Shown piece after piece: positions 1 through 64,000 of a stretch of 64,000 bases of DNA (position 1 is its first letter; every line of letters starts with the position of its first letter). Origin of the DNA: Pseudonocardia oceani (lineage in GTDB: Bacteria > Actinomycetota > Actinomycetes > Mycobacteriales > Pseudonocardiaceae). A program made the translations under genes and the position numbers. The notes under the pieces were generated by a model. The model worked only from the letters and a program-made list of their open reading frames with translations. It did not search any database and was not told where the DNA came from. The stretch covers positions 5,094,501-5,158,500 of the forward strand of contig NZ_JADQDF010000001.1 of assembly GCF_019263585.2 (NCBI RefSeq), in the 5' to 3' direction.

Positions 1-1
1 C

Positions 2-1780
2 ACCGCCGAGGACCCGGGCCGCCACCGCCGCGCGGAGCTCGCCCCGGACGTCGAGGTGTGGCCGCGCGAGCGGCTCGCCGAGGCCCAGCGGGTGCTCGCG
101 GACGTGCCCGGCGTGACCGTGCTGATCCACGACCAGGAGTGCGCCGCGGAGAAGCGGCGCAAGCGCAAGCGCGGCACGCTGCCGACGCCGGTGCAGCGGG
201 TCATGATCGACGAGCGGGTGTGCGAGGGCTGCGGCGACTGCGGCCGGGCGTCGAACTGCCTGTCGGTGCAGCCGGTGGACACGGAGTTCGGACGCAAGAC
301 GCAGATCCACCAGTCGTCGTGCAACCTCGACTTCTCCTGCCTGGCGGGCGACTGCCCGTCCTTCCTCACCGTCGTGCCCGGCGGGGCCCGGGCGCGCGTC
401 GCCGTCCCCGCGCTGGACGACGCCGTCCTGCCGCCGCCCCCGCCGGGGACCGGCACCGCGGACTTCGCGCTGCGGATGGTCGGCGTCGGCGGCACCGGCG
501 TCGTCACGGTGGCGCAGGTGCTGGCCACCGCGGCGCTGCTCGCGGGCCGCCGGGTGCGCGGGCTCGACCAGACCGGCCTGGCGCAGAAGGGCGGGGCCGT
601 CGTCTCCGACCTGAAGATCACGGCCGGGCCGCGCGAGGCGGCCGGGCGGCTCGCCGCCCGCGAGGCGGACCTGTACCTGTGCGCGGACCTGCTCGCCGGC
701 GCCGACGCCGGGAACCTCGCGGTGGCCGACCCCGCCCGCACGGTCGCGGTCGTCTCCACCGGCCGCGTGCCGACCGGGGCCATGGTCGTCGACCCGGACA
801 CCGCCTTCCCCGACGTCGACGACGTGACCGGCCGGATCACCGCCGGCGCCCGCGCCACTGTGCTGCTCGACGCCCGGGACCTGGCCGAGCGGCTGTTCGG
901 CGGCGACCAGTACGCGAACCTGCTGCTCGTCGGGGCCGCGTTCCAGGCCGGGGCGCTGCCGCTGCCGGCCGACGCGGTGGAGCGGGCGATCGCGCTCAAC
1001 GGGGTCGCCGTCGAGGCCAACGTGCAGGCCTTCCGCCGCGGCCGCCAGGCCGTCGCCGATCCGGACGCGCTCGCCGTCGCCCTGGCCCCGCCGCCGGCCC
1101 CGCCCGCCCCCGTCGCACCGGCCGCGGCGCCCGGCCCGGCCGCGCGGGTGCGCGCCGACCCGGGGTCGGAGCTGGCCCGCCTGGTCGGCGTCCGTGTCCC
1201 CGAGCTGGTCGCCTACCAGGACGCCCGGTACGCCGCGCGCTACGCCGACGACGTCGAGCGCGTCCGGGCGGCCGAGGACGCCGCCGTGCCCGGGTCGACG
1301 GCGCTGGCCGAGGCCGTGGCCCGGAACCTGCACGCGCTGATGGCCTACAAGGACGAGTACGAGGTGGCGCGGCTGTCGCTGGACCCCGCGCTGGCCGCCG
1401 AGGTCGAGGCCCGCTTCGGTGTCGGCGCCCGGGCCACCCGCCGGCTGCACCCGCCCGCGCTCCGGGCGCTCGGCCTGCGGCGCAAGATCGGGCTCGGACC
1501 GGCGGAGACGCCGGTGTTCCGGGTGCTGCGGGCGATGCGCCGGCTGCGGGGCACCCCGCTCGACCTCTTCGGGCTCGCGCACGTGCGCCGGGTCGAGCGC
1601 GGCCTCGTGGTCGAGTACCGGGCCGTGCTCGAGAGGCTGCTCGACGGCCTCACCCCGGCGACGCACGCGCACGCCGTCGAGGTCGCGGGGCTGCCCGACC
1701 TCGTCCGCGGCTACGAACACGTGAAGCTGGAGTCGGTGGCGCGCTACCGGGAGCGGCTCGCGCGGGCACTGGCGCCGTGA
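2..1780 (+). CDS. Indolepyruvate ferredoxin oxidoreductase, C-terminal part (5' truncated by window)
   Basis: The frame is open from base 2, so the true start lies upstream. About 592 residues are visible, roughly half of the fused single-chain form. Family role: thiamine-diphosphate/Fe-S oxidation of indolepyruvate and other aryl-pyruvates to aryl-acetyl-CoA with ferredoxin. In order I see the end of the ThDP domain, a ferredoxin-like cysteine cluster (CEGCGDCG near base 221 and further Cys to about base 360), the gamma domain with a Rossmann-like stretch (MVGVGGTGVVT near base 477), an Ala/Pro-rich linker (about 1085-1160), and a C-terminal DUF6537-type region (NLHALMAYKDEYEVARL near 1326). 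It converges on the MFS gene after 25 bases. Family assignment is confident; substrate is inferred. Confidence 0.9.
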   Translation, partial: TAEDPGRHRRAELAPDVEVWPRERLAEAQRVLADVPGVTVLIHDQECAAEKRRKRKRGTLPTPVQRVMIDERVCEGCGDCGRASNCLSVQPVDTEFGRKTQIHQSSCNLDFSCLAGDCPSFLTVVPGGARARVAVPALDDAVLPPPPPGTGTADFALRMVGVGGTGVVTVAQVLATAALLAGRRVRGLDQTGLAQKGGAVVSDLKITAGPREAAGRLAAREADLYLCADLLAGADAGNLAVADPARTVAVVSTGRVPTGAMVVDPDTAFPDVDDVTGRITAGARATVLLDARDLAERLFGGDQYANLLLVGAAFQAGALPLPADAVERAIALNGVAVEANVQAFRRGRQAVADPDALAVALAPPPAPPAPVAPAAAPGPAARVRADPGSELARLVGVRVPELVAYQDARYAARYADDVERVRAAEDAAVPGSTALAEAVARNLHALMAYKDEYEVARLSLDPALAAEVEARFGVGARATRRLHPPALRALGLRRKIGLGPAETPVFRVLRAMRRLRGTPLDLFGLAHVRRVERGLVVEYRAVLERLLDGLTPATHAHAVEVAGLPDLVRGYEHVKLESVARYRERLARALAP

Positions 1781-1805
1781 GCGGTGCCGCCCTGCCGTGG
1801 CCGGG

Positions 1806-3005
1806 CTACGGGACCTGCGCGGGCACCGGGACGATCCGCCGGCAGCGCCAGAACCCGGCGGCCCCCGCCACGACCAGCGCGGCGCAGGCCAGCCAGGCCG
1901 GGCCGTAGCCGCCCGTTCGATCGACCAGGAGCCCGAACAGCGGCGGACCGGCCAGGGCGCCGAGGTAGTAGCCGGCCATCGTCACGCCGGCCGCCCGGCC
2001 GACGGCGCCGGGGGCCGCGGCGATCACGGCCGCGTGCATGAGGCTGATCGCCGCGAGCTGCGCGACGGTGGCGACGAGCAGGCCGGCGACCATGAGCGGC
2101 GGCCCCGCCGGGATCCCGGCGACGAGCAGCAGCTGGCCGCCCGCGACGAGCAGGCACAGCACGACGATCGCGGGCAGCCGGCCCCCGGCGGCCGCCCGGT
2201 CCGAGCGGCGGGCGAGCACCACCATCCCGACGATCGCGGCGAGGGACCCCGTGGAGGTGAGCGCGCCGGCTGCCGCGAGCGGCACCCCGCCGGCCTCGTG
2301 CAGGAAGGGCACCATCCACGAGAACAGCGCCTGCGAGCCCGCGATCAGCGCGAACGCCGCGAGCGGGAACCACCCGAACCGCCGGGGGAGCGGGGCCGGG
2401 CCCGCCCGGCCCACCACCGCGGGTGCGAGTCCGGGGAGCACGGCGAGGGCGAGCGCGGCGACGAGCAGCAGCAGCGGCGCGTACCCGCCGAGCACCGCCC
2501 GCCAGCCGACGAGCTCCGCCGACCCGGCCGCGACCACCGCGGAGACCGCGACGAGCAGCGGCACCCCCGCCGTGCGGACGGCGAGCGCGACGCCGTGCCG
2601 GTGCGGCGGCAGCGCGGCGGCGATGGCGATGCTCGTGCCGGCGTTGGTGAGCGCGTAGCCCGCGCCCGCGACGACCGCGGCGCCGAGCAGCACGGCGTAG
2701 TGCGGCAGCAGCGCCGCCGTGACCAGCGCCAGCGCGACGACGAGCTGGTCGGCGACGACCGCGCGCCGCGGGCCGACGCGCTCGGCGATCCGGCCCCCGA
2801 CGATCGAGCCGAGCCCGGTCGCGCCGAAGAACGCGCCGACGAGCAGCCCGACCTGCCACCGGTCCAGGTCGAGGTCGGCCTGCAGCGGCACGGCGAGGAA
2901 CCCGAGGACGAACCCGGGGGAGGCGCCGAACCCGACCGCGAGGGCGCTGACCCCGACGACGGTGGCGGGGCGGGGGACCCGGGCGGGACCGGCTGGGGTG
3001 CTCAC
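1806..3005 (-). CDS. MFS transporter
   Basis: 399-residue integral membrane protein of the usual 12-helix MFS length, with repeated Ala/Leu/Val-rich segments. After the first helix pair there is a loop resembling the MFS A-motif (GGRIAERVGPRRAV). It starts with GTG at 3005, 16 bases after the upstream SDR on the same strand, so the two are probably co-transcribed. The substrate cannot be read from the sequence. The neighbouring catabolic genes make uptake or efflux of an organic acid plausible, but that is inference. Confidence 0.85.
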   Translation of the reverse strand: MSTPAGPARVPRPATVVGVSALAVGFGASPGFVLGFLAVPLQADLDLDRWQVGLLVGAFFGATGLGSIVGGRIAERVGPRRAVVADQLVVALALVTAALLPHYAVLLGAAVVAGAGYALTNAGTSIAIAAALPPHRHGVALAVRTAGVPLLVAVSAVVAAGSAELVGWRAVLGGYAPLLLLVAALALAVLPGLAPAVVGRAGPAPLPRRFGWFPLAAFALIAGSQALFSWMVPFLHEAGGVPLAAAGALTSTGSLAAIVGMVVLARRSDRAAAGGRLPAIVVLCLLVAGGQLLLVAGIPAGPPLMVAGLLVATVAQLAAISLMHAAVIAAAPGAVGRAAGVTMAGYYLGALAGPPLFGLLVDRTGGYGPAWLACAALVVAGAAGFWRCRRIVPVPAQVP

Positions 3006-3021
3006 GGGGGTCGCGGTCCGG

Positions 3022-3708
3022 CTACGACGCCGTCCACGCCCCGTCCACGGGCAGGACCGTGCCGGTGACGTAGGACGCGGCGTCGGAGACGAGGAACCCC
3101 ACCGCCGCGGCGATCTCCACGGGCTCGCCGGGCCGACGGGCCGGCACCCGGTTCATCAGCCACGCGGTCTGCTCGGGGTCGCCGAGCCGGTCGGCGGTCA
3201 TCGGCGTGCGGATGACGCCGGGGGCGATCGCGTTCACCCGGATCCCGTGGGGGGCCAGCTCGACCGCGGCCGCCCGCACCAGGCCCGCGACCCCGGCCTT
3301 GGCCGCGACGTAGTGCGGCTGCCCGGCGACGGCCTGGGTGTTGGTCACCGAGCTCATCGTCACGACCGACCCCGGGGTGCCGGCGGCGATCCAGCGCCGC
3401 GCGCACGCCTGGACGCCCAGGAACGTGCCGACGACGTGCACGCGCAGCATCCGCTCGAACTCGTCGGCGTCGAGGTCGACGAGCGCGCCGCGGCTGCGGT
3501 GACCGCCGCAGTTGACCAGGGCGTGGACGGGGCCGGTGGCGTCGAGCACCGCCGCCCACGCGGCGGGGTCCGCGACGTCGAGCGCGTGGTCCCCTGGCCC
3601 GGGCCGCAGGTCCGCGACCTCGACGGCCCAGCCCTGCTCGGCGAGCAGGGTCGCGCACGCGGCCCCGATCCCCGACGCGCCCCCGGTGACGAGGACGGTG
3701 CGGGTCAT
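3022..3708 (-). CDS. SDR family oxidoreductase
   Basis: 228 residues, classical short-chain dehydrogenase size. The N-terminal nucleotide motif TGGASGIG is at residues 8-15, an NCGG version of the NNAG strand motif follows, and the catalytic Ser (MSSVTN) and YVAAK tetrad lie near residues 118-138. The C-terminal VTGTVLPVDGAW is typical. It is an NAD(P)-dependent dehydrogenase/reductase of unknown substrate. ATG at 3708. First gene of a two-gene operon with the MFS transporter and divergent from the flavoprotein at 3864. Confidence 0.88.
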   Translation of the reverse strand: MTRTVLVTGGASGIGAACATLLAEQGWAVEVADLRPGPGDHALDVADPAAWAAVLDATGPVHALVNCGGHRSRGALVDLDADEFERMLRVHVVGTFLGVQACARRWIAAGTPGSVVTMSSVTNTQAVAGQPHYVAAKAGVAGLVRAAAVELAPHGIRVNAIAPGVIRTPMTADRLGDPEQTAWLMNRVPARRPGEPVEIAAAVGFLVSDAASYVTGTVLPVDGAWTAS

Positions 3709-3818
3709 CGGGGCCCGCCCGCCGTGGGGTGCCCGTCGAACAGCGTGCCGGTCACGGTGCCTCCTCGCATCGTCGTCGAGCCCCCGCAGCGTAACCGCCG
3801 CAGATCCCGGTGGGCTCC

Positions 3819-3863
3819 TTGACAGGGCTGACGAACGAGCAACAATCTAGGTATATCCTAACT
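3819..3863 (+). promoter_or_regulatory. Promoter/operator region upstream of the flavoprotein gene
   Basis: In the divergent gap between the SDR and the flavoprotein, TTGACA (3819-3824) is followed 21 bases later by TCTAGG (3846-3851). An alternative pair, TGACGA (3829-3834), 17 bases, TATATC (3852-3857), would place the RNA start at or near the ATG. The -10 area is imperfectly palindromic (TAGGTATATCCTA, 3848-3860), as expected for a repressor site. TTGACA-N21-TCTAGG recurs exactly at 5527-5559. Assignment of -35/-10 is a visual inference. Confidence 0.45.
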
Positions 3864-5558
3864 ATGAATGCGGGGTCGATGGTGACCGATGTCGTCGTGG
3901 TCGGTGCGGGGATCGGGGGGATGTCCGCCGCGATCGCCGCCGCCGCGCGGGGGCTGGACGTCGTGCTGCTCGAGAAGGGCGCGCGGGTCGGTGGCGCGGC
4001 GGCCTACTCGGGCGGTCAGGTGTGGGTGGGGGGCAACCACGTCGCCGAGCGGGAGGGCCTGTCGGACTCCGTCGCCGACACCCTGGCCTACGTCGCCGCG
4101 GCGGCCTCGCGGGACGAGGCGTCCCTCGACCACCACCTCGCGGCCCAGTGGATCGAGGGGGCCCGCACCGCGGCGCGCTGGTTCGAGGACGCCGGGGTGA
4201 TCTCCTGGCAGGTCATCCCCGACTACCCGGACTACTACTTCCCCGACCTGCCCGGGTCGCGACCGGCGGGCCGCTACCTGACCGGGGCGCCGTTCGACGG
4301 CGGGGCGCTCGGGCCGGAGCGGGACCGGCTGCTGGTCAGCCCGCACTTCCCGGTCGGGATCACCTACGCCGAGATGTTCGCCTGGGGCGGGCTGTCCAGC
4401 AAGACGGAGTGGGACTGGGACCTGGTCGCCCGCCGTCGGGACGCGGACGTCCTCACGTTCGGCACCGGGATCGCCGCGGCGTTCTTCCGCGGCGTGCTCG
4501 ACCACGGCGTCGACGTCCGGACCGGGCACGAGGTCGTCGGGCTGGTCGTGGCCGACGGCGCGGTGACCGGGGTCCGTGTCCGGGGGCCCGAGGGCGAGGA
4601 GGTCGTCACCGGCCGGGTCGTCCTCGCCACCGGCGCGCACGACTGGTCCGAGGAGCTCACGGCGAAGTTCACCGGAATCCCGCCGGAGGACGGCGGCAGC
4701 GTCGCCCCGGGCACGCTGTCCGGCGACGCCATCGCGCTCGTCGAGCAGGTGGGCGGGTCGCCGGACTCGCTGCCCGCGTGGGCGGCCCCGGTGCTGCCGG
4801 GGTACCGGCTGGACGTCCCGGCGTTCGAGGGGGACACGGGCTTCCGCGCCTGCTACGAGCACTGCCTCCCGCACACCTTCCTCGTCAACTCCCTCGGTGA
4901 GCGGTTCTGCGACGACTCCTTCCACAGCCGCATCGTCGCCGCCGCCCTGTCCGACGGCGACAGCGGCGGCAACCTCCCCTTCTTCATGATCTGGGACTCC
5001 CGGCACCACCGCCGGTACGGCCTCGGTGCGACGCCGCCCGGCGGCGAGTACCCGGCCGGACTGGTCGAGCGCGGCGCGACGCTCGCCGACCTGGCACGGG
5101 AGCTGGGTCTGCCGCCGGAGACGCTGGAGGCGACCGCCGCACGGTTCAACCGGCACGCGCCCGAGGGCGTGGACCCCGATTTCGGGCGGGGTACCAACCT
5201 GTCCGTGCGCAAGTTCCGCGGGGACGGGCGGCACGCGCCGAACCCCAACGTCGGCCCGGTCTCCGATCCGCCGTTCTTCGGGATGCGGATGCGTCTGCTC
5301 AACACCGGGATCGCCGCCGCGGGCGTGCGCACCGGCGACCACGGCCGGGTCCTCGACGGTGCCGGCGCGCCCGTTCCCGGGCTCTACGCGGCCGGGGAGT
5401 GCTCGGCACGCGCGGCGGCGGGGGTCGGTTACAACAGCGGCTACTCGCTCAGCAGGGCGATGGCGTACGGGTTCCTCGCCGCCCAGGCCATCGCGGACAC
5501 CCCGGCCGATCGCGCCCCGCAGGGGGTTGACACCGTGACGGGCGACACGAAAGTCTAG
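3864..5558 (+). CDS. FAD-dependent oxidoreductase (3-ketosteroid-dehydrogenase/fumarate-reductase flavoprotein family)
   Basis: 564 residues. The N-terminal FAD motif GAGIGG (residues 14-19) is followed by an acidic residue after strand 2 and the SGG segment typical of FAD_binding_2 proteins. The C-terminal GLYAAGECSARAAAG and NSGYSLSRAMAYG close the FAD site. Such proteins introduce or reduce a double bond in steroids, fumarate-like acids or related substrates. I chose ATG 3864; ATG 3879 is also possible. The spacing to the upstream TATATC suggests a leaderless or near-leaderless message. First gene of the 3.9-9.7 kb catabolic run. Confidence 0.85.
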   Translation: MNAGSMVTDVVVVGAGIGGMSAAIAAAARGLDVVLLEKGARVGGAAAYSGGQVWVGGNHVAEREGLSDSVADTLAYVAAAASRDEASLDHHLAAQWIEGARTAARWFEDAGVISWQVIPDYPDYYFPDLPGSRPAGRYLTGAPFDGGALGPERDRLLVSPHFPVGITYAEMFAWGGLSSKTEWDWDLVARRRDADVLTFGTGIAAAFFRGVLDHGVDVRTGHEVVGLVVADGAVTGVRVRGPEGEEVVTGRVVLATGAHDWSEELTAKFTGIPPEDGGSVAPGTLSGDAIALVEQVGGSPDSLPAWAAPVLPGYRLDVPAFEGDTGFRACYEHCLPHTFLVNSLGERFCDDSFHSRIVAAALSDGDSGGNLPFFMIWDSRHHRRYGLGATPPGGEYPAGLVERGATLADLARELGLPPETLEATAARFNRHAPEGVDPDFGRGTNLSVRKFRGDGRHAPNPNVGPVSDPPFFGMRMRLLNTGIAAAGVRTGDHGRVLDGAGAPVPGLYAAGECSARAAAGVGYNSGYSLSRAMAYGFLAAQAIADTPADRAPQGVDTVTGDTKV

Positions 5559-5592
5559 GGTCATCGTTATCAGCATCAGCGTGCTGATGCTG
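5527..5592 (+). promoter_or_regulatory. Candidate promoter with perfect 10-bp-arm palindromic operator
   Basis: TTGACA (5527-5532) is followed by TCTAGGGT (5554-5561), overlapping the stop codon of the upstream flavoprotein. Just downstream is a perfect inverted repeat, CAGCATCAGC-GT-GCTGATGCTG (5571-5592). The 2-base centre and lack of a T-run argue for a dimeric repressor site rather than a terminator. It would control the SnoaL-LLM-OYE-SnoaL genes starting at 5646. Confidence 0.5.
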
Positions 5593-5645
5593 TTCTCGTA
5601 CACCGCACCGGATCCCACCACAACCACGAAAGTTGGTGCACCACC

Positions 5646-6197
5646 ATGGCCGTGCTCGATCTCAAAAAGGGCTGGGACAGCTACGACGAGGCCGCGCGCA
5701 AGACGGACAACCCGCGGCACAAGGCGATCCTGGAGACGATGAAGGAGCACCTCAAGTGGGAGGTGCTCGGCTACCCGGACAAGGTGCTCGAGACGGTGGC
5801 CGAGGGCGGGGTCTACAAGTTCTGGGGCCTCGGGGCCTACATGGAGCTGCCGGACTTCGACGCCATCCGCGGCTTCTACCAGGGCATGGTCGACGACGGC
5901 ACGAACGTGCTGCAGCTCGACATCGACCACCTCGCGGTGGCCGACTGGGGCATCGCGGCGCACGGGACGTGGCACCAGGCCTTCCCCGGCGACAAGGTGC
6001 CGGTGGTGCCGGTCGACGACCCGAGCGCCTCCTACCTGGTCAGCAGCCGGCTCGCCTGGTTCTTCCCGTTCTCCGACGGGCCGGAGCCCAAGCTGATCAG
6101 CGAGCTCGTCTACTTCGACCCGGCCCCGACCGCGGTCCGCAAGCTCGACCCGTCGGAGAAGCTCTACGACGAGCTCTCCGAGTCGGTCTTCAGCTGA
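5646..6197 (+). CDS. NTF2/SnoaL-like protein
   Basis: 183 residues. It has the feel of a cystatin-like alpha+beta SnoaL/NTF2 fold: an N-terminal helix pair, VYKFWGLGAYMELPDFDAI, a central FYQGMVDDGTNVLQL segment and a long final beta sheet (SRLAWFFPFSDGPEPKLISEL). Such proteins act as small isomerases, cyclases or binding partners of catabolic enzymes. No unique catalytic signature is visible, so the reaction is unknown. It lies 16 bases before the LLM monooxygenase and is almost certainly co-transcribed with it. Confidence 0.7.
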   Translation: MAVLDLKKGWDSYDEAARKTDNPRHKAILETMKEHLKWEVLGYPDKVLETVAEGGVYKFWGLGAYMELPDFDAIRGFYQGMVDDGTNVLQLDIDHLAVADWGIAAHGTWHQAFPGDKVPVVPVDDPSASYLVSSRLAWFFPFSDGPEPKLISELVYFDPAPTAVRKLDPSEKLYDELSESVFS

Positions 6198-6213
6198 GAC
6201 GCGGAGGACGCAC

Positions 6214-7254
6214 ATGAAGCTCGGACTCGCCCTCCCGACCATGCAGAACGGCTGGGTCATCTCGCACACCTCGCCGAAGTTCTCCCCGGACTGGTCGCTG
6301 ATCAAGCACGCGGCGCTCACCGCGGAGGCGTACGACTTCGACTTCCTGCTCTCCACCGTGCAGCTGGTGGGGTTCGCGGGGCCGACCAAGCACTTCCACG
6401 AGACGGCCGACTCCTTCGCGATCATGGCCGGGCTGGCCGCGGTCACCGAGCGGCTGATGCTGTACGGGTCCATCGCGACCCTCACCACCCCGCCGCCGCT
6501 GGCGGCCAAGCAGGCGCAGACGATCTCCGACATCTCCGGTGGCCGGTTCGGGCTCAACATCGTGTCCGGGCTGGAGAAGGGGATGTACTCCCAGATGGGC
6601 ATCTGGCCCGGGGACCACCACTTCAGCACGCGCTACGACCACGCGACGGAGTACGCGACGATCGTGCGCGAGCTATGGGAGACCGGGCGGTCGGACTTCA
6701 CGGGCCAGTACTTCCAGATGGACGGCTGTCACCTGGGCCCCACCCCGAAGCACCCGATCGAGATCGTCTGCGCGGGCCAGTCGGACCGCGGCACGCAGTT
6801 CTGCGCCGAGTTCGGGGACTACCAGCTCGCCATCGGCAAGCTGGACCCGGACGAGATGCGGCAGTGGAACGACCGGCTGCAGAAGGCCACCGCCGCCGCG
6901 GGTCGGCGGTGCGGCATGCACGCGCTCTACACGATCGTCCTGCGCGACACCGACGCCGAGGCGGAGGAGGCGATCGAGGACTGGCGCAGCAACCAGGACT
7001 ACGAGACCGTCGCGGGGTTGGCGGGCCGCGAGTACGGCGACGGTGACGACGCGGCCACCAAGAACATCTACTACAACTCCGACACCTTCATGCTCAGCTT
7101 CCCGACGATCGCCGGGAGCGCCGAGACGGTGGCGGAGAAGCTGCGCGCGCTCGGGGCCGTCGAGGGGGTGTCCGGGATCCTGATGACCTTCCAGGACTAC
7201 CGGACCGACGTCGAGCGCTTCGGCAAGGAGGTCGTCCCGCTCCTGCGATCCTGA
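6214..7254 (+). CDS. LLM-class flavin-dependent monooxygenase, RutA-like
   Basis: 346 residues of the bacterial luciferase-like TIM-barrel superfamily. Remembered segments of the pyrimidine oxygenase RutA are closely matched: NGWVIS near the N-terminus, ESF/DSF-IMAGLAAVT, ISGGRFGLNIVSG, QMGIWPGD, HPIEIVCAGQSDRG, and a C-terminal GILMTFQDY. RutA opens uracil with FMN and O2. Here there are no other rut genes and the neighbours are redox enzymes, so the substrate is probably different. ATG 6214 is preceded by GGAGG (6202-6206). Confidence 0.85.
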   Translation: MKLGLALPTMQNGWVISHTSPKFSPDWSLIKHAALTAEAYDFDFLLSTVQLVGFAGPTKHFHETADSFAIMAGLAAVTERLMLYGSIATLTTPPPLAAKQAQTISDISGGRFGLNIVSGLEKGMYSQMGIWPGDHHFSTRYDHATEYATIVRELWETGRSDFTGQYFQMDGCHLGPTPKHPIEIVCAGQSDRGTQFCAEFGDYQLAIGKLDPDEMRQWNDRLQKATAAAGRRCGMHALYTIVLRDTDAEAEEAIEDWRSNQDYETVAGLAGREYGDGDDAATKNIYYNSDTFMLSFPTIAGSAETVAEKLRALGAVEGVSGILMTFQDYRTDVERFGKEVVPLLRS

Positions 7255-7260
7255 CGTCCA

Positions 7261-7292
7261 CCGGTCCACCCCTCGGGCGAGGGGTGGACCGG
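7261..7292 (+). terminator. Strong intercistronic hairpin
   Basis: A perfect 14-bp stem (CCGGTCCACCCCTC / GAGGGGTGGACCGG) with a GGGC loop begins 6 bases after the LLM stop. There is no T-run. It may be a Rho-independent-like terminator of the GC-rich actinobacterial type or a 3'-protecting structure that lowers expression of the downstream gene. Confidence 0.55.
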
Positions 7293-7315
7293 CTCCCACC
7301 ACCTGGAGTTGTGCC

Positions 7316-9247
7316 GTGCGCTTCCCGCACCTGGCGGCCGGGCTGTCCCACGGACGGCTGCGGCTCAAGAACAGGATCGTCTTCCCGGGGCACCAGACGC
7401 TCATGTCGTCCGGTGGCGTGGTCGGCGACCAGATGTACCGCTACTACCTCGAGCGCGCCAAGGGCGGCACCGGTGCCGTCGTCGTCGAGGGGGCGGCGAT
7501 CCACCCGACCGCGCCGAAGTTCCCGAACTACCTGCTCGCCTACGACGAGACCATCGTCCCATCGCTGGACCGGCTGGCCGACGGCCTGCACGAGCACGGC
7601 TGCGCCGTGTGGGTCCAGCTCGCGCACAGCGGGTCGCGCATGCCCTCGCTCGACTCGTTCCGTCCCCTGTGGGCGCCGTCCGACGTCCGCAGCGCGATCT
7701 CCCCGGAGGTCCCGCACGCGATGACCGAGGCCGAGATCCAGGAGCTGCTCGCGGGCTACGAGCAGGCCGCCCGGATGGTGGGTCTCTCCCGTGCGGACGG
7801 GGTGGAGTTCCACTCCGCCCACGAGTACCTGCCCGTCCAGTTCCTCTCGCCGGTCAACAACCGTCGCACGGACCGCTGGGGCGGCTCGCTGGAGAACCGG
7901 ATGCGCTTCCTCCTGGAGGGCCTGCGGCGCACCCGGGCGGGCCTGGGCGAGGACCGGGTCCTGGGCGTGCGGCTCAACGGCACCGACCTGCGCGAGGACG
8001 GGCTCGGCTCCGACGACTACGTGGAGATCGCGCGGCGGATCGAGGAGACCGGGCTGGTCGACTACCTCAGCGTCAGCGCCGGCACCTCGGCCCACAACCA
8101 CATGATCGTCCCGCCGATGGACGTCGAGCACGGCGTGTTCGTGCCCTTCGCCGCGGCGATCCGCAAGGCCGTCGACATCCCGGTGATCGCGGTCGGGCGG
8201 ATCAAGGACCCGGCCCACGCCGAGCGGATCCTGGCCGGCGGCGAGGCCGACGCCGTCGCCGTCACCCGGGCCCAGATCGCCGACCCGGAGTGGGTCCACA
8301 AGATCCAGGAGGCGCCCGGGACGGTGCGCCCCTGCATCGGCTGCAACCAGGGCTGCTTCGGCAACCTCTACCTGGCGCGGCACCTGACGTGCTCGGTGAA
8401 CCCGGCGGTCGGCCGGGAGGCCGAGCTCGGTCTCGGCACGCTCCCGGCCGCGGAGGGCCGCATGCGGGTCGCCGTGGTGGGTGGCGGCCCGGCCGGGATG
8501 GAGGCCGCCATCACCGCGGCGGAGCGCGGTCACGAGGTGGTCCTGGTCGAGGCGACCGGGTCGCTCGGCGGCGAGGTCCCGCTGGCCTCGTCGACCGGGG
8601 CGCGGCGTGAGCTGGCCGAGATCGTGGAGTTCCAGGCAGGCGAGCTCGAGCGGCTGGGTGTCGAGGTGCGGCTCGGGGTGCGCGCCACCGCGGAGTCCCT
8701 CGACGGGTACGACGCCGTGGTCGTCGCGACCGGCTCGACGGCCCGGGAACCCTCCGTACCGGTCGAGGGGACCCGCGTCCTGACCCCGCACGAGGCCCTG
8801 GCCGCCCGCGACGAGGACTGGACCGGCCGGCGGGTCGTCGTCGTCGACGAGGTCGGGCACTTCCCGGCCTACCTGCCGGCGGAGGTGCTCGCCGACGCCG
8901 GCGCCGAGGTCGTCGTCGCGACGGGGAAGCTGTCGGCGGGGTCGGGCCTGGACTCGGCGACGCTGATGACCATGCACACCCGGCTGGCCCGCAAGGGTGT
9001 CGAGTTCCTGGTGCACGCCGCGGCCACCGGTGTGGGCCCGCAGGTCGTGCACTTCCGGGACACGCTGTCGGGCGTCGAGTTCGACCGTCCGGCCGATGTC
9101 GTCGTCACCGCCTCCGGCAACCGCGTGCGGGACGACCTCACACCGGTCCTGCGCAACACGACGGTCCTGGCGGCGGGCGACGCCGTCGCTCCCCGCACCA
9201 TCACCGAAGCCGTGCGCGAGGGCCGCCTCGTCGGTCGCGCGCTCTGA
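7316..9247 (+). CDS. Old Yellow Enzyme/FAD-NAD(P) fusion reductase (2,4-dienoyl-CoA reductase/trimethylamine-dehydrogenase type)
   Basis: 643 residues in three blocks. An N-terminal FMN TIM barrel (residues about 1-330) has the OYE hallmarks VEFHSAHEYLPVQFLSP and RTDRWGGSLENR. A [4Fe-4S] cluster follows (CIGCNQGCFG, first Cys near residue 340, with a fourth Cys 11 residues after it). The C-terminal FAD/NAD(P) module contains VVGGGPAGMEAA near residue 389 and GDAVAPRTITEAVREG at the end. Such enzymes pass electrons from NAD(P)H through FAD, Fe-S and FMN to an enone or dienoyl-CoA. GTG start at 7316 with GGAG at 7304. The following SnoaL gene is 11 bases away. Confidence 0.9.
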   Translation: MRFPHLAAGLSHGRLRLKNRIVFPGHQTLMSSGGVVGDQMYRYYLERAKGGTGAVVVEGAAIHPTAPKFPNYLLAYDETIVPSLDRLADGLHEHGCAVWVQLAHSGSRMPSLDSFRPLWAPSDVRSAISPEVPHAMTEAEIQELLAGYEQAARMVGLSRADGVEFHSAHEYLPVQFLSPVNNRRTDRWGGSLENRMRFLLEGLRRTRAGLGEDRVLGVRLNGTDLREDGLGSDDYVEIARRIEETGLVDYLSVSAGTSAHNHMIVPPMDVEHGVFVPFAAAIRKAVDIPVIAVGRIKDPAHAERILAGGEADAVAVTRAQIADPEWVHKIQEAPGTVRPCIGCNQGCFGNLYLARHLTCSVNPAVGREAELGLGTLPAAEGRMRVAVVGGGPAGMEAAITAAERGHEVVLVEATGSLGGEVPLASSTGARRELAEIVEFQAGELERLGVEVRLGVRATAESLDGYDAVVVATGSTAREPSVPVEGTRVLTPHEALAARDEDWTGRRVVVVDEVGHFPAYLPAEVLADAGAEVVVATGKLSAGSGLDSATLMTMHTRLARKGVEFLVHAAATGVGPQVVHFRDTLSGVEFDRPADVVVTASGNRVRDDLTPVLRNTTVLAAGDAVAPRTITEAVREGRLVGRAL

Positions 9248-9258
9248 GGAGGAGAACC

Positions 9259-9690
9259 GTGACCGTGACCGACCCCGCCGACGGCGCAGCCGTCGTCCGC
9301 GCCTACCTCGACGCCGTCTCGGTCCTCGACGTCGCGGCGATCGTGGCGACCTTCCACCCGGAGATCGTCCTGCACATCCCGTACGCACCCGACGGCATCC
9401 CGCGGATCGTCGAGGGCAGGACGGCGGCCGCGGAGTGGTTCGCGGGTCTTCCCGACCTGGTGGCCCCGATGAGGTTCGCCGACCACGAGATCCAGGCGCT
9501 GCAGCAGCCCGGTGAGTTCGTCGCCGAGTACACCAGCGACTCGACGGTCCTGCCCACCGGACTGCCCTACCGCAACCGCTACATCAGCCGGTTCACCGTC
9601 CGCGACGGACTGGTGGTCCGGCTGGCGGAGTACTTCGACCCCGTCGAGCTCATCCGGGCGCTGGGCGGCAGCGTCGCGATGCCGGGCTGA
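9259..9690 (+). CDS. NTF2/SnoaL-like protein
   Basis: 143 residues with typical SnoaL features: an N-terminal helix (VVRAYLDAVSVLDVAAIVATF), a strand bearing VLHIPYAPDG, a GRTAAAEWFAGL helix, and paired strands ending YRNRYISRFTVRDGLVVRLAEYFDP. The RNRY...EYFDPVEL ending is typical of ketosteroid-isomerase-like members. Start is GTG 9259 behind AGGAGGAG; GTG 9265 is an alternative. Last gene of the operon, followed by a bidirectional terminator. Confidence 0.8.
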   Translation: MTVTDPADGAAVVRAYLDAVSVLDVAAIVATFHPEIVLHIPYAPDGIPRIVEGRTAAAEWFAGLPDLVAPMRFADHEIQALQQPGEFVAEYTSDSTVLPTGLPYRNRYISRFTVRDGLVVRLAEYFDPVELIRALGGSVAMPG

Positions 9691-9696
9691 CCCCGA

Positions 9697-9720
9697 CGCC
9701 CCGGCCGGAGGGCCGGGGCG
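9697..9720. terminator. Bidirectional terminator hairpin
   Basis: Perfect 10-bp GC stem (CGCCCCGGCC / GGCCGGGGCG) with a GGAG loop, located between the convergent SnoaL (+) and acyl-CoA dehydrogenase (-) genes, whose stops are 37 bases apart. Confidence 0.65.
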
Positions 9721-9727
9721 CCGCCGT

Positions 9728-10885
9728 TCAGTCCACCTCGGCGCACAGCGTCGTGGCGATGCCGAGCTTGAGCACCTCCGATGCGCCCTCGTAGAGGCGC
9801 ATCGGCCGGGCCTGGCGGTAGTAGCGCTCGATCGGGCTGTTCGCGACCAGGCCCCAGCGGCCCATCACCTGCACGCAGCGGTCCACGACCCGGCTCGCGG
9901 CCTCGGTGGCCGCGACCTTGGCCATCGAGGAGCGGTTCAGCGCCCCGCGCGCGTCCTCGCGGGCGGCGGAGGCGGCCTGGTAGGTCAGCAGCCGGGCCAT
10001 CTCGACGTCGTTCCAGGAGTCGGCGAGCAGCTGGGCGACGGGGCCGTGCTTGAGCAGCGGGCGGCCGAACTGCTCGCGGGTGCGGGCGTGGCGGGCGGCT
10101 TCCTCCAGAGCGCCGGTGGCCAGCCCGACCGCGGCGCCGGCGACGGACACCCGGAACACCGCGAGGGTGCTCAGCACGAGCGACATCGCCTTGCCGGGCA
10201 CACCCAGGCGCGCCTCCGGCGGCAGCACGACGCCGTCGAAGCCCACGTCGCCGAGCACGTGCGGCGCGATCAGCTCCGGGCTGGGCCGGGTGCTGACGCC
10301 CGGAGCGTCGGACGGGACGAGCACCAGCGAGAGCGCGGGGCCGCCGTCGAGCTCCTCCTTGACGAGGGTGACGAAGAAGTCGGCCGCCCCGGCGTTGGAG
10401 ATGAACGACTTCTCCCCGTGGACGACCAGCTCGCCGTTCTTCTCGGTGACGGTGGTCGACACGTTCTTGAGATCGGAGCCCGCGTTCTCCTCGGTGAGCG
10501 CCAGCCCGGCCAGGGTCTCCAGGGACGCGACCCGCGGCAGCCAGTGGCGGCGCTGCTCCTCGGTGCCGCCGACGGTGATGGCGTAGCTGCCGATGCCCTG
10601 CAGGGCGAACATGGAGTCCAGGTGCGAGGAACCCTTCATGAGGACCTCGCGGACCAGGCAGACGGCCAGGGGGTCGACCTGCGCGCCGCGGCCGCCGAAC
10701 TCGGAGGGCACCATCAGGGCGGCCAGGCCACTGGCCCGCAGGGCCTCCCGCATCCCCGGGTGGATCTCGCTCATCGCGTCGGCCTCGGCCGCGATGTCCG
10801 CGACGGAGGCGGTGAGAGCCGCGGCCTCGTCCTGGAGCGCGCGCTCGGCAGTGCCCAGGCCGAACCACTTCTCGGTGAAGTCCAT
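9728..10885 (-). CDS. Acyl-CoA dehydrogenase
   Basis: 385 residues, the standard FAD acyl-CoA dehydrogenase length. It has the N-terminal helical domain, the LALTEENAGSDLKNV flavin/substrate segment, an RTREQFGRPL-like stretch in domain III, QVMGRWGLVANSPIERYYRQAR, and the catalytic glutamate in MRLYEGASEV near residue 370. Reaction: alpha,beta-desaturation of an acyl-CoA. ATG 10885 lies immediately beside an AGTA...TACT element, and divergent to it is the GntR gene, so GntR control is likely. Confidence 0.9.
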   Translation of the reverse strand: MDFTEKWFGLGTAERALQDEAAALTASVADIAAEADAMSEIHPGMREALRASGLAALMVPSEFGGRGAQVDPLAVCLVREVLMKGSSHLDSMFALQGIGSYAITVGGTEEQRRHWLPRVASLETLAGLALTEENAGSDLKNVSTTVTEKNGELVVHGEKSFISNAGAADFFVTLVKEELDGGPALSLVLVPSDAPGVSTRPSPELIAPHVLGDVGFDGVVLPPEARLGVPGKAMSLVLSTLAVFRVSVAGAAVGLATGALEEAARHARTREQFGRPLLKHGPVAQLLADSWNDVEMARLLTYQAASAAREDARGALNRSSMAKVAATEAASRVVDRCVQVMGRWGLVANSPIERYYRQARPMRLYEGASEVLKLGIATTLCAEVD

Positions 10886-10988
10886 GAGTACTATGATACT
10901 GAATTGCGCTCCGCGAGTCGAGGCCGCGGGGCGCCCGTGGCGGGGTCGCCGGGATGACAGGCATCCCTGAGTACGATGATGACGATAT
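10886..10988. promoter_or_regulatory. Divergent promoter/operator region between acyl-CoA dehydrogenase and GntR regulator
   Basis: Two related words flank the gap: GAGTACTATGAT (10886-10897) and GAGTACGATGAT (10969-10980). The first is part of an AGTA-N6-TACT dyad. A GATATC follows the second at 10983. Similar ATGATATC recurs at 11906-11913 before the next operon. These are candidate sites for the adjacent FadR-type regulator; the assignment is inference. Confidence 0.45.
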
Positions 10989-11010
10989 CGGCACCGCCAG
11001 GGGAGTGAGC

Positions 11011-11784
11011 ATGACCGCCGCACGCAGGGACGTCGCGCCGCGTACCGGTCCGTCGGGGATGCCTCCCAAGCGGGCGACGGTGATCGCGCAGCGCATCGTC
11101 AAGGAGATCAAGGACCGCAACCTGCAGGCGGGCGCCCACCTGCCGCCCGAGCGGGACATGCTCGAGACCTACAACGTCGGGCGCAACACGCTGCGCGAGG
11201 CGCTGCGGGTGCTCGAGCTGCAGGGCGTGCTGACCATCCGCCCGGGACCGGGCGGCGGGCCGGTGGTGACCTCGCCGGACTCGCGGCACCTCGCCAGCAC
11301 CCTCGCGCTGCTGATGCAGTTCGCCGACACCCCGTTCCGGGCGGTGATCGAGACCCGCCAGCTGCTGGAGCCGATCACCGCGCGGCTCTGCGCGGAGCGG
11401 GGGGACGCGGGGCTGCTGGCCGACCTGCGCGGGTCGGTGAACGCGATGGGGGCGAGCCTCGACGACCGCGAGGCGTTCCTCGACGAGAACCGGCGGTTCC
11501 ACGACCTCGTCGCCTGGGGATCGGACAACGCCCTGTTCGGCTACTGCATCAACTCGCTGCACTGGATCACCGACGGCACCGTGCTGGGCGTCGACTACCC
11601 GCGCCGGTTCCGCAAGCTCGTGTGGCAGGCGCACGACGAGGTGTGCACGGGCATCGAGTCCGGCGAGGGCGCCCGCGCCGAGGCGGCCATGCGCAAGCAC
11701 ATGGACGACACGCTCGTCTACTTCGAGCGGCACTACCAGCGGCAGATGGACGAGGTCCTGAGCTGGGAGATGTACGCGACCTGA
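11011..11784 (+). CDS. FadR-type GntR transcriptional regulator
   Basis: 257 residues. The N-terminal winged helix has VIAQRIVKEIKDRNLQAGAHLPPERDM and the recognition region GRNTLREALRVLELQGVL. A C-terminal all-helical FCD domain carries candidate metal/ligand histidines and acidic residues (ENRRFHDLVAW; RKHMDDTL). FCD-GntR proteins usually sense organic acids or acyl-CoA. ATG 11011 has a GGGGAG site at 11000. It sits between a divergent acyl-CoA dehydrogenase and the downstream pathway operon and likely controls both. Confidence 0.88.
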   Translation: MTAARRDVAPRTGPSGMPPKRATVIAQRIVKEIKDRNLQAGAHLPPERDMLETYNVGRNTLREALRVLELQGVLTIRPGPGGGPVVTSPDSRHLASTLALLMQFADTPFRAVIETRQLLEPITARLCAERGDAGLLADLRGSVNAMGASLDDREAFLDENRRFHDLVAWGSDNALFGYCINSLHWITDGTVLGVDYPRRFRKLVWQAHDEVCTGIESGEGARAEAAMRKHMDDTLVYFERHYQRQMDEVLSWEMYAT

Positions 11785-11806
11785 GCCCGTGCGGCGCCAG
11801 GAGAGC

Positions 11807-11847
11807 GGAGGCCGTCCCGGAACGCCGGGGCGGCCTCCCCGCCTTTT
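11807..11847 (+). terminator. Rho-independent terminator after GntR gene
   Basis: A 14-bp stem (8 bp GGAGGCCG/CGGCCTCC, one wobble, 5 bp CCCGG/CCGGG) with an AACG loop is followed by CCCGCCTTTT. It isolates the regulator transcript from the next operon. Confidence 0.75.
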
Positions 11848-11882
11848 CGGACCGTCGCGTCTGGTGATCACGGCCACTTCCG

Positions 11883-11925
11883 TCTAGGATCGCATCAGCT
11901 GTTAATGATATCCCTAGATTAGGTC
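11883..11925 (+). promoter_or_regulatory. Promoter/operator region of the duplicated-protein operon
   Basis: Unusually AT-rich for the region. Contains TCTAGGAT (11883-11890), GTTAATGATATC (11901-11912) and CTAGATTAGG (11914-11923). TCTAGG is shared with the elements at 3846 and 5554, and ATGATATC with the GntR gap. No good -35 is apparent. Confidence 0.4.
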
Positions 11926-11972
11926 GCCGCGACGTGCGGCCGAGCCGCTGTCGACGACGTCAGGACCATCCG

Positions 11973-12839
11973 ATGAGCAAGACGCTGCTGGAGCGGGAGC
12001 AGGACCACCCGCAGGAGATCGTGGTGGAGCGCGACGGCCGTCGGGTCGTCACGATGGACTCCGCCCGCTACGTCGACGCCCGCAACACCGATCGCGACGT
12101 CGTCGTGCCCGCGTCCTACATCGGGGTGCTGCCCGCGCGGATGGTCGCGATCCACCGGCCGCGCGGCGTCATCGGCCACGACGCCTGCGTCGGCAAGGAC
12201 GGCGCCGGCATCGCGGGCCTGTGGTACCTGGAGGCGCTCGGCATCCCCGCCGCGACCGCCGACGGCATGACCGCCGACATGGGGAACGGCGAGGACCTCT
12301 ACCGCTCCGGCGTCGTGAAGCACGTCAACTACGTGGCCGAGACCTGTGGGGTGAAGGCCGGCATGACCGTCGCCGAGGCGGCGGACGTGCTGCTGGACAA
12401 CGAGCCCACCGACACCACGGTCGGCAACAAGGTGCGCCGCGAGGTCGTGGAGACCCACGGGAGCGGGCGTCGCGTCGTCGTCACCGACTCGATCGTCTGG
12501 GCCTACCCCGAGGACGAGGACACGTCGGTGCTGGTCACCGCCGGGCACACCGGCCGCAGCGGCGCGAAGTTCCTGCTCGAGGCGCGGCCGTGGGGCTTCA
12601 TCTGCCACGACGGCGGGATGAGCAAGAACCGGTCGGGCATCGCCGGTCTGGTCACCGCCGACGAGGCGGGGCTCGCGGGCGCCTGCATCGACGGCACCAC
12701 CGCGCCGATCGGCGACGCCTTCCTCGGCTACGAGATGGGCCTGATCAGCGCGCACAACGAGGCCGCGGCGCGGCGCGGCGTCGCGGTGGGGATGACCGTC
12801 AAGGAGGCCGCGCACCTGCTCCTGGTGGGTGGCGGATGA
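11973..12839 (+). CDS. Conserved protein built of two tandem copies of a ~143-residue unit, function unknown
   Basis: 288 residues; I do not recognise the family. The two halves align almost gap-free at an offset of 143 residues: RRVV 23-26 with 166-169, DS 29-30 with 172-173, HD 69-70 with 212-213, GIAGL 79-83 with 222-226, GMTV-EAA-LL 130-141 with 273-284. No signal peptide or membrane segment is visible. Conserved His-Asp and Gly-rich loops suggest a ligand or metal site in each half. ATG 11973 has only a weak AGGA behind it. It overlaps the DUF35 gene by 4 bases, so it is translated with the DUF35-thiolase pair and probably works in the same pathway. Confidence 0.75.
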   Translation: MSKTLLEREQDHPQEIVVERDGRRVVTMDSARYVDARNTDRDVVVPASYIGVLPARMVAIHRPRGVIGHDACVGKDGAGIAGLWYLEALGIPAATADGMTADMGNGEDLYRSGVVKHVNYVAETCGVKAGMTVAEAADVLLDNEPTDTTVGNKVRREVVETHGSGRRVVVTDSIVWAYPEDEDTSVLVTAGHTGRSGAKFLLEARPWGFICHDGGMSKNRSGIAGLVTADEAGLAGACIDGTTAPIGDAFLGYEMGLISAHNEAAARRGVAVGMTVKEAAHLLLVGGG

Positions 12840-13228
12840 CCGCCGTCGACGCAGCGGGTGCGCCCGCCCTGACCGCGCCGTTCTGGGCGGCGGCGGCCCG
12901 GCACGAGCTGGTCCGCCCCGTCTGCCGCGGGTGCGGGCGCAACTTCTTCACCCCGCAGGTCGCCTGCCCGGCGTGCCTGTCGGAGGACTGGGCCTACGAG
13001 CCGAGCACGGGACGCGGCCGCGTCTACAGCGCCACGGTCGTGCACAGGCCGCCCGGCCCGGGGTTCGCGGTGCCGTTCGGTCTCGGCATCGTCGACCTCG
13101 ACGAGGGCTGGAGCATGCTCGCGACGCTGGTCGGCGAGCCCCTGCCCGCGATCGGCGCCGCCGTGGAGATCACCTGGGAGGAGCGCGGCGGCCGCACGCT
13201 GCCCGCGTTCCGGGAGGTCCGGTCGTGA
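12836..13228 (+). CDS. Zn-ribbon/OB-fold DUF35 protein
   Basis: 130 residues. An N-terminal rubredoxin-like zinc ribbon (CRGCGRNFFTPQVACPAC, residues about 30-47) is followed by an OB fold (GRGRVYSATVVHRPPGPGF). DUF35 proteins dock on thiolase-superfamily partners, for example the aldolase complexes of steroid side-chain degradation, and bind the acyl-CoA. It overlaps both neighbours by 4 bases (ATGA, GTGA), so it is most likely a subunit of the thiolase that follows. Confidence 0.9.
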   Translation: MTAVDAAGAPALTAPFWAAAARHELVRPVCRGCGRNFFTPQVACPACLSEDWAYEPSTGRGRVYSATVVHRPPGPGFAVPFGLGIVDLDEGWSMLATLVGEPLPAIGAAVEITWEERGGRTLPAFREVRS

Positions 13229-14382
13229 GGCTCTCGGACGTCGCGGTCGTGGGTGTCGGGCTGACGCCGCAGGTGAAGCGCTCGGACCGGAACTCGCTGC
13301 AGGTGGCCCTGGACGCGGCGAAGCTCGCGCTGGCCGACGCCGGGCTGCGGCACACCGACGTCGACGGCATCGCCGCCCGCTGGCCCGGCCCCGGCGGCAC
13401 CGAGCTCGCCCCCGGCTCCGCCGACTGGTCCACCCTGCTCGGCGTGCCGGTCGGGTGGATCGGCGACTCCTACCCGCAGGGCGTCCCCGCGCTGGTCGAC
13501 GCCGCGGGGGCGATCCTCACCGGGCAGGCCACCACGGTCCTGATCACCGGCGGGCAGGCCGGGGTGCTCGGCGGCGGCACCGTCGCCTCCTACACCCGGC
13601 CGGGCAACGAGTTCGTGGAGCCGTTCGGTGCGTTCACGGCCACCCACTTCGCGCTGGTCGCCCAGCGGCACCTGGCCCGCTTCCCGCACGCGCGCCGCGG
13701 CGCCGCGGAGATCGCGGCGACGATCCGCACCACCGGCTCGGCCAACCCCGAGGCCGTGATGCACGGCCGCGGCCCGTACACCGCCGACGACGTGCTCACC
13801 GCGCCTCCCGTGGTCGACCCGTTCACGCTGCTGGACCTGTGCCTGGCCTCGGAGGGGGGAGCGGCGATCGTGGTGACCACGCTGGAGCGGGCGCGCGACC
13901 TGCCGCACCCCCCGGTCGTGCTCCTGGGCGCGGGCATGGAGTGGGCCCGCCAGCAGTACGTCGACCCGGCCCGCTACGACGAGGTCTGGTCGCTGGGCTC
14001 CGACGCCGGCGCCAAGGCGTTCGGCCAGGCCGGGCTCGGCCCGTCGGACGTCGACGTCGCCCAGCTCTACGACGTCAACTCCCTCGAGGTCGCCCGCCAG
14101 TTCGAGGCGCTGGGCTTCTGCGCCACCGGAGAGGGCACCGACTTCGCGCTCGCCACGGGGATCGGGCCCGACGGGAAGCTGCCCACCTGCACCGACGGCG
14201 GGCTGCTGAGCTTCAGCCACATCGGCTGGGGCGCCCCCACGCTGAAGATCGTCGAGGCCGTCCGCCAGCTGCGCGGCACCGCAGGCCCCCGGCAGGTCGC
14301 CGGGGCCGAGGTCGCCCTCGCCGCCGGAGCCGGCTCCGGCGCCCAGTACTACAACGCGGCGCTCCTCGGACGCGCCCGCTGA
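13225..14382 (+). CDS. Thiolase-superfamily protein (SCP2-thiolase/Ltp aldolase-like)
   Basis: 385 residues. N-terminal VAVVGVGLTP, a VDGIAARWPG segment, a SEGGAAIVV strand, DVDVAQLYDVNSLEVARQFEALGFC, and the C-terminal GGLLSFSHIGWGAP with the usual His. The position where degradative thiolases have the nucleophilic Cys (before LVDAAGAILTGQA) has no Cys. The LYD tyrosine is instead where the acid/base of Ltp2-type retro-aldolases lies. With its DUF35 partner it fits an acyl-CoA aldolase or lyase better than a true thiolase; that is inference. GTG 13225. Confidence 0.85.
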   Translation: MRLSDVAVVGVGLTPQVKRSDRNSLQVALDAAKLALADAGLRHTDVDGIAARWPGPGGTELAPGSADWSTLLGVPVGWIGDSYPQGVPALVDAAGAILTGQATTVLITGGQAGVLGGGTVASYTRPGNEFVEPFGAFTATHFALVAQRHLARFPHARRGAAEIAATIRTTGSANPEAVMHGRGPYTADDVLTAPPVVDPFTLLDLCLASEGGAAIVVTTLERARDLPHPPVVLLGAGMEWARQQYVDPARYDEVWSLGSDAGAKAFGQAGLGPSDVDVAQLYDVNSLEVARQFEALGFCATGEGTDFALATGIGPDGKLPTCTDGGLLSFSHIGWGAPTLKIVEAVRQLRGTAGPRQVAGAEVALAAGAGSGAQYYNAALLGRAR

Positions 14383-14414
14383 CCAGCACCACCACCACCG
14401 GAGGGAGATCGGCA

Positions 14415-15593
14415 GTGACGACGATCGACACGACGACCACCGACACGACGACCACGTCCGGGGCGCCGCGCGGCGCCTCGGACCGGTTCGACCTGAAGCG
14501 CAACGGGGTCATCGACTCCGACGTGCACCCCAACTTCGTCAACGGCATCCGCGACCTGATGCCGTACATGACCGAGACGTGGCGGACCCGCCTGGGGATC
14601 AGCGGCGCCGACTGGGCGAAGGGGATGGCGGCGGCGCAGTTCACGCTGCCGCTGGACTACCTCTACATCAACCCGGCGGGTGCCTACCGCGAGGACGCGG
14701 CCCGACCGGGCATGCCACCGGCGACCGACCCCGAGTTCGTCGCGCAGCAGCTGCTGGACCCGCACCGGATCTACCGCTCCGTGCTGCTGTCGGGCCAGTG
14801 CCTGGGCATCGGGGCCATGCCCGACGGCATGGTCGCGGCCACGATCGCCTCGGCCTACAACGAGTGGATGTGCGAGCGCTGGCTGCAGGTCGACGAGCGC
14901 TTCCGTGGCGCGATCGTCGTCGCCCCGCAGGACCCGGAGGCCGCCGTCGCCGAGATCGACCGGATGGCGGGCCGCGACGGCGTCGTCGCGGTGTTCATGC
15001 CGCTGGGCCAGATCCTCATGGGGGAGAAGCACTACTGGCCGATCTACGAGGCCTGCGCGCGCCACGAGCTGCCGATCGTGACCCACCCCAGCGGCACCGA
15101 GAACGTGTTCGCGAAGGCGCCGCAGATGGCCGGCACGCCGACGTTCTACCTGGAGTGGCACACCGCGCTCGGGCAGATCCACCAGTCCAACACGCTGAGC
15201 ATGATCTGCCACGGGGTGTTCGAGAAGTTCCCGAACCTCACCCACGTGATCGCCGAGGGCGGCTTCATGTGGGCGCTGGAGGTGATGTGGAAGCTCGACC
15301 GCGACTGGAAGGGCCTGCGCAACGAGGTGCCGTGGCTGACCAAGCCGCCGTCGGAGTACCTGCTCGGCAACATCCGCTTCACCACGCAGCCCTTCATCGA
15401 GCCGCACGACCCGCGCCACCTCGCGCCGCTGATGGAGATGCTGCACGCCGACCGCGTGCTGATGTACAGCTCGGACTACCCGCACTGGGACTTCGACAAC
15501 CCGGACCGGGCGCTGCAGGGCCTCTCGCCCGAGCTGCGCCGCGCCATCCAGGTCGACACGCCCCGCGCCGTCTACGGAGACCGTCTTGACTGA
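14415..15593 (+). CDS. Amidohydrolase-family protein (ACMSD/gamma-resorcylate decarboxylase type)
   Basis: 392 residues. After a Thr-rich low-complexity N-terminus (residues 2-15), the metal-site signatures of amidohydrolase family 2 follow: DSDVHPN near residue 35, LPIVTHPSG mid-chain, and YSSDYPHWDFDNPD near the end. Members are Zn/Mn-dependent decarboxylases or hydrolases of aromatic and alicyclic acids. GTG 14415 behind GGAGGGAG. The Rieske gene starts inside its last codons. It probably performs a C-C or decarboxylation step in this operon. Confidence 0.85.
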   Translation: MTTIDTTTTDTTTTSGAPRGASDRFDLKRNGVIDSDVHPNFVNGIRDLMPYMTETWRTRLGISGADWAKGMAAAQFTLPLDYLYINPAGAYREDAARPGMPPATDPEFVAQQLLDPHRIYRSVLLSGQCLGIGAMPDGMVAATIASAYNEWMCERWLQVDERFRGAIVVAPQDPEAAVAEIDRMAGRDGVVAVFMPLGQILMGEKHYWPIYEACARHELPIVTHPSGTENVFAKAPQMAGTPTFYLEWHTALGQIHQSNTLSMICHGVFEKFPNLTHVIAEGGFMWALEVMWKLDRDWKGLRNEVPWLTKPPSEYLLGNIRFTTQPFIEPHDPRHLAPLMEMLHADRVLMYSSDYPHWDFDNPDRALQGLSPELRRAIQVDTPRAVYGDRLD

Positions 15594-15978
15594 CACCGCC
15601 ACCGCGCGCGCCACCATGCCCAAGGGGACCCCGCACGTCGTCGCCACCGTCGGCGAGCTGCCCCCGGGCAGCCGCAAGATCGTGGAGATCGACGGCCGGT
15701 CCATCGGCGTGCTCAACGTCGACGGCCGCCTGCACGCGCTGATGAACAACTGCCCGCACCACGGCGCCCCGCTCTGCGAGGGCGTCGTCAAGGGGACGAT
15801 GGAGGACTCGGCGCCGCACGAGTACTCCTACGGCCGGCACGACGAGTACCTGGTGTGCCCGTGGCACGGGTACGAGTTCCGGCTCGACACCGGGCGTCCG
15901 CTGCTGGACATGGGGCGCCTGCGGGTCCGTGTCTACGACGTCCGCGCCGAGGGTGACCACATCGTCCTCTACGTCTGA
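15586..15978 (+). CDS. Rieske [2Fe-2S] protein
   Basis: 130 residues. Cluster motifs CPHHG (about residue 64) and CPWHGYEF (about residue 99) give C-x-H ... C-x2-H. The gap between them is about 32 residues, longer than the usual 15-17, with an insertion containing KGTMEDSAPHEYSYGRHDEY. A TTG start at 15586 is used behind GGAGA (15576-15580); it overlaps the previous gene by 8 bases. It may be the ferredoxin or electron-carrier part of an oxygenase system with the reductase at 17571. No catalytic oxygenase alpha subunit is in the window. Confidence 0.85.
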   Translation: MTDTATARATMPKGTPHVVATVGELPPGSRKIVEIDGRSIGVLNVDGRLHALMNNCPHHGAPLCEGVVKGTMEDSAPHEYSYGRHDEYLVCPWHGYEFRLDTGRPLLDMGRLRVRVYDVRAEGDHIVLYV

Positions 15979-16032
15979 CCCGCCCGGCCCCGCACGCACC
16001 TGCTGCACGGAAGCAGTACCCGAGAGGACGAC

Positions 16033-17574
16033 ATGGACATCGGTGTCGCCGTACTGGCGCACGCCCGGAACACGCCGCGGGCGATCGCGGCGTTCGACGG
16101 CGACCGCTCGCTGACCTACGCCGAGCTCGACGAGCGCACCAACCGGCTCGCGAACACGCTGCAGGGCCGGTTCGGGGTGCGCCCGGGCGACCGGGTCGCG
16201 GTGCTGCTGCGCAACCGGCTCGAGGTCGCCGAGGCGATCGCCGGCTGCGCGAAGGCGGGGGCGGTCTACTGCGGGCTCAACTTCCGGATGAGCCCCGAGG
16301 AGTACCGGTCGATCTTCGGCAACGCCGGCGCCCGCGTACTGGTCACCGAGGCGCCCTTCCGTGAGCTGGCCGCCGAGCTGGCCGTGGAGTTCGACCTCGC
16401 CGTCCTCGACGTCGACGACCCGTCCGACGCCGGCTACGGGTCACTGCTCGCCGCCTCGTCCGCGCCGCCGCCCACGGTGCACGCCCGCCGCCCCGAGGAC
16501 GAGTTCTGCATCGTCTACACCAGCGGCACGACCGGGGCGCCCAAGGGCATCCTGTTCGACGCCCGGGCCGTCGCGACGCACGCCATGGTCGCGGGGCTGG
16601 AGTACGGGATGTCGGCGTCCTCGCGCTGGCTCACCGCTATCCCGCACAACTCCAGCGTGCAGATCACCCTGGCGCCGACCTTCTTCCTCGGGGGCGCGGT
16701 GGGGTTCCTCGACGCACGCGGCTTCGATCCCGGCCAGTTCGCCGCCGAGGCGACCAGGCGCGGCGCGACGCACAGCTACCTCGTGCCGACGATGCTCTAC
16801 CGCCTGCTGGAGGCCGGGATCCCTGCGGCCGAGCTGGCCACGCTCACCTCGATCGGCTACGGCGCCGCGCCGATCGCGCACGACCGCGTCACGGAGCTCG
16901 TGCAGCGCTACGGGCCGGTGTTCAGCCAGCTCTACGGGATGGCCGAGGTCGCCTCGATCGCGACCATGCTGCGCCAGGACGACCACCGGCTGATCGCGGC
17001 GGGGCGCACGGGGCTCACCGCGTCCGCCGGGCGCCCCTCGTTCCTCACCGACGTCCGGGTGGTCGACGACGAGGGCCGTGACTGCGCCCCCGGCGAGCGC
17101 GGCGAGGTCCTGTTCCACACCCCGTACACGATGCTGGGGTACCACAAGAACCCCGAGAAGACCGCGGAGACGCTGGTCGACGGGTGGGTGCACTCGGGCG
17201 ACATCGGGCAGTTCGACGACGAGGGCTACCTCTACATCGTCGACCGCAAGAAGGACCTCATCATCCGGGGCGGCTACAACATCACGCCCTCGGAGATCGA
17301 GAACGTGCTCTACTCGCACCCCGCGGTGCTGGAGGCCGCGGTGGTCGGGCTGCCCGACCGGGAGTGGGGCGAGTCGGTGCTGGCCGCCGTCGCGCTGCGA
17401 GGTGGGGCGTCGGTCGACGAGGCCGGGCTGCAGGAGCACTGCCGCGCGGCCGGGTTGCCGACGATCAAGGTCCCGGAGCGGGTGATCACGCTCGACTCGC
17501 TGCCCAAGAACGCCGTCGGCAAGATCGCGAAGCGGGTCGTCGTCGAGATCGCCACCGCGTCGGCGGCCCCGTGA
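16033..17574 (+). CDS. AMP-binding acyl-CoA ligase
   Basis: 513 residues, class I adenylate-forming. Motifs in order: LTYAELDERTNRLAN, the P-loop-like YTSGTTGAPKG near residue 165, a YGMAEVAS A5-type motif, YTMLGYHKNPEKT, SGDIGQFDDEGYLYIVDRKKD, GGYNITPSEIE and the C-terminal PKNAVGKIAK with the catalytic Lys. It activates a carboxylic acid to its CoA thioester. Good GAGAGGA site before ATG 16033. In this operon it likely primes the pathway acid for the acyl-CoA steps. Confidence 0.9.
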   Translation: MDIGVAVLAHARNTPRAIAAFDGDRSLTYAELDERTNRLANTLQGRFGVRPGDRVAVLLRNRLEVAEAIAGCAKAGAVYCGLNFRMSPEEYRSIFGNAGARVLVTEAPFRELAAELAVEFDLAVLDVDDPSDAGYGSLLAASSAPPPTVHARRPEDEFCIVYTSGTTGAPKGILFDARAVATHAMVAGLEYGMSASSRWLTAIPHNSSVQITLAPTFFLGGAVGFLDARGFDPGQFAAEATRRGATHSYLVPTMLYRLLEAGIPAAELATLTSIGYGAAPIAHDRVTELVQRYGPVFSQLYGMAEVASIATMLRQDDHRLIAAGRTGLTASAGRPSFLTDVRVVDDEGRDCAPGERGEVLFHTPYTMLGYHKNPEKTAETLVDGWVHSGDIGQFDDEGYLYIVDRKKDLIIRGGYNITPSEIENVLYSHPAVLEAAVVGLPDREWGESVLAAVALRGGASVDEAGLQEHCRAAGLPTIKVPERVITLDSLPKNAVGKIAKRVVVEIATASAAP

Positions 17575-18554
17575 CCGGGCCGGCCGCCCCGAACGCGGCC
17601 CGCGCCGCGGCGGAGCAGGAGCTCCCGGTCGTGGTGGTGGCCCGCGAGTCCGTGGCCGAGGACGTCGTCGCGCTGACGCTGCGGCGCCCCGACGGTGCCG
17701 ACCTGCCCGCCTGGACCCCGGGAGCGCACGTCGACCTGGTGCTCGACGAGCACCTCGAACGCCAGTACTCCCTGTGCGGCGACCCGGAGCAGCGCGACAC
17801 GTGGCGGGTCGCGGTGCTGCGCGAGCCCGACGGCCGCGGCGGGTCGGCGCGGGTGCACGACGGGCTCGCGGTGGGGGACACGCTCGTCGTGCGCGGGCCG
17901 CGCAACCACTTCGGGCTCGGCCCGGCCCCGCGCTACGTCTTCGTCGCCGGGGGCATCGGGATCACCCCGATCCTGCCGATGATCGCCGCCGCGCAGGCGC
18001 TGGGCGCCGAGTGGACCCTGCTCTACGGGGGCCGCCGCAGCGCGTCGATGGCCTTCCGTGAGCAGCTCGCCGAGCACGGTGACCGGGTGCGGCTGTGGCC
18101 GCAGGACAGCCTGGGGCTGCTCCCGCTCGACGACGTGCTGGGCACCCCGCAGGACGGGACGCTCATCTACTGCTGCGGCCCGGAGCCGCTGCTGCGGGCG
18201 GTCGAGGAGCGGTGTGCGGGATGGCCGCACGGCGCGCTGCACGTCGAGCGGTTCGCGCCCAAGGAGGTCGGCGAGCCGGTCCGGGCGGCGGGGTTCCGGG
18301 TCGTGTGCAGCCGGGCGGGGATCGAGGTCGTGGTGCCGCCCGAGCGCTCGATCCTCGAGGTGCTGGAGGACGCGGGAGCCCCCGTCCCGTCGTCGTGCCG
18401 GGAGGGCACCTGCGGCACGTGCGAGGCCGACGTGCTCGCCGGGCGCCCCGACCACCGCGACTCATTGCTGACCGACGACGAGCAGGACAGCGGCGAGATC
18501 ATGCTGATCTGCGTCTCCCGCTCGCTCGACGACGAGCTCGTGCTCGACATCTGA
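17571..18554 (+). CDS. PDR/VanB-type oxidoreductase (flavin reductase with C-terminal plant-type [2Fe-2S])
   Basis: 327 residues. The flavin site RQYSLCGDPEQ, NAD(P) site GGIGITPILPM and a C-terminal ferredoxin domain CREGTCGTCEADVLAGR ... ICVSRS give the FMN-NAD-[2Fe-2S] order of phthalate dioxygenase reductase and VanB. It supplies electrons to a Rieske oxygenase or demethylase. GTG 17571 overlaps the stop of the ligase gene. The partner oxygenase is not within the window, so it either lies elsewhere or the small Rieske protein at 15586 is the acceptor. Confidence 0.9.
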   Translation: MTGPAAPNAARAAAEQELPVVVVARESVAEDVVALTLRRPDGADLPAWTPGAHVDLVLDEHLERQYSLCGDPEQRDTWRVAVLREPDGRGGSARVHDGLAVGDTLVVRGPRNHFGLGPAPRYVFVAGGIGITPILPMIAAAQALGAEWTLLYGGRRSASMAFREQLAEHGDRVRLWPQDSLGLLPLDDVLGTPQDGTLIYCCGPEPLLRAVEERCAGWPHGALHVERFAPKEVGEPVRAAGFRVVCSRAGIEVVVPPERSILEVLEDAGAPVPSSCREGTCGTCEADVLAGRPDHRDSLLTDDEQDSGEIMLICVSRSLDDELVLDI

Positions 18555-18584
18555 GCCGGTACTCACCCATCCGAGAGGAACGAC

Positions 18585-19334
18585 ATGGACTTCGACCTGG
18601 AGGGCCGGGTCGCGATCGTGACCGGCGCCAGCCGGGGCCTCGGCCGCGCCGCCGCCGAGGCGCTCGTCGCCGAGGGCGTCCGGGTGCTCGCCGTGGCCCG
18701 TTCTACGGGCGAACTGGAGAAGCTGCAGGCGACCGCCCCGGACCGGATCGCGATCGCGACCGTCGACATGCGCTCCGCCGAGGAGGTGGCGGCGCTGGCC
18801 GACCTCGCCGTGGAGCGGTTCGGGCGGCTCGACGTCGTGGTCAACAACGCCGGCATCGCCCCGGCCGGGCGGTTCGTCGACCAGCCCCAGGAGCAGTGGG
18901 ACGAGGTGTTCGACGTCAACGTCCGGGCGCCCGCGGTGCTCTCGCGCGCCGCGGGGGGGCACTTCCTGGCCCAGCGCTCGGGCAAGATCATCAACATCGC
19001 GAGCACGTCGGGGATCAACGGCAAGCCGGTGCTGGTGTCCTACTCCGCGTCCAAGGGCGCGGTCCTGCAGTTCACCAAGGCGCTCGCGGCGGAGTGGGGC
19101 CGGTTCGGCGTCCAGGTCACCGCGATCGCGCCCGGCGCGTTCGAGACCGACGCCCAGTCCGCGGTCCTCGACGACACGGAGACCCTGACCCGACGGCTGC
19201 GCAAGATCCCGGCGGGCCGGATGGGCCGGACCGAGGAGTTCGGGCCGCTGGTCTGCTACCTGGCGAGCCCGCTGTCGGACTTCATGACCGGCTCGGTGGT
19301 CGTCTTCGACGGCGGAGAGGTGAACAAGCTGTGA
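18585..19334 (+). CDS. SDR family oxidoreductase
   Basis: 249 residues. TGASRGLG (residues 13-20), NNAGIAPAG, ASTSGINGKPVLVSYSASKGA with catalytic Ser/Tyr/Lys, and a C-terminal MTGSVVVFDGGE. Gluconate-5-dehydrogenase/3-oxoacyl reductase-like SDR. ATG 18585 has a GAGAGGAA site, and the next amidohydrolase begins inside its stop codon. Probable role: oxidation of a hydroxy intermediate before ring or chain cleavage. Confidence 0.9.
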   Translation: MDFDLEGRVAIVTGASRGLGRAAAEALVAEGVRVLAVARSTGELEKLQATAPDRIAIATVDMRSAEEVAALADLAVERFGRLDVVVNNAGIAPAGRFVDQPQEQWDEVFDVNVRAPAVLSRAAGGHFLAQRSGKIINIASTSGINGKPVLVSYSASKGAVLQFTKALAAEWGRFGVQVTAIAPGAFETDAQSAVLDDTETLTRRLRKIPAGRMGRTEEFGPLVCYLASPLSDFMTGSVVVFDGGEVNKL

Positions 19335-20113
19335 TCATCGACGGGCACACCCACGTCTACCCGGACCGGGTGGCGCAGAAGGCCATCGCGGGCTCCCCGG
19401 CGGATCTGAAGAGGTTCGGCGACGGCACGGTCGGCAGCCTCACCGAGGTGATGGCCGCGTCCGGGGTGGACCGCTCGGTCTGCCTGGGCGTGGCGAACAC
19501 CCCGGACCGGGTGGACAACGCCAACCGGTTCGCCGGCTCCCTGGACCCCTCGCGGTTCGTCGGCTTCGGGTCGGTGCACCCGGGCCTGTCGCCGGAGGAG
19601 AACGTGGCGAGCCTGCGCGCCCACGGGCTCAGGGGCGCCAAGGTGCACCCGATGTTCCAGGACCTGCGCCTGGACGACCCGCGGCTGCTCGCCACCCTCG
19701 ACGCGATGTCCGGGGAGTTCGCGGTGATCATCCACGTCGGTGCGGCGGGCACCGACCCCGGCGAGCGGTGCAGCCCCGCGATGCTCGCCGAGATCGTGCG
19801 GCAGTTCCCCCGGCTCGACGTCGTGGCGTGCCACTTCGGCGGGTACAAGCGCTTCGAGGAGGCGGTCGAGACCGTCGTCGGGCTGCCGGTGCACCTCGAC
19901 ACGTCGTGGCCGCCCTCGCTGGCCATGCTCGCCCCGGAGCGGGTCCGGGCCGCGATCGAGAAGCACGGGGCGGAACGGATCGTGTTCGCCTCGGACTGGC
20001 CGATGGCCGACCCCGCCGCCGAGATCGAGGTGATCCGGGCGCTGGGCCTGTCCGACGACGACACCGACGCCGTCCTCGGCGGCAACCTCGCCCGGCTGCT
20101 GGACATCACCTGA
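19331..20113 (+). CDS. Amidohydrolase-family protein (second copy type in operon)
   Basis: 260 residues, shorter than the 14415 protein. DGHTHVYPDRV at the N-terminus gives the HxH metal pair, GAKVHPMFQDLRLDDPRLL the middle strand, ACHFGGYKRFEEAVE the following His, and FASDWPMADPAAEIEVI the terminal Asp. It belongs to the amidohydrolase_2/TIM-barrel metal hydrolases and decarboxylases. GTG 19331, translationally coupled to the SDR. Last gene of the operon. Confidence 0.85.
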   Translation: MIIDGHTHVYPDRVAQKAIAGSPADLKRFGDGTVGSLTEVMAASGVDRSVCLGVANTPDRVDNANRFAGSLDPSRFVGFGSVHPGLSPEENVASLRAHGLRGAKVHPMFQDLRLDDPRLLATLDAMSGEFAVIIHVGAAGTDPGERCSPAMLAEIVRQFPRLDVVACHFGGYKRFEEAVETVVGLPVHLDTSWPPSLAMLAPERVRAAIEKHGAERIVFASDWPMADPAAEIEVIRALGLSDDDTDAVLGGNLARLLDIT

Positions 20114-20125
20114 CCCGGGGCCCGG

Positions 20126-20605
20126 TCAGGGGGTGCGCCGCTCCACCCACACCCACTCGATCTCGGGCCGTCCGTCGATCACGGCGGCGTGCACCCGGCG
20201 CTCGGCCAGCAGCCACCCGCCCCTGGTACGGACCACGACGTCGACGTAGCGCAGGTGTGCCCGCCACTGCCGCCCGTCCCACTCCTCGTGCATGGCCGTG
20301 ACGTAGGTGAGGGCGTCGACGGCCCCGATGGGACCGGCGTCGGCGCCGGCGTCGCGCGGGCGCAGCCGGCTCTGGCCGAGCTGGTGGTGGGTGCGGCGGA
20401 ACTGCGCCTGGCCGGCGGCGATGCGGTCGCGCACGGCGTCGCGGCCGGCCACGCGCCCGCCGCGACCGGGGCCGTAGTCGGTGACGCAGTCCGCGGTGAA
20501 GAGCAGGGCGACGGCGTCGATGTCGTAGGCGTCGACGAGCTCGCAGTAGTCGGCCAGGAGGTCGGCGACCGCGAGCCGGTCCTCGACGGGGAGTGCGTGC
20601 GTCAC
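20126..20605 (-). CDS. SnoaL/NTF2-like protein (hydroxylating-dioxygenase beta-like fold)
   Basis: 159 residues: LPVEDRLAVADLLADYCELVDAYD, LLFTADCVTDYGPGRGG, helix GRDAVRDRIAAGQAQFRRT, the strand HHQLGQSRLRP and a long sheet YVDVVVRTRGGWLLAERRV. This is the SnoaL_4-type layout with conserved Asp-Tyr and His. Role unknown. GTG 20605 overlaps the LLM stop by 4 bases, so it is co-translated with that enzyme. Confidence 0.75.
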   Translation of the reverse strand: MTHALPVEDRLAVADLLADYCELVDAYDIDAVALLFTADCVTDYGPGRGGRVAGRDAVRDRIAAGQAQFRRTHHQLGQSRLRPRDAGADAGPIGAVDALTYVTAMHEEWDGRQWRAHLRYVDVVVRTRGGWLLAERRVHAAVIDGRPEIEWVWVERRTP

Positions 20606-21672
20606 GGGTGGACCTCCGGGGCGTGGTGGGTGCGGAGTGCGGGCAGGACCTGCTCGCCGAAGGCCCGCACGCGACGCAGCTGGGCGTCGAGGTCGGGGTC
20701 GGGGAACAGGAACCGCAGGACGAGGTGGACGTCCGCCCAGGCGGCGAGGTCGTCGAGCAGCGTGAGCAGGGTGGCGGTGACCTGGTCGGGGTCGCCCGAG
20801 GCCTGGATGTGGCGGTCGATGCCGCCGGCGGTCAGGCCGTCCCCTCCTGTGGAACCGGCGCCCTCGGGGTCCGGGACGAGTCCGGCGTAGACCTCGCGCC
20901 CCGCCTGCATGCGCTCGTAGACGCGCTGCTGCCCGGCGAACGCCCGGCGTGCGGCGGTGCCGCCGCCGTCGTCGGTGTCCAGGACGCAGGTGACGTTCAC
21001 GGCGCGGGTGAAGCCGGGGTCGGCCGGGTCGCGCACCTGCGCGAGCTGCTCGGACGCGGCGGTGACGATGTGGCGCTCGCCCTTGCCGACGAGGTGGCCG
21101 TCGGCGAGCAGGCCGGCGCGGCGCACGGCCCTGGGGGCGTAGCCGCCGATCCAGATCGGGAGATGGCCGGTGGGGGTGGGGGTGATGCGGACGCCGGCGA
21201 GGCCGAGGCCGGGGGAGTCGAACGGCTCGCCGGTCCAGGCGTCGCGCAGGGCCGCGAGGAGCGCGTCGAGGCGGGCGCCGCGGGTGGCGGGGTCGACACC
21301 GAAGGCGCGGTACTCGTGCTCGGCGTAGCCGATGCCCAGGCCGAGCAGGAGCCGCCCGCCGCTCAGACGGTCGACGACGGCGGCGTCCTCGGCGAGGCGC
21401 ACGGGGTGGTGCAGCGGGGCGAGCAGCACGCCGGTGCCGAGCGCGATCCGTGAGGTCACCGACGACAGCGCGGCGGCCAGCACGAGTGGGGAGGGGAGGT
21501 AACCGTCGGGCAGGCCGTGGTGCTCGGTGACCCAGAAGGAGTCGAACCCGGCCTCCTCCGCGGCGACGGCGAGCGGGGCGGCGTCGGCGTAGTCGGCGCC
21601 CCCGGCCTTCTGCCCCGTGTAGAGGCCGACGCCGAAGCGGCGGACGCGCGGGGTCCTCGGTGGGGCGGTCAT
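20602..21672 (-). CDS. LLM-class flavin-dependent oxidoreductase
   Basis: 356 residues, luciferase-like monooxygenase. DSFWVTEHHGLPDGYLPSPL near the N-terminus, RIALGTGVLLAPLHHPVRLAEDAAVVDRLSGGRLLLGLGIGY, and PIWIGGYAPRAVRRAG. This is typical of FMN- or F420-dependent alkanal-monooxygenase-type enzymes. I start at ATG 21672, which overlaps the upstream SnoaL stop (ATGA); a longer frame to 21702 is possible. Flanked on both sides by SnoaL-like genes in one coupled operon. Confidence 0.88.
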   Translation of the reverse strand: MTAPPRTPRVRRFGVGLYTGQKAGGADYADAAPLAVAAEEAGFDSFWVTEHHGLPDGYLPSPLVLAAALSSVTSRIALGTGVLLAPLHHPVRLAEDAAVVDRLSGGRLLLGLGIGYAEHEYRAFGVDPATRGARLDALLAALRDAWTGEPFDSPGLGLAGVRITPTPTGHLPIWIGGYAPRAVRRAGLLADGHLVGKGERHIVTAASEQLAQVRDPADPGFTRAVNVTCVLDTDDGGGTAARRAFAGQQRVYERMQAGREVYAGLVPDPEGAGSTGGDGLTAGGIDRHIQASGDPDQVTATLLTLLDDLAAWADVHLVLRFLFPDPDLDAQLRRVRAFGEQVLPALRTHHAPEVHP

Positions 21673-22070
21673 GCGAACACCCCCGCGGTCCGGGCGCGCC
21701 ACTCGCCGAGGTCGAGGTAGTCGCGGAACTCGGTGATCAGCCCGGTGCCCGGGTCGACCTCGACCACCGCGTTGCAGGCGACGGCGTGCTCGACGCCGTC
21801 GACGCGGAACCGGTCGACGCGCTCGAGCCAGGCCCGCCCCGGGGCGTAGGCGGAGGTCACGACCTCCCAGTGCACGGCCTCGGACCGCACCAGGACCGGG
21901 CGCAGGAGGTCGGCGACGCCCTGCGGGCCGACCACCGGTTGGTGCGGCACGTTGCGGTAGCGGGCGCCGGGGGCGAAGCAGGCCCCGGCCGCGTCGGCGT
22001 CGCGGTCGTGCACGGCGGCGAGGAAGCGCTCGACCGCCCGCTCGGCGGAGGCGGTGGGCTCGTCGGGCAT
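21669..22070 (-). CDS. SnoaL/NTF2-like protein
   Basis: 133 residues: ASAERAVERFLAAVHDRDADAAGACFAPGARYRNVPHQPVVG followed by helix and strands ending LITEFRDYLDLGEWR. Limonene-epoxide-hydrolase/SnoaL-like fold; reaction unknown. ATG 22070 is preceded on its strand by GGGAGCC. First gene of the minus-strand operon, divergent from the flavoprotein at 22160 with the palindrome at 22107 between them. Confidence 0.75.
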   Translation of the reverse strand: MPDEPTASAERAVERFLAAVHDRDADAAGACFAPGARYRNVPHQPVVGPQGVADLLRPVLVRSEAVHWEVVTSAYAPGRAWLERVDRFRVDGVEHAVACNAVVEVDPGTGLITEFRDYLDLGEWRARTAGVFA

Positions 22071-22106
22071 CTCGGCTCCCGTCCTGGAGGCTGCTGCGCC
22101 TTGTGA

Positions 22107-22122
22107 CGTTATACGTCTAACG
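22107..22122. promoter_or_regulatory. Palindromic operator in divergent promoter
   Basis: CGTTATACGTCTAACG is a 16-bp dyad with a single mismatched pair, inside an AT-rich patch of an otherwise very GC-rich 90-base divergent gap. Size and symmetry resemble TetR-family operators. It would control both the SnoaL-LLM-SnoaL operon and the flavoprotein. No regulator gene is adjacent. Confidence 0.55.
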
Positions 22123-22159
22123 ACTAATCTCCACACACGCTGCTGCGGGGGGAGTGACG

Positions 22160-23587
22160 GTGTCGGACGGGTACGACCTGGTGATCGTCGGGCTCGGTGG
22201 GGCCGGCGCGGCCACCGCGATCGCGGCGCACGACGCCGGGGCGCGGGTCGTGGTGCTGGAGAAGCAGCCGGAGCACGCCCACACGCCGAGCACCCGGATG
22301 TCGGGCGGCCTGGTCATGCTGGCCGACGACGCGCCCGCGGCCGCCCGCTACCTCGACGCGTGCTCCGGGGGCATGATCCCGCCGCCGGTCAACGCCGCGT
22401 GGTCCGAGCGGGCCGTCGACCTCGCCGCGTGGCTGGCCGACACCGCGGGCGTCGCGCTCTCGCCGATCGGCACGGCCGAGCACCCCGGGCTGCCGGGCGC
22501 GTCGACGATCTCGGTGGGGCAGCCGGGCGCGGCGGCGCGGCGGCTCGACCCGGGGGCCGGCTCGGGCGACACGCTGTTCGCCGCGCTCCTCGCGGCCGTG
22601 CACCGCCGCGGCGTGGAGGTCCGCTGGTCGTCACCGGCCACCCGGCTCCTCGTGGAGGACGGTCGGGTGGCCGGGGTGCGCACCGCGGCCGGCGACGTCA
22701 CCGGCCGCCACGGCGTCGTGCTGTGCTCGGGGGGCTACGAGTTCGACGAGCGGGCCAAGCAGGACCACCTGCGCGCCTACCCGGTGCACTTCTACGGCAA
22801 CCCGGGCAACACCGGCGACGGGCTGCGGATGGCCCAGGCCGTCGGCGCCGACCTCTGGCACATGAACCAGATGGTGGGGCGGGCGATCGGGCACTTCCCG
22901 CTCGACGGCGGGTGGCTGGACTTCATCATCGACATCGACCCGCCCGGCTACCTGATCACCGACCGGCACGGCCGGCGCTACGCCGACGAGACGATGCAGG
23001 CGAAGCTGCTCCACGGCTACTACTACGAGATGCTGCACTACGACTACGAGAGCGGCAGCTACCCCCGCATCCCCAGCTACTGGGTGTTCGACGAGCGCCG
23101 CCTGGCGAAGGGCCCGCTGACCCTGACCCACATCGGCGCGTGCCGGGTCGGCCTCTACGACTGGAGCCCCGACAACGCGGCCGAGATCGAGCGGGGCTGG
23201 ATCGGCACCGGCGCCACCCCGGCCGAGGCGGGCGCCGCGGTCGGCATGCCCGAGCCGGCGTCGCTGGACCGCGCGGTCGCCGACTACGACGCCGCGTGCG
23301 CCGCGGGGAGCGACCCGCTCGGCCGCGCCCCGGAGACCCTCGTGCCGCTCGCTCCGCCGTACTACTGCGTGCCGCTGTACCCCGGGGGCTCGAACACCTC
23401 CGGCGGTCCGCGCCGCGACGCCGGCGCGCGCGTCCTGGACCCCTACGGCGAGGTGATCCCGGGCCTGTTGGCGGCAGGCGAACTCGGCCAGCCCATCGGC
23501 ATGCTCTACCCGGCCGACGGCGCCAACCTGTCCGAGGCGTTCTGCTTCGGGCGGATCGCGGCGGAGACCGCACTCGGGAGCCCCTGA
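22160..23587 (+). CDS. FAD-dependent oxidoreductase (fumarate-reductase/ketosteroid-dehydrogenase family)
   Basis: 475 residues. FAD motif GLGGAGAATA near residue 11, VVLEKQPEHAHTPSTRMSGG (acidic residue after strand 2, SGG loop), VLCSGGYEFDERAK, and C-terminal GGPRRDAGARVLDPYGEVIPG and AGELGQPIGMLYPADGANL. Distant paralogue of the flavoprotein at 3864. I prefer GTG 22160, six bases after GGGGGAG; GTG 22154 is also possible. Substrate unknown. Confidence 0.85.
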   Translation: MSDGYDLVIVGLGGAGAATAIAAHDAGARVVVLEKQPEHAHTPSTRMSGGLVMLADDAPAAARYLDACSGGMIPPPVNAAWSERAVDLAAWLADTAGVALSPIGTAEHPGLPGASTISVGQPGAAARRLDPGAGSGDTLFAALLAAVHRRGVEVRWSSPATRLLVEDGRVAGVRTAAGDVTGRHGVVLCSGGYEFDERAKQDHLRAYPVHFYGNPGNTGDGLRMAQAVGADLWHMNQMVGRAIGHFPLDGGWLDFIIDIDPPGYLITDRHGRRYADETMQAKLLHGYYYEMLHYDYESGSYPRIPSYWVFDERRLAKGPLTLTHIGACRVGLYDWSPDNAAEIERGWIGTGATPAEAGAAVGMPEPASLDRAVADYDAACAAGSDPLGRAPETLVPLAPPYYCVPLYPGGSNTSGGPRRDAGARVLDPYGEVIPGLLAAGELGQPIGMLYPADGANLSEAFCFGRIAAETALGSP

Positions 23588-23607
23588 GTGCGGGTGCGGG
23601 GCGCCCG

Positions 23608-24519
23608 TCAGGCTCCCGGGTCGGGCAGCACGTCGCGCCAGGAGTGCTGCGGCTCGTAGCCGAGCATCCGGCGGGCCTTGTCGATGCAGTAGAACGTCTC
23701 GTCGCGCCCCATCGGGCGGCGCACCTCCACCCCGCCGTAGAACCGGTCGATGATCTCGCTCGTGGTGGCGGCGACCGACATGTCGGCGCCTCCGACGTTG
23801 AAGACCTCGTAACCGAGCCCGTCGGTCTCCAGGCAGCGCAGCGTCAGCTGCCCCAGGTCGCGGGTGTCGATGTAGGCGAAGAGGTTGCGCCTGCGCAGGC
23901 CCGCGTCGGAGAGGAAGGCCGGGAAGAGCTCGGCGTACTCGTGGGGCTCGATGACGTTGTTGATGCGCAGGCCGTAGACGTCGGCGCCGGTACGGGCGTG
24001 GAACGACCGGGCGGTCACCTCGCCCGCGACCTTCGACATCGCGTAGGAGTCCTCGGGGACGACCGGGTGCTCCTCGTCGACGGGGACGTAGAGGGGCTTG
24101 CGCTCGCCGCGCCCGAAGCAGACGCCGTAGGTCGTCTCCGAGGAGGCGAACACGATCTTGCGGATGCCGAGGGCGGTGGCGGCCTCCAGCACGTTGTAGT
24201 GCGCGAGGACGTTCGTCGCGTAGGTGGCCCGGTCGGAGGTGAGCAGCGGGCGGGGGACCGCGGCGAAGTGGACGACCGCGTCGTAGGCCGACCCGCCGTA
24301 CGGCTCGGGGCGGGGGTCGTCGAGGTCGTCCTGGGTCGGGACGCCGGCCAGCGCCGAGTAGACGTCGCCGGCGTCGGTGAGGTCCACCCGCAGGTCGGTG
24401 ACGTCGCCGTGGCCGAGCGGGGTGAGGTCGGCGTTGGTGACCTGGTGGCCGCGGGAGGCGAGGTAGGGCGCGACGTGGTGCCCGGCCTTGCCGCTGCCGC
24501 CGGTGAAGAAGATCCTCAT
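23608..24519 (-). CDS. NAD-dependent epimerase/dehydratase
   Basis: 303 residues, extended SDR. FTGGSGKAGHHVAPYL (residues 4-19), a VHFAAVPRPL motif, KIVFASSETTYG, catalytic-type YAMSK (Tyr/Lys), then INNVIEPHEYAELFPAFL and GYEVFNVGGADMSV. Likely acts on a nucleotide sugar or is a general NAD(P)-reductase; the substrate is not readable. Its start at 24519 borders the composition change into the 24.5-33.3 kb segment. Confidence 0.88.
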   Translation of the reverse strand: MRIFFTGGSGKAGHHVAPYLASRGHQVTNADLTPLGHGDVTDLRVDLTDAGDVYSALAGVPTQDDLDDPRPEPYGGSAYDAVVHFAAVPRPLLTSDRATYATNVLAHYNVLEAATALGIRKIVFASSETTYGVCFGRGERKPLYVPVDEEHPVVPEDSYAMSKVAGEVTARSFHARTGADVYGLRINNVIEPHEYAELFPAFLSDAGLRRRNLFAYIDTRDLGQLTLRCLETDGLGYEVFNVGGADMSVAATTSEIIDRFYGGVEVRRPMGRDETFYCIDKARRMLGYEPQHSWRDVLPDPGA

Positions 24520-24756
24520 GGGGCCGAGTCAAGCACCCGCGGCGGGGCGGGGCACGTCCGGCCGGCGGGGGTCGGTCGCGGGCACACTCGCCTCCTCATC
24601 GCGTCAGGCTCCCGGTACACGGCCGGGCGGACGGCGGCCCCCTCCTCCGTCCCACGAGGCGTCGTGCTTCTTGTGTCCTGCTGCCGGCCCCGGGTGCCGG
24701 CGGGTCGGCGGCGATGGCAACCTGGTGGAGGTCTCCGGCGGCAGGCTGCGGAGGTC

Positions 24757-25494
24757 TCATCTGCGCGAGTACGCGACCCGGCCGCACCGGGTCTTCCCGA
24801 TCACGGCGAGCACCTTCCCGGCGCCACCGGGCTGAGCGGCGTGGTGCAGGGCGTCCTGGAACTGCTGCAGCGGATCGGTGGCCGGGACGGGCGCGCGCAG
24901 TGAGCCGTCGGCGACCAGCGGGGCCGGCCGGGCGTACGCGGCGACGATCTCCAGGGTGGCCCCGGAGGCGAGCTCGGTGACCACGTCGCCCGCGATGGGA
25001 TCGAGCAGCAGCGAGATCCGCTCGCCGCCGAGCACCCGCTCCAGCTGCGCACGCAGGTCCGGCCCGCTGACGACGACGGCGTCGGCGCCCGACTCGAGCA
25101 GCTCCGCCGCGACCTCGGGCCGGCGCCTTGCGCTGAGGGTGCGGTGGCCGGCCGCCGCGGCCAGCGCGATGACGTAGCGGGCCACGGCCGAGTTGCCGCC
25201 GCTCTGCGCGACCCAGGCGCCCGGGGAGAGGTCGACGAAGTTCCGGAGCAGGAGGTCGGCCGTGATCGGGTGGATGCCCAGCATCGCCGGCTGGAGGACG
25301 TCGGCCGCCGAATCGACCCCGATGGCGCCGCCGTCGTCGACCAAGAGCTGGTCCTGCCAGGTGCCGTGGACCACGGTGGGAACGGTCACCCGCTCGCCGA
25401 TGCGTTCGGGATCGACACCGTGACCCACGCCGTCGACACGACCGACGCCCTCGGTGCCGGGAACGGCGGGCAGGGCCGGGCGGTGCCCGCCGTT
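24757..25494 (-). pseudogene. 5'-truncated zinc-free MDR (quinone reductase/MECR-like) alcohol dehydrogenase
   Basis: The frame contains a recognisable medium-chain dehydrogenase from the PALPAVPGTEGVGRV strand onward, then GERVTVP, the Rossmann segment (WVAQSGGNSAVARYVIALAAAAG), ISLLLDPIAGDVV and a terminal GGAGKVLAVIG. The first ~55-60 residues of the family (start, catalytic N-terminal strands) are missing. Upstream in frame there is only unrelated coding noise up to the hydrolase stop at 25577, and no MDR-like start. A GTG at 25428 would give a 223-residue fragment lacking part of the substrate domain. The 237 bases downstream (24520-24756) hold no gene I can see. Confidence 0.75.
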
Positions 25495-25576
25495 CCCGGA
25501 TGAGGGGCAGGTCCGACCCGTTTCGTCAGCTCCGGTACTCCCGCTGGCGCCATCACCTGCCTCGCTCCGCCACGGC

Positions 25577-26512
25577 TCAGCCCGAGTTCAGGAGCTCCGC
25601 CAGGCCGGTGGCGAAGGTGGTGAGGGCGTGGTCGCCGTCCTCGAGCATGCCGGTGAGCAGCACGAAGCTGTGTGGCATGCCGGCGTACTCGTGGGTGTCG
25701 ACTGCGACCCCCGCAGCGGCGAGGGCCGCAGCGTAGCGACGTGCGTCGTCCGCGACCGGGTCGATCTGAGCGCTGATGATGATTGCGGGCGGGGCGTCCG
25801 CGAGGTTCTCCTCGAACAACGGAGAGGCTCGCGCTGATCGCCGGTCGTCGGTGTCAGGGATGTACTGGTCGTAGGACCAGGCGAGTGCTTCGCGGGTGAG
25901 GATGGGGCCGGCGTGGTAGCGATCCACCGATCCGCTGCTCATGGTGGCGTCGAGCGCGGGACACACTAGTCCCTGGGCCTTGAGTGGTGGGCCCCCGCTC
26001 CGGGTGGCCAATGCCGTCGCGGCTGCCAGCATGCCTCCTGACGAGTCACCGGCGACCGCGAGCGCGGTGACATCGATCGAGAGCTCACCGGCGTGCTCGC
26101 TGACCCAACGAAGGGCATCGAGTGCGTCGTCGTGCGCGGCTGGGAACCGGTTCTCCGGTGCCAGGCGGTAGGCGACAGCCACCACACCCAGCCCGCCCCG
26201 CACGCACAGAGCCCGACAGAGCCGGTCGTGGCTGTCGAGACTGCCCCGCACGAACCCACCCCCGTGCAGGTAGAGCACTGCCGGGCCCACGGTCTGGCCG
26301 GGGGGACGATAGCGCCGGGCGTCGACCGACCCGCGGCGGACCGGGATGGTCAGGTCCGTCACCGCACATCCGTCATCGGGTGGGCCGGCCAGAGCGGCGA
26401 GCCGCTCGCCAGCCTCCCGGTACGCGGTGATCGGAACTTCCCAGGGGGCCGCCGGGGGTCTCGTGGCCAGTGTCGCGACCAGGTGTCGAACCTGGGGATG
26501 CAGCGGACTCAT
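25577..26512 (-). CDS. Alpha/beta hydrolase (hormone-sensitive-lipase family esterase)
   Basis: 311 residues. Oxyanion-hole HGGGF (near residue 84), nucleophile elbow VAGDSSGGM near residue 153, an Asp in ISAQIDPVADD and terminal His in YAGMPHSFVLL, the complete Ser-Asp-His set of the HSL (GDSAG) family. Hydrolyses small esters or lactones in the cytoplasm. ATG 26512. Transcribed with the DUF3237 and SnoaL genes, away from the cupin operon. Codon use is less GC-biased than the flanking core. Confidence 0.9.
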   Translation of the reverse strand: MSPLHPQVRHLVATLATRPPAAPWEVPITAYREAGERLAALAGPPDDGCAVTDLTIPVRRGSVDARRYRPPGQTVGPAVLYLHGGGFVRGSLDSHDRLCRALCVRGGLGVVAVAYRLAPENRFPAAHDDALDALRWVSEHAGELSIDVTALAVAGDSSGGMLAAATALATRSGGPPLKAQGLVCPALDATMSSGSVDRYHAGPILTREALAWSYDQYIPDTDDRRSARASPLFEENLADAPPAIIISAQIDPVADDARRYAAALAAAGVAVDTHEYAGMPHSFVLLTGMLEDGDHALTTFATGLAELLNSG

Positions 26513-26559
26513 GAGTGCGGACCCCTACCGGCGCAGGGCCTCTGTCCGGCCGGGGGCGG

Positions 26560-27018
26560 TCACGGCTCGACCCGGAAGACTCTGAACTCCACCGTGGGAC
26601 CGGGCCGGACGCGTCCCTGCCCGACGAACACGCTCTGGTTCACCCAGGCGTACCTCGGATCTCCGCACTCCAGGCGCGGCGTCGTCACGAAGTAGTTGTC
26701 TCCGTAGTCGGTGCCGGTGGTACCTCCGCTGATCGCGGTCAGGGCGGCCTCGTTCAGCTCGAACAGTCCGAGGTAGCTCAGGTAGATGACCGCGCCGTCG
26801 TCGGTGCAGAACTGCCCGCGCACATCGAGCCGGGCGAAGCCGTCGTTCCCCACCAGCATCCAGTCGCCACCGCCATCACCCGCTGTTCCGCTGAGCCTCT
26901 CGCCCTCGACCTTGCCGCCGGTCACGGAGAGGACCTGCCGGAGACCGTAGGGGCCCGGCCCGACGACCTGGGGCGGGCTGAGCTGGGCGCTGTAGGTGAG
27001 TTCCGGTACGAGCTTCAT
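26560..27018 (-). CDS. DUF3237 domain protein
   Basis: 152 residues. The pattern is that of DUF3237: ELTYSAQLSPPQVVGPGPYG, GGKVEGERLSGTA, GGGDWMLVGNDGFARLDVRG, DDGAVIYLSYLGLF, and a final FVGQGRV...EFRVFRV strand. These small beta-barrel proteins occur in aromatic and ester catabolic clusters; no catalytic role is established that I know of. ATG 27018 overlaps the upstream SnoaL stop (ATGA). Confidence 0.85.
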   Translation of the reverse strand: MKLVPELTYSAQLSPPQVVGPGPYGLRQVLSVTGGKVEGERLSGTAGDGGGDWMLVGNDGFARLDVRGQFCTDDGAVIYLSYLGLFELNEAALTAISGGTTGTDYGDNYFVTTPRLECGDPRYAWVNQSVFVGQGRVRPGPTVEFRVFRVEP

Positions 27019-27515
27019 CGAACGACCTCCTGAGTTCCGTCGGCCTGGATTCCCGCCGCAGCCATGACCTGGCCGATCCCCTTGGCGATCTCGTCGCGAC
27101 CGAAGGCGCGTACGACCTCCTCGGGGTCGAAGTACTCACGGAACAGGACGATCTTGCCGTTCCGGATGCGCATGTGGGTGCAGTAGTTGTTCGCATAGGT
27201 GTTGCCGTTCAGGGAGAGGTGCGCCTCTCCGCGCAGCTCCAGGATGAACAGCTCCGGATCGCTCGTCTCGTGCATGACCGACGACACGATGCGCAGATCC
27301 GGCGCGGCGGTGAAGAACCAGTCGACGAAGTGTCCGATCAGATGCCGACCCGGGACGGACCGGGGAAGGGGATCGCTCGCGAACGGCATCTCCCACACCC
27401 CGTCGTCTGCGAAGGTGTTCTTCCAGGATTCGAGTTCCGCTCCACGTGGTGGACCATCGTCGAGCGCAGCCCAGAACTGCTCCACCACCTTGCGATTGGC
27501 GCTGTGCGTGCTCAT
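27015..27515 (-). CDS. SnoaL/NTF2-like protein
   Basis: 166 residues: NRKVVEQFWAALDD, WKNTFADDGVWEMPF, HFVDWFFTAAPDLRIVSSVMHET, then NYCTHMRIRNGKIVLFREYFDPEEVVRAFG. The REYFDP ending is classical SnoaL. Clear GGAGG site before ATG 27515, and a good sigma-70-like promoter at 27568-27596. First gene of the minus-strand half of the island. Confidence 0.8.
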   Translation of the reverse strand: MSTHSANRKVVEQFWAALDDGPPRGAELESWKNTFADDGVWEMPFASDPLPRSVPGRHLIGHFVDWFFTAAPDLRIVSSVMHETSDPELFILELRGEAHLSLNGNTYANNYCTHMRIRNGKIVLFREYFDPEEVVRAFGRDEIAKGIGQVMAAAGIQADGTQEVVR

Positions 27516-27567
27516 GTCGTCGCCTCCGTTTGTTGTGTCCGGGACGCTTCCCGCGTCCGGTGCGGTG

Positions 27568-27596
27568 ATAGTGCACGAGGCGTCGGTCATAGTCAA
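27568..27596 (-). promoter_or_regulatory. Promoter for the SnoaL-DUF3237-hydrolase operon
   Basis: Read on the minus strand: TTGACT, a 17-base spacer, CACTAT, about 50 bases before ATG 27515. With the promoter at 27735 it occupies the 309-base divergent gap 27516-27824; the middle (about 27600-27720) shows nothing else definite. Confidence 0.6.
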
Positions 27597-27734
27597 CAGC
27601 CTGTCGATTCGAGCGTGGGGTGCGCGGTGCAGGTTCGGGCATCGTGCCGGGCTGAGCCCCGGAGCGGTCGCTCCACAGACGCTGAGCAGCGTCTTCAAGG
27701 AGTAGACAGTGCGTCGATAAAAACAAACTTGCCG

Positions 27735-27763
27735 TTGACGACAGACGGCATGCTGTCTAGTCT
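27735..27763 (+). promoter_or_regulatory. Promoter with operator palindrome for the cupin operon
   Basis: TTGACG (27735-27740), 17-base spacer, TAGTCT (27758-27763). The spacer is filled by AGACGGCATGCTGTCT (27743-27758), a 16-bp dyad with one mismatched pair. A bound dimer would block RNA polymerase. The EthR-like TetR regulator at 32493 is the obvious candidate; that link is inference. Confidence 0.6.
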
Positions 27764-27824
27764 CATCGCCGCAGGACGCAGTGCTCCGCTTGTCACTGCG
27801 GCACCGAGACGAGGAGGAATGTTC

Positions 27825-28388
27825 ATGACATCCACATCGGACGTCGCGCAGATCCAGCCGGCCGACACCCGCAACGGCGAGAGTTACGTTTCACGCCGCG
27901 ACCAGATCGGTTTCACGATGACCGGCGACTTCATGACCGGTGTCGATTTCTGGATCCACGCGACCGGCGAGACCACCAACGGCCAGCTGATCGTGATCGA
28001 GACCGACTGGAAGCGCGGCACCGAGCCCGTGTGGCACACCCACCACCGTGAGGAGGAGGGCTTCTTCGTCATGGATGGCGAGATCAGGATCCACACCGAG
28101 GAAGGCTCGTACAGCGCTGGAAAGGGCCAGTTCGTCTGGGGGCGCAAGAATGAGCGCCACACCTACGAGGTGGTGGGCGAGCAGGCCCGCATCCTGGTGG
28201 TGTTCGTGCCCGGGCCGGACGTCGACCGCTTCGAGCCCGACGGCGGCATCGACAAGTACTTCTACTCCGCACGCGACCGAGAGCTGCAGACCCCGGAACA
28301 GCTCCGGGCCGAGGCCGAGAACCTCCTGGTCAACTACGGGGTGGAGATCTTCCCGGAGCTCGCCCATCCCCGCGATGCCAAGGCCTGA
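27825..28388 (+). CDS. Cupin-domain protein
   Basis: 187 residues. Metal-binding cupin motif 1 is WHTHHREEEGFFVMDGEIRI and motif 2 is KNERHTYEVVG, giving the His/His/Glu/His set of a mono-cupin. It could be a dioxygenase-like or isomerase-like metal enzyme or a ligand sensor. I chose ATG 27825, seven bases after GGAGGA; ATG 27819 is too close to that site. First gene of the plus-strand half of the island. Confidence 0.85.
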   Translation: MTSTSDVAQIQPADTRNGESYVSRRDQIGFTMTGDFMTGVDFWIHATGETTNGQLIVIETDWKRGTEPVWHTHHREEEGFFVMDGEIRIHTEEGSYSAGKGQFVWGRKNERHTYEVVGEQARILVVFVPGPDVDRFEPDGGIDKYFYSARDRELQTPEQLRAEAENLLVNYGVEIFPELAHPRDAKA

Positions 28389-28420
28389 ACGAGCCCGCGA
28401 CGAGGGACGGAGGAGCAGCG

Positions 28421-29926
28421 GTGAGCATCGATCTGGCACTCGACACGGTGCCGCACTGGATCGCCGGAGCCGTGGTGGCGCCGGCGGACGGTCTGCGTCA
28501 CGAGATCCGTGACCCGGCGACCGGACGCATGGTGGGCGCCGTCGAGTTGGGCGGCGCGGACGTCGTGGGCAGGGCCGTGCTCAGCGCTCGATCCGCGGCG
28601 GGGGCCTGGGCTGCCACTCCGGCCCCCGCACGGACGGCGGTACTGCACCGGTTCCGGGCGCTCCTGCTCGAGCACCGCGACGAGCTCGCGTCGCTGATCA
28701 CCCGCGAGCAGGGCAAGACGCTCGCGGACGCCCAGGGTGAGCTGGCCCGGTCGGTCGAAGCCGTCGACGTCGCCCTCTCCGTCATCCAGCAGCTGAAGGG
28801 CGAGTACGCCGACCAGGTGGCCAACGGTGTCGACACGTACTCGTTCCGGCAGCCGCTGGGCGTGTGCGTCGGCATCACCCCGTTCAACTTCCCGGCGATG
28901 GTGCCGGTGTCGATGTTCAGCGCCGCGCTCGCCTGTGGCAATGCGTTCGTCCTCAAGCCCAGCGAGCAGGCCCCCACCGTGGCCGTGCGGCTGGCCCGCT
29001 TGCTGCAGGATGCCGGCCTGCCCGACGGGGTGTTCAACGTCGTCCACGGCGGCAAGGACGCGGTTGACGCGTTGCTGGACCATCCGGACGTCGCGGCGGT
29101 CTCGTTCGTCGGCTCGACCGCGGTTGCACGGGAGGTGTACCGGCGAGGTGCCGCGGCCGGCAAGAAGGTCCAAGCTCTCGGCGGCGCCAAGAACCACATG
29201 GTCGTGTTGCCCGACGCCGACCTCGACGCCGCAGCGGACGCCCTGGTCTCGGCCGCCTACGGCGCGGCCGGACAACGTTGCATGGCGATCACCGTCGCGG
29301 TCGCCGTCGGTGAGGCGGCGGACACGCTCACCGCCAGGACCGCCCAGCGGATCGCGTCCCTGAAGGTCGGGCCCGGTACGGGGCCCGACTCCGACATGGG
29401 TCCGCTGATCTCCGGCGCAGCCCTCGACCGAGTCCGTGGGGCGCTCCAGCGTGCGGCCGAGCAAGGAGGGCAACTGGTCGTGGACGGTCGCGATCTCCCT
29501 GCCCCGGGCCCTGGTTACTTCATCGGCCCCAGCTTGGTCGACCACGTGGACGTCGCCAGTGAGCTGTACAGGGAAGAGGTGTTCGGGCCGGTGCTCAGCG
29601 TCGTGCGCGCCGACGACCTGGATCACGCCCTCGACATCGTCAACGCCAACTCCTACGGCAACGGCTCATCGATCTTCACCACCAGCGGGCCCGCCGCGCG
29701 GCGGTTCACCCGCGGTGTGCGTACCGGCAGCGTCGGCGTCAACGTGCCCATCCCACTGCCGACCGCCTGGTTCGGATTCGGAGGGTGGGGTGACTCGCGG
29801 TTCGGGGACGACGGCCTGAACTACGACGCCTACCGGTTCTTCACGCGAGCGAAGGTGGTCACGCAGCGGTGGACCGAGCCGGCGGCCGGTCTCGTCCCGC
29901 ACTTCGTGGCCTCGGGCACGTCGTAG
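28421..29926 (+). CDS. Aldehyde dehydrogenase, methylmalonate-semialdehyde-dehydrogenase-like (CoA-acylating type)
   Basis: 501 residues. GVCVGITPFNFPAMVPVSMF, KPSEQAPTVAV, VSFVGSTAVAREVYRRGAA, the AKNHMVVLPDADL stretch typical of MmsA, catalytic Cys in GAAGQRCMAI, and a C-terminal IPLPTAWFGFGGWGDSRFGD. MmsA-type enzymes oxidise semialdehydes to acyl-CoA with NAD and CoA. GTG 28421 behind GGAGGAG. Here the actual aldehyde is unknown. Confidence 0.9.
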   Translation: MSIDLALDTVPHWIAGAVVAPADGLRHEIRDPATGRMVGAVELGGADVVGRAVLSARSAAGAWAATPAPARTAVLHRFRALLLEHRDELASLITREQGKTLADAQGELARSVEAVDVALSVIQQLKGEYADQVANGVDTYSFRQPLGVCVGITPFNFPAMVPVSMFSAALACGNAFVLKPSEQAPTVAVRLARLLQDAGLPDGVFNVVHGGKDAVDALLDHPDVAAVSFVGSTAVAREVYRRGAAAGKKVQALGGAKNHMVVLPDADLDAAADALVSAAYGAAGQRCMAITVAVAVGEAADTLTARTAQRIASLKVGPGTGPDSDMGPLISGAALDRVRGALQRAAEQGGQLVVDGRDLPAPGPGYFIGPSLVDHVDVASELYREEVFGPVLSVVRADDLDHALDIVNANSYGNGSSIFTTSGPAARRFTRGVRTGSVGVNVPIPLPTAWFGFGGWGDSRFGDDGLNYDAYRFFTRAKVVTQRWTEPAAGLVPHFVASGTS

Positions 29927-29949
29927 CGGACCGGAACAGGACGTCCACC

Positions 29950-30453
29950 ATGCAGTCCAGCACAGATGTCGGCAACGCGAGTGCCGGCCGGCCGGCCGAC
30001 GCCGACAGGCCCACGGGCAGCCCGGAACTCGACCACGTCGGCGTGCTCGTACGTGACCTTCCGGCGGCTGCGGCGGCCTGGGCCGACAGGTTCGACGTCG
30101 GCGTCGTCCGGCGGTTCGAGGCGCCGGACCTCGACCTCAGCGCGGTGTTCCTCGGCATCTCCGGGGCCGCGATCGAGCTGTACACGCTCCATGACGAGGC
30201 CGCTCTCGACCGCGTCCTCGGTGCACGCCCCGCGGCGCTCGACCACGTGGCTCTCCGACTGCGGGGACCCGGTGGTCCAGAGCTGTCGGGTTGTCTGATC
30301 CGAGGCCCCGGTCGTCCCGAACCCATCGCGGCGCCCATCCACCTCGGCGGAGCAACGCACGTGTGGACCGAACCACCCGGGATCGACGTGCTCCTGCAAC
30401 TGATCACGCCCTCGGCAGAGGCATCCCGCAATCAACCACTCAAGGAGGAGTAG
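29950..30453 (+). CDS. VOC (glyoxalase/bleomycin-resistance fold) protein
   Basis: 167 residues. A ~25-residue polar N-terminus precedes LDHVGVLVRDLPAAAAAWADRF, a metal-ligand His and beta-alpha-beta-beta-beta unit; a second half starts at LDHVALRLRGPG. The two His-containing strands and ELYTL suggest a two-module VOC domain as in methylmalonyl-CoA epimerase or glyoxalases. Given the MmsA-like neighbour, an epimerase is possible but unproven. Three bases separate it from the SDR. Confidence 0.75.
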   Translation: MQSSTDVGNASAGRPADADRPTGSPELDHVGVLVRDLPAAAAAWADRFDVGVVRRFEAPDLDLSAVFLGISGAAIELYTLHDEAALDRVLGARPAALDHVALRLRGPGGPELSGCLIRGPGRPEPIAAPIHLGGATHVWTEPPGIDVLLQLITPSAEASRNQPLKEE

Positions 30454-30456
30454 ACG

Positions 30457-31323
30457 ATGGGACGCATGGACGGAAAGGTCGCACTGGTCACCGGGGCGGC
30501 ACGAGGTCAAGGTCGAGAAATCGCCGTGCGCCTTGCGGAAGAAGGCGCTGACATCGTGGCGATCGACTGCCCGGAGAAGGGTCCGATTCCTTACCCGCTG
30601 GGTTCTCCTGAGGACCTCCAGCAGACCGTCGAGGAAGTCGAGGCACTGGATCGGCAGATCCTTGCGCACGAGGGAGATGTCCGCCGGCAGAAGTCCTTGG
30701 ACGATCTGGTGGCCGAGGGGATGAAGCGCTTCGGTCGGATCGATGTCGCGGTGGCGAACGCCGGCGTGTGGACGGTTCATCCCTTCGCCGAGATCCCCGA
30801 GGAAGACTTCCGGGACGTCCTGGATGTCAATGTCCTCGGTGTCTGGCGAACGCTGAAGGCGGTCACGCCACACATGCAGGAAGCCGGCGGAGGCTCGGTG
30901 GTCGTCACCGCTTCCGGCAACGGAGTCGAGGGTGCCCCCGGCTACGTCCATTACGTCGCATCGAAGCATGCGGTGCTCGGGCTGGCGAAGAGCGCCGCCC
31001 TGGCCTTCGGCCAGTACAACATCCGCGTCAATTCCCTGCTGCCCGGACCCACCGACACCAAGGCGTTGGACTGGCAAGGCGGGTACGACCTCTGCGCGGG
31101 TCGCGGACCCGGTCAGGGAACGAAGGAAGACCTCCAGGGTGCGAAGTACTGGACCGTGCTGGAGAACGTGGGGCTCTTGCCGCCGCGCGCGATGGCCGAG
31201 GCGGTGTTGTGGCTCGCCTCGGACGAATCCCGATGGACTTCCGGGCTGGAACTCCATGTCGATGGCGGACATTCGATAATGCCGGGCCTGAACCTCGCGA
31301 AGATGGTCGCTGATCAAGGATAG
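30457..31323 (+). CDS. Mycofactocin-coupled SDR family oxidoreductase
   Basis: 288 residues, larger than a classical SDR. TGAARGQGREIAVRLAEEGADIVAIDCPE is followed by the insertion YPLGSPEDLQQTVEEVEALD that marks the mycofactocin-associated SDR subfamily, then ANAGVW, a catalytic YVHYVASKH segment and a C-terminal TSGLELHVDGG. Such enzymes hold a non-exchangeable nicotinamide that is re-oxidised through mycofactocin. No mft biosynthesis gene is in the window, so they must be elsewhere. ATG 30457 has a GGAGGAG site. Confidence 0.88.
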   Translation: MGRMDGKVALVTGAARGQGREIAVRLAEEGADIVAIDCPEKGPIPYPLGSPEDLQQTVEEVEALDRQILAHEGDVRRQKSLDDLVAEGMKRFGRIDVAVANAGVWTVHPFAEIPEEDFRDVLDVNVLGVWRTLKAVTPHMQEAGGGSVVVTASGNGVEGAPGYVHYVASKHAVLGLAKSAALAFGQYNIRVNSLLPGPTDTKALDWQGGYDLCAGRGPGQGTKEDLQGAKYWTVLENVGLLPPRAMAEAVLWLASDESRWTSGLELHVDGGHSIMPGLNLAKMVADQG

Positions 31324-31394
31324 CGATCCGAAGCCGCTACGCCGCACGTCGACGATCTGCGTGTTCAGGTGAATCGATGATCCGAGGAGGAGCA

Positions 31395-32423
31395 GTGAAG
31401 AAATCCGTCAACCGGCTCTACCGGCTGCGCAGTCGGCCCCGCGGCCAGATCCGCGACCGGGATCTCGAGTGGCTCGAAGAACCGGTCGGGGGCCTCGACG
31501 AAGGGCAGGCGCTCATTCGCACTCACTACCTGTCCCTGGATCCCACCAGTCGCGTCTGGATGAGCTCCACCCGAGGCTACATGCCTCCGGTCGAACTGAA
31601 CGCCGTGATGCGCGGCGTCGGAGTCGGGCAGGTCGTCGAATCACGACGCGACGATCTGCCGACGGGCTCGTTCGTGCAGGGGTTCACCGGATGGCAGGAC
31701 TACTGCGTGGCCGATGACACGACGCTCGAGGCGCCGTTCACGGTGCTTCCCGATCCGCTGCCCGCACCTCTGCACACGTTCCTCGGCGTGCTCGGGCACA
31801 CCGGGATCACGGCTTACCTCGGCGTCGAGATCGGTGACCCCGAGCCGGGGGAGACGTTCGTCGTCTCCGCCGCGGCAGGCGCTGTCGGGTCCATCGCCGG
31901 TCAGCTGGCCAAGCAGCGCGGTGCCCGGGTGGTGGGTATAGCGGGCGGCGCGGAGAAGTGCCGGTACGTGGTCGACACGCTCGGATTCGACGCCTGCGTC
32001 GATCGACACGCCGATGACTGGCGTGAACAGCTCGACAAGGCCACTCCCCTCGGGATCGACGTCGACTTCGAGAACGTCGGCGGCAAGATCATGGACCACA
32101 TCCTGGGCCGGCTGAACGTGGGCGCGCGTATTCCCCTGTGTGGGATGATCGCCGACTACAACAATGATGACGAGAAAGAGGGGTTGCTCAACCTCGACCA
32201 GCTGCTCATGCAGCGGGTGCAGCTCACAGGCTTCATCGTTTCCGATCATGTCGATCGATTCGGTGAGGTCATCGGCAGGATCGCCGGTGCGCTCGAAGAA
32301 GGCACGCTGCGATACGAGGAGACGGTGATAGCGGGTCTTGAGAATGCCCGCGAGGCGCTCAACACGGTCTTTTCCGGCGAGAGCCGAGGGAAGCTCGTCA
32401 TCAAGGTCGGCGCCTCGGAGTAA
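31395..32423 (+). CDS. NADP-dependent MDR oxidoreductase (CurA/leukotriene-B4-dehydrogenase type)
   Basis: 342 residues. SLDPTSRVWMS and the YMPPVELNAVMRG-VGVGQVVES pattern of the CurA subfamily, GHTGITAYLGV, SAAAGAVGSIAGQLAKQRGARVVGIAG (nucleotide site), DFENVGGKIMDHIL, CGMIADYN and a terminal GESRGKLVIKVG. These zinc-free enzymes reduce enone double bonds with NADPH. GTG 31395 is set by GAGGAGGAG at 31384. Last catabolic gene of the operon. Confidence 0.9.
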   Translation: MKKSVNRLYRLRSRPRGQIRDRDLEWLEEPVGGLDEGQALIRTHYLSLDPTSRVWMSSTRGYMPPVELNAVMRGVGVGQVVESRRDDLPTGSFVQGFTGWQDYCVADDTTLEAPFTVLPDPLPAPLHTFLGVLGHTGITAYLGVEIGDPEPGETFVVSAAAGAVGSIAGQLAKQRGARVVGIAGGAEKCRYVVDTLGFDACVDRHADDWREQLDKATPLGIDVDFENVGGKIMDHILGRLNVGARIPLCGMIADYNNDDEKEGLLNLDQLLMQRVQLTGFIVSDHVDRFGEVIGRIAGALEEGTLRYEETVIAGLENAREALNTVFSGESRGKLVIKVGASE

Positions 32424-32492
32424 CTGCAGTGGTTGCGCGGTCTCACGCGTATCGGGCCCGGCTGAGGACGCACGGAGGTAGCGAATAGGGAA

Positions 32493-33197
32493 GTGGGCTA
32501 CCCTGCAATGGTGGCTACTCCCTCCTCATCCGGTCCGGTCAGGGCGGACGTTCGCGTCGGGAGGCGGCGGCCCACGAAGGGTGATCGGCGCGAGCAGGCG
32601 ATCCTCGAGGGTGCGTACGAGCTGCTGCGTGACACGCCGCTCCGCACCGTGTCCATCGACGACCTGGCCAAACGGGCCGGTCTGTCTCGGTCGTCGTTCT
32701 ACTTCTACTTCCAGTCCAAGTGGCAGGTCCTGTTCGCGATGCTCGGGCCCGTCGCAGAAGATGTGTTCACCGCCTCACGGCTCATCTTCGAGCGTCCCGT
32801 GGAAATGACCCCGCAGGAGGCGATGGAGCGATCCGCGGCGGAGGTCGTGGCCGTATGGGACCGGCACGGTCACATTCTGAGGGAGGTCGGGGACGCGGTA
32901 GGGGCCGAGCCCGAGCTGCGGGCGCAGTGGGACTCGATCCTGGGTCAGTTCATCGAGGCCGCTGCCGCCGCCATCGAGCGCGACCGCGCGACCGGGGTGG
33001 CCGTCAGCGGCCCACCCGCACGAGCGCTGGCAGCAGCGCTGATGTGGATGGGCGAACGGAACCTGGGGCTGATGAGCCTGCGCAGCGAGAACGCGATCCA
33101 CCCCGAGGACATCGCCGAGACGATGGCCACGGTGTGGCTGCGCTCCGTCTTCGGCGTCGGGACCCGAGCCCAGTCGAAGACTGGAACTGCTGTGTGA
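32493..33197 (+). CDS. TetR-family regulator, EthR-like
   Basis: 234 residues. The N-terminal HTH (GDRREQAILEGAYELLRDTPLRTVSIDDLAKRAGLSRSSFYFYFQSKWQVL) strongly resembles EthR, including FYFYFxSK. The C-terminal domain follows the EthR/TetR_C layout ending in HPEDIAETMATVWLRSVFG. GTG 32493 is taken as start; ATG 32508 is an alternative. Upstream, GGTAGC (32477-32482) and GCTACC (32497-32502) form a 6-bp-arm repeat spanning the start, a possible autoregulatory site. Likely regulator of the island. Confidence 0.85.
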   Translation: MGYPAMVATPSSSGPVRADVRVGRRRPTKGDRREQAILEGAYELLRDTPLRTVSIDDLAKRAGLSRSSFYFYFQSKWQVLFAMLGPVAEDVFTASRLIFERPVEMTPQEAMERSAAEVVAVWDRHGHILREVGDAVGAEPELRAQWDSILGQFIEAAAAAIERDRATGVAVSGPPARALAAALMWMGERNLGLMSLRSENAIHPEDIAETMATVWLRSVFGVGTRAQSKTGTAV

Positions 33198-33274
33198 TGT
33201 GGCGATCCTGATCAGCTCCAGCGACGAGGCTCATCGCAGCGTTCGGGGCGCACTTGGGGCGCACGAGCACGAAG

Positions 33275-33330
33275 AACGGCGGTTGACGCTGGTAACCGTC
33301 GAGAGACGTTCCACCAGGTCAACCGCCGTT
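33275..33330. repeat. Long inverted repeat at right edge of the low-GC island
   Basis: 13-bp perfect arms AACGGCGGTTGAC (33275-33287) and GTCAACCGCCGTT (33318-33330), extended inward by CTGGT/ACCAG with a one-base bulge, and followed by TTTTC. A GGGGCGCAC-type direct repeat lies just left (33245-33263). It could terminate the TetR and glnA transcripts from both sides, or be a mobile-element end. The surrounding 33198-33365 has no gene. Confidence 0.6.
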
Positions 33331-33365
33331 TTCGGCCTGACGCAGAGGTCAGGAAAACGCCCGAA

Positions 33366-34790
33366 TCAGACGTCGTAGTACAGCGCGAACTCGTACGGGT
33401 GCGGGCGCAGGCGCAGCGGCGTGATCTCGGTGTCCCGCTTGTAGTTGATCCACGTCTCGATCAGGTCGGGGGTGAAGACGCCACCCTCGAGCAGGTAGTC
33501 GTGGTCGACCTCGAGCCGGTCGAGCACCGCGTCGAGGCTCGTGGGGACCTGGGCGATGTCCTTGGCCTCCTCGGGCGGGAGCTCGTAGAGGTCCTTGTCG
33601 ACGGGCGCGGCCGGCTCGATCTTGTTCTTGATGCCGTCCATGCCGGCCATCATCATCGCCGAGAACGCCAGGTAGGGGTTGCCCGACGAGTCGGGGCAGC
33701 GGAACTCCAGGCGCTTGGCCTTGGGGTTGTTGCCCGTCAGCGGGATGCGGATGCAGGCGGAGCGGTTGCGCGCGGAGTAGACGAGGTTGACCGGGGCCTC
33801 GAAGCCGGGCACCAGGCGGTGGAACGAGTTCACCGTCGGGTTGGTGAAGGCCAGCAGGCTCGGCGCGTGGTGCAGCAGGCCGCCGATGTAGTAGCGGGCC
33901 ATGTCGGACAGGCCGCCGTAGCCGGACTCGTCGTGGAACAGCGGCTGGCCGTCCTTCCACAGCGACTGGTGGGCGTGCATGCCCGAGCCGTTGTCACCGA
34001 AGATCGGCTTCGGCATGAAGGTGACGGTCTTGCCCGCGTGCCAGGCCGTGTTCTTGATGATGTACTTGAACAGCATCACGTCGTCGGCCGAGTGCAGCAG
34101 CGTGTTGAACTTGTAGTTGATCTCCGCCTGGCCCGCGGTGCCCACCTCGTGGTGGCCGCGCTCGAGCACGAAGCCCGCGTTGATCAGGTTGGTGGCCATG
34201 TCGTCGCGCAGGTCGGCGTAGTGGTCGACCGGCGGGACGGGGAAGTAGCCGCCCTTGAAGGGGACCTTGTAGCCCAGGTTGCCGCCGACCTCGTCGCGGC
34301 CGGTGTTCCACCAGCCCTCGACCGAGTCGATGTGGTGGTACTGCTGGTGCGGGTCGGATCCGAACTTGACGGAGTCGAAGATGTAGAACTCCGCCTCGGC
34401 GCCGAAGAAGCAGGTGTCGGCGACGCCCGACGCGGCGAGGTACTCCTCGGCCTTGCGCGCCACGTTCCGCGGGTCGCGGCTGTAGGGCTCGCCCGTGATC
34501 GGGTCGTGCACGAAGAAGTTCATGTTGAGCGTCTTGTGCTTGCGGAACGGGTCGAGGCGGGCCGTCGCCGGGTCCGGGAACAGCGCCATGTCGGACTCGT
34601 TGATGGCCTGGAAACCGCGGACGGAGGATCCGTCGAAGGCGATCCCGCCGTCGATGAAGTCCTGGTCGAAGGCGGTGGCGGGCACGGTGAGGTGCTGCAT
34701 CACGCCGGGAAGGTCGCAGAAGCGGATGTCGACGTACTCGACCTTCTCGTCACTGATGAACTTCAGGACCTCTTCGGAGTTGCTGAACAC
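33366..34790 (-). CDS. glnA: Glutamine synthetase type I
   Basis: 474 residues, full GSI-beta length. N-terminal beta-grasp, [40 protein letters not shown] and the adenylylation loop [10 protein letters not shown] with Tyr near residue 402, so activity is probably controlled by GlnE. Makes glutamine from glutamate, ammonia and ATP. GTG start at 34790. A four-part GlnR-type box lies 56-93 bases upstream. No T-rich terminator except the repeat at 33275. Confidence 0.97.
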
Positions 34791-34845
34791 CCTCGTTGAC
34801 TCCTTCGAACGGTTCTCGGGTTGCGGCGGACGCTAGGGCGACGGT

Positions 34846-34883
34846 GTTGCCCGGCGGTCACTCGGCGGTTTCACAGAGGTTAA
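34846..34883 (-). promoter_or_regulatory. GlnR box upstream of glnA
   Basis: On the minus strand four pentamers are spaced by exactly six bases each: TTAAC, GAAAC, GTGAC, GCAAC. The actinobacterial GlnR consensus is GTnAC-n6-GAAAC-n6-GTnAC-n6-GAAAC; GAAAC and GTGAC match exactly, the other two at 4 of 5 bases. Located 56-93 bases before the glnA start, as expected for nitrogen control. Confidence 0.75.
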
Positions 34884-34932
34884 CGGGAACGACGGTCGGC
34901 AGGGTCACATCGGGACCGCCTACCCTGGTGAC

Positions 34933-35388
34933 ATGCCCCGATGGATCGACACGTGGATGCCCGGCTCCGGGCCGGAGGCCCCCGGCGGCGGCTACCCGGG
35001 GGAGCGGCTGGGGCTGCCGGCGCAGGGCGTCAGCGCGGTCGCGGGCTTCGGCCGCAGGCTCGCCGCGCTCACCGTCGACTGGCTGCTGGGCTACGGCATC
35101 GCCGCGCTGTTCCTCGGCGCCGACGTCGGCACGTCGCCGTTCGCGGTGCTCGGGGTGTGGTTCCTGCTGACGGCCGTGCCGGTCGCGGTGTTCGGCTCCA
35201 GCGCCGGCATGACGGCGCTGGGGATCCGGGTCGCGTCGGTGGGGTCCGAGCCCGTCGTCGGGGTGCCGCGGGCGGTGCTGCGGACGGCGCTGATCGCCCT
35301 GCTCGTGCCCCCGCTGGTCCGTGACTCCGACGGCCGGGGATGGCACGACCGGGCGGCGCGCACCGTCGTGGTCCGCACGCGCCCTTGA
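34933..35388 (+). CDS. RDD-family membrane protein
   Basis: 151 residues. GFGRRLAALTVDWLLGYGIAALFL is the RDD-type first helix with Arg and Asp, followed by VWFLLTAVPVAVFG, GMTALGIRVASVG and VLRTALIALLVPPLV, ending RGWHDRAARTVVV. Small helical integral membrane protein of unknown function, commonly next to glnA in actinobacteria. TACCCT (34921-34926) ends six bases before the ATG, suggesting a leaderless message. Confidence 0.88.
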   Translation: MPRWIDTWMPGSGPEAPGGGYPGERLGLPAQGVSAVAGFGRRLAALTVDWLLGYGIAALFLGADVGTSPFAVLGVWFLLTAVPVAVFGSSAGMTALGIRVASVGSEPVVGVPRAVLRTALIALLVPPLVRDSDGRGWHDRAARTVVVRTRP

Positions 35389-35422
35389 CCCTCCCCGTGC
35401 AGGAGGTCCGAGGGTCGTTCCC

Positions 35423-35947
35423 ATGACGCCCACGACCCTCGCCCCGAACCTGTCCACGGTCCCCGCCCGCGCGCTGCTCGCCGTCGACGGGTGGGGAGCG
35501 CCGGAGGACGCGCCGTTCGCGGCGGCCGTCCGCGCGCTGTTCGCCGTGCGGGCCGCCCTCGGCGCGCGCGACGACGTGGCGCTGGAAGGCACCTACGCCC
35601 AGGACGGTGACGCTCTGCGCTTCGACCTCGGCGCCCCTCACGGCTGGCACTGGAGCCTCGCCGTGCCCGCACCCGACGGCCGCACCGCCGACGCCGTGAC
35701 CACCGCGGCCGCCCGGTTCGGGGCCCCCGTCGTGCTGCGCGCGCAGCCGGAGCAGCGGGTGGCGCAGCTCGTGCACCGCGGCCCCTACGACGACGAGCAG
35801 CCCTCGCTCGACGCGCTCTACGCGTTCGTCGCGGAGCAGGGTCTGCGCCCGGCCGGGCCGCACACCGAGGTCTACCTGACCGACCCGGGCACGACGGCCC
35901 CCGCCGAGCTGCGCACGGTCCTGCGGGTGCCGGTGTGGACGGGCTGA
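35423..35947 (+). CDS. GyrI-like small-molecule-binding protein
   Basis: 174 residues. N-terminal variable region, then the SHS2-type GyrI/AraC-effector fold with HRGPYDDEQPSLDALYAFVAEQGLRPAGPHTEVYLTDPG, the same signature as in the next gene. It has no DNA-binding domain. Probably binds a hydrophobic ligand together with or for the adjacent MerR regulator. Its stop overlaps the MerR start (TGATG). Confidence 0.8.
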   Translation: MTPTTLAPNLSTVPARALLAVDGWGAPEDAPFAAAVRALFAVRAALGARDDVALEGTYAQDGDALRFDLGAPHGWHWSLAVPAPDGRTADAVTTAAARFGAPVVLRAQPEQRVAQLVHRGPYDDEQPSLDALYAFVAEQGLRPAGPHTEVYLTDPGTTAPAELRTVLRVPVWTG

Positions 35948-36699
35948 TGCCGATCGGCGCGTTCGCGCGCCTCGCCCGGCTGACGGTCAAGGCCGTGCGG
36001 CACTACGACGCCGAGGCGCTGCTCGTGCCCGTGCACGTCGACCCGGGGTCGGGCTACCGCTACTACCGCGCCGACCAGGTCCGCACGGCCACGACGATCG
36101 CGCTGCTGCGCGGCCTGGACGTGCCGCTGGCCGTGGTTCGGGAGGTGCTCGACGCGCCCGACGGCGACGCGGTGGCGACCGTCCTGTCCCGCGAGCGCGC
36201 CCGGCTGCGCCACGAGCTGGCCCGGCGCGAGGAGGTCCTGCGCAGCCTCGACGGGCTGCTGCGGCGCCCCGAGCGCGTGCGCTACGACGTCACCGTCGCC
36301 GACCGGGCGCCGCAGGGGATCGCCGGCGTCACCGGGCCGGTGCGGGCGGCCGCGCTCGACGACGACACCGGCGCGCTGTGCCGCCGCGCGCTCGCCGCGA
36401 CGACCGCGCGGGGGCCGCTGGTGGCGGTGTTCCCGCTCGACCTCGTCGACGAGTTCCCGGTGACCGCGGGCCTCCCGTCGGAGGCGCCCGACGTGGTGCT
36501 GCCGGGCGGGCCGTGGGCGACGACGTTGCACGTCGGGCCGTACCCGGAGCTGCCCCTGGCCTACTCCGCGCTGCTGGAGCACGTGCGCGAGCGGGGGCAC
36601 GAGGCCGTCGGGCCGGTGAGCGAGACGTACCTGACCGACCCGTCGACGGCCGCTCCCGAGGAGCTCGTCACGCGGATCGCGGTGTTCCTGAGGGAGTGA
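35947..36699 (+). CDS. MerR-family regulator with GyrI-like effector domain
   Basis: 250 residues. N-terminal winged helix IGAFARLARLTVKAVRHYDAEALL and GYRYYRADQV, a dimerisation coiled coil (SRERARLRHELARREEVLRSLDG), and a C-terminal effector domain with HVGPYPELPLAYSALLEHVRERGHEAVGPVSETYLTDPS. BmrR-type multidrug-sensing architecture. ATG 35947 is chosen; GTG 35935 would add four residues. Confidence 0.88.
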   Translation: MPIGAFARLARLTVKAVRHYDAEALLVPVHVDPGSGYRYYRADQVRTATTIALLRGLDVPLAVVREVLDAPDGDAVATVLSRERARLRHELARREEVLRSLDGLLRRPERVRYDVTVADRAPQGIAGVTGPVRAAALDDDTGALCRRALAATTARGPLVAVFPLDLVDEFPVTAGLPSEAPDVVLPGGPWATTLHVGPYPELPLAYSALLEHVRERGHEAVGPVSETYLTDPSTAAPEELVTRIAVFLRE

Positions 36700-37431
36700 T
36701 CAGCGGCGCTTGACGGTGCGCTGCACGCTGCGCATCTTCGCGCCGGCGGGCATCGGGCCCTTGGGCAGCGCGGCGGCGCGGGAACCGAGCGCGGCGAGGC
36801 GGGCCTCGATCGTCTCCATCTCCTTGACGGTGATGTTGCGCGGCAGCTTCATGAGGTGGCGCTGCAGGCCCTTGAGCGGAACCTGCCCCTCCTCGTTGCC
36901 GACGACGACGTCGTAGATCGGGGTCTGGCCGGCGACGCGCGCGGTGCGCTTCTTCTCCTGCGCCAGCAGTCCCTTGACGCGGTGTGGGGCGCCCTCGGCG
37001 ACGAGGATGACGCCCGGGCGGCCGATGACGCGGTGCACGGCGTCGAGGTGGGTGGTGCCGGCGATGCCCTGGGTGACGCGCCACTGGCCGCGCAGGTTGT
37101 CGAGCGCCCAGCCCGCGGCGCCCGGCTGCCCGTCGGCCTTGGTGTAGACGTTGCGCTGCACGCGGCGCCCGAAGATGCTCACGGCCGCGAGCAGGCCCAG
37201 CGCGATGCCGATGGGCAGCAGGATCAGCCAGATGCCGAAGATCGCCCCGATGCCGACGGCCAGCGCGACGGCGAGCAGGAAGGCGCCGAGCATCCACGGG
37301 ATGAGCGCCTTGTCCTCCTTGCGCTGCATCTGGAACGCCTGCCAGATCTGCTGGCGACGCGCCTTCGAGGCGGCCCGCTTCTCCAGCCGAGCTGCCTTCT
37401 TCGCTGCCTTGTCGGGCTTCCCACCGGCCAT
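36700..37431 (-). CDS. DUF4191 membrane protein
   Basis: 243 residues. A Lys/Ala-rich cytoplasmic N-terminus (KPDKAAKKAARLEKRAASK), two adjacent membrane helices (about residues 45-90: IPWMLGAFLLAVALAVGIGAIF, IWLILLPIGIALGLLAAVSIF), then a soluble domain with ALDNLRGQWRVTQG and RVIGRPGVILVAEG. Matches the actinobacterial DUF4191 family usually near lipoyl and glutamine synthetase genes; function unknown. TATCCT seven bases upstream of ATG 37431 suggests a leaderless start. Confidence 0.88.
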   Translation of the reverse strand: MAGGKPDKAAKKAARLEKRAASKARRQQIWQAFQMQRKEDKALIPWMLGAFLLAVALAVGIGAIFGIWLILLPIGIALGLLAAVSIFGRRVQRNVYTKADGQPGAAGWALDNLRGQWRVTQGIAGTTHLDAVHRVIGRPGVILVAEGAPHRVKGLLAQEKKRTARVAGQTPIYDVVVGNEEGQVPLKGLQRHLMKLPRNITVKEMETIEARLAALGSRAAALPKGPMPAGAKMRSVQRTVKRR

Positions 37432-37465
37432 GTCGTCCAGGATACGGGTCGGCCACACTGGCGTG

Positions 37466-37927
37466 ATGGGCGCGCTGGAGACGATCATCCGCTACTACGA
37501 CGGCTGCTCCACCGGCGACGTCGACGCCATGCTCGGCACGCTCGACCCCGACGTCGTCCACTGGTTCCTCGCGCCCAACACCGGGTCGGCGCCGGTGCGC
37601 GGCGGGGAGCACCTCGCGCGGTACTGGCGCAAGGTCGCGGGGATGATCGGGGCGCGGTGGGTGGTCGACCACGCGCTGCTCGGGTCGACGCCGGACGGGC
37701 GGGACGAGGCCGTCATCGAGTGGACGATGTTCTGGCACCCGACGCCCGGGGCCGACCGGGTGGCCACCCGCGGCGCGGAGTGGTTCGTGTTCGCCGCCGG
37801 CGGGCGCATCGCCGAGATCCGCTCCTACTACCAGCAGCGGCTGGAGACGACGGAGCTCGACGGCTTCCCCTACGCCGGGCGCGGGTACTCCACGGCGGGC
37901 GCGGAGCGGAGCCGGCTGCACCCCTGA
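37466..37927 (+). CDS. SnoaL/NTF2-like protein
   Basis: 153 residues: ALETIIRYYDGCSTGDVDAMLGTLDPDVVHWFLAPNTG, GGEHLARYWRKVAG, then EWTMFWHPTPGADRVATRGAEWFVFAAGGRIAEIRSYYQQ. SnoaL-like fold, reaction unknown. ATG 37466 lies 35 bases from the divergent DUF4191 start. Followed by a nested palindrome. Confidence 0.75.
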   Translation: MGALETIIRYYDGCSTGDVDAMLGTLDPDVVHWFLAPNTGSAPVRGGEHLARYWRKVAGMIGARWVVDHALLGSTPDGRDEAVIEWTMFWHPTPGADRVATRGAEWFVFAAGGRIAEIRSYYQQRLETTELDGFPYAGRGYSTAGAERSRLHP

Positions 37928-37942
37928 CGGCCCGTCCGGGGG

Positions 37943-38012
37943 CTCGCACACAGGTTCCGGGGCTCGCACATGGGGCCGGACCTGTGTGCCGGCCCCGCGC
38001 CCTGTGTGCGAG
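37943..38012. repeat. Nested intergenic palindrome
   Basis: Outer arms CTCGCACACAGG (37943-37954) and CCTGTGTGCGAG (38001-38012) are perfect complements. Inside, GGGGCCGG (37972-37979) and CCGGCCCC (37989-37996) form a second stem. A direct copy of GGGGCTCGCACA lies between. No coding; may act as terminator or belong to a dispersed palindrome family. Confidence 0.7.
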
Positions 38013-38077
38013 CGGCGGGGAATGTGGTCCGGGGGAGCCCGGTTGCCCCGGGGAGAGCATCCGGCGAGGGGAGACGC

Positions 38078-39157
38078 ATGCGGACGGCACACCTGGCGGT
38101 GGAGGTGTCGGGCTTCGGCCGGCACCCGGAGGCGTGGCGGGTGGCGGGGGTGCCGCGGGAGGCGCTGCTCACCCCGGCGCACCACATCGGGACCGCGCAG
38201 CTCGCCGCGCAGGCCGGGGCCGACTTCCTCGCCCTGCCCGACTCCTTCGGTCCCGACTCGCTCCTCGACGCCGTCGCGATCGCCGCGCGCGTGGCGCCCG
38301 TCGTCCCCGGCATCGGGCTGGTTCCGACGGCCACCACGACGCACACCGAGCCGTTCCACCTCTCCAAGGCCATCGCCACGCTCGACCTCGTCTCCTCGGG
38401 GCGCGCCGGCTGGGAGCCCGCCGTGTCGCGCACGCCGGAGGAGGCCGCGCAGTTCGGCCGCAAGCCCGCCGCGCCCGTCGCCGACCTGTGGCGCGAGGCC
38501 GCCGAGGCGATCGAGGTCGTCGTCGCGCTGTGGGACTCCTGGGAGGACGACGCCGTGATCCGCGACGTCCCCACCGGCCGCTACGTCGACCGCGACAAGC
38601 TGCACTACGTCGACCACGTCGGCGAGTTCTTCTCCGTCAAGGGCCCGTCGATCACGCCGCGCAGCCCGCAGGCGCACCCGCTGGTCGTGGTGCGCGAGGA
38701 GCCCGACTCGCTCGCCGTCGCCGCGCGGTGGGCCGACGTCGTGCGGATCGCCGCGCCCGACCTCGGAGCCGCGCACGCCACCCGCGAGCGCATCCGGACC
38801 GCCGTCGCCGACGCCGGGCGCGATCCCGACGACGTCGCCGTGCTGCTCGACGTCGAGGTCCTGCTCGACGCCGACGAGACCGCCGCCCGCCGCGCCTACG
38901 ACGACCTGGGCGAGCACCCCGCGCAGACGCTGCGCGTGGTCGGCGGGCCCGACGAGTTCGTCGCCGTGCTGGCCGAGCGCGCCGTCGACGGCGTCACGGC
39001 CGTCCCGCTGGCACTGCCCGGCGGTCTGCGGGTGCTGGCCGACGAGGTGGCGCCCCGGCTGCTCGCCGCGGGTCTGCGCGTCCCGGCCGACCCGACCGCC
39101 ACGCTGCGCGGCCGCTTCGGCCTGTCCCGTCCCGCCAACCGCTTCTCGGGGGTCTGA
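38078..39157 (+). CDS. LLM-class flavin/F420-dependent oxidoreductase
   Basis: 359 residues of the luciferase-like superfamily. N-terminal HLAVEVSGFGRHPEAWR, AQAGADFLALPDSFGPDS, ARVAPVVPGIGLVPTATTTHTEPFHLSKAIATLDLVSSGRAGWEPAVS, HPLVVVREEPDSLAVAARWADVVRI and a long C-terminal barrel half. Close in type to the DszA/NtaA-adjacent partners. GGGGAG before ATG 38078. Only one base separates it from the next LLM gene, so the pair is one operon. Confidence 0.85.
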   Translation: MRTAHLAVEVSGFGRHPEAWRVAGVPREALLTPAHHIGTAQLAAQAGADFLALPDSFGPDSLLDAVAIAARVAPVVPGIGLVPTATTTHTEPFHLSKAIATLDLVSSGRAGWEPAVSRTPEEAAQFGRKPAAPVADLWREAAEAIEVVVALWDSWEDDAVIRDVPTGRYVDRDKLHYVDHVGEFFSVKGPSITPRSPQAHPLVVVREEPDSLAVAARWADVVRIAAPDLGAAHATRERIRTAVADAGRDPDDVAVLLDVEVLLDADETAARRAYDDLGEHPAQTLRVVGGPDEFVAVLAERAVDGVTAVPLALPGGLRVLADEVAPRLLAAGLRVPADPTATLRGRFGLSRPANRFSGV

Positions 39158-39158
39158 C

Positions 39159-40436
39159 ATGGCGAAGAAGCAGATCCACCTCGCCGCCCACTTCCCGGGC
39201 GTCAACAACACGACGGTGTGGAGCGACCCTCAGGCGGGCAGCCAGACCGACTTCGCATCCTTCGTCGCGTTCGCGCAGAACGCCGAGCGCGGCCTGTTCG
39301 ACTTCCTGTTCCTCGCCGAGGGCCTGCGCCTGCGCGAGCACCAGGGCAAGGTCCACGACCTCGACGTCGTCGGGCGCCCCGACACGTTCACGGTGCTGGG
39401 CGCGATCGCCGCCGTCACCACGCACCTCGGGCTCGGCGGCACGATCAACACGACGTTCAACGAGCCGTGGGAGCTGGCCAAGCAGTTCGCCTCGCTCGAC
39501 CACCTCTCCGGCGGGCGCGCCGCCTGGAACCTCGTGACGAGCTCGGACGCGTTCACCGGCGAGAACTTCCGCCGCGGTGGCTTCCTGAAGCCCGAGCAGC
39601 GCTACGACCGCGCGCAGCAGATGCTCGACGCCGCCCGCGAGCTGTGGCTCTCCGACGGCGCGCCGATCGACCACCACAGCGACCAGTTCGACATGGTCAG
39701 CCGCTTCCCGATCCCGCCGACGCCGCAGGGGCACCCGGTGCTGATCCAGTCCGGCGACTCCGACGCCGGCCGCGAGTTCGGTGCCAGGACCGCCGACGCG
39801 ATCTTCTCCCGGCACGGGTCGCTGGAGTCGGGCCAGGCCTTCTTCGCCGACCTCAAGGGCCGGATGGGCAGGTACGGCCGCCGCCCGGAGGACGTCACGA
39901 TCCTGCCGGCCACGACGTTCGCGCTCGGGGACACCGAGGCCGAGGCGCAGGAGAACGGCCACCGGATCCGCGAGGCGCAGGTCAGCCCGCAAACGGCGAT
40001 CGCGTTCCTGGAGCAGGTGTGGGGGCGCGACCTCTCGGCGTACGACCCCGACGGCCCGCTGCCCGATGTCGACCCCGACCCGGCCGCGGAGATCACCCGC
40101 GGCCGCGTGCGGCACGAGAAGGATCCGGTCGCCGTCGCGAACCGGTGGCGGGAGCTGGCCGAGGCCAAGGGTGGGCTGTCGATCCGCGAGCTGATCATCG
40201 AGACCACGGCCCGGCAGTCGTTCGTGGGCACGCCCAAGCAGGTGGCGCAGCAGATGGACGCCTACGTCCAGGCCGACGCCTCCGACGGCTTCATCCTCGT
40301 CCCGCACCTGACGCCCGGCGGGCTCGACGAGTTCGTCGAGAAGGTGGTGCCGGAGCTGCAGGACCTGGGCAGCTACCGCACCGAGTACACCGGGCCGACC
40401 CTGCGCGACCACCTGGGCCTGCAGAACCCCTCGTGA
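39159..40436 (+). CDS. NtaA/SnaA/DszA-family FMN-dependent monooxygenase
   Basis: 425 residues, typical for the larger NtaA/SnaA/DszA branch of LLM enzymes. AHFPGVNNTTVWSDPQAGSQTDF, AERGLFDFLFLAEGLRLREH, GGTINTTFNEPWELAKQFASLDHLSGGRAAWNLVTS and HPVLIQSGDSDAGREFGARTADAIFS. These use reduced flavin from a separate reductase to oxygenate sulfur or nitrogen compounds. A sulfur-scavenging role is possible, but no ssu-type transporter is nearby. Confidence 0.9.
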   Translation: MAKKQIHLAAHFPGVNNTTVWSDPQAGSQTDFASFVAFAQNAERGLFDFLFLAEGLRLREHQGKVHDLDVVGRPDTFTVLGAIAAVTTHLGLGGTINTTFNEPWELAKQFASLDHLSGGRAAWNLVTSSDAFTGENFRRGGFLKPEQRYDRAQQMLDAARELWLSDGAPIDHHSDQFDMVSRFPIPPTPQGHPVLIQSGDSDAGREFGARTADAIFSRHGSLESGQAFFADLKGRMGRYGRRPEDVTILPATTFALGDTEAEAQENGHRIREAQVSPQTAIAFLEQVWGRDLSAYDPDGPLPDVDPDPAAEITRGRVRHEKDPVAVANRWRELAEAKGGLSIRELIIETTARQSFVGTPKQVAQQMDAYVQADASDGFILVPHLTPGGLDEFVEKVVPELQDLGSYRTEYTGPTLRDHLGLQNPS

Positions 40437-40472
40437 GTGGCAACCGTGGCCCTGGCCATGGTTGCCACTCAC
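40433..40472. terminator. Bidirectional terminator-like palindrome
   Basis: 13-bp perfect arms GTGAGTGGCAACC (40433-40445) and GGTTGCCACTCAC (40460-40472), inner stem GTGGCC/GGCCAT. It overlaps the LLM stop codon and ends 4 bases before the stop of the convergent response regulator. Confidence 0.65.
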
Positions 40473-40476
40473 GGGG

Positions 40477-41073
40477 TCAGAGCCAGCCCCGGTCCCGCGC
40501 CACCCGCGCCGCCTCGATCCGGTTGCGCACCCCGAGCTTGGTGATGGCGGTGGACAGGTAGTTGCGGACGGTGCCCTCGGCCAGGAACAGCGTGGCGGCG
40601 ATCTCGCTGTTCGGCAGGCCGTCGGCGGCCAGGCGCAGGACGTCGCGCTCCCGGTCGGTCATCGGGTCGGCCGTGTCCCACGCCGCCACGGCCAGCGCCG
40701 GGTCGATCACGCGCTCACCGGCGTGCACGCGCCGGATCGTGTCGACGAGCCGGTCGACCGGGGCGTCCTTGAGGACGTAGCCGGTGACGCCGGCGTCCAT
40801 CGCGCGGCGCAGGTAGCCCGAGCGCGCGAACGTCGTGACGATCACCAGTCGCGTCCGCCCGCCCTGCAGAGCCGCCGCGACCTCCAGCCCGGTGGCCCCG
40901 GGCATCTCCACGTCGGTGACCAGCACGTCCGGGTCGTGCTCGCGCACCGCGGCCAGCGCCGCCGGCCCGTCGACGGCGGTGGCGACGACCTCCAGGTCGT
41001 CCTCCAGCGACAGCAGCCGGGCGAACGCCCCGAGCACCATCGCCTGGTCCTCGGCCAGCACGAGCCGGATCAC
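40477..41073 (-). CDS. NarL/LuxR-type response regulator
   Basis: 198 residues. Receiver domain LVLAEDQAMVLGAFARLL with phospho-acceptor Asp in DVLVTDVEMPG (about residue 52), the Thr in IVTTFAR and Lys in GYVLKDA. C-terminal LuxR HTH MTDRERDVLRLAADGLPNSEIAATLFLAEGTVRNYLS. DesR-like. It overlaps the sensor kinase stop by 4 bases, and the ABC exporter genes upstream on the same strand are likely targets. Confidence 0.92.
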   Translation of the reverse strand: MIRLVLAEDQAMVLGAFARLLSLEDDLEVVATAVDGPAALAAVREHDPDVLVTDVEMPGATGLEVAAALQGGRTRLVIVTTFARSGYLRRAMDAGVTGYVLKDAPVDRLVDTIRRVHAGERVIDPALAVAAWDTADPMTDRERDVLRLAADGLPNSEIAATLFLAEGTVRNYLSTAITKLGVRNRIEAARVARDRGWL

Positions 41074-42128
41074 GCGGCCACCCGCTCCGGCAGCGCGACG
41101 ACGAGCGCGGTGCCCCCCTGGGCGACGCGGCGCACGGTGCCGCCGAGCGCGGTGATCCGCTCGCGCATCCCGGACAGGCCGTTGCCGTCGGCGCCGCCCC
41201 CGCCCGACCCGTCGTCGGCGACCTCCAGGCGCACCTCGCCGCCGGCCCGCGCCAGCGTCACGATGCAGCGGCCGGCGCCGGCGTGGCGGACCACGTTCGT
41301 CACGGCCTCCCGCAGCGCCAGGGCCAGCGCCGACTCCGCCGACGGAGTCAGCACGAGGTCGTCGTCGCGCACCGCCTCCAGCTCGACGCCCGCGGCGGCC
41401 AGCGCGTCACGGGCGACGACGAGCTCGTCGTCGAGCGAGACCTGCCGCCAGCCCGACACCGTGGCCCGCACCTCGGTGAGCGCGTCGCGGGCCATCGTCT
41501 CCACCACGGCCATCTCCGCCGCGGCGTCGCCCGCCGGGAGCCGCTGCGCGAGCTGGGAGCGCACGACGATGCCGGTGAGGGTCTGGCCGAGCAGGTCGTG
41601 CAGGTCGCGGGAGATGCGCTCGCGCTCCGAGAGCGTCGCGAGGTGCTCGATCCGGGCGTTCTCGACGCGCATGCCGGCGGCCTCGCGGTCGCGGTCGGCC
41701 TCGTCCATCGTGGCCAGCCCGACGATCCAGATCGACACCAGCGGCGGCGCGATGCTGAGGAACACGTACGGCGGCGGGGCCGTCGACACCAGCGCCGACG
41801 CCCCGGTGAGCGCCGTCAGCCCGCCCAGCCACAGGGTGGCCGAGCGGCGGGCGAGCAGCGCACCCGCGCTGCCTGCGGCGTAGACGAAGAACACCGTGCC
41901 GCCGGCGTTGACCGGCACGACGAGCACCCCGAGCAGGGCGATCAGCGCGGGGGACCAGTGCCCGGGCAGTGGGTGGGCGGTCGTGCGGACGAGGAGCGCC
42001 ACGAACAGCACGATCGAGCCGATCGCGACGGTCCACGCCGCCACGCCCGCGGCCGGGTCGAACGCCGGCTGCAGGAACAGGTACCCGAGGAAGACCAGGT
42101 ACCACAGCGACGACCAGTCGCGCTTCAC
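41070..42128 (-). CDS. Sensor histidine kinase (DesK/NarX-like)
   Basis: 352 residues. About five or six membrane helices in the first ~150 residues, then the H-box ERISRDLHDLLGQTLTGIVVRSQLA and an HATPase_c domain with ALREAVTNVVRHAGA and VADDGSGGGGADGNGLSGMRERI. Autophosphorylates on His and passes phosphate to the adjacent regulator. ATG 42128 overlaps the permease stop by 4 bases, so transporter and sensor are co-translated. Confidence 0.92.
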   Translation of the reverse strand: MKRDWSSLWYLVFLGYLFLQPAFDPAAGVAAWTVAIGSIVLFVALLVRTTAHPLPGHWSPALIALLGVLVVPVNAGGTVFFVYAAGSAGALLARRSATLWLGGLTALTGASALVSTAPPPYVFLSIAPPLVSIWIVGLATMDEADRDREAAGMRVENARIEHLATLSERERISRDLHDLLGQTLTGIVVRSQLAQRLPAGDAAAEMAVVETMARDALTEVRATVSGWRQVSLDDELVVARDALAAAGVELEAVRDDDLVLTPSAESALALALREAVTNVVRHAGAGRCIVTLARAGGEVRLEVADDGSGGGGADGNGLSGMRERITALGGTVRRVAQGGTALVVALPERVAA

Positions 42129-42883
42129 ACGCGCAGGTTACGGTAGGCGAGCCCGGCGACCACGGCCCCGACGACGGTCGCGGCGAGCATCGCGAGCACG
42201 TGCCCGGCCGCGGGCGCCCCGGTGAGCTGGGCCTGCGCGAGCTGCGCGAGGTGGTAGGTCGGCAGGAACGGTGCGACCGCCTGCAGGAACCCCGGCAGCA
42301 GCTCCAGCGGCACCCACAGCCCCGACGCCAGCACCATCGGGAACAGCACCGCGTTGAGGATCGCCGCCGCCGCGTTCGACGACGCCACGAAGCCCACCGC
42401 GAGCCCGAACAGCGCGAACGGCAGCGACCCGACGACGAGCACGACGACGAGCCGCGCCCACGTCGCGAGGTCCAGCACCGGCCCGGCCACCAGCAGCGAT
42501 GCCGCCCCCATCGCCAGGACCACGCCCAGCGCGTAGGGCAGCGCGGCGAGCACGCGGGCGGCGAGCGTGACGCCCAGCGGCGTCGCGGACACCATCTTGA
42601 CGCGCAGCCAGCCGCGCGTGCGGTCCTCCGCCACCCCGATCCCGGGGTTGAGCAGCATCACCGAGACGACGCCGAACGCGCCGTACCCGGCGATCGACGT
42701 GGCCGCGAAGGGCAGTCCGTCCGAGGTCTGCTGCCCGCCGAACACCGAGGTGAACAGCGCGTAGAACCCGACGGGCATGAGCACGGAGAACACGAGCGCC
42801 GTCGGCTCGCGCAGGATCGCGCGCAGCCCCTCGCCGATCTCGGAGCGCAGGACGGGGAGCACGGCGAGGGCGGAGGCGCTCAC
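42125..42883 (-). CDS. ABC-2-type transporter permease
   Basis: 252 residues with about six membrane helices: VFSVLMPVGFYALFTSVFG, GVVSVMLLNPGIGVAEDR, the ABC-2 core ALFGLAVGFVASSNAAAAILNAVLFPMVLASGLWVP, and a final helix near VLAMLAATVVGAVVAGLAY. Exports drug or lipid with the ATPase below. GTG 42883 overlaps the ATPase stop (GTGA). Confidence 0.9.
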   Translation of the reverse strand: MSASALAVLPVLRSEIGEGLRAILREPTALVFSVLMPVGFYALFTSVFGGQQTSDGLPFAATSIAGYGAFGVVSVMLLNPGIGVAEDRTRGWLRVKMVSATPLGVTLAARVLAALPYALGVVLAMGAASLLVAGPVLDLATWARLVVVLVVGSLPFALFGLAVGFVASSNAAAAILNAVLFPMVLASGLWVPLELLPGFLQAVAPFLPTYHLAQLAQAQLTGAPAAGHVLAMLAATVVGAVVAGLAYRNLRV

Positions 42884-43773
42884 GCCGGCACCTCTTCGCC
42901 GGTCAGGGCCACCAGCGCCTGCTCCAGCCCGGCGCCCTCGACGCGCAGCTCGGACAGGCCGCGGTCGCGGGCCAGCCACTCCCGCAGCAGGTCCTCCGGT
43001 TCGGTGGTGCCGACCTGCACGCGGTCGCCGTCGCGGCGCAGCGTTCCGACGCCGGGCAGCGCGCGCAGCGCGACGTCGTCGAGCGCGGTGCGGGCGCTGA
43101 CCGTCCGGTCCGGCAGGCGCGACGCCAGCTCGGCGGGCGTGCCGGTGGCGACGACCCGCCCGCGGTGCAGCACCACCACCCGGTCGGCGAACGCCGCGGC
43201 CTCCTCGACGACGTGCGTGGTCAACAGCATCGCCACCCCGGCGTCGCGGCGCCCGGCGAGCACCCGCCAGAACGCGCGGCGGGCGGTGACGTCGAGGCCG
43301 ACGGTCGGCTCGTCGAGCAGCAGCAGCGCCGGGTCGCCGACGAGCGCCATCGCGAGCCCGACCCGCTGGCGCTGCCCGCCCGACAGCTTCGGCGCGCGGC
43401 GCGGGGCCAGGTCGGCGACGCCGATCTCGGCGAGCACCGGACCGGCCGCCGACGCCGGACGCCCGGCCCGGACGGCGGCGCCGCGCACGAGCTCGCCCAC
43501 GGTCTCGGTGGCCGGGAAGCCCGTGCTCTGCTGCACGACGCCGAGGTGGCGGCGCACGGCCGCGCGGCGCGGGTCGCCGCCGCACACCGCGACGTGCCCG
43601 GCCTGGCGGGCCAGCAGCCCGGTCGCGAGCCCGATGAGCGTCGTCTTCCCCGCCCCGTTCGGGCCGAGGAGCGCGAGGCACTCCCCGGCGCGGACGCGCA
43701 GGTCGACGCCGTCCAGCGCGACGTGCGCGCCGTACCGGTGGTGCGCTCCGGCGATCTCCAGTGCGTCGGTCAT
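42880..43773 (-). CDS. ABC transporter ATP-binding protein
   Basis: 297 residues. Walker A GPNGAGKTT, Q-loop in VVQQSTGFP, signature LSGGQRQRVGLAMALVG, Walker B ALLLLDEPTVGLD and switch TTHVVEE. The C-terminal ~70 residues form the accessory domain seen in drug-export ATPases. Energises the ABC-2 permease. First gene of a four-gene exporter/two-component operon; GACAGT lies six bases before ATG 43773. Confidence 0.93.
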   Translation of the reverse strand: MTDALEIAGAHHRYGAHVALDGVDLRVRAGECLALLGPNGAGKTTLIGLATGLLARQAGHVAVCGGDPRRAAVRRHLGVVQQSTGFPATETVGELVRGAAVRAGRPASAAGPVLAEIGVADLAPRRAPKLSGGQRQRVGLAMALVGDPALLLLDEPTVGLDVTARRAFWRVLAGRRDAGVAMLLTTHVVEEAAAFADRVVVLHRGRVVATGTPAELASRLPDRTVSARTALDDVALRALPGVGTLRRDGDRVQVGTTEPEDLLREWLARDRGLSELRVEGAGLEQALVALTGEEVPA

Positions 43774-43864
43774 GCCCGTACTGTCCCGCGCCCGGTCCCG
43801 GGCGCGGCAGTGCCCGTGGTCAGGCGCGGGACCTGACGGATGTCACGGGGTCGGTGCCGCGGGA

Positions 43865-44026
43865 TCAGAGGTGGACGTCGGCCCGCGACCGCGCCAGCGC
43901 GCGCAGCTCGTCGAGCTGGCGCTCGCGGTCGTGGTCGGCGGGGGTGGTCAGGGTGGGTGCCGGGCGGGCCGTGGAGAGCCACACGGCCAGGCCGACCAGG
44001 ACGAGGACGAGGAGTGCGGTGGTCAT
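43865..44026 (-). CDS. Small single-helix membrane protein
   Basis: 53 residues. N-terminal helix LLVLVLVGLAVWLSTA directly after MTTA, then a hydrophilic tail rich in Arg/Asp/Leu (DHDRERQLDELRALARSRADVHL). Looks like an N-in/C-out anchor with a short helical tail. Function unknown. It lies between the ABC ATPase gene and the divergent GlxA-type regulator and is read on the same strand as the exporter. Confidence 0.6.
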   Translation of the reverse strand: MTTALLVLVLVGLAVWLSTARPAPTLTTPADHDRERQLDELRALARSRADVHL

Positions 44027-44097
44027 GGCAGTAAGTGTGTGCTCGACCAGATCGCGCCAACAGTGGCAGAGATGACGACTGCCGGTAAGATCCTGCC

Positions 44098-45051
44098 ATG
44101 CTCCGGTCCGTTGCGGCGCTCGTGCTGCCCGCCACCTCCCCGTTCGAGTTCGCCACCCTGTGCGAGGTGTTCGGCGTCGACCGCACGACCGAGGGCGTCC
44201 CCCCGATCGACCTGCGGGTCTGCGGCCCGGTGGCGGGGGAGCCGCTGCGCACCACCGTCGGCGCCTCGCTCGTGCCCGACCACGGCCTGGAGGGCCTGCG
44301 CGATGCCGACCTGGTGGCCGTCGCCGCCACCCGCGACCGCGAGTTCGCCCCGGAGGTCCTCGACGCCCTGCGCGCCGCCGCGGCCGACGGCGCCACCCTG
44401 CTGTCGGTGTGCTCGGGCAGCTTCGTGCTCGGCGCGGCCGGCCTGCTCGACGGCCGCCGCTGCACCACGCACTGGATGAACGTCGACGAGCTCCGGGAGC
44501 GCCACCCGCTCGCGATCGTCGACCCGGACGTCCTCTACGTCGACGACGGCGACATCATCACCAGCGCCGGCACGGCGGCGGGCATCGACGCCTGCCTGCA
44601 CCTGGTGCGCCGCGAGCTGGGCAGCGCCGCGGTCAACACGATCGCACGGCGCATGGTCGTCCCGCCCCAGCGCGACGGCGGGCAGCGCCAGTACGTCGAG
44701 CAGCCGATCCCGGTGTGCTCGGCCGACGGGCTCGCGCCGGTGCTCGACTGGGCCGTCGAGCACCTCGACGAGGAGCACACGGTGTCGGGCCTGGCCCGCC
44801 GCGCCCGGATGTCGGACCGCAGCTTCGCCCGCCGCTTCGTCGCCGAGACCGGCACCACTCCGCACCGCTGGCTCACCCTGCAGCGGGTCCTGCTCGCGCA
44901 GCGCCTGCTCGAGGACACCGCGCTGGGCGTCGACGACGTGGCGGCGCGCAGCGGGTTCGGCACCGGGGCGCTGCTGCGCCACCACTTCCGCAAGGTCGTC
45001 GGGGTGTCGCCGGTCGACTACCGCCGCACGTTCCGCGGCGTCCCCGCCTGA
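44098..45051 (+). CDS. GlxA-family transcriptional regulator (DJ-1/PfpI plus AraC HTH)
   Basis: 317 residues. N-terminal DJ-1/PfpI-like domain with the elbow LLSVCSGSFVLGAAGLLDGRRCTTHW, VLYVDDGDIITSAGTAAGIDACLHLV, and a C-terminal AraC double HTH (HTVSGLARRARMSDRSFARRFVAETGTTPHRWL...). Probable sensor of a metabolite or stress. TAAGAT ends six bases before ATG 44098, so the message is probably leaderless. Confidence 0.92.
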   Translation: MLRSVAALVLPATSPFEFATLCEVFGVDRTTEGVPPIDLRVCGPVAGEPLRTTVGASLVPDHGLEGLRDADLVAVAATRDREFAPEVLDALRAAAADGATLLSVCSGSFVLGAAGLLDGRRCTTHWMNVDELRERHPLAIVDPDVLYVDDGDIITSAGTAAGIDACLHLVRRELGSAAVNTIARRMVVPPQRDGGQRQYVEQPIPVCSADGLAPVLDWAVEHLDEEHTVSGLARRARMSDRSFARRFVAETGTTPHRWLTLQRVLLAQRLLEDTALGVDDVAARSGFGTGALLRHHFRKVVGVSPVDYRRTFRGVPA

Positions 45052-45061
45052 AGCCGGCCGC

Positions 45062-46174
45062 CTACGTCGCGAGCAGCAGGCTCACCCGCCGGCCGCCGCC
45101 CACCTGCGCGACGAGCCGGTCGACCGGCAGCGGCTGCTCGCGACTCACGGTCGCCACCGCCACCGCGGGCAGCGCGACGAAGGGGTACTGCTGGTCGAGC
45201 GCGCCGACCCGGGCGCAGACGCGGTCGCACAGCGCGAGCACGTCGCTCTCCGTCCACGACGGCAGCACCACCAGGAAGTCCTCCGCGCCGAGGCGCACCA
45301 CCCGGTCCGACGGCGTGATCAGCTCCTGCACGCAGCCGTTGACCGCCTGCAGGGCCGCGACCTCGGCGCGCAGCCCGTACTTCGCGCGCAGCGCCGAGAC
45401 GCCCGGCACCCGCACCAGCACCAGCCCGACGGGCAGCCCCGCGCCCAGCCCCGCGGTCCACCGGGCCAGGAACTTCTCGGTGTGCAGGCCGGTCCGCGCG
45501 TCGCGCTCGGCGACGTCGTCGAGGTGGGCCACGGCGCTGTCGAGCCGGGCCTGCAGCTCGCCGCGCTCCCGGCCGGCGGCGTCGACGCGCTCGGCAAGGA
45601 ACCGCAGCGGCACGTTCCAGCGGTCCTGCTGGCGCGGCTCGGGCACGGCGAGCACCGCCTCCAGCACCTCGTCGATCGCCTCGGTGGTCTCGGCGGGCAG
45701 CCGCAGCTGCGCGCGCAGCCGCAGCGCCTCGCGGTAGGCGTCGGCGCGGACGAAGGACCAGTGGCCGCGGAAGCGCCGGCCCTCCTCCAGGGTGCGGGCG
45801 TGCGGGTCGACGCTCTCCTGGTCGACGGCCACCAGCGTCGCCCCGCCGCTGGGGCTGAGCACCGTGACGCTCCACTCGCGCGCCAGCTCGTCGCCCTCGT
45901 CGAGCAGGACCTGCCGCACGCCGGCGGGCAGCTGCGGGGGCACGTCCCCGACCAGCCCGACGAGCGTGACCGAGCTGCGGGCGGCGATGTCGGTGTAGAC
46001 CGACACCTCGCGCTCGAAGTAGGACAGCCGCTGGAACAGCGCGATGACGAGCAGCGGTGCCCCGGGCTCGGCGGCCAGGGCGAAGCGCTCGATCGCGTGC
46101 GAGAGCTCCACGAGCACGCGCTTGCCGAAGGTCGTGCCGTCCCGGGGCGCCATGTCGGCGGACAGTAGCGGCAC
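45062..46174 (-). CDS. DICT sensory domain plus degenerate GGDEF protein
   Basis: 370 residues. An N-terminal DICT-like domain (FGKRVLVELSHAIERFAL, LFQRLSYFEREVSVYTDIA) is followed by a linker helix and a C-terminal GGDEF-like fold: DARTGLHTEKFLARW and VVRLGAEDFLVVLP. The signature loop reads GAEDF, not GG(D/E)EF, so cyclase activity is doubtful. It may bind c-di-GMP/GTP or act as a structural receiver. I prefer GTG 46174, behind AGGAG; ATG 46153 and GTG 46180 are alternatives. Confidence 0.8.
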   Translation of the reverse strand: MPLLSADMAPRDGTTFGKRVLVELSHAIERFALAAEPGAPLLVIALFQRLSYFEREVSVYTDIAARSSVTLVGLVGDVPPQLPAGVRQVLLDEGDELAREWSVTVLSPSGGATLVAVDQESVDPHARTLEEGRRFRGHWSFVRADAYREALRLRAQLRLPAETTEAIDEVLEAVLAVPEPRQQDRWNVPLRFLAERVDAAGRERGELQARLDSAVAHLDDVAERDARTGLHTEKFLARWTAGLGAGLPVGLVLVRVPGVSALRAKYGLRAEVAALQAVNGCVQELITPSDRVVRLGAEDFLVVLPSWTESDVLALCDRVCARVGALDQQYPFVALPAVAVATVSREQPLPVDRLVAQVGGGRRVSLLLAT

Positions 46175-46228
46175 CGTCACGGCTCCTCGTTCGGCCGAAC
46201 GTGCGCCCGCGGGGACTAGGGTCGGGGC

Positions 46229-47005
46229 ATGGAGCCAGTGCTGGCCGACACGGACGACGCCGGGGTGCGCACGCTCACCTTCCACCGTCCCGAGCGGCGC
46301 AACGGGTGGGGCGAGGACCTGGAGGAGGCCTACTACGGCCACCTCACCGCGGCCGCGGCGGATCCGCAGGTACGGGCCGTGGTCGTCACCGGCGCGGGCA
46401 CGACGTTCTGCCCGGGTGCCGACATGGGCCGCCTCGACGGGCTCTCCGCCCCGGGGGCGAGGCTGCCGCACAGGTCGGTGTCCGTGCCGCGCGAGTTCCC
46501 CAAGCCGCTGATCGCGGCGATCAACGGGGCGTGCGCGGGCGTCGGGCTGGTGCAGGCCCTCTTCTGCCACGTCCGCTTCGCCGCCGACACGGCGAGGTTC
46601 GCCACCTCGTTCGCCCGCCGCGGGCTCATCGCCGAGTACGGCGTCGCGTGGACGCTCACGCGGCTGGTCGGCACGGAGAACGCGCACGACCTGCTGCTGT
46701 CGGGCCGCACGTTCGAGGCGGCGGAGGCCCTGCGGCTCGGCCTCGTCAGCCGGGTCGTGCCGCGCGAGGAGGTGCTCGGCGCCGCGCAGGCCTACGCCCG
46801 CGACCTCGCGCTGCACACCGCCCCGCGCGCCGTCGCGGTCATCGCGGCCCAGCTGCGCGACGCCGCCGACACCACCTACGACGAGGCACTCGCCCGCGCC
46901 TACACCGAGGTCGACCGCTTCATCGGCGGCCCCGACCTGCGCGAGGGGATAGCGTCGTTCCGGGAGAAGCGGGCACCGCGCTTCCTGCCGCTGGAGGACT
47001 CGTGA
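46229..47005 (+). CDS. Enoyl-CoA hydratase/isomerase
   Basis: 258 residues, crotonase superfamily. First oxyanion strand GTTFCPGADMGRLDG, second region FPKPLIAAINGACAGVGLVQAL, ARRGLIAEYGVAWTLTRLVG with a glutamate at a catalytic position, LRLGLVSRVV. Hydrates or isomerises enoyl-CoA. TAGGGT (46217-46222) ends six bases before the ATG, so a leaderless start is likely. Coupled to the FAD reductase by overlap. Confidence 0.88.
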   Translation: MEPVLADTDDAGVRTLTFHRPERRNGWGEDLEEAYYGHLTAAAADPQVRAVVVTGAGTTFCPGADMGRLDGLSAPGARLPHRSVSVPREFPKPLIAAINGACAGVGLVQALFCHVRFAADTARFATSFARRGLIAEYGVAWTLTRLVGTENAHDLLLSGRTFEAAEALRLGLVSRVVPREEVLGAAQAYARDLALHTAPRAVAVIAAQLRDAADTTYDEALARAYTEVDRFIGGPDLREGIASFREKRAPRFLPLEDS

Positions 47006-48360
47006 ACTTCCGCGTCGCCGTCATCGGGGCCGGGCCGTCGGGGCTCTACGCCGCGGCCGCGCTGCTGTCGTCGGGGGAGCCGGTGAGCGTCGAGGTGCTC
47101 GACCGGCTGCCCGCGCCCTACGGCCTCGTCCGCTACGGCGTGGCGCCCGACCACGTGAAGATGAAATCGGTCATCCGGGTGCTGCAGAAGCCGTTCGACC
47201 CGGCCGACGTCGAGTTCCTGGGCGGGGTCCGGATCGGCGGCGACGGCATCCCGCTCGACGAGCTCCGCACCCACTTCCACGCGGTCGTGCACGCCACCGG
47301 GTCCTCGGTCGACCGCGCGCTCGGCGTGCCGGGGGAGGAGCTCGCGGGCTCGCTCGGGTCGGGCGCGTTCGTCTCCTGGTACTGCGGCCACCCGGACTTC
47401 ACCGAGCTCTCGCCGCCCCTGGACCACCCGGGCGTCGCCGTCGTCGGGGCGGGCAACGTCGCGCTCGACGTGGCCCGCGTGCTGGCCAAGACCGCCGACG
47501 AGATGGCCGCCACCGACGTCCCGGGCCCGGTGCTCGACGCGCTGCGCTCCAGTGCCGTCCGCGACGTCCACGTGCTGATCCGCCGCGGGCCGCAGCACGT
47601 CCGGTTCACCCCGGCGGAGCTGCGCCAGATCGGCGACCTCGCATACGCGCAGGTCGTCGTGCACGACGACGGGCTGCTGGCCGCTGGCGTCGAGGAGCCC
47701 GCCACGATCGGGCAGGGGGACCGGCGGCAGCGGCAGAACCTCGCGATGCTCGGCGAGTGGGCCGACCGCCCCGACGACGGCTCCCCGCGCCGCATCCACC
47801 TGCGCTTCCTGCGCTCCCCGGTGCGCCTGCTGGGGGAGGGGCGCGTCTCCGGGATCGTCGTGGAGCGCACCGCGGTCGACGCCTCCGGGCGCCTGGTCGG
47901 CACCGGGGAGGAGGAGGTCCTCGACGTCGGGCTCGTCGTCCGCGCCATCGGATACGCGGGCGAGCCGATCCCCGGCCTGCCCTTCGACGAGGCCACCGGC
48001 ACCGTGCCCAACGAGGGCGGGCGCGTCGTGCGTGACGGCGTCCCGGTCCCCGGGGCGTACGTGACGGGATGGATCAAGCGTGGGCCCACGGGCGTCATCG
48101 GGACGAACAAGGGCGACGCGCAGGAGACGGTGGCGGCCGTCCTGGAGGACCTGCCGTCGCTGCCCGCCCCCGCGCACCCGGAGCCCGACGCCCTGCGCGA
48201 GGCGCTGGCCGCCCACGGCATCCGTCCGGTCGACTGGACGGCCTGGCTGCGCCTCGACGCCGAGGAGGTCCGCCGCGGCGGGCTGCGCGGCGCGGAGCGG
48301 GTGAAGGTCGCGGAGCTCGCGGAGATGCTCGACGCGGCCCACGGGGCCGACGCGCGGTAG
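47002..48360 (+). CDS. FprA-like ferredoxin/adrenodoxin-NADP reductase
   Basis: 452 residues. FAD site VIGAGPSGLYAAAAL, APYGLVRYGVAPDH, VHATGSS, NADP site VVGAGNVALDVARVL, and C-terminal YVTGWIKRGPTGVIGTNKGDAQET typical of adrenodoxin-reductase family members such as FprA. Transfers electrons between NADPH and ferredoxin, for example to P450s. GTG 47002 overlaps the hydratase stop. No ferredoxin gene is adjacent. Confidence 0.9.
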   Translation: MNFRVAVIGAGPSGLYAAAALLSSGEPVSVEVLDRLPAPYGLVRYGVAPDHVKMKSVIRVLQKPFDPADVEFLGGVRIGGDGIPLDELRTHFHAVVHATGSSVDRALGVPGEELAGSLGSGAFVSWYCGHPDFTELSPPLDHPGVAVVGAGNVALDVARVLAKTADEMAATDVPGPVLDALRSSAVRDVHVLIRRGPQHVRFTPAELRQIGDLAYAQVVVHDDGLLAAGVEEPATIGQGDRRQRQNLAMLGEWADRPDDGSPRRIHLRFLRSPVRLLGEGRVSGIVVERTAVDASGRLVGTGEEEVLDVGLVVRAIGYAGEPIPGLPFDEATGTVPNEGGRVVRDGVPVPGAYVTGWIKRGPTGVIGTNKGDAQETVAAVLEDLPSLPAPAHPEPDALREALAAHGIRPVDWTAWLRLDAEEVRRGGLRGAERVKVAELAEMLDAAHGADAR

Positions 48361-48381
48361 GTGCGCGCCGGCCCGGTCCGA

Positions 48382-49338
48382 TTACTTGCTGTTGCTCTGG
48401 TGGACGGCGCCGTGGCCGCCCTTGCCGTTGTCGTGGCCGCCGCCGTGACCGTTCCCGTTGTCGTGACCGCCGCCGTGGTGACCGTCGCCGCCGCCGTGAC
48501 CGCCGCCGTGACCGTTACCGCCGCCGGGCAGCGGGGGCTCGGGGACCACGACGATCGGCCCCTTCTCCTCGAAGTCGTAGGTGGTGCCGGGGGTGGTGAG
48601 CAGGTCGACGGCGCTGGTCAGGCCGGGGTTGCCCGAACCCTGGTTGACGCCGAACGCCGTGACGACGCCGTCGGGCAGCGCGTCGGCGATCTCGGCCAGC
48701 GTCAGCACCCCGCCGTTGGAGCACTGGTTCTGCCCGTCGCCGAACACACCGGGGATCACGCGGGTGGAGCACCAGCCCTGCGAGCCCGCCGCGTAGCGGT
48801 TCCACTGGCCGGCCGTCAGGCTCGCGCCGGCGTCGGTGTTGTACACCGGCTCGTAGGTCAGCGTGGAGAAGCCGCCGTCGGCGTCGCCGTTGAAGTCGAT
48901 GACGAGCTGCAGCGACGGGAACTGGACCTCGTTGGCCGTCGACTCCGACGAGCGGAAGGCGGAGTAGGCCGCGACGTCGACCCAGTCGGCCAGCGGGCTG
49001 GTGGCCGCGCGGAAGAGCGTGGCCTTGGCGGCCGAGGACGGGGTGTCCAGCCGCAGCGAGCCGGTGCCGCCACCGGCCGGGGCGCCGAAGTCCTCGTTCA
49101 CCTCGACGTCGCCGTCGGGACGGGTGTCGGTCTCGGCGAACGGGGCGAAGTCCTCGTTGACCTCGGTGTTCCCGGACGGCTGGAGCAGGTCGAGCCCGGG
49201 GATCGCCGGCAGCGGCGCCGCGTTGGCCACGCCCAGCCCGGTGACGGTGACGACGCCTGCGGTGGCGGCCCCGGTCAGGGCGAGCGCGAGCCGGCGACCC
49301 CGGCCCGTGCGGCGGATCGGATGCGAGTGCGTCCCCAT
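48382..49338 (-). CDS. Secreted protein with His/Gly/Asn-rich tail
   Basis: 318 residues; family not recognised. Tat-lacking Sec signal: RRTGRGRRLALALTGAATAGVV, cleavage after GVANA (about residue 40). The mature part has two EVNEDFAPF/EVNEDFGAP repeats (near residues 59 and 79), a compact central domain with four Cys/Trp motifs (GWCSTRVIPGVFGDGQNQC), and from about residue 272 a low-complexity tail of GHGGG and GGHDNG units. The tail looks metal-binding. ATG 49338 with GGAGGA. A spore or cell-envelope role is possible but unproven. Confidence 0.75.
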   Translation of the reverse strand: MGTHSHPIRRTGRGRRLALALTGAATAGVVTVTGLGVANAAPLPAIPGLDLLQPSGNTEVNEDFAPFAETDTRPDGDVEVNEDFGAPAGGGTGSLRLDTPSSAAKATLFRAATSPLADWVDVAAYSAFRSSESTANEVQFPSLQLVIDFNGDADGGFSTLTYEPVYNTDAGASLTAGQWNRYAAGSQGWCSTRVIPGVFGDGQNQCSNGGVLTLAEIADALPDGVVTAFGVNQGSGNPGLTSAVDLLTTPGTTYDFEEKGPIVVVPEPPLPGGGNGHGGGHGGGDGHHGGGHDNGNGHGGGHDNGKGGHGAVHQSNSK

Positions 49339-49502
49339 GGTGCGGTGGTTCCTCCGTCGTCGGCGCGCCCGTCGCGCCGTACCGAGGTGAACGAGGTCCT
49401 CGCGGGCCGGGTGCGGAGCGTGCCGACGCGGGGCGCTTTCCGGACAGGCCCACCCGTCCGGTGTCCCTCCCGCGGCGGCTCCGGCGGGGTTAGCCTCGGG
49501 GC

Positions 49503-51287
49503 GTGCGCTCTCTGCTGCTCTCCCGCCGCGACCTCGACTTCCTGCTCCACGAGTGGCTCGACGTCGGTGCCCTGACGGCGCGCGAGCGGTTCGCCGAGCA
49601 CTCCCGCGAGACGTTCGACGCCGTGCTGGACCTGTCCGAGCAGGTCGCCACCGAGCAGTTCGCCCCGCACAACCGCACCGCCGACCTGCACGAGCCCGAG
49701 TTCGACGGCGAGCGCGTGCACATGATCCCCGAGGTGGGGAAGGCCCTGGAGGCGTTCGCAGCCACCGGGATCACGGCGGCCGGGATGGACGAGTCGGTCG
49801 GCGGGATGCAGCTCCCGCAGACCGTCGCGCAGGCCTGCTTCCTGTGGTTCCAGGCGGCCAACGTCGGCACGTCGGCGTACCCGTTCCTCACGATCGCCAA
49901 CGCCAACCTGCTGCTCGCGCACGGCACGCCGGAGCAGGTCGAGACGTGGGTCGGCCCGATGGTGGAGGGCCGGTACTTCGGCACGATGTGCCTGTCGGAG
50001 CCGCAGGCCGGCTCGTCGCTGGCCGACATCACGACCCGCGCCGAGCCCCGCGACGACGGCACCTACCGGCTGTCGGGCAACAAGATGTGGATCTCCGGCG
50101 GCGACCACGACCTGTCCGAGAACATCGTGCACCTGGTCCTGGCCAAGGTCCCGGGCGGTCCGGCGGGCGTCAAGGGGATCTCGCTGTTCATCGTGCCCAA
50201 GTTCCTCCCCGGGGAGGACGGCGCCGACGGTCAGCGCAACGACGTCTCGCTCGCCGGCGTCAACCACAAGATGGGCTTCCGCGGCACCGTCAACACGCTG
50301 CTCAACTTCGGCGAGGGCCGGCACACCCCCGGCGGCGAGGCCGGCGCGGTCGGCTACCTGGTGGGGGAGGAGGGCCGCGGGCTGGCCCTGATGTTCCACA
50401 TGATGAACGAGGCGCGCGTCGGCGTCGGGGGCAACGCGGCCGCGCTGGGCTACACCGGCTACCTGCACGCGCTCGACTACGCCCGCACCCGCACGCAGGG
50501 CCGCCCGCCGACGGCCAAGAGCGGGCCGCCCGTGCCGATCATCGAGCACCCGGACGTCGCGCGGATGCTGCTCGCGCAGAAGTCCTACGCCGAGGGTGCG
50601 GTCGCGCTGATCCTGTACTGCGCGCGCCTGCTCGACGACGAGCGCACCGGCGCCACCGAGGACGACCGGGCCCGCGCGCACCTGCTGCTCGACACGCTCA
50701 CCCCGATCGCCAAGAGCTGGCCCTCACAGTGGTGCCTCGCGGCCAACGACCTCGCGATCCAGGTGCACGGCGGCTACGGCTACACCCGCGAGTACGCCGT
50801 GGAGCAGTTCTGGCGCGACAACCGCCTCAACATGATCCACGAGGGCACGCACGGCATCCAGGGCCTCGACCTGCTCGGCCGCAAGGTCGTCCTGCACGAC
50901 GGCGCGGGTCTGCGGCTGCTGCTGGAGACGGTCACCCGCACCGTCGACGCGGCCCGCGCCGCCGGCCTCGACGACCACGCCGACGCCCTCGCCGCCGCCG
51001 TCGCGCGCACCGGTGAGGTCACCGCCGCGCTGTGGGCCGCGGGCGACCCGGCCGTCAGCCTGGCCAACTCCTCGATCTACCTGGAGGCGGTCGGGCACGT
51101 CGTCGTCGCCTGGATGTGGCTGGAGCAGCTCGTGGCCGCCGCCGGGCGGGAGGGCGACTTCTACGACGGCAAGCGCGCCGCGGCCGGCTACTTCTTCCGC
51201 CACGAGCTGCCGCGCACCGGCCCGCAGTTCGCGCTGCTGGAGAGCCTCGACCGCACCACGCTCGACGTGCGGCCGGAGTGGTTCTGA
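49503..51287 (+). CDS. Acyl-CoA dehydrogenase (DmdC/AidB-like long form)
   Basis: 594 residues, longer than classical members. N-terminal helix domain with the DESVGGMQLPQT loop, FGTMCLSEPQAGSSLADITT, GNKMWISGGDHDLS, central domain HKMGFRGTVNTLLNF, QVHGGYGYTREYAVEQFWRDNRLN and HEGTHGIQGLDLLGRK with the catalytic glutamate, plus a C-terminal extra helical domain as in 3-methylmercaptopropionyl-CoA dehydrogenases. GTG 49503 lies six bases after TAGCCT (leaderless pattern). Confidence 0.9.
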   Translation: MRSLLLSRRDLDFLLHEWLDVGALTARERFAEHSRETFDAVLDLSEQVATEQFAPHNRTADLHEPEFDGERVHMIPEVGKALEAFAATGITAAGMDESVGGMQLPQTVAQACFLWFQAANVGTSAYPFLTIANANLLLAHGTPEQVETWVGPMVEGRYFGTMCLSEPQAGSSLADITTRAEPRDDGTYRLSGNKMWISGGDHDLSENIVHLVLAKVPGGPAGVKGISLFIVPKFLPGEDGADGQRNDVSLAGVNHKMGFRGTVNTLLNFGEGRHTPGGEAGAVGYLVGEEGRGLALMFHMMNEARVGVGGNAAALGYTGYLHALDYARTRTQGRPPTAKSGPPVPIIEHPDVARMLLAQKSYAEGAVALILYCARLLDDERTGATEDDRARAHLLLDTLTPIAKSWPSQWCLAANDLAIQVHGGYGYTREYAVEQFWRDNRLNMIHEGTHGIQGLDLLGRKVVLHDGAGLRLLLETVTRTVDAARAAGLDDHADALAAAVARTGEVTAALWAAGDPAVSLANSSIYLEAVGHVVVAWMWLEQLVAAAGREGDFYDGKRAAAGYFFRHELPRTGPQFALLESLDRTTLDVRPEWF

Positions 51288-51294
51288 CCAGGAT

Positions 51295-51310
51295 GTCTCA
51301 CCGGTGAGAC
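51295..51310. promoter_or_regulatory. Perfect 16-bp palindrome, possible operator
   Basis: GTCTCACCGGTGAGAC has no loop and starts 8 bases after the acyl-CoA dehydrogenase stop. A perfect dyad without spacer suits a TetR-like repressor more than a terminator, but no gene starts immediately downstream on the plus strand. Confidence 0.4.
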
Positions 51311-51423
51311 GCTCGGTGGTGCGGTGTCGGCGTGGACGACTCCTGCGGTGGCGCCACGTCCCCGCCGTCGACCCCGCGCTGTTCCGGGACCACCGCAGCG
51401 CTGACGCCCGCCTGCCGGACGAG

Positions 51424-51870
51424 TCAGCAGGGCTCGACGGAGATGACCGCGGGCAGCGTGCCCATGAGCTCGGCGAACGCGACCTCCTCGCTGCGGGTGA
51501 GCGAGACGGTGCAGGTGACGGAGCTGTACGGGACGCCGTCGCGGACGTCGGCGTTGAAGTCGCGGACCGGGTAGCCGCCGGCGCGCAGCGCGTCGCCGAC
51601 ACGCAGGACGCCCTCGATTCCGCCGGTCGTGACGATCTCGTGGCGGCGCGGGGTGCGGGGGGTCCAGGTGGTGCGGGGGGAGTCGTCGAGAACGGTCACG
51701 GGAAGCTCCAGGGTCCGGAGGAACGGGGACCCGAGCCAGGCCTCGGTGAGGGGGAGGAGCGGCGCGCCGGCGGCCTGGCTCAGCCGACGCGCGGCGGTAC
51801 GGCCGCGTCGAGGGCGAGAGGTGCGATGCGCATGGGGAGGACGATAGCGCGTCCGTGTGGTGGCGGCCAC
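51424..51870 (-). CDS. Hypothetical protein
   Basis: Up to 148 residues from GTG 51870; the true start may be internal because the first ~30 residues are Arg/Pro-rich and look non-coding. The better half is PLTEAWLGSPFLRTLELPVTVL, EIVTTGGIEGVLRVGDALRAGGY and YSSVTCTVSLTRSEEVAFAELMG. No signal peptide or known motif. No family recognised. The 135 bases between it and the acyl-CoA dehydrogenase hold only the palindrome at 51295. Confidence 0.4.
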   Translation of the reverse strand: MAATTRTRYRPPHAHRTSRPRRGRTAARRLSQAAGAPLLPLTEAWLGSPFLRTLELPVTVLDDSPRTTWTPRTPRRHEIVTTGGIEGVLRVGDALRAGGYPVRDFNADVRDGVPYSSVTCTVSLTRSEEVAFAELMGTLPAVISVEPC

Positions 51871-51895
51871 CCGCCCTCACCCTACGGTGGGGATC

Positions 51896-52331
51896 ATGAT
51901 CGCCCGGGCGGCCGCCGCCGTCGTCGTGACGGTCGCGCTGCTCGGCCACGCCGTCGTGCTGGCGGTCCGGCCGGCGCACACGCTGCTCATCGACCTGCAG
52001 GTCTACCGCGCGGGCGGGCGGCACCTCGTCGACGGCCTCCCGCTCCACGGCGGCGGGTGCTGCTCGACCTGCCGTTCGTCCACCCGCCGTTCGCGGCACT
52101 GGTGTTCGCGCCGCTGGCGTGGCTGCCGTTCCCGGTGCTCGCCCCGGCGTGGACGCTGCTGGGCGTCGGGCTGCTCGCCGTCGTCCGTGCACCGGTGCGG
52201 GGCCGCTGCTCGTCGCCCTGGTGGCGCTGGCGACGTGGCTGGAGGCCGCGGCCACGCGCTCGGTGCGTTCGTCGCGGGCGCGGGCGCGGTCGGGTTCGTC
52301 GCGGCGCCCGCCGAAGGCCCGGACACGTGGA
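51896..52331 (+). pseudogene. Decayed GT87 (DUF2029, mannosyltransferase-like) gene
   Basis: Begins well with a membrane helix and IDLQVYRAGGRHLVDGLPLHGGG (bases 51896-52061), then continues in another frame as VLLDLPFVHPPFAALVFAPLAWLPFPVLAPAWTLLGVGLL (from about 52059), then a third frame LLVALVALATWLEAAATRS (near 52200) and back to GAFVAGAGAVGFVAAPAEGPDTW (near 52265-52331). At least three frameshifts and the loss of most of the ~400-residue family protein. Confidence 0.8.
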
Positions 52332-52361
52332 AGGCCCCGCCGGGATCCGGCGGGGCCTTCC
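52329..52361 (-). terminator. Terminator hairpin of the ctaE-qcr operon
   Basis: Perfect 15-bp stem (GGAAGGCCCCGCCGG / CCGGCGGGGCCTTCC) with GAT loop, 23 bases beyond the qcrB stop. Strong GC stem without T-run. Confidence 0.7.
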
Positions 52362-52383
52362 GTGCGTGCGGGTGGAGGCGGGG

Positions 52384-54096
52384 TCAGTCGTCGGTGTCCA
52401 GCGGACGTCCCTCGGAGCTGCCCGCGAGTTCGCGACGCTGACCGGTGCGGGCGGCGCGCTGGTCGTCGCCGTCGTGACCGCCGTGGCGGGCCTCCTCGGC
52501 CGCGGCCTCCTCGGCCTTGGCCTTCTCCAGCGCGAGGGTCTCCTCGCGCGGGTCGGGCGTGAGCAGCGAGCCGGGGACCGGCGCACCGCCCAGGCCGAGC
52601 TGGTTCATCCGCTTGGGCACCGGGGCGCCCTGGTACGCGAGCGGGATCGGGTGCCCGTGGGCGTCGATACCGGCGAGGGGCTGGTGCACCTCGATGAACT
52701 CACCGTGCGGCAGGCGCTTGATGATGCCCGTCTCGATGCCGTGCTCGAGGACCGCGCGGTCGCCCTTCTGCAGGCCGATGCAGATGCGGTAGGTCACCCA
52801 GTAGGCGACCGGCGGCAGCACCAGCAGGCCGATGCGTCCCATCCACGTCGTGGCGTTGAGCGACACGTCGAAGAAGAACGCGAACCAGTCGTTGGCCGAG
52901 CTGATCAGCAGGACCATGTAGAACATGATCGCCATCGCGCCGAGCGCGGTGCGGACCGGCACGTCGCGGGGGCGCTGCAGCAGGTTGTGCAGGGCCGTGT
53001 CCTTGGTGAAGCGCGCCTCGAGCCAGGGGTACGCGCCGGCGATCACGAAGATCAGCGGCAGGAACGCGGCCGTCGGCCAGAACACCGCCGGGATCGTGTA
53101 GTCGCCCAGGTAGATCTCCCACGCGGGCCAGAGCCGGGCCATGCCGTCGGACCAGCCCATGTAGAAGTCGGGCTGGGAGCCCGCCGAGATCTGCGACGGG
53201 TTGTACGGCCCGAGGTTCCAGATCGGGTTGATCTGGAGCAGGCCGCCCATCAGGCCGTTGACACCGACGAACACCGCGAAGAACGCGCCGCCCTTGGCCG
53301 CGAAGGCCGGGAGGATGCGGACGCCGACCACGTTGTGCTCGGTGCGGCCGGGGCCGGGGAACTGGGTGTGCTTCTGGTACCAGACCAGGCCGACGTGCAG
53401 GCCGATCAGCGCCAGGAGGATGCCCGGGAACAGCAGCACGTGGATGATGTAGAGGCGCGGGATGATCTCGGTGCCGGGGAACTCGCCGCCGAAGAGCGCC
53501 CACTGGATCCAGGTGCCGGCCACGGGGACCGAGAGCGTGATGCCCGACGCGATGCGGAGGCCGGTGCCCGAGAGCAGGTCGTCGGGGAGCGAGTAGCCGG
53601 TGAAGCCCTCGAACGTGCCGACGAGGGTCAGCACGATGCCGATGACCCAGTTGGCCTCACGCGGCTTGCGGAACGCACCGGTGAAGTAGGTGCGGAACAT
53701 GTGCGCGACCATCGCGGCCATGAACAGCAGCGCCGCCCAGTGGTGCACCTGGCGGACGAACAGGCCGCCGCGCACCTCGAACGAGATGTCGAGCGTCGAC
53801 TCGTACGCGCGGGTCATGTGGACCCCGCGCAGGTTGTCGAAGACCCCGTCGTAGGTGACCTCGGCCATCGAGGGGTCGTAGAACAGCGCCAGGTACGTGC
53901 CCGAGAGCAGCAGCACGATGAAGCTGTAGAGGGCGACTTCGCCGAGCATGAACGACCAGTGCGTCGGGAAGACCTTGTTGAACTGCTTCCGCATGCCCGC
54001 GGCGGGGTGGTAGCGCTGGTCGGCCCCGTCCAGGGCACCGGCGACGAGCGCGTTGCCACCGCCCCCGGACGTCGTCGGCGTGGTGATCGAACTCAT
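52384..54096 (-). CDS. qcrB: Cytochrome bc1 complex cytochrome b subunit
   Basis: 570 residues. Long actinobacterial QcrB with eight or nine membrane helices, [26 protein letters not shown] and similar paired heme-ligand His segments, [19 protein letters not shown], the PEW-like PIWNLGPY area, and a charged C-terminal tail. Transfers electrons from menaquinol within the bcc-aa3 supercomplex. ATG 54096 overlaps the qcrA stop (ATGA). Confidence 0.95.
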
Positions 54097-55232
54097 GATC
54101 TCCGCTCCCAGAAGGCGGGCCCGACTGCCTCGCGGAAGTCGGCGGTGGCGACGAGGTAACCCTCGTCATTCACTGTAATCGGAAGTTGGGGAAGTGACCT
54201 GGTGGCCGGACCGAAGACCGGCTTGGCGTACTCCGTGGCCAGGAACTGGCTCTGGTGGCACGGGCACAGGATCCGCTGGCTCTGCGTCTCGTACAGCGAC
54301 GTCGGGCAGCCCAGGTGCGTGCAGAGCTTGGAGTAGGCGTAGAAGTCGCCGTAGTGGAAGTCCTCCTGGCCGCTGCGCTGGGTCACCTCGGTGCCCGGGC
54401 GCAGGCGGATCAGCATGACCGGGTTGTCGGAGCGGCGCAGCGCGTGCAGCAGCGCCTCCTCGTCACCCCGCTCGGACTCGCGGAACGGGAACACCGTCTC
54501 CATCGAGCCGGGCTCCTGGTCCTCCGGGCGGACCAGCGAGATCTCGTCCGGGATGCCGGTGTCGCGGCGCAGGTAGACCGTCTCGCCGTCGACGGGGCGC
54601 CAGCCGGTGGTCCACAGGGCCGCGAGGTCGCCGCCCTCCCACGGGTCGCGAACCAGCGGCGCGATGGCCGCGATGCCCAGCCCGAGGCCGAACACACCGG
54701 CCGCGCCGCCCGCCGCGCGGGTGATCAGCTTGCGGCGCGCGATGCCGGTGTCCTGGCCCGCCTTCTGCAGCTGCGCGATGACGGTGCGGCGGTCGACCTC
54801 GTCGGAGATGCCGTCGTGGCGCTGCTGCACCGACACCTCGTCGGGGAAGAACTTCTTGACGTAGGAGATGACGCCGATGCCCAGCGCGAGCACGGCCAGG
54901 CCGAACGTGCCGCCGATGACGGGCGTGTACAGCGCGTAGACGCCGTAGCCCGGGTCCGACGGCGGGACGTACTCGTAGGGCCAGAAGAGGAAGGCGACGA
55001 GGAACGCCAGCCCGGACAGCGCCGAGATGACGAACCAGAGCGCGACGGCGCGCTCGGCCCGCTTCTCCGCGCGGGTGCCCGGGATCGGGAACTTCCGCGC
55101 GTTGTGGACGATCTCGACGTCGTCGAGGTTGGCCGCGAGAGTGGCGAGCTGGTCCGGCGTCATCTCGTCGAGCTCGGCCGGGGTGGGACGGCGCGCGGGA
55201 CCGGAGGAGTGGTCCCGTTCGGAGAGGGTCAT
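54093..55232 (-). CDS. qcrA: Cytochrome bc1 complex Rieske iron-sulfur subunit
   Basis: 379 residues. Actinobacterial form with three membrane helices after a long N-terminal cytosolic region ([31 protein letters not shown]...), a twin-arginine-free [19 protein letters not shown], and the Rieske motifs CTHLGC and CPCHQSQF near the C-terminus. Fe-S subunit passing electrons to cytochrome c. I take ATG 55232, overlapping the qcrC stop; ATG 55250 is a longer option. Confidence 0.95.
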
Positions 55233-56065
55233 GACTTGGCTCCCAGCCACAGAGCGAATCCGATCAGCCCGGCGAGGCCGACGATGAAGGCGATGAGGCC
55301 CTCGGAGACCGGGCCGATACCGCCGAGACCGGCACCGCCGGGGTTGGCGACGTCACCGGACACGGACTTGATGTAGGCGATGATGTCGGCCTTCTCCTCC
55401 GGCGTGAGCTGCCGGTCGGAGAACTTCGGCATGTTCTGCGGGCCCGAGAGCATCGCGGTGTAGATGACGGTCTCGGTCGCCGGGTCCAGCGTCGGCGCGT
55501 ACTTGCCCGAGGACAGCGCGCCGCCGCGGCCGGTGAAGTTGTGGCAGGACGCGCAGTTGAGGCGGAACAGCTCGCCACCGCGGGCCGGGTTCTCGCCGCG
55601 CAGCTCCTCGCCGGTGGCCTGCGGACGGGCCGGGCCGCCGCCGTTGGCCTGGATGAAGGCGCCGAGCGCGTCGAGGTTGGCCTGGCCCTCCTCGGTGTCC
55701 GGGTCGAAGGCCGGGCGCGGGGGCTTGCGCTGCGCCTGGGCCTCCTGGCGGGCCAGCGGCATGCGGCCGGTGGACACCTGGAAGTAGGCCGCGGCGTCGC
55801 CGACGCCGATGAGGCTCGGGCCACGGTCGTTGACGCCCTGCAGGTTGGCGCCGTGGCAGGTGATGCACGCGTTCTCGTTGTAGAGCTGCTCACCCTTCGC
55901 GACCAGGGCCGCGTCGGCCTCCTGGGCCACGGCGACCTGCGCCTGCGGGGTGGCGACGGTGTACAGCGCTCCGGCGGACAGCAGGCCGATGCCCAGCGCC
56001 ATCGCGCCCGCGAGGCGGCGCCGGAACCGGCTGCGCGCCCCGCGCGTGTTCGGTGTGGTGGTCAT
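55229..56065 (-). CDS. qcrC: Diheme cytochrome c subunit of bcc complex
   Basis: 278 residues. N-terminal membrane anchor ([25 protein letters not shown]), two c-heme motifs CITCH and CASCH with Met ligands downstream, and a C-terminal helix [20 protein letters not shown]. It replaces a soluble cytochrome c between bc1 and oxidase in actinobacteria. Start ATG 56065 is favoured by GAGGG before it; ATG 56107, directly behind the ctaE stop, is the alternative. Confidence 0.95.
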
Positions 56066-56108
56066 CGATGCGCCCTCGGGTAGTTCCGGCATGCCTGTTT
56101 CTGACATC

Positions 56109-56711
56109 TCAGCGGATGAAGTAGATGACGGCGAAGAGGCCGACCCAGACCACGTCGACGAAGTGCCAGTAGTACGACACGACGATGGCCGCGGTGGCCT
56201 GCTGCGGCGTGAACTTGCTCAGCCTCGTGCGGATGAGCAGGTACACGAACGCGACCAGCCCGCCGATGACGTGCAGGGCGTGGAAGCCCGTCGCCATGTA
56301 GAAGACCGTGCCGTACGCGCTCGAGGCCAGGGTGGTGCCGTGCTCGGTGACGAGCACGCTGTACTCGTACGCCTGACCGAGCACGAAGAACGTGCCCATG
56401 CCCAGCGTGAGCAGGTACCAGCGGCGCAGGCCGAAGACGTCACCCCGCTCCGCCGCGAACACCCCGAACTGGCACGTGAACGAGGACGCCACGAGGACGA
56501 TCGTCACGGCCAACGCGTAGGGCACGTTGAGCTCGGTGGGGGCCGGGGGCCATTCGCCCTCGTTCTGGGCGCGCGCGGTGAAGTAGATCGCGAAGAGTCC
56601 GGCGAAGAACATCAGCTCGCTGGACAGCCAGACGATCGTGCCGACGCTGACCAGGTTGGGCCGGTTCAGCGAGTGGATCCGCGCGCTGATGTTGGGAGCC
56701 GCTGTCGTCAC
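56109..56711 (-). CDS. ctaE: Cytochrome c oxidase subunit III
   Basis: 200 residues, five or so membrane helices. [35 protein letters not shown] is the classical start and the [18 protein letters not shown] and [19 protein letters not shown] stretches the ending. GTG 56711 is chosen; CATAAT (56718-56723) lies six bases upstream, so the message is likely leaderless. First gene of the ctaE-qcrCAB operon. Confidence 0.95.
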
Positions 56712-56805
56712 GAAGGCATTATGACCCCAGACCAACTTCTACAGCCTGTCGGGGACCCAACGGGTTCCTCATCGCAACGTCACGTCGCGGTCTAGAGTTC
56801 CGCGC

Positions 56806-57240
56806 GTGAACAGCCCCGTCGCCCCGGAACCCCTGACCGTGCTGGTGCTCAGCCACCGGCCCGAGGTCCGCGAGGCCATCGTCAACGCCATCGGTCGGCG
56901 GCCGGCGCCCGATCTCGGACGCGTCACGTTCCTGGAGGCGAGCGGCATCGCCGAGGTGCTGGCCGCCGCCGACGCCGGATCCGTCGACCTCGCCGTGCTC
57001 GACGGCGAGGCCCAGCCGACCGGCGGCATGGGCGTCTCGCGCCAGCTGAAGAACGAGATCACGAACTGCCCGCCGATCATCGTCACGGTGCGGCGGCGCG
57101 ACGACCGGTGGCTCGCCACCTGGTCCCAGGCCGACGCGGTGCTCGTGCACCCGCTCGACCCGATCACCGCCGCCGAGACCGTCGCCGACGTGCTGCGCCG
57201 CTCGATCGCCGGTGAGCTGCCCGTCGCGCACCGTGGCTGA
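56806..57240 (+). CDS. Response-regulator-like (REC fold) protein without output domain
   Basis: 144 residues. [21 protein letters not shown] resembles a receiver start, [10 protein letters not shown] the phospho-Asp strand, and [31 protein letters not shown] the Thr/Lys-type end, with Lys replaced by His-Pro. No output domain is present. Conserved next to trpD and ctaE as far as I recall. GTG 56806 lies seven bases after TAGAGT (leaderless pattern). Confidence 0.7.
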
Positions 57241-58285
57241 GCAGGGCGCCGGGTCGCGCACCTGGCCCGCGCTGCTGGGCAGCCTGATCCGTGGCGAGGA
57301 CCTCGACTCCGGCGACACCGCCTGGGTGATGGACCGCGTCCTGTCCGCGGAGGCCACGCCCGCCCAGCTCGCCGGGTTCCTCGTCGCGCTGCGGGCCAAG
57401 GGCGAGACGGCCGTCGAGGTCGCCGGGCTGGCCGAGACGATGCTCCGCCACGCCAACCGGTTCTCCGTGCCCGGGCGCGCCGTCGACGTCGTGGGCACCG
57501 GGGGCGACCAGGCCCAGACCGTCAACATCTCCTCGATGTCGGCCGTCGTCGTCGCGGCCACCGGGGCACCGGTCGTCAAGCACGGCGGGCGTGCGGCGTC
57601 CTCGGCCAGCGGCACCGCCGACGTGCTGGAGGCGCTCGGCGTCGCCATCGACCTGCCCGCGGCCGGGGTGGCGGCCTGCGTCGCCGAGGTCGGGATCGGG
57701 TTCTGCTTCGCGCCGGTGTTCCACCCCGCGATGCGCCACGCCGCCGGCACCCGGCGCGAGCTGGGCGTGCCCACCGCGATGAACGTGCTCGGGCCGCTCA
57801 CCAACCCCGCGCAGCCCGCGGCGGCGCTGATCGGCTGCGCGTTCCCCGCCCTGCTGCCCGTGATCGCCGACGTCCTCGCCGGGCGCGGCACGTCCGCGCT
57901 CGTGGTGCGCGGTGACGACGGCCTCGACGAGATCACCACCGCCGGCACGACCACGGTGCACGTGGTGTCGGCGTCGCAGGTGCGGGTGGAGACCCTCGAC
58001 CCCACCGCCCTCGACGTGCCCCCGGCCACCCGCGAGGACCTGCGCGGTGGCGACGCCGGCGTCAACGCGGGGGTGTTCCGGGCCCTGCTGGCCGGGGAGC
58101 ACGGTCCGGTGCGCGACGCGGTGCTGCTCAACTCCGCGGCGGCGCTGGTGGCCTTCGACGGCCCCGGCCCCTCCCTGGTCGACGACCTGCGCCGCGCGCT
58201 GCCGCGGGCGGCGGAGGCGATCGACTCGGGGGCGGCGGAGGGCCTGCTGGCCCGCTGGGCCGAGGTGTCGACGAGCCTGCGCTGA
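57233..58285 (+). CDS. trpD: Anthranilate phosphoribosyltransferase
   Basis: 350 residues. [52 protein letters not shown] carries the PRPP/Mg loops, and [30 protein letters not shown] the anthranilate site. Second step of tryptophan synthesis. GTG 57233 overlaps the previous stop by 8 bases. Physically linked to the respiratory operon, which is a conserved actinobacterial arrangement. Confidence 0.95.
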
Positions 58286-58332
58286 CGCCCGGCCCCGCCC
58301 GCCGCACCGGCGCCCACCCCCCACCCCAGCGA

Positions 58333-58381
58333 CAGTGGAGTGGCTTTACTGCCACTGGGCGCCAGTAGAGCCACTCCACTG
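58333..58381. repeat. Intergenic palindrome (19-bp imperfect stem)
   Basis: Arms CAGTGGAGTGGCT (58333-58345) and AGCCACTCCACTG (58369-58381) are perfect. A T-G wobble and TACTG/CAGTA extend the stem to 19 pairs. Sits between convergent trpD and the siderophore-interacting protein and may terminate both. Confidence 0.7.
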
Positions 58382-58409
58382 CCACGAGATCGGGGGCGGG
58401 GGCGGGGCG

Positions 58410-59231
58410 TCAGGTGGGGCGGGGGCGGTCGTTCCAGTAGCCCTGCGCGCTCACCCGGCCCGCAGCCACGCCGACCTCCACCAGCAGCGCCCGGACCCGG
58501 GCGACGCGGGTGCTCTCCGCCGCGACCCACGCGTAGAAGCCCGGGCCGTGCGCTGCCGCCGCCGCCCCGTGCTCCTGCACCCAGACCCCGGCCGCCGCGA
58601 GCAGTCCGCCGCGGGGGAGCCGGGTCACGGTGACGCCGGGCGGAGCGGCCACGGCGTCGGCGGGGTCGTCCACCTCGACGAGCGCCGTGCCGCCGACGCC
58701 GGGAGCGAGCGCGGCGAGGATGCGGCGCAGGGCGGGCAGCGCGGCCTCGTCGGCGACGAGCAGCACCGCGTCGGCGTCGCCGGGCTGCCACTGGACGCCG
58801 TGGCCCGGCCGGCCCCGGCGCACGTCCGGCCCGGACACCAGCAGGCGCTCGCCGACCCGCGCCGCGGCCGCCCACCGGCTCGCCGGGCCCGGGCTGGCGT
58901 GCACGAACACGTCGACGTCGACCTCGTGGTCCGTCGTCCGCACCGCGCTAGGCGTGTAGCTGCGCAGGACGGGGCGGCCGGCGTCGGGCAGCTCGCGCCA
59001 CGTCGCGCGCCACTCCCGCTCGGGCACCGGCTCGGCGCGCGGGGCGAAGGCCTTCGGGTAGCCGCTCTGCGGCACGAGGAGCTTGATCCGCTGGTCCGGG
59101 CCGTGCGCGACGAAGTGCGCCAGCTGGGGGCCGTGCAGCGTGAGCCGCACGAACCCCGGCGAGACCCGGCCGACCGCGGCCACCCGGGTCTCGAACAGGG
59201 CGTTGGGCGACGCGTCGAACGCTCCCGTCAC
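58410..59231 (-). CDS. Siderophore-interacting protein (FAD-binding)
   Basis: 273 residues. FAD-binding signature RSYTPSAVRTTDHEVDVDVFVHASPGPASRWA, NAD(P) half with LLVADEAALPALRRIL, and the SIP C-terminus YAWVAAESTRVARVRALL...YWND. ViuB/YqjH-like ferric-siderophore reductase. GTG 59231 overlaps the binding-protein stop by 4 bases. Confidence 0.92.
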   Translation of the reverse strand: MTGAFDASPNALFETRVAAVGRVSPGFVRLTLHGPQLAHFVAHGPDQRIKLLVPQSGYPKAFAPRAEPVPEREWRATWRELPDAGRPVLRSYTPSAVRTTDHEVDVDVFVHASPGPASRWAAAARVGERLLVSGPDVRRGRPGHGVQWQPGDADAVLLVADEAALPALRRILAALAPGVGGTALVEVDDPADAVAAPPGVTVTRLPRGGLLAAAGVWVQEHGAAAAAHGPGFYAWVAAESTRVARVRALLVEVGVAAGRVSAQGYWNDRPRPT

Positions 59232-60157
59232 GCGGCCGCCCCGGAGAGGATCCGCTCGAGGTCGTCGAGCACCGTGAGGCCGCCGAGCGGGCCGACGCCG
59301 GTGATCCAGAAAGACTGGTCGACGACGTGCAGGTCCGGGAAGGACTCGGCGCGCACCGCCGAGACGGCGGGCGGGATGACCGACTCGTCGCCCGCGGTGG
59401 TGCCGGTGACCAGCACGAGGTCGGCCCGGGCGTCCAGGACGAACTCCGGGGAGAGGTCGACCGAGATCGAGTCCTCCCAGTCCCGCGGCGGGGTCGTGAA
59501 GCCGGCGCACTCGAGCGTGCTGCCGGCGAACGAGGTGGGCCCGTAGAGGGTGAGCTGGCCGTCGCGCGGGCGGATGAGCTGCGCGGTGCGGCCGGCGGTG
59601 CCGTACGCGGTGGCGACCTCGTCACAGCGCTGCTCGTAGCGGTCGAGCAGGCCCTGCGCCTCGGCGTCGGCGCCCAGCGCCTGCCCGACGAACCGGACGT
59701 TGTCCTGCCACGGGTCGGCCTGGCTGGCCATGAACACGGTCGGGGCGATCGCGGACAGCCCGTCGTAGAGCGCGCTGTGCCGCGACTCCGTGCCCAGGAT
59801 CAGGTCGGGGGCCAGCGCGGCGACCGCCTCCAGCGACGGCTCGGCGACCGTGCCGACCGGCGTGACCGACCGCGCCTGGTCGCCGAGGTAGGCCGGGACC
59901 GAGGCCGTCGGGTTGAGCACGGCCGCCCCGACGGGGACGCGGCCCAGCGCGACGGTCGTGTCGAGCTGCACGGGCTCCAGCACGACGATCCGCTGCGGAT
60001 CGGCCGGCACCTGCGTCTCGCCGTGGGCGTGCGCGACGGTGCGCGGCGCGGCGGCCTGATCCGGGGTACCGGTGCTCCCGCCGCAGGCCGACAGCACGAG
60101 CGCCGCGGCGACCGCGGCGACGGCCGCGAGCGGGCGACGGGTATGGGGGGTGGGCAT
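59228..60157 (-). CDS. Iron-siderophore ABC transporter substrate-binding lipoprotein
   Basis: 309 residues. Signal ending in the lipobox LSAC (Cys near residue 25). FecB/FhuD-type (Peripla_BP_2) lobes: RIVVLEPVQLDTTVAL, SLEAVAALAPDLILGTES and DQSFWITGVGPLGGLTVLDDLERIL. Binds a ferric siderophore outside the membrane. No permease or ATPase is adjacent. An iron box lies 31-48 bases before the ATG at 60157. Confidence 0.92.
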   Translation of the reverse strand: MPTPHTRRPLAAVAAVAAALVLSACGGSTGTPDQAAAPRTVAHAHGETQVPADPQRIVVLEPVQLDTTVALGRVPVGAAVLNPTASVPAYLGDQARSVTPVGTVAEPSLEAVAALAPDLILGTESRHSALYDGLSAIAPTVFMASQADPWQDNVRFVGQALGADAEAQGLLDRYEQRCDEVATAYGTAGRTAQLIRPRDGQLTLYGPTSFAGSTLECAGFTTPPRDWEDSISVDLSPEFVLDARADLVLVTGTTAGDESVIPPAVSAVRAESFPDLHVVDQSFWITGVGPLGGLTVLDDLERILSGAAA

Positions 60158-60187
60158 GGCGGGAGCCGTCCTCTCGTCGTGATCAGA

Positions 60188-60205
60188 GGTGAGGCTAGCC
60201 TGACC
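60188..60205 (-). promoter_or_regulatory. IdeR/DmdR-like iron box
   Basis: GGTGAGGCTAGCCTGACC is an 18-bp dyad with one mismatched pair. The core AGGCTAGCCT resembles the IdeR/DmdR1 box (TTAGGTTAGGCTAACCTAA) and it precedes an iron-siderophore binding-protein gene. Iron-dependent repression is inferred. Confidence 0.7.
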
Positions 60206-60210
60206 ACAAG

Positions 60211-60428
60211 GTGGGACGGCCCCTGCGTGGGACGGCCCCTGCGTGGGACGGACCCTGCGTGGGACGGACCCTGCGTGGGACGGCCCCTGCGTGGGACGGA
60301 CCCTGCGTGGGACGGCCCCTGCGTGGGACGGACCCTGCGTGGGACGGACCCTGCGTGGGACGGACCCTGCGTGGGACGGACCCTGCGTGGGACGGACCCT
60401 GCGTGGGACGGCCCCTGCGTGGGACGGC
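60211..60428. repeat. Tandem array of a 16-bp unit, 13 full copies
   Basis: Unit GTGGGACGG[A/C]CCCTGC, in perfect register from 60211 to 60418 plus a partial 10-base copy. Only one base varies: C, C, A, A, C, A, C, A, A, A, A, A, C. All three frames are open through it because 16 is not divisible by 3. It lies between the iron box and the 3' end of the Lrp-like gene, 6 bases from its stop. Confidence 0.97.
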
Positions 60429-60433
60429 TCGGC

Positions 60434-60712
60434 TCAGCCCAGGCCGGCGGAGAAGGTGTCCTCGGTGTCGGCGCGGGAGTAGGAGCGGAACGCGATGTGG
60501 GTGTCGGTGCGCGTGACGCCGTCGATCTTGCTCAGCCGCCCGGCGATGACGTCGGCGAGCTCGTCGTGCTGCGCCACCTTGACGATCGCGATCAGGTCGA
60601 CGTCACCCGCGCAGGAGTAGACCTCGCTGATGCCCTCGAGGTCGGCGATGGCCTGCGCCGTCTCCGGGATGCGGTCGGCGGCGGTGTGCACCATGACGAT
60701 CGCGGTGATCAC
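60434..60712 (-). CDS. Stand-alone Lrp/AsnC ligand-binding (RAM) domain protein
   Basis: 92 residues. ITAIVMVHTAADRIPETAQAIADLEGISEVYSCAGDVDLIAIVKVAQHDELADVIAGRLSKIDGVTRTDTHIAF matches the AsnC effector beta-alpha-beta fold, with no HTH. Such proteins bind amino acids and oligomerise. GTG 60712 behind GGGAG; a longer frame upstream is Arg/Pro noise. Confidence 0.85.
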   Translation of the reverse strand: MITAIVMVHTAADRIPETAQAIADLEGISEVYSCAGDVDLIAIVKVAQHDELADVIAGRLSKIDGVTRTDTHIAFRSYSRADTEDTFSAGLG

Positions 60713-60785
60713 GGCGGGCTCCCTGTACGTCGGCGGGCCGGGGCGGGCGCGGCCCGGCGTGCCGACCGTAGCCCGTGGCGCGGTG

Positions 60786-62549
60786 TCAGTCGCCCGGCAC
60801 CTCCAGCGGACGGGCGCGCTCGGCCCACGCCGTCCAGGAAGGGGCACCGCGGGCCGGTTCGGCCCACTCGGGCGCGCTGTGGACCAGGCGGGTGCCGCCG
60901 GTGGCCAGCCAGCGGTGCAGCAGCCGGACCTCCTCGTGCGGCGCCCCCCGCAGCGGCCCCGGGCCAGTGAGGATCGTCTGCGCGCCCAGGCGCAGCGCGT
61001 CGATCACCGGCATCGGGGCCACGCCGCGCGGCGCCACCCCGGCCGCGGCCAGCCGCCCGTGGCGCAGCACTGCCACCTCCCAGCCGCCGCGCCCGTCGGG
61101 CCGGGCGCCGACCAGCTCGTCGACCTGCGCCAGCGCCGCGAGCCGCTGCGTGCGCGCGAGCGCGAGGATCAGCGCGGCCAGCCGGTCGCGCCGCACCGCC
61201 GCGTCCTCGAAGCGCTCGCGCTCGGCCAGCGCGTCGACGGCGTCGGCGAGGCGGCGCAGCGGGGTGTCGTCGCGGCCGTCGACGAGGTCGGCCAGCGCGT
61301 CGACGGCCGGGGTGTACTCCGCCGCGGTCTGCAGCCCGGCGCAGGGCGCGGCGCAGCGGCCCATGTCGTGCAGCGCGCACGGCGTGCCGGTGGGGCGCAG
61401 GGGGATGCGCGGCGTGCAGGAGCGCAGCGGCACGGCGTCGAGCAGCGTCTCCGCCGCCGTGCCCGCCGCCCGCCGGGACGGGAACGGCCCCAGCGCGCCC
61501 TCCCGCGGCGTCGTGACGACCGACAGCCGCGGGAACGGCTCGACGGTGGCGGCCACCCACCAGCCGCGCTGCGGGTTGCGCGAGCGCCGGTTGTAGCGGG
61601 GCCGGTGCGCGGCGATCAGTCGCAGCTCGCGCACCGACGCCTCCAGGGAGTGCGCGCAGACGACGGTGTCGACGCGCTCGGCCAGCGCGACCATGTCGCG
61701 CACGCGCCGCCGGCGCTCCCCGGCGGTGAAGTAGCTGCGGACGCGGCGGGCCAGGTCGCCGCTCGTGCCGACGTAGAGCACCTCGTCGCGCGGGCCCCGG
61801 AACAGGTACACCCCCGGCGCCGACGGGACGCCCCGCGCCAGCGTGCGCTTGCGCCGCTGCCCGGTGGTGGGCCGGTGCGGCGCGGAGTCCTTGGCGAGCG
61901 CGAGCAGCTCCTCCAGGCTCTGCACGCCGAGGTTGCCGATGCGCTCCAGCAGGTGGTGCAGCACCTCGACCGTGGCCGCGGCGTCGGCCGGGGCGCGGTG
62001 GTCGGGCGTGGTGGCGGTGCCGAACAGCGCGGCCAGCGCCCCCAGCCGGACGCTCGGGGCCTCCTCGCGGGGCAGCACCGCCCGGGCCAGGCGCGCGGTG
62101 CACAGCACCGGCGGGCGGGGCCAGGCGTGTCCGTGGCGCTCGCACGCGGCGCGCAGGAAGCCGGTGTCGAACGGGGCGTTGTGCGCCACCAGCACGGACC
62201 CGCGCAGGAACTCCAGCAGAGCGGGCAGCACGGCCGGCACCGGGGGAGCGGCGCGCACCATAGCCGTGGTGATCCCGGTGAGCGCGACGATCCCCGGCGG
62301 GATGCCGACGCCCGGGTCGACGAGCGTCGACAGCTCGCCGATCCGCTCCCCGCCGCGCACCTTCACCGCGCCGATCTCGGTGATGGAGTCCTTCTTCGCG
62401 GAGCCGCCGGTGGTCTCCAGGTCGAGCACGACGAACGTGACCTCGCGCAGGGGCGTGCCCAGCTCGTCGAACGACAGCTGCACCTCGAGGGGCGGTTTCT
62501 GCACCTCGGGTGGCGGGCGGGTCTCGCGCGAGGCCGGGGGAGCGGTCAC
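60786..62549 (-). CDS. DEDDh exonuclease fused to UvrC-like GIY-YIG domain
   Basis: 587 residues. The N-terminal proofreading-type exonuclease has VVLDLETTGGSAKKDSITEIGAVKV (DEDD), LVAHNAPFDTGFL and DHRAPADAAATVEVL. The middle GIY-YIG has GVPSAPGVYLFRGPRDEVLYVGTSGDLARRVRSYF. The C-terminal region has a CxxHDMGRCAAPCAG-like Cys cluster. Homologous in layout to mycobacterial Rv2191-type proteins near the qcr genes. GTG 62549 is chosen; no clear ribosome site is visible. Confidence 0.88.
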   Translation of the reverse strand: MTAPPASRETRPPPEVQKPPLEVQLSFDELGTPLREVTFVVLDLETTGGSAKKDSITEIGAVKVRGGERIGELSTLVDPGVGIPPGIVALTGITTAMVRAAPPVPAVLPALLEFLRGSVLVAHNAPFDTGFLRAACERHGHAWPRPPVLCTARLARAVLPREEAPSVRLGALAALFGTATTPDHRAPADAAATVEVLHHLLERIGNLGVQSLEELLALAKDSAPHRPTTGQRRKRTLARGVPSAPGVYLFRGPRDEVLYVGTSGDLARRVRSYFTAGERRRRVRDMVALAERVDTVVCAHSLEASVRELRLIAAHRPRYNRRSRNPQRGWWVAATVEPFPRLSVVTTPREGALGPFPSRRAAGTAAETLLDAVPLRSCTPRIPLRPTGTPCALHDMGRCAAPCAGLQTAAEYTPAVDALADLVDGRDDTPLRRLADAVDALAERERFEDAAVRRDRLAALILALARTQRLAALAQVDELVGARPDGRGGWEVAVLRHGRLAAAGVAPRGVAPMPVIDALRLGAQTILTGPGPLRGAPHEEVRLLHRWLATGGTRLVHSAPEWAEPARGAPSWTAWAERARPLEVPGD

Positions 62550-62613
62550 GGGCCGCACGCTAGCGAGGCCCCCCGACAGAACCGGTCGAACATCGGTTCG
62601 CACCGCCGGAGCC

Positions 62614-62670
62614 GTCGGGCGAACGGCACTGTCGCCCAGGCCCGTCGGGCGGGAGTGCCGTTCGCCCGAC
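62614..62670. repeat. 17-bp-arm palindrome in divergent gap
   Basis: GTCGGGCGAACGGCACT (62614-62630) and AGTGCCGTTCGCCCGAC (62654-62670) are perfect complements with a GCCC/GGGC inner stem. It lies between two divergent genes, where a terminator is not needed, so it is either regulatory or a dispersed element. Confidence 0.7.
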
Positions 62671-62746
62671 GTGGGCCGGGCCACGATGCGGTGCCCGCCC
62701 GAGCGCGGCGCCGGTGTGCGGGCCGGAACGCGGATAACCTGGACCG

Positions 62747-64000
62747 ATGTCCGCGACACCGGCCCCCGAGGGGGGTGACCCCGTCGACTGGTCGCGCCTG
62801 CCCGACGCGGTGCGCGCCCGGCTCGCGGACGTCGCGGCCACGGCGGTCGGCGGGATGCCGGCCACCGAGGTGCCGGTCCCGCTGCGCCGCCTCGCCCGGT
62901 TCACCCCGGCCAAGCGCGCGAAGCTCGGCGGCCCGGCGCTGCTGGCGGAGCTGCGCGCCTCCACCGTGTTCCGCACGGCCGTCGTCGCCTGGTGGGACGA
63001 GCACCGGTCCGGCGAGCTGGTGCCCGCCGCCGACGACCCGCTGACGGCCGCGGCCGCCGCGGTGCTGGCCGGCGACGAGGCGGCGGCGCAGGCGGTGGCC
63101 GCCGCGGCCCACCGCGGTGACGTCGTGGAGCTGCGCGCCGAGCGCGACGCCGCGCTGTCGCGGGTCGACAAGCTGTCGGTCGAGCTCGAGCGCCTGCGCG
63201 GGGAGCTCGGTGAGGCCCGCGAGCAGGCCCGCTCGGCGGGCGACCAGCGCGACGCGGAGTACCAGCAGCTGCGCCGACGCGTGTCCGAGCAGGGCGCGAA
63301 GCTGCGCACGCTGCTGGACGGGCGCGCGGAGGCCGACCGGGTCGTCGAGGAGCTGCGGGCGTCGTCGGCGGCCGAGCTGGCGCATGCTCGGGCCGAGGTG
63401 GAGCGCGAGCGCGGCCGGGCCGAGCAGGAGCGGCGGCGGGCCGACCGGGCGGCCGCGGAGGTCGCGGCGGCCCGGCAGGCGGCCCGCGAGGCCCGGCAGG
63501 CCGACGAGGTGCGCCTGGGCCTGCTCGTCGACACCCTCGCCGGCGCGGTCACCGGGCTGCGCCGCGAGCTGGCGCTGGGCGGCGGCGGGCCGCGGCCGGG
63601 CGACCTCGTCACCGGCGCGGGCGCGGCGGCCGGCGGCGGCGCCGTCGACGGGCTCGCCGCGCTGGACGCCCTGCTCGCGGTGCCGACCGTGCACCTGGTC
63701 GTCGACGGCTACAACGTCAGCAAGACCGGTTACCCCGAGCTCACCCTGGCCGACCAGCGCACGCGCCTGGTCGGGCAGCTCGCGGCGCTGGCCGCGCGCA
63801 CCGGGGTGGAGGTCACCGTCGTGTTCGACGGGGCGGGCGTCGTCGCGGCGCCGATCCGCGGCTCGCGCGGGGTGCGCGTGCTGTTCAGCGACCCCGGCGT
63901 GATCGCCGACGACGTCATCCGCTCGCTGGTCGCCGCCGAGCCGCACGGGCGGCCGGTGCTGGTGGCCACCTCCGACGCCGAGGTCGTGCGGTCGGTGCAG
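62747..64000 (+). CDS. NYN/YacP-like domain protein (3' end outside window)
   Basis: 418 codons are open to the window end. An N-terminal acidic and hydrophobic region (DWSRLPDAVRARLADVAATAV), a W-containing segment VVAWWDEH, a long Ala/Arg/Glu coiled coil (about residues 125-250), a Gly/Ala linker, and the NYN fold starting HLVVDGYNVSKTGYPEL ... VTVVFDGAGVVAAP and IADDVIRSLVA. NYN/PIN-like proteins are nucleases acting on RNA. TAACCT ends six bases before ATG 62747, suggesting leaderless translation. Confidence 0.9.
   Translation, partial: MSATPAPEGGDPVDWSRLPDAVRARLADVAATAVGGMPATEVPVPLRRLARFTPAKRAKLGGPALLAELRASTVFRTAVVAWWDEHRSGELVPAADDPLTAAAAAVLAGDEAAAQAVAAAAHRGDVVELRAERDAALSRVDKLSVELERLRGELGEAREQARSAGDQRDAEYQQLRRRVSEQGAKLRTLLDGRAEADRVVEELRASSAAELAHARAEVERERGRAEQERRRADRAAAEVAAARQAAREARQADEVRLGLLVDTLAGAVTGLRRELALGGGGPRPGDLVTGAGAAAGGGAVDGLAALDALLAVPTVHLVVDGYNVSKTGYPELTLADQRTRLVGQLAALAARTGVEVTVVFDGAGVVAAPIRGSRGVRVLFSDPGVIADDVIRSLVAAEPHGRPVLVATSDAEVVRSVQ

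Follow-up and report, generated by a model that had tools for sequence, protein, structure and literature searches.

Described parallels to the genes considered here include the aldolases Ltp2 and Sal, which dock through DUF35 on the hydratase of the preceding step. The catalytic residues of Ltp2 are the tyrosine of a YDHF motif and a second tyrosine, and PDB entries 6ok1 and 9myr are the Ltp2 and Sal complexes (PMC12329534). A second parallel, in gene content, is with the D-apiose clusters that include RuBisCO-like proteins; some relatives of the gene studied here have a RuBisCO-like gene beside them together with one for an acid-sugar kinase. RuBisCO-like proteins of two bacteria act on 3-oxo-isoapionate-4-phosphate (PMC6302742). 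A third lies in the fold called DUF1805, whose genes in methanogens are listed as linked to a tRNA methylase (PMC9425974). Searches of a library of open-licence papers gave no study of the present family or of DUF1805 function.

Our subject is P0001, a gene in a window of 64,000 nucleotides from Pseudonocardia oceani (Table 1). In the ChsH1–ChsH2–Ltp2 and Shy–Sal systems DUF35 is fused to a hydratase subunit, whereas here it stands by itself as a protein of its own, and the place of the hydratase is taken by P0001; 6ok1 and 9myr are among the closest PDB chains of its two downstream partners. In contrast to the D-apiose clusters, no RuBisCO-like or kinase gene is seen in the operon of P0001 itself.

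The P0001 reading frame has no internal stops, and AGGA stands directly upstream of its start; an antisense reading frame (11919–12815) shows similarity only opposite genes of the same family. A sequence-only reading had proposed an internal tandem duplication with a period of 143 residues, and this proved correct. The two halves align without a gap, with 47 of 120 residues identical (39%, E 5e-23), and HD (69–70 and 212–213), GIAGL (79–83 and 222–226), and GMTV-EAA-LL (130–141 and 273–284) all recur at an offset of 143. Chance similarity was ruled out by 2000 shuffles, which gave a mean Smith–Waterman score of 32 (sd 5.8) and a maximum of 72, as compared with 183 for the true halves. In an AlphaFold2 model, compared by the order of secondary-structure elements, the second half repeats 11 elements of the first in the same succession, 139–144 residues further on; a short helix at residues 5–8 has no counterpart. 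The relative placing of the halves is uncertain in the whole model (pTM 0.61), and repeat 2 modeled by itself gave a pLDDT of 90.9 and a pTM of 0.88. The contrary outcome, a single continuous domain lacking symmetry, did not appear. P0001 is very probably, then, a fused pseudo-dimer of an alpha/beta domain of about 130 residues.

Table 1. Features of P0001 and its operon (positions in the window; residues numbered in P0001)
Feature	Position	Strand	Evidence
P0001, 288 aa, internal tandem duplication	11973..12839	+	ORF translation, half-vs-half comparison, AlphaFold2 model
Repeat 1, aligned core, residues 22-141	12036..12395	+	ungapped BLAST vs repeat 2
Repeat 2, aligned core, residues 165-284	12465..12824	+	BLAST vs repeat 1; model of residues 148-288
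Ser48-Tyr49, repeat 1 counterpart of Ser-His pair	12114..12119	+	17/17 branch I N halves
Gly191-His192, repeat 2 counterpart of Ser-His pair	12543..12548	+	branch I C halves
Upstream GntR/FCD regulator; coordinates of longest ORF, start possibly internal	10954..11784	+	reference comparison
Stand-alone DUF35 protein (zf-ChsH2 + OB_ChsH2_C)	12836..13228	+	Pfam 8.1e-17 and 6.9e-08; best PDB chain 6ok1_B
Thiolase-like protein without usual nucleophilic Cys, YDVN motif	13225..14382	+	Pfam Thiolase_C_1; PDB 4u4e, then 6ok1_A, 9myr_A
Amidohydro_2 protein, start approximate	14421..15593	+	
Rieske-type [2Fe-2S] protein	15586..15978	+	
AMP-binding ligase	16033..17574	+	
Flavin/NAD/[2Fe-2S] reductase-like protein, start approximate	17568..18554	+	

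P0001 had also been read as translationally locked to a DUF35–thiolase pair. The coupling stands, as the stop of P0001 overlaps the start of the DUF35 gene by 4 nt (ATGA, 12836–12839) and the DUF35 stop overlaps the next start in the same manner (GTGA, 13225–13228), but the name thiolase needs qualification, since the usual nucleophilic cysteine is missing. The best PDB chain of the DUF35 protein is that of ChsH2(DUF35). The top match of the thiolase-like protein is not Ltp2 or Sal, which rank behind it, but 4u4e, an entry named Thiolase that reads YDSF and also has no cysteine at the nucleophile place. In a phmmer alignment examined by eye, a cysteine of 7yvy, which we take to be the thiolase nucleophile, is aligned with a tyrosine of the P. 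oceani protein. By eye, too, the YDHF of Ltp2 corresponds to YDVN, with the first tyrosine kept, and the second Ltp2 tyrosine to histidine. An automatic label of "thiolase" for this gene could mislead.

Synteny with DUF35 extends beyond P. oceani. Of 17 loci of the P0001 type, 16 have a DUF35 gene downstream, and in 14 of those 16 the closest DUF35 start is no more than 4 nt away (L005 was not properly scored); the gap is at least 52 nt in L038, and in L012 no DUF35 occurs within 600 nt. A further locus, L011, in which the contig ends just after the gene, stood outside this count. The description of the genes as a putative operon for acid degradation, headed by P0001, is a fair reading of the neighbors. 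Elsewhere in the window (3810–5555, 6214–7251, 7316–9247, 20605–21702, and 22154–23584) there are an Oxidored_FMN enzyme, identified by reference comparison, and genes recognized by eye as flavin dehydrogenases and luciferase-like monooxygenases, which suggests that the operon lies within a more extensive catabolic island.

A tblastn search of plasmids for relatives of P0001 gave 13 records, comprising three from Rhodococcus (77–78% identity) and others from Aminobacter, Ponticoccus, Rhizobium, Methylovirgula, and haloarchaea (30–35%); in all 12 annotated records the family member is called a hypothetical protein. A scan of genomes gave 13 loci, eight of them in Pseudonocardia. Matches were present in seven of 396 genomes of the phylum and in 12 of 62 of the genus. 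Ten of these 12 hold an orthologue of P0001, and nine of the ten also carry a paralogue, A (54–55% identity), at a distance of 13 to 26 kb; in four loci (L011, L013, L014, and L032) the paralogue stands directly upstream of the orthologue. In P. oceani, a second duplicated protein of the family, 55% identical, is encoded about 13 kb before the window (G000:C3:5080529-5081350; L002, L034), where its gene directly follows one for an SDR, with BKACE (for the name, see PMC4922564) 3.4 kb away. A pattern scan of viral contigs gave no family match.

The search for single-copy homologues that the sequence-only reading had called for was successful. Single domains occur (L028 and L030), with lengths of 134 aa in genome G237 and up to 150 aa in genome G184, and genome G406 has two unfused single-domain genes, X1 and X2, which overlap by 7 nt in the order SDR–BKACE–X1–X2–DhaK. 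Thus, the domain can stand alone, and an unfused pair of this kind agrees with the expectation that single-copy forms would dimerize. (Sub-ORF fragments of 150–174 aa were excluded from later sets.) At L070, two BKACE genes (6531–7382 and 9879–10769) lie on either side of X1/X2 and Dak1, and an MR_MLE enzyme is encoded about 8 kb away.

In all four haloarchaeal loci opened (from five hits), the family gene is followed by genes for a RuBisCO-like protein and for a four-carbon acid sugar kinase. The single-copy gene at L028 has as neighbors a RuBisCO-like gene, an SBD_N/NBD_C kinase (presumably DUF1537), a PGDH_C protein, and BKACE, and L030 adjoins a RuBisCO-like match. At L041, a RuBisCO-like gene (7597–9085, minus strand) is split over two frames, either by an error in the sequencing or by genuine decay. 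In six of the 12 family-holding genomes searched (18 are known), BKACE is no more than 5.2 kb from a family member; it is absent from three (G162, G247, and G258) and present but not near the family in the other three (G410, G447, and G470). The four Pseudonocardia cases that involve paralogue A would seem to go back to a single inherited cluster, which leaves about three independent lineages. The Ponticoccus relative (L018) has plasmid replication genes on one side and a PQQ-dehydrogenase set on the other, and otherwise no clear catabolic neighbors. In eight distant loci (L016–L019 and L021–L024), no DUF35 or thiolase match was found at E 1e-15. As the neighbors differ between branches, the family could have several unrelated roles.

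From this gene context we favor, with a probability of roughly one in three, the reading that the family contains enzymes whose substrates are beta-keto or beta-hydroxy acids or the corresponding CoA esters. The step would adjoin a C–C cleavage or decarboxylation carried out by BKACE, by a RuBisCO-like protein, or by the DUF35/thiolase-like pair, and P0001 probably docks on, or passes its substrate to, the complex of that pair. Our best guess as to the reaction, a tentative one, is a cofactor-free isomerization (keto–enol tautomerization or epimerization).

A more specific proposal, that P0001 is itself a hydratase in place of MaoC, hydrating an enoyl-CoA and handing the beta-hydroxyacyl-CoA to the DUF35/thiolase-like lyase, seems unlikely to us, although the close spacing of the DUF35 start speaks for it and the gene order resembles the hydratase–DUF35–aldolase order of ChsH2/Ltp2 and Shy/Sal (PMC12329534). 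Also in its favor, there is no PF01575 (MaoC) match within 130 kb, the nearest in the genome being 137 kb from P0001 in a hydratase search that covered PF01575. However, crotonases, which are annotated near the Rhodococcus orthologue and of which one was recognized by eye in the CB1190 cluster, could do the hydrating; the branches with RuBisCO-like and acid-sugar-kinase genes show little CoA chemistry besides BKACE; and the top fold match of P0001 is TA1206, not a hot-dog protein. A Pfam search of P0001 with E values up to 10 listed two families, neither of them MaoC.

The same overlapping or nearly overlapping genes could mean instead that P0001 is a non-catalytic subunit that stabilizes or regulates the DUF35/thiolase-like complex, DUF35 being a known docking domain (PMC12329534). 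We regard this as improbable, because no DUF35 or thiolase match accompanies the family in the eight distant loci at E 1e-15 and because polar residues of the loops are strongly conserved.

Those residues were compared in a thinned set of 50 halves and four single domains. Loops at strand ends that carry DS, SHG, ND-G-GK, S-A-IGD, and S--N would form a probable small-molecule site. Asn 119/262 is kept in all 54 rows, and there is no obvious nucleophile among the conserved residues. A Ser-His pair follows strand 3. In the other double branch (branch II) the pair is present in eight of eight N halves and eight of eight C halves, a count made with L022 excluded; this dropped relative has Ser-Asn in its N half and Ser-His in its C half and, if counted, would break the uniformity. 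Among the single domains, Ser is found in four of four and His in three of four. In the branch of P0001 (branch I), by contrast, all 17 N halves have Ser-Tyr, and all 17 C halves have the histidine, preceded by Gly (16) or Ala (1). Judged by these residues, the halves of branch I have evidently specialized, with Ser-Tyr in one and His in the other. A conserved lysine is replaced by proline in six of the 17 N halves.

The absence of a Ser or Cys nucleophile common to every branch, with Gly or Ala standing for Ser48 in all 17 C halves of branch I, argues against a third possibility, that P0001 hydrolyzes or decarboxylates a beta-keto lactone or acid. The gene context for this is identical to that behind the reading we favor, and hydrolysis or decarboxylation of beta-keto lactones and acids is common in such pathways; even so, we doubt that it is correct.

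The models support DUF1805 as the closest known fold of the domain. The best structural match is TA1206, on the basis of VIA-align and of Foldseek, which gave probabilities of 0.82 and 0.75 across 58 columns and no match at E < 0.001 for either model. In the models the fold is shared, but the sequence likeness extends over no more than about 25 residues toward the end of each repeat: whole P0001 scores 29.2 bits against PF08827 from two stretches, under the gathering score of 29.5, the repeats by themselves score 18.7 and 14.5 bits, both under the same cut-off, and hhalign aligned 24 columns at a probability of 23% (27 columns and 36% with more rows), so that neither the Pfam score nor a whole-domain profile places P0001 within DUF1805. 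These half-wise scores concern membership and leave the proposed role unaffected. Scans with PF08827 gave no match in 41 relatives and two in 296 genomes of the phylum, both below cut-off; because P0001 itself was missed, these scans do not serve to gauge the family. Unlike DUF1805 (YunC and TA1206/1qw2), P0001 has, between strands 3 and 4, an SHGG-helix segment that is unseen in YunC; its SHG, ND-G-GK, and SARIGD motifs are absent, by eye, from six DUF1805 rows; and its family is mostly duplicated, often in a catabolic gene context. That P0001 belongs to DUF1805 and has some unrelated role, perhaps one linked to RNA, would fit the TA1206 match and the tRNA methylase link listed for methanogens (PMC9425974), but the shortness of the sequence similarity and the catabolic enzymes in most contexts opened make it very unlikely. 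A likeness to RraA, presumed at the outset, was dropped, RraA not being among the rows shown by the Pfam and structure searches.

A relationship to Y-family DNA polymerases can be dismissed: the Pfam IMS score of 29.7 bits exceeds the cut-off of 23.2 only because two short stretches, one per repeat, are summed, each covering 27–28 of the 148 positions of the domain. The IMS match (DNA polymerase IV type) is a likely source of wrong annotation for this gene. Searches of PDB sequences gave no match to P0001 at E up to 10 and, with the domain profile, 16 weak matches, mostly DNA polymerases (best E 0.14). The searched libraries give P0001 no fitting family name, in line with the sequence-only reading, which could not place it in a named family.

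The history of the fusion can be read in two ways. In a tree of the 54 domain rows, N and C halves group in the actinobacterial/Aminobacter branch (support 81) and again in the haloarchaeal/proteobacterial branch (support 54), and such grouping within each branch would mean two fusions. A single duplication was, however, not rejected by the AU test (p-AU 0.43, as compared with 0.52–0.70). The tree excludes L022 and the near copies L003, L004, L005, L007, L008, L010, L014, and L026; L008 is missing from alignments A1 and A4, and L022 was removed from A2.

Returning to the favored reading of the family as enzymes of beta-keto or beta-hydroxy acids, its fullest form, which we put forward as speculative, is that an unnamed family of haloarchaea, proteobacteria, and actinobacteria would carry out an unrecognized step on such acids, that in the P. 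oceani operon it would stand in for the MaoC hydratase, docked through DUF35 on an Ltp2-like lyase that lacks the cysteine, and that its two fused halves would share one ancestral active site.

Finally, we note that the family is nameless in the searched libraries, yet many of its members stand among named enzymes. The occurrence of the domain as a single copy, as an unfused pair, and in fused form makes it possible to test one and the same domain for activity, for oligomeric state, and for what fusion changes, and the family could give a chemical lead for the DUF1805 fold.
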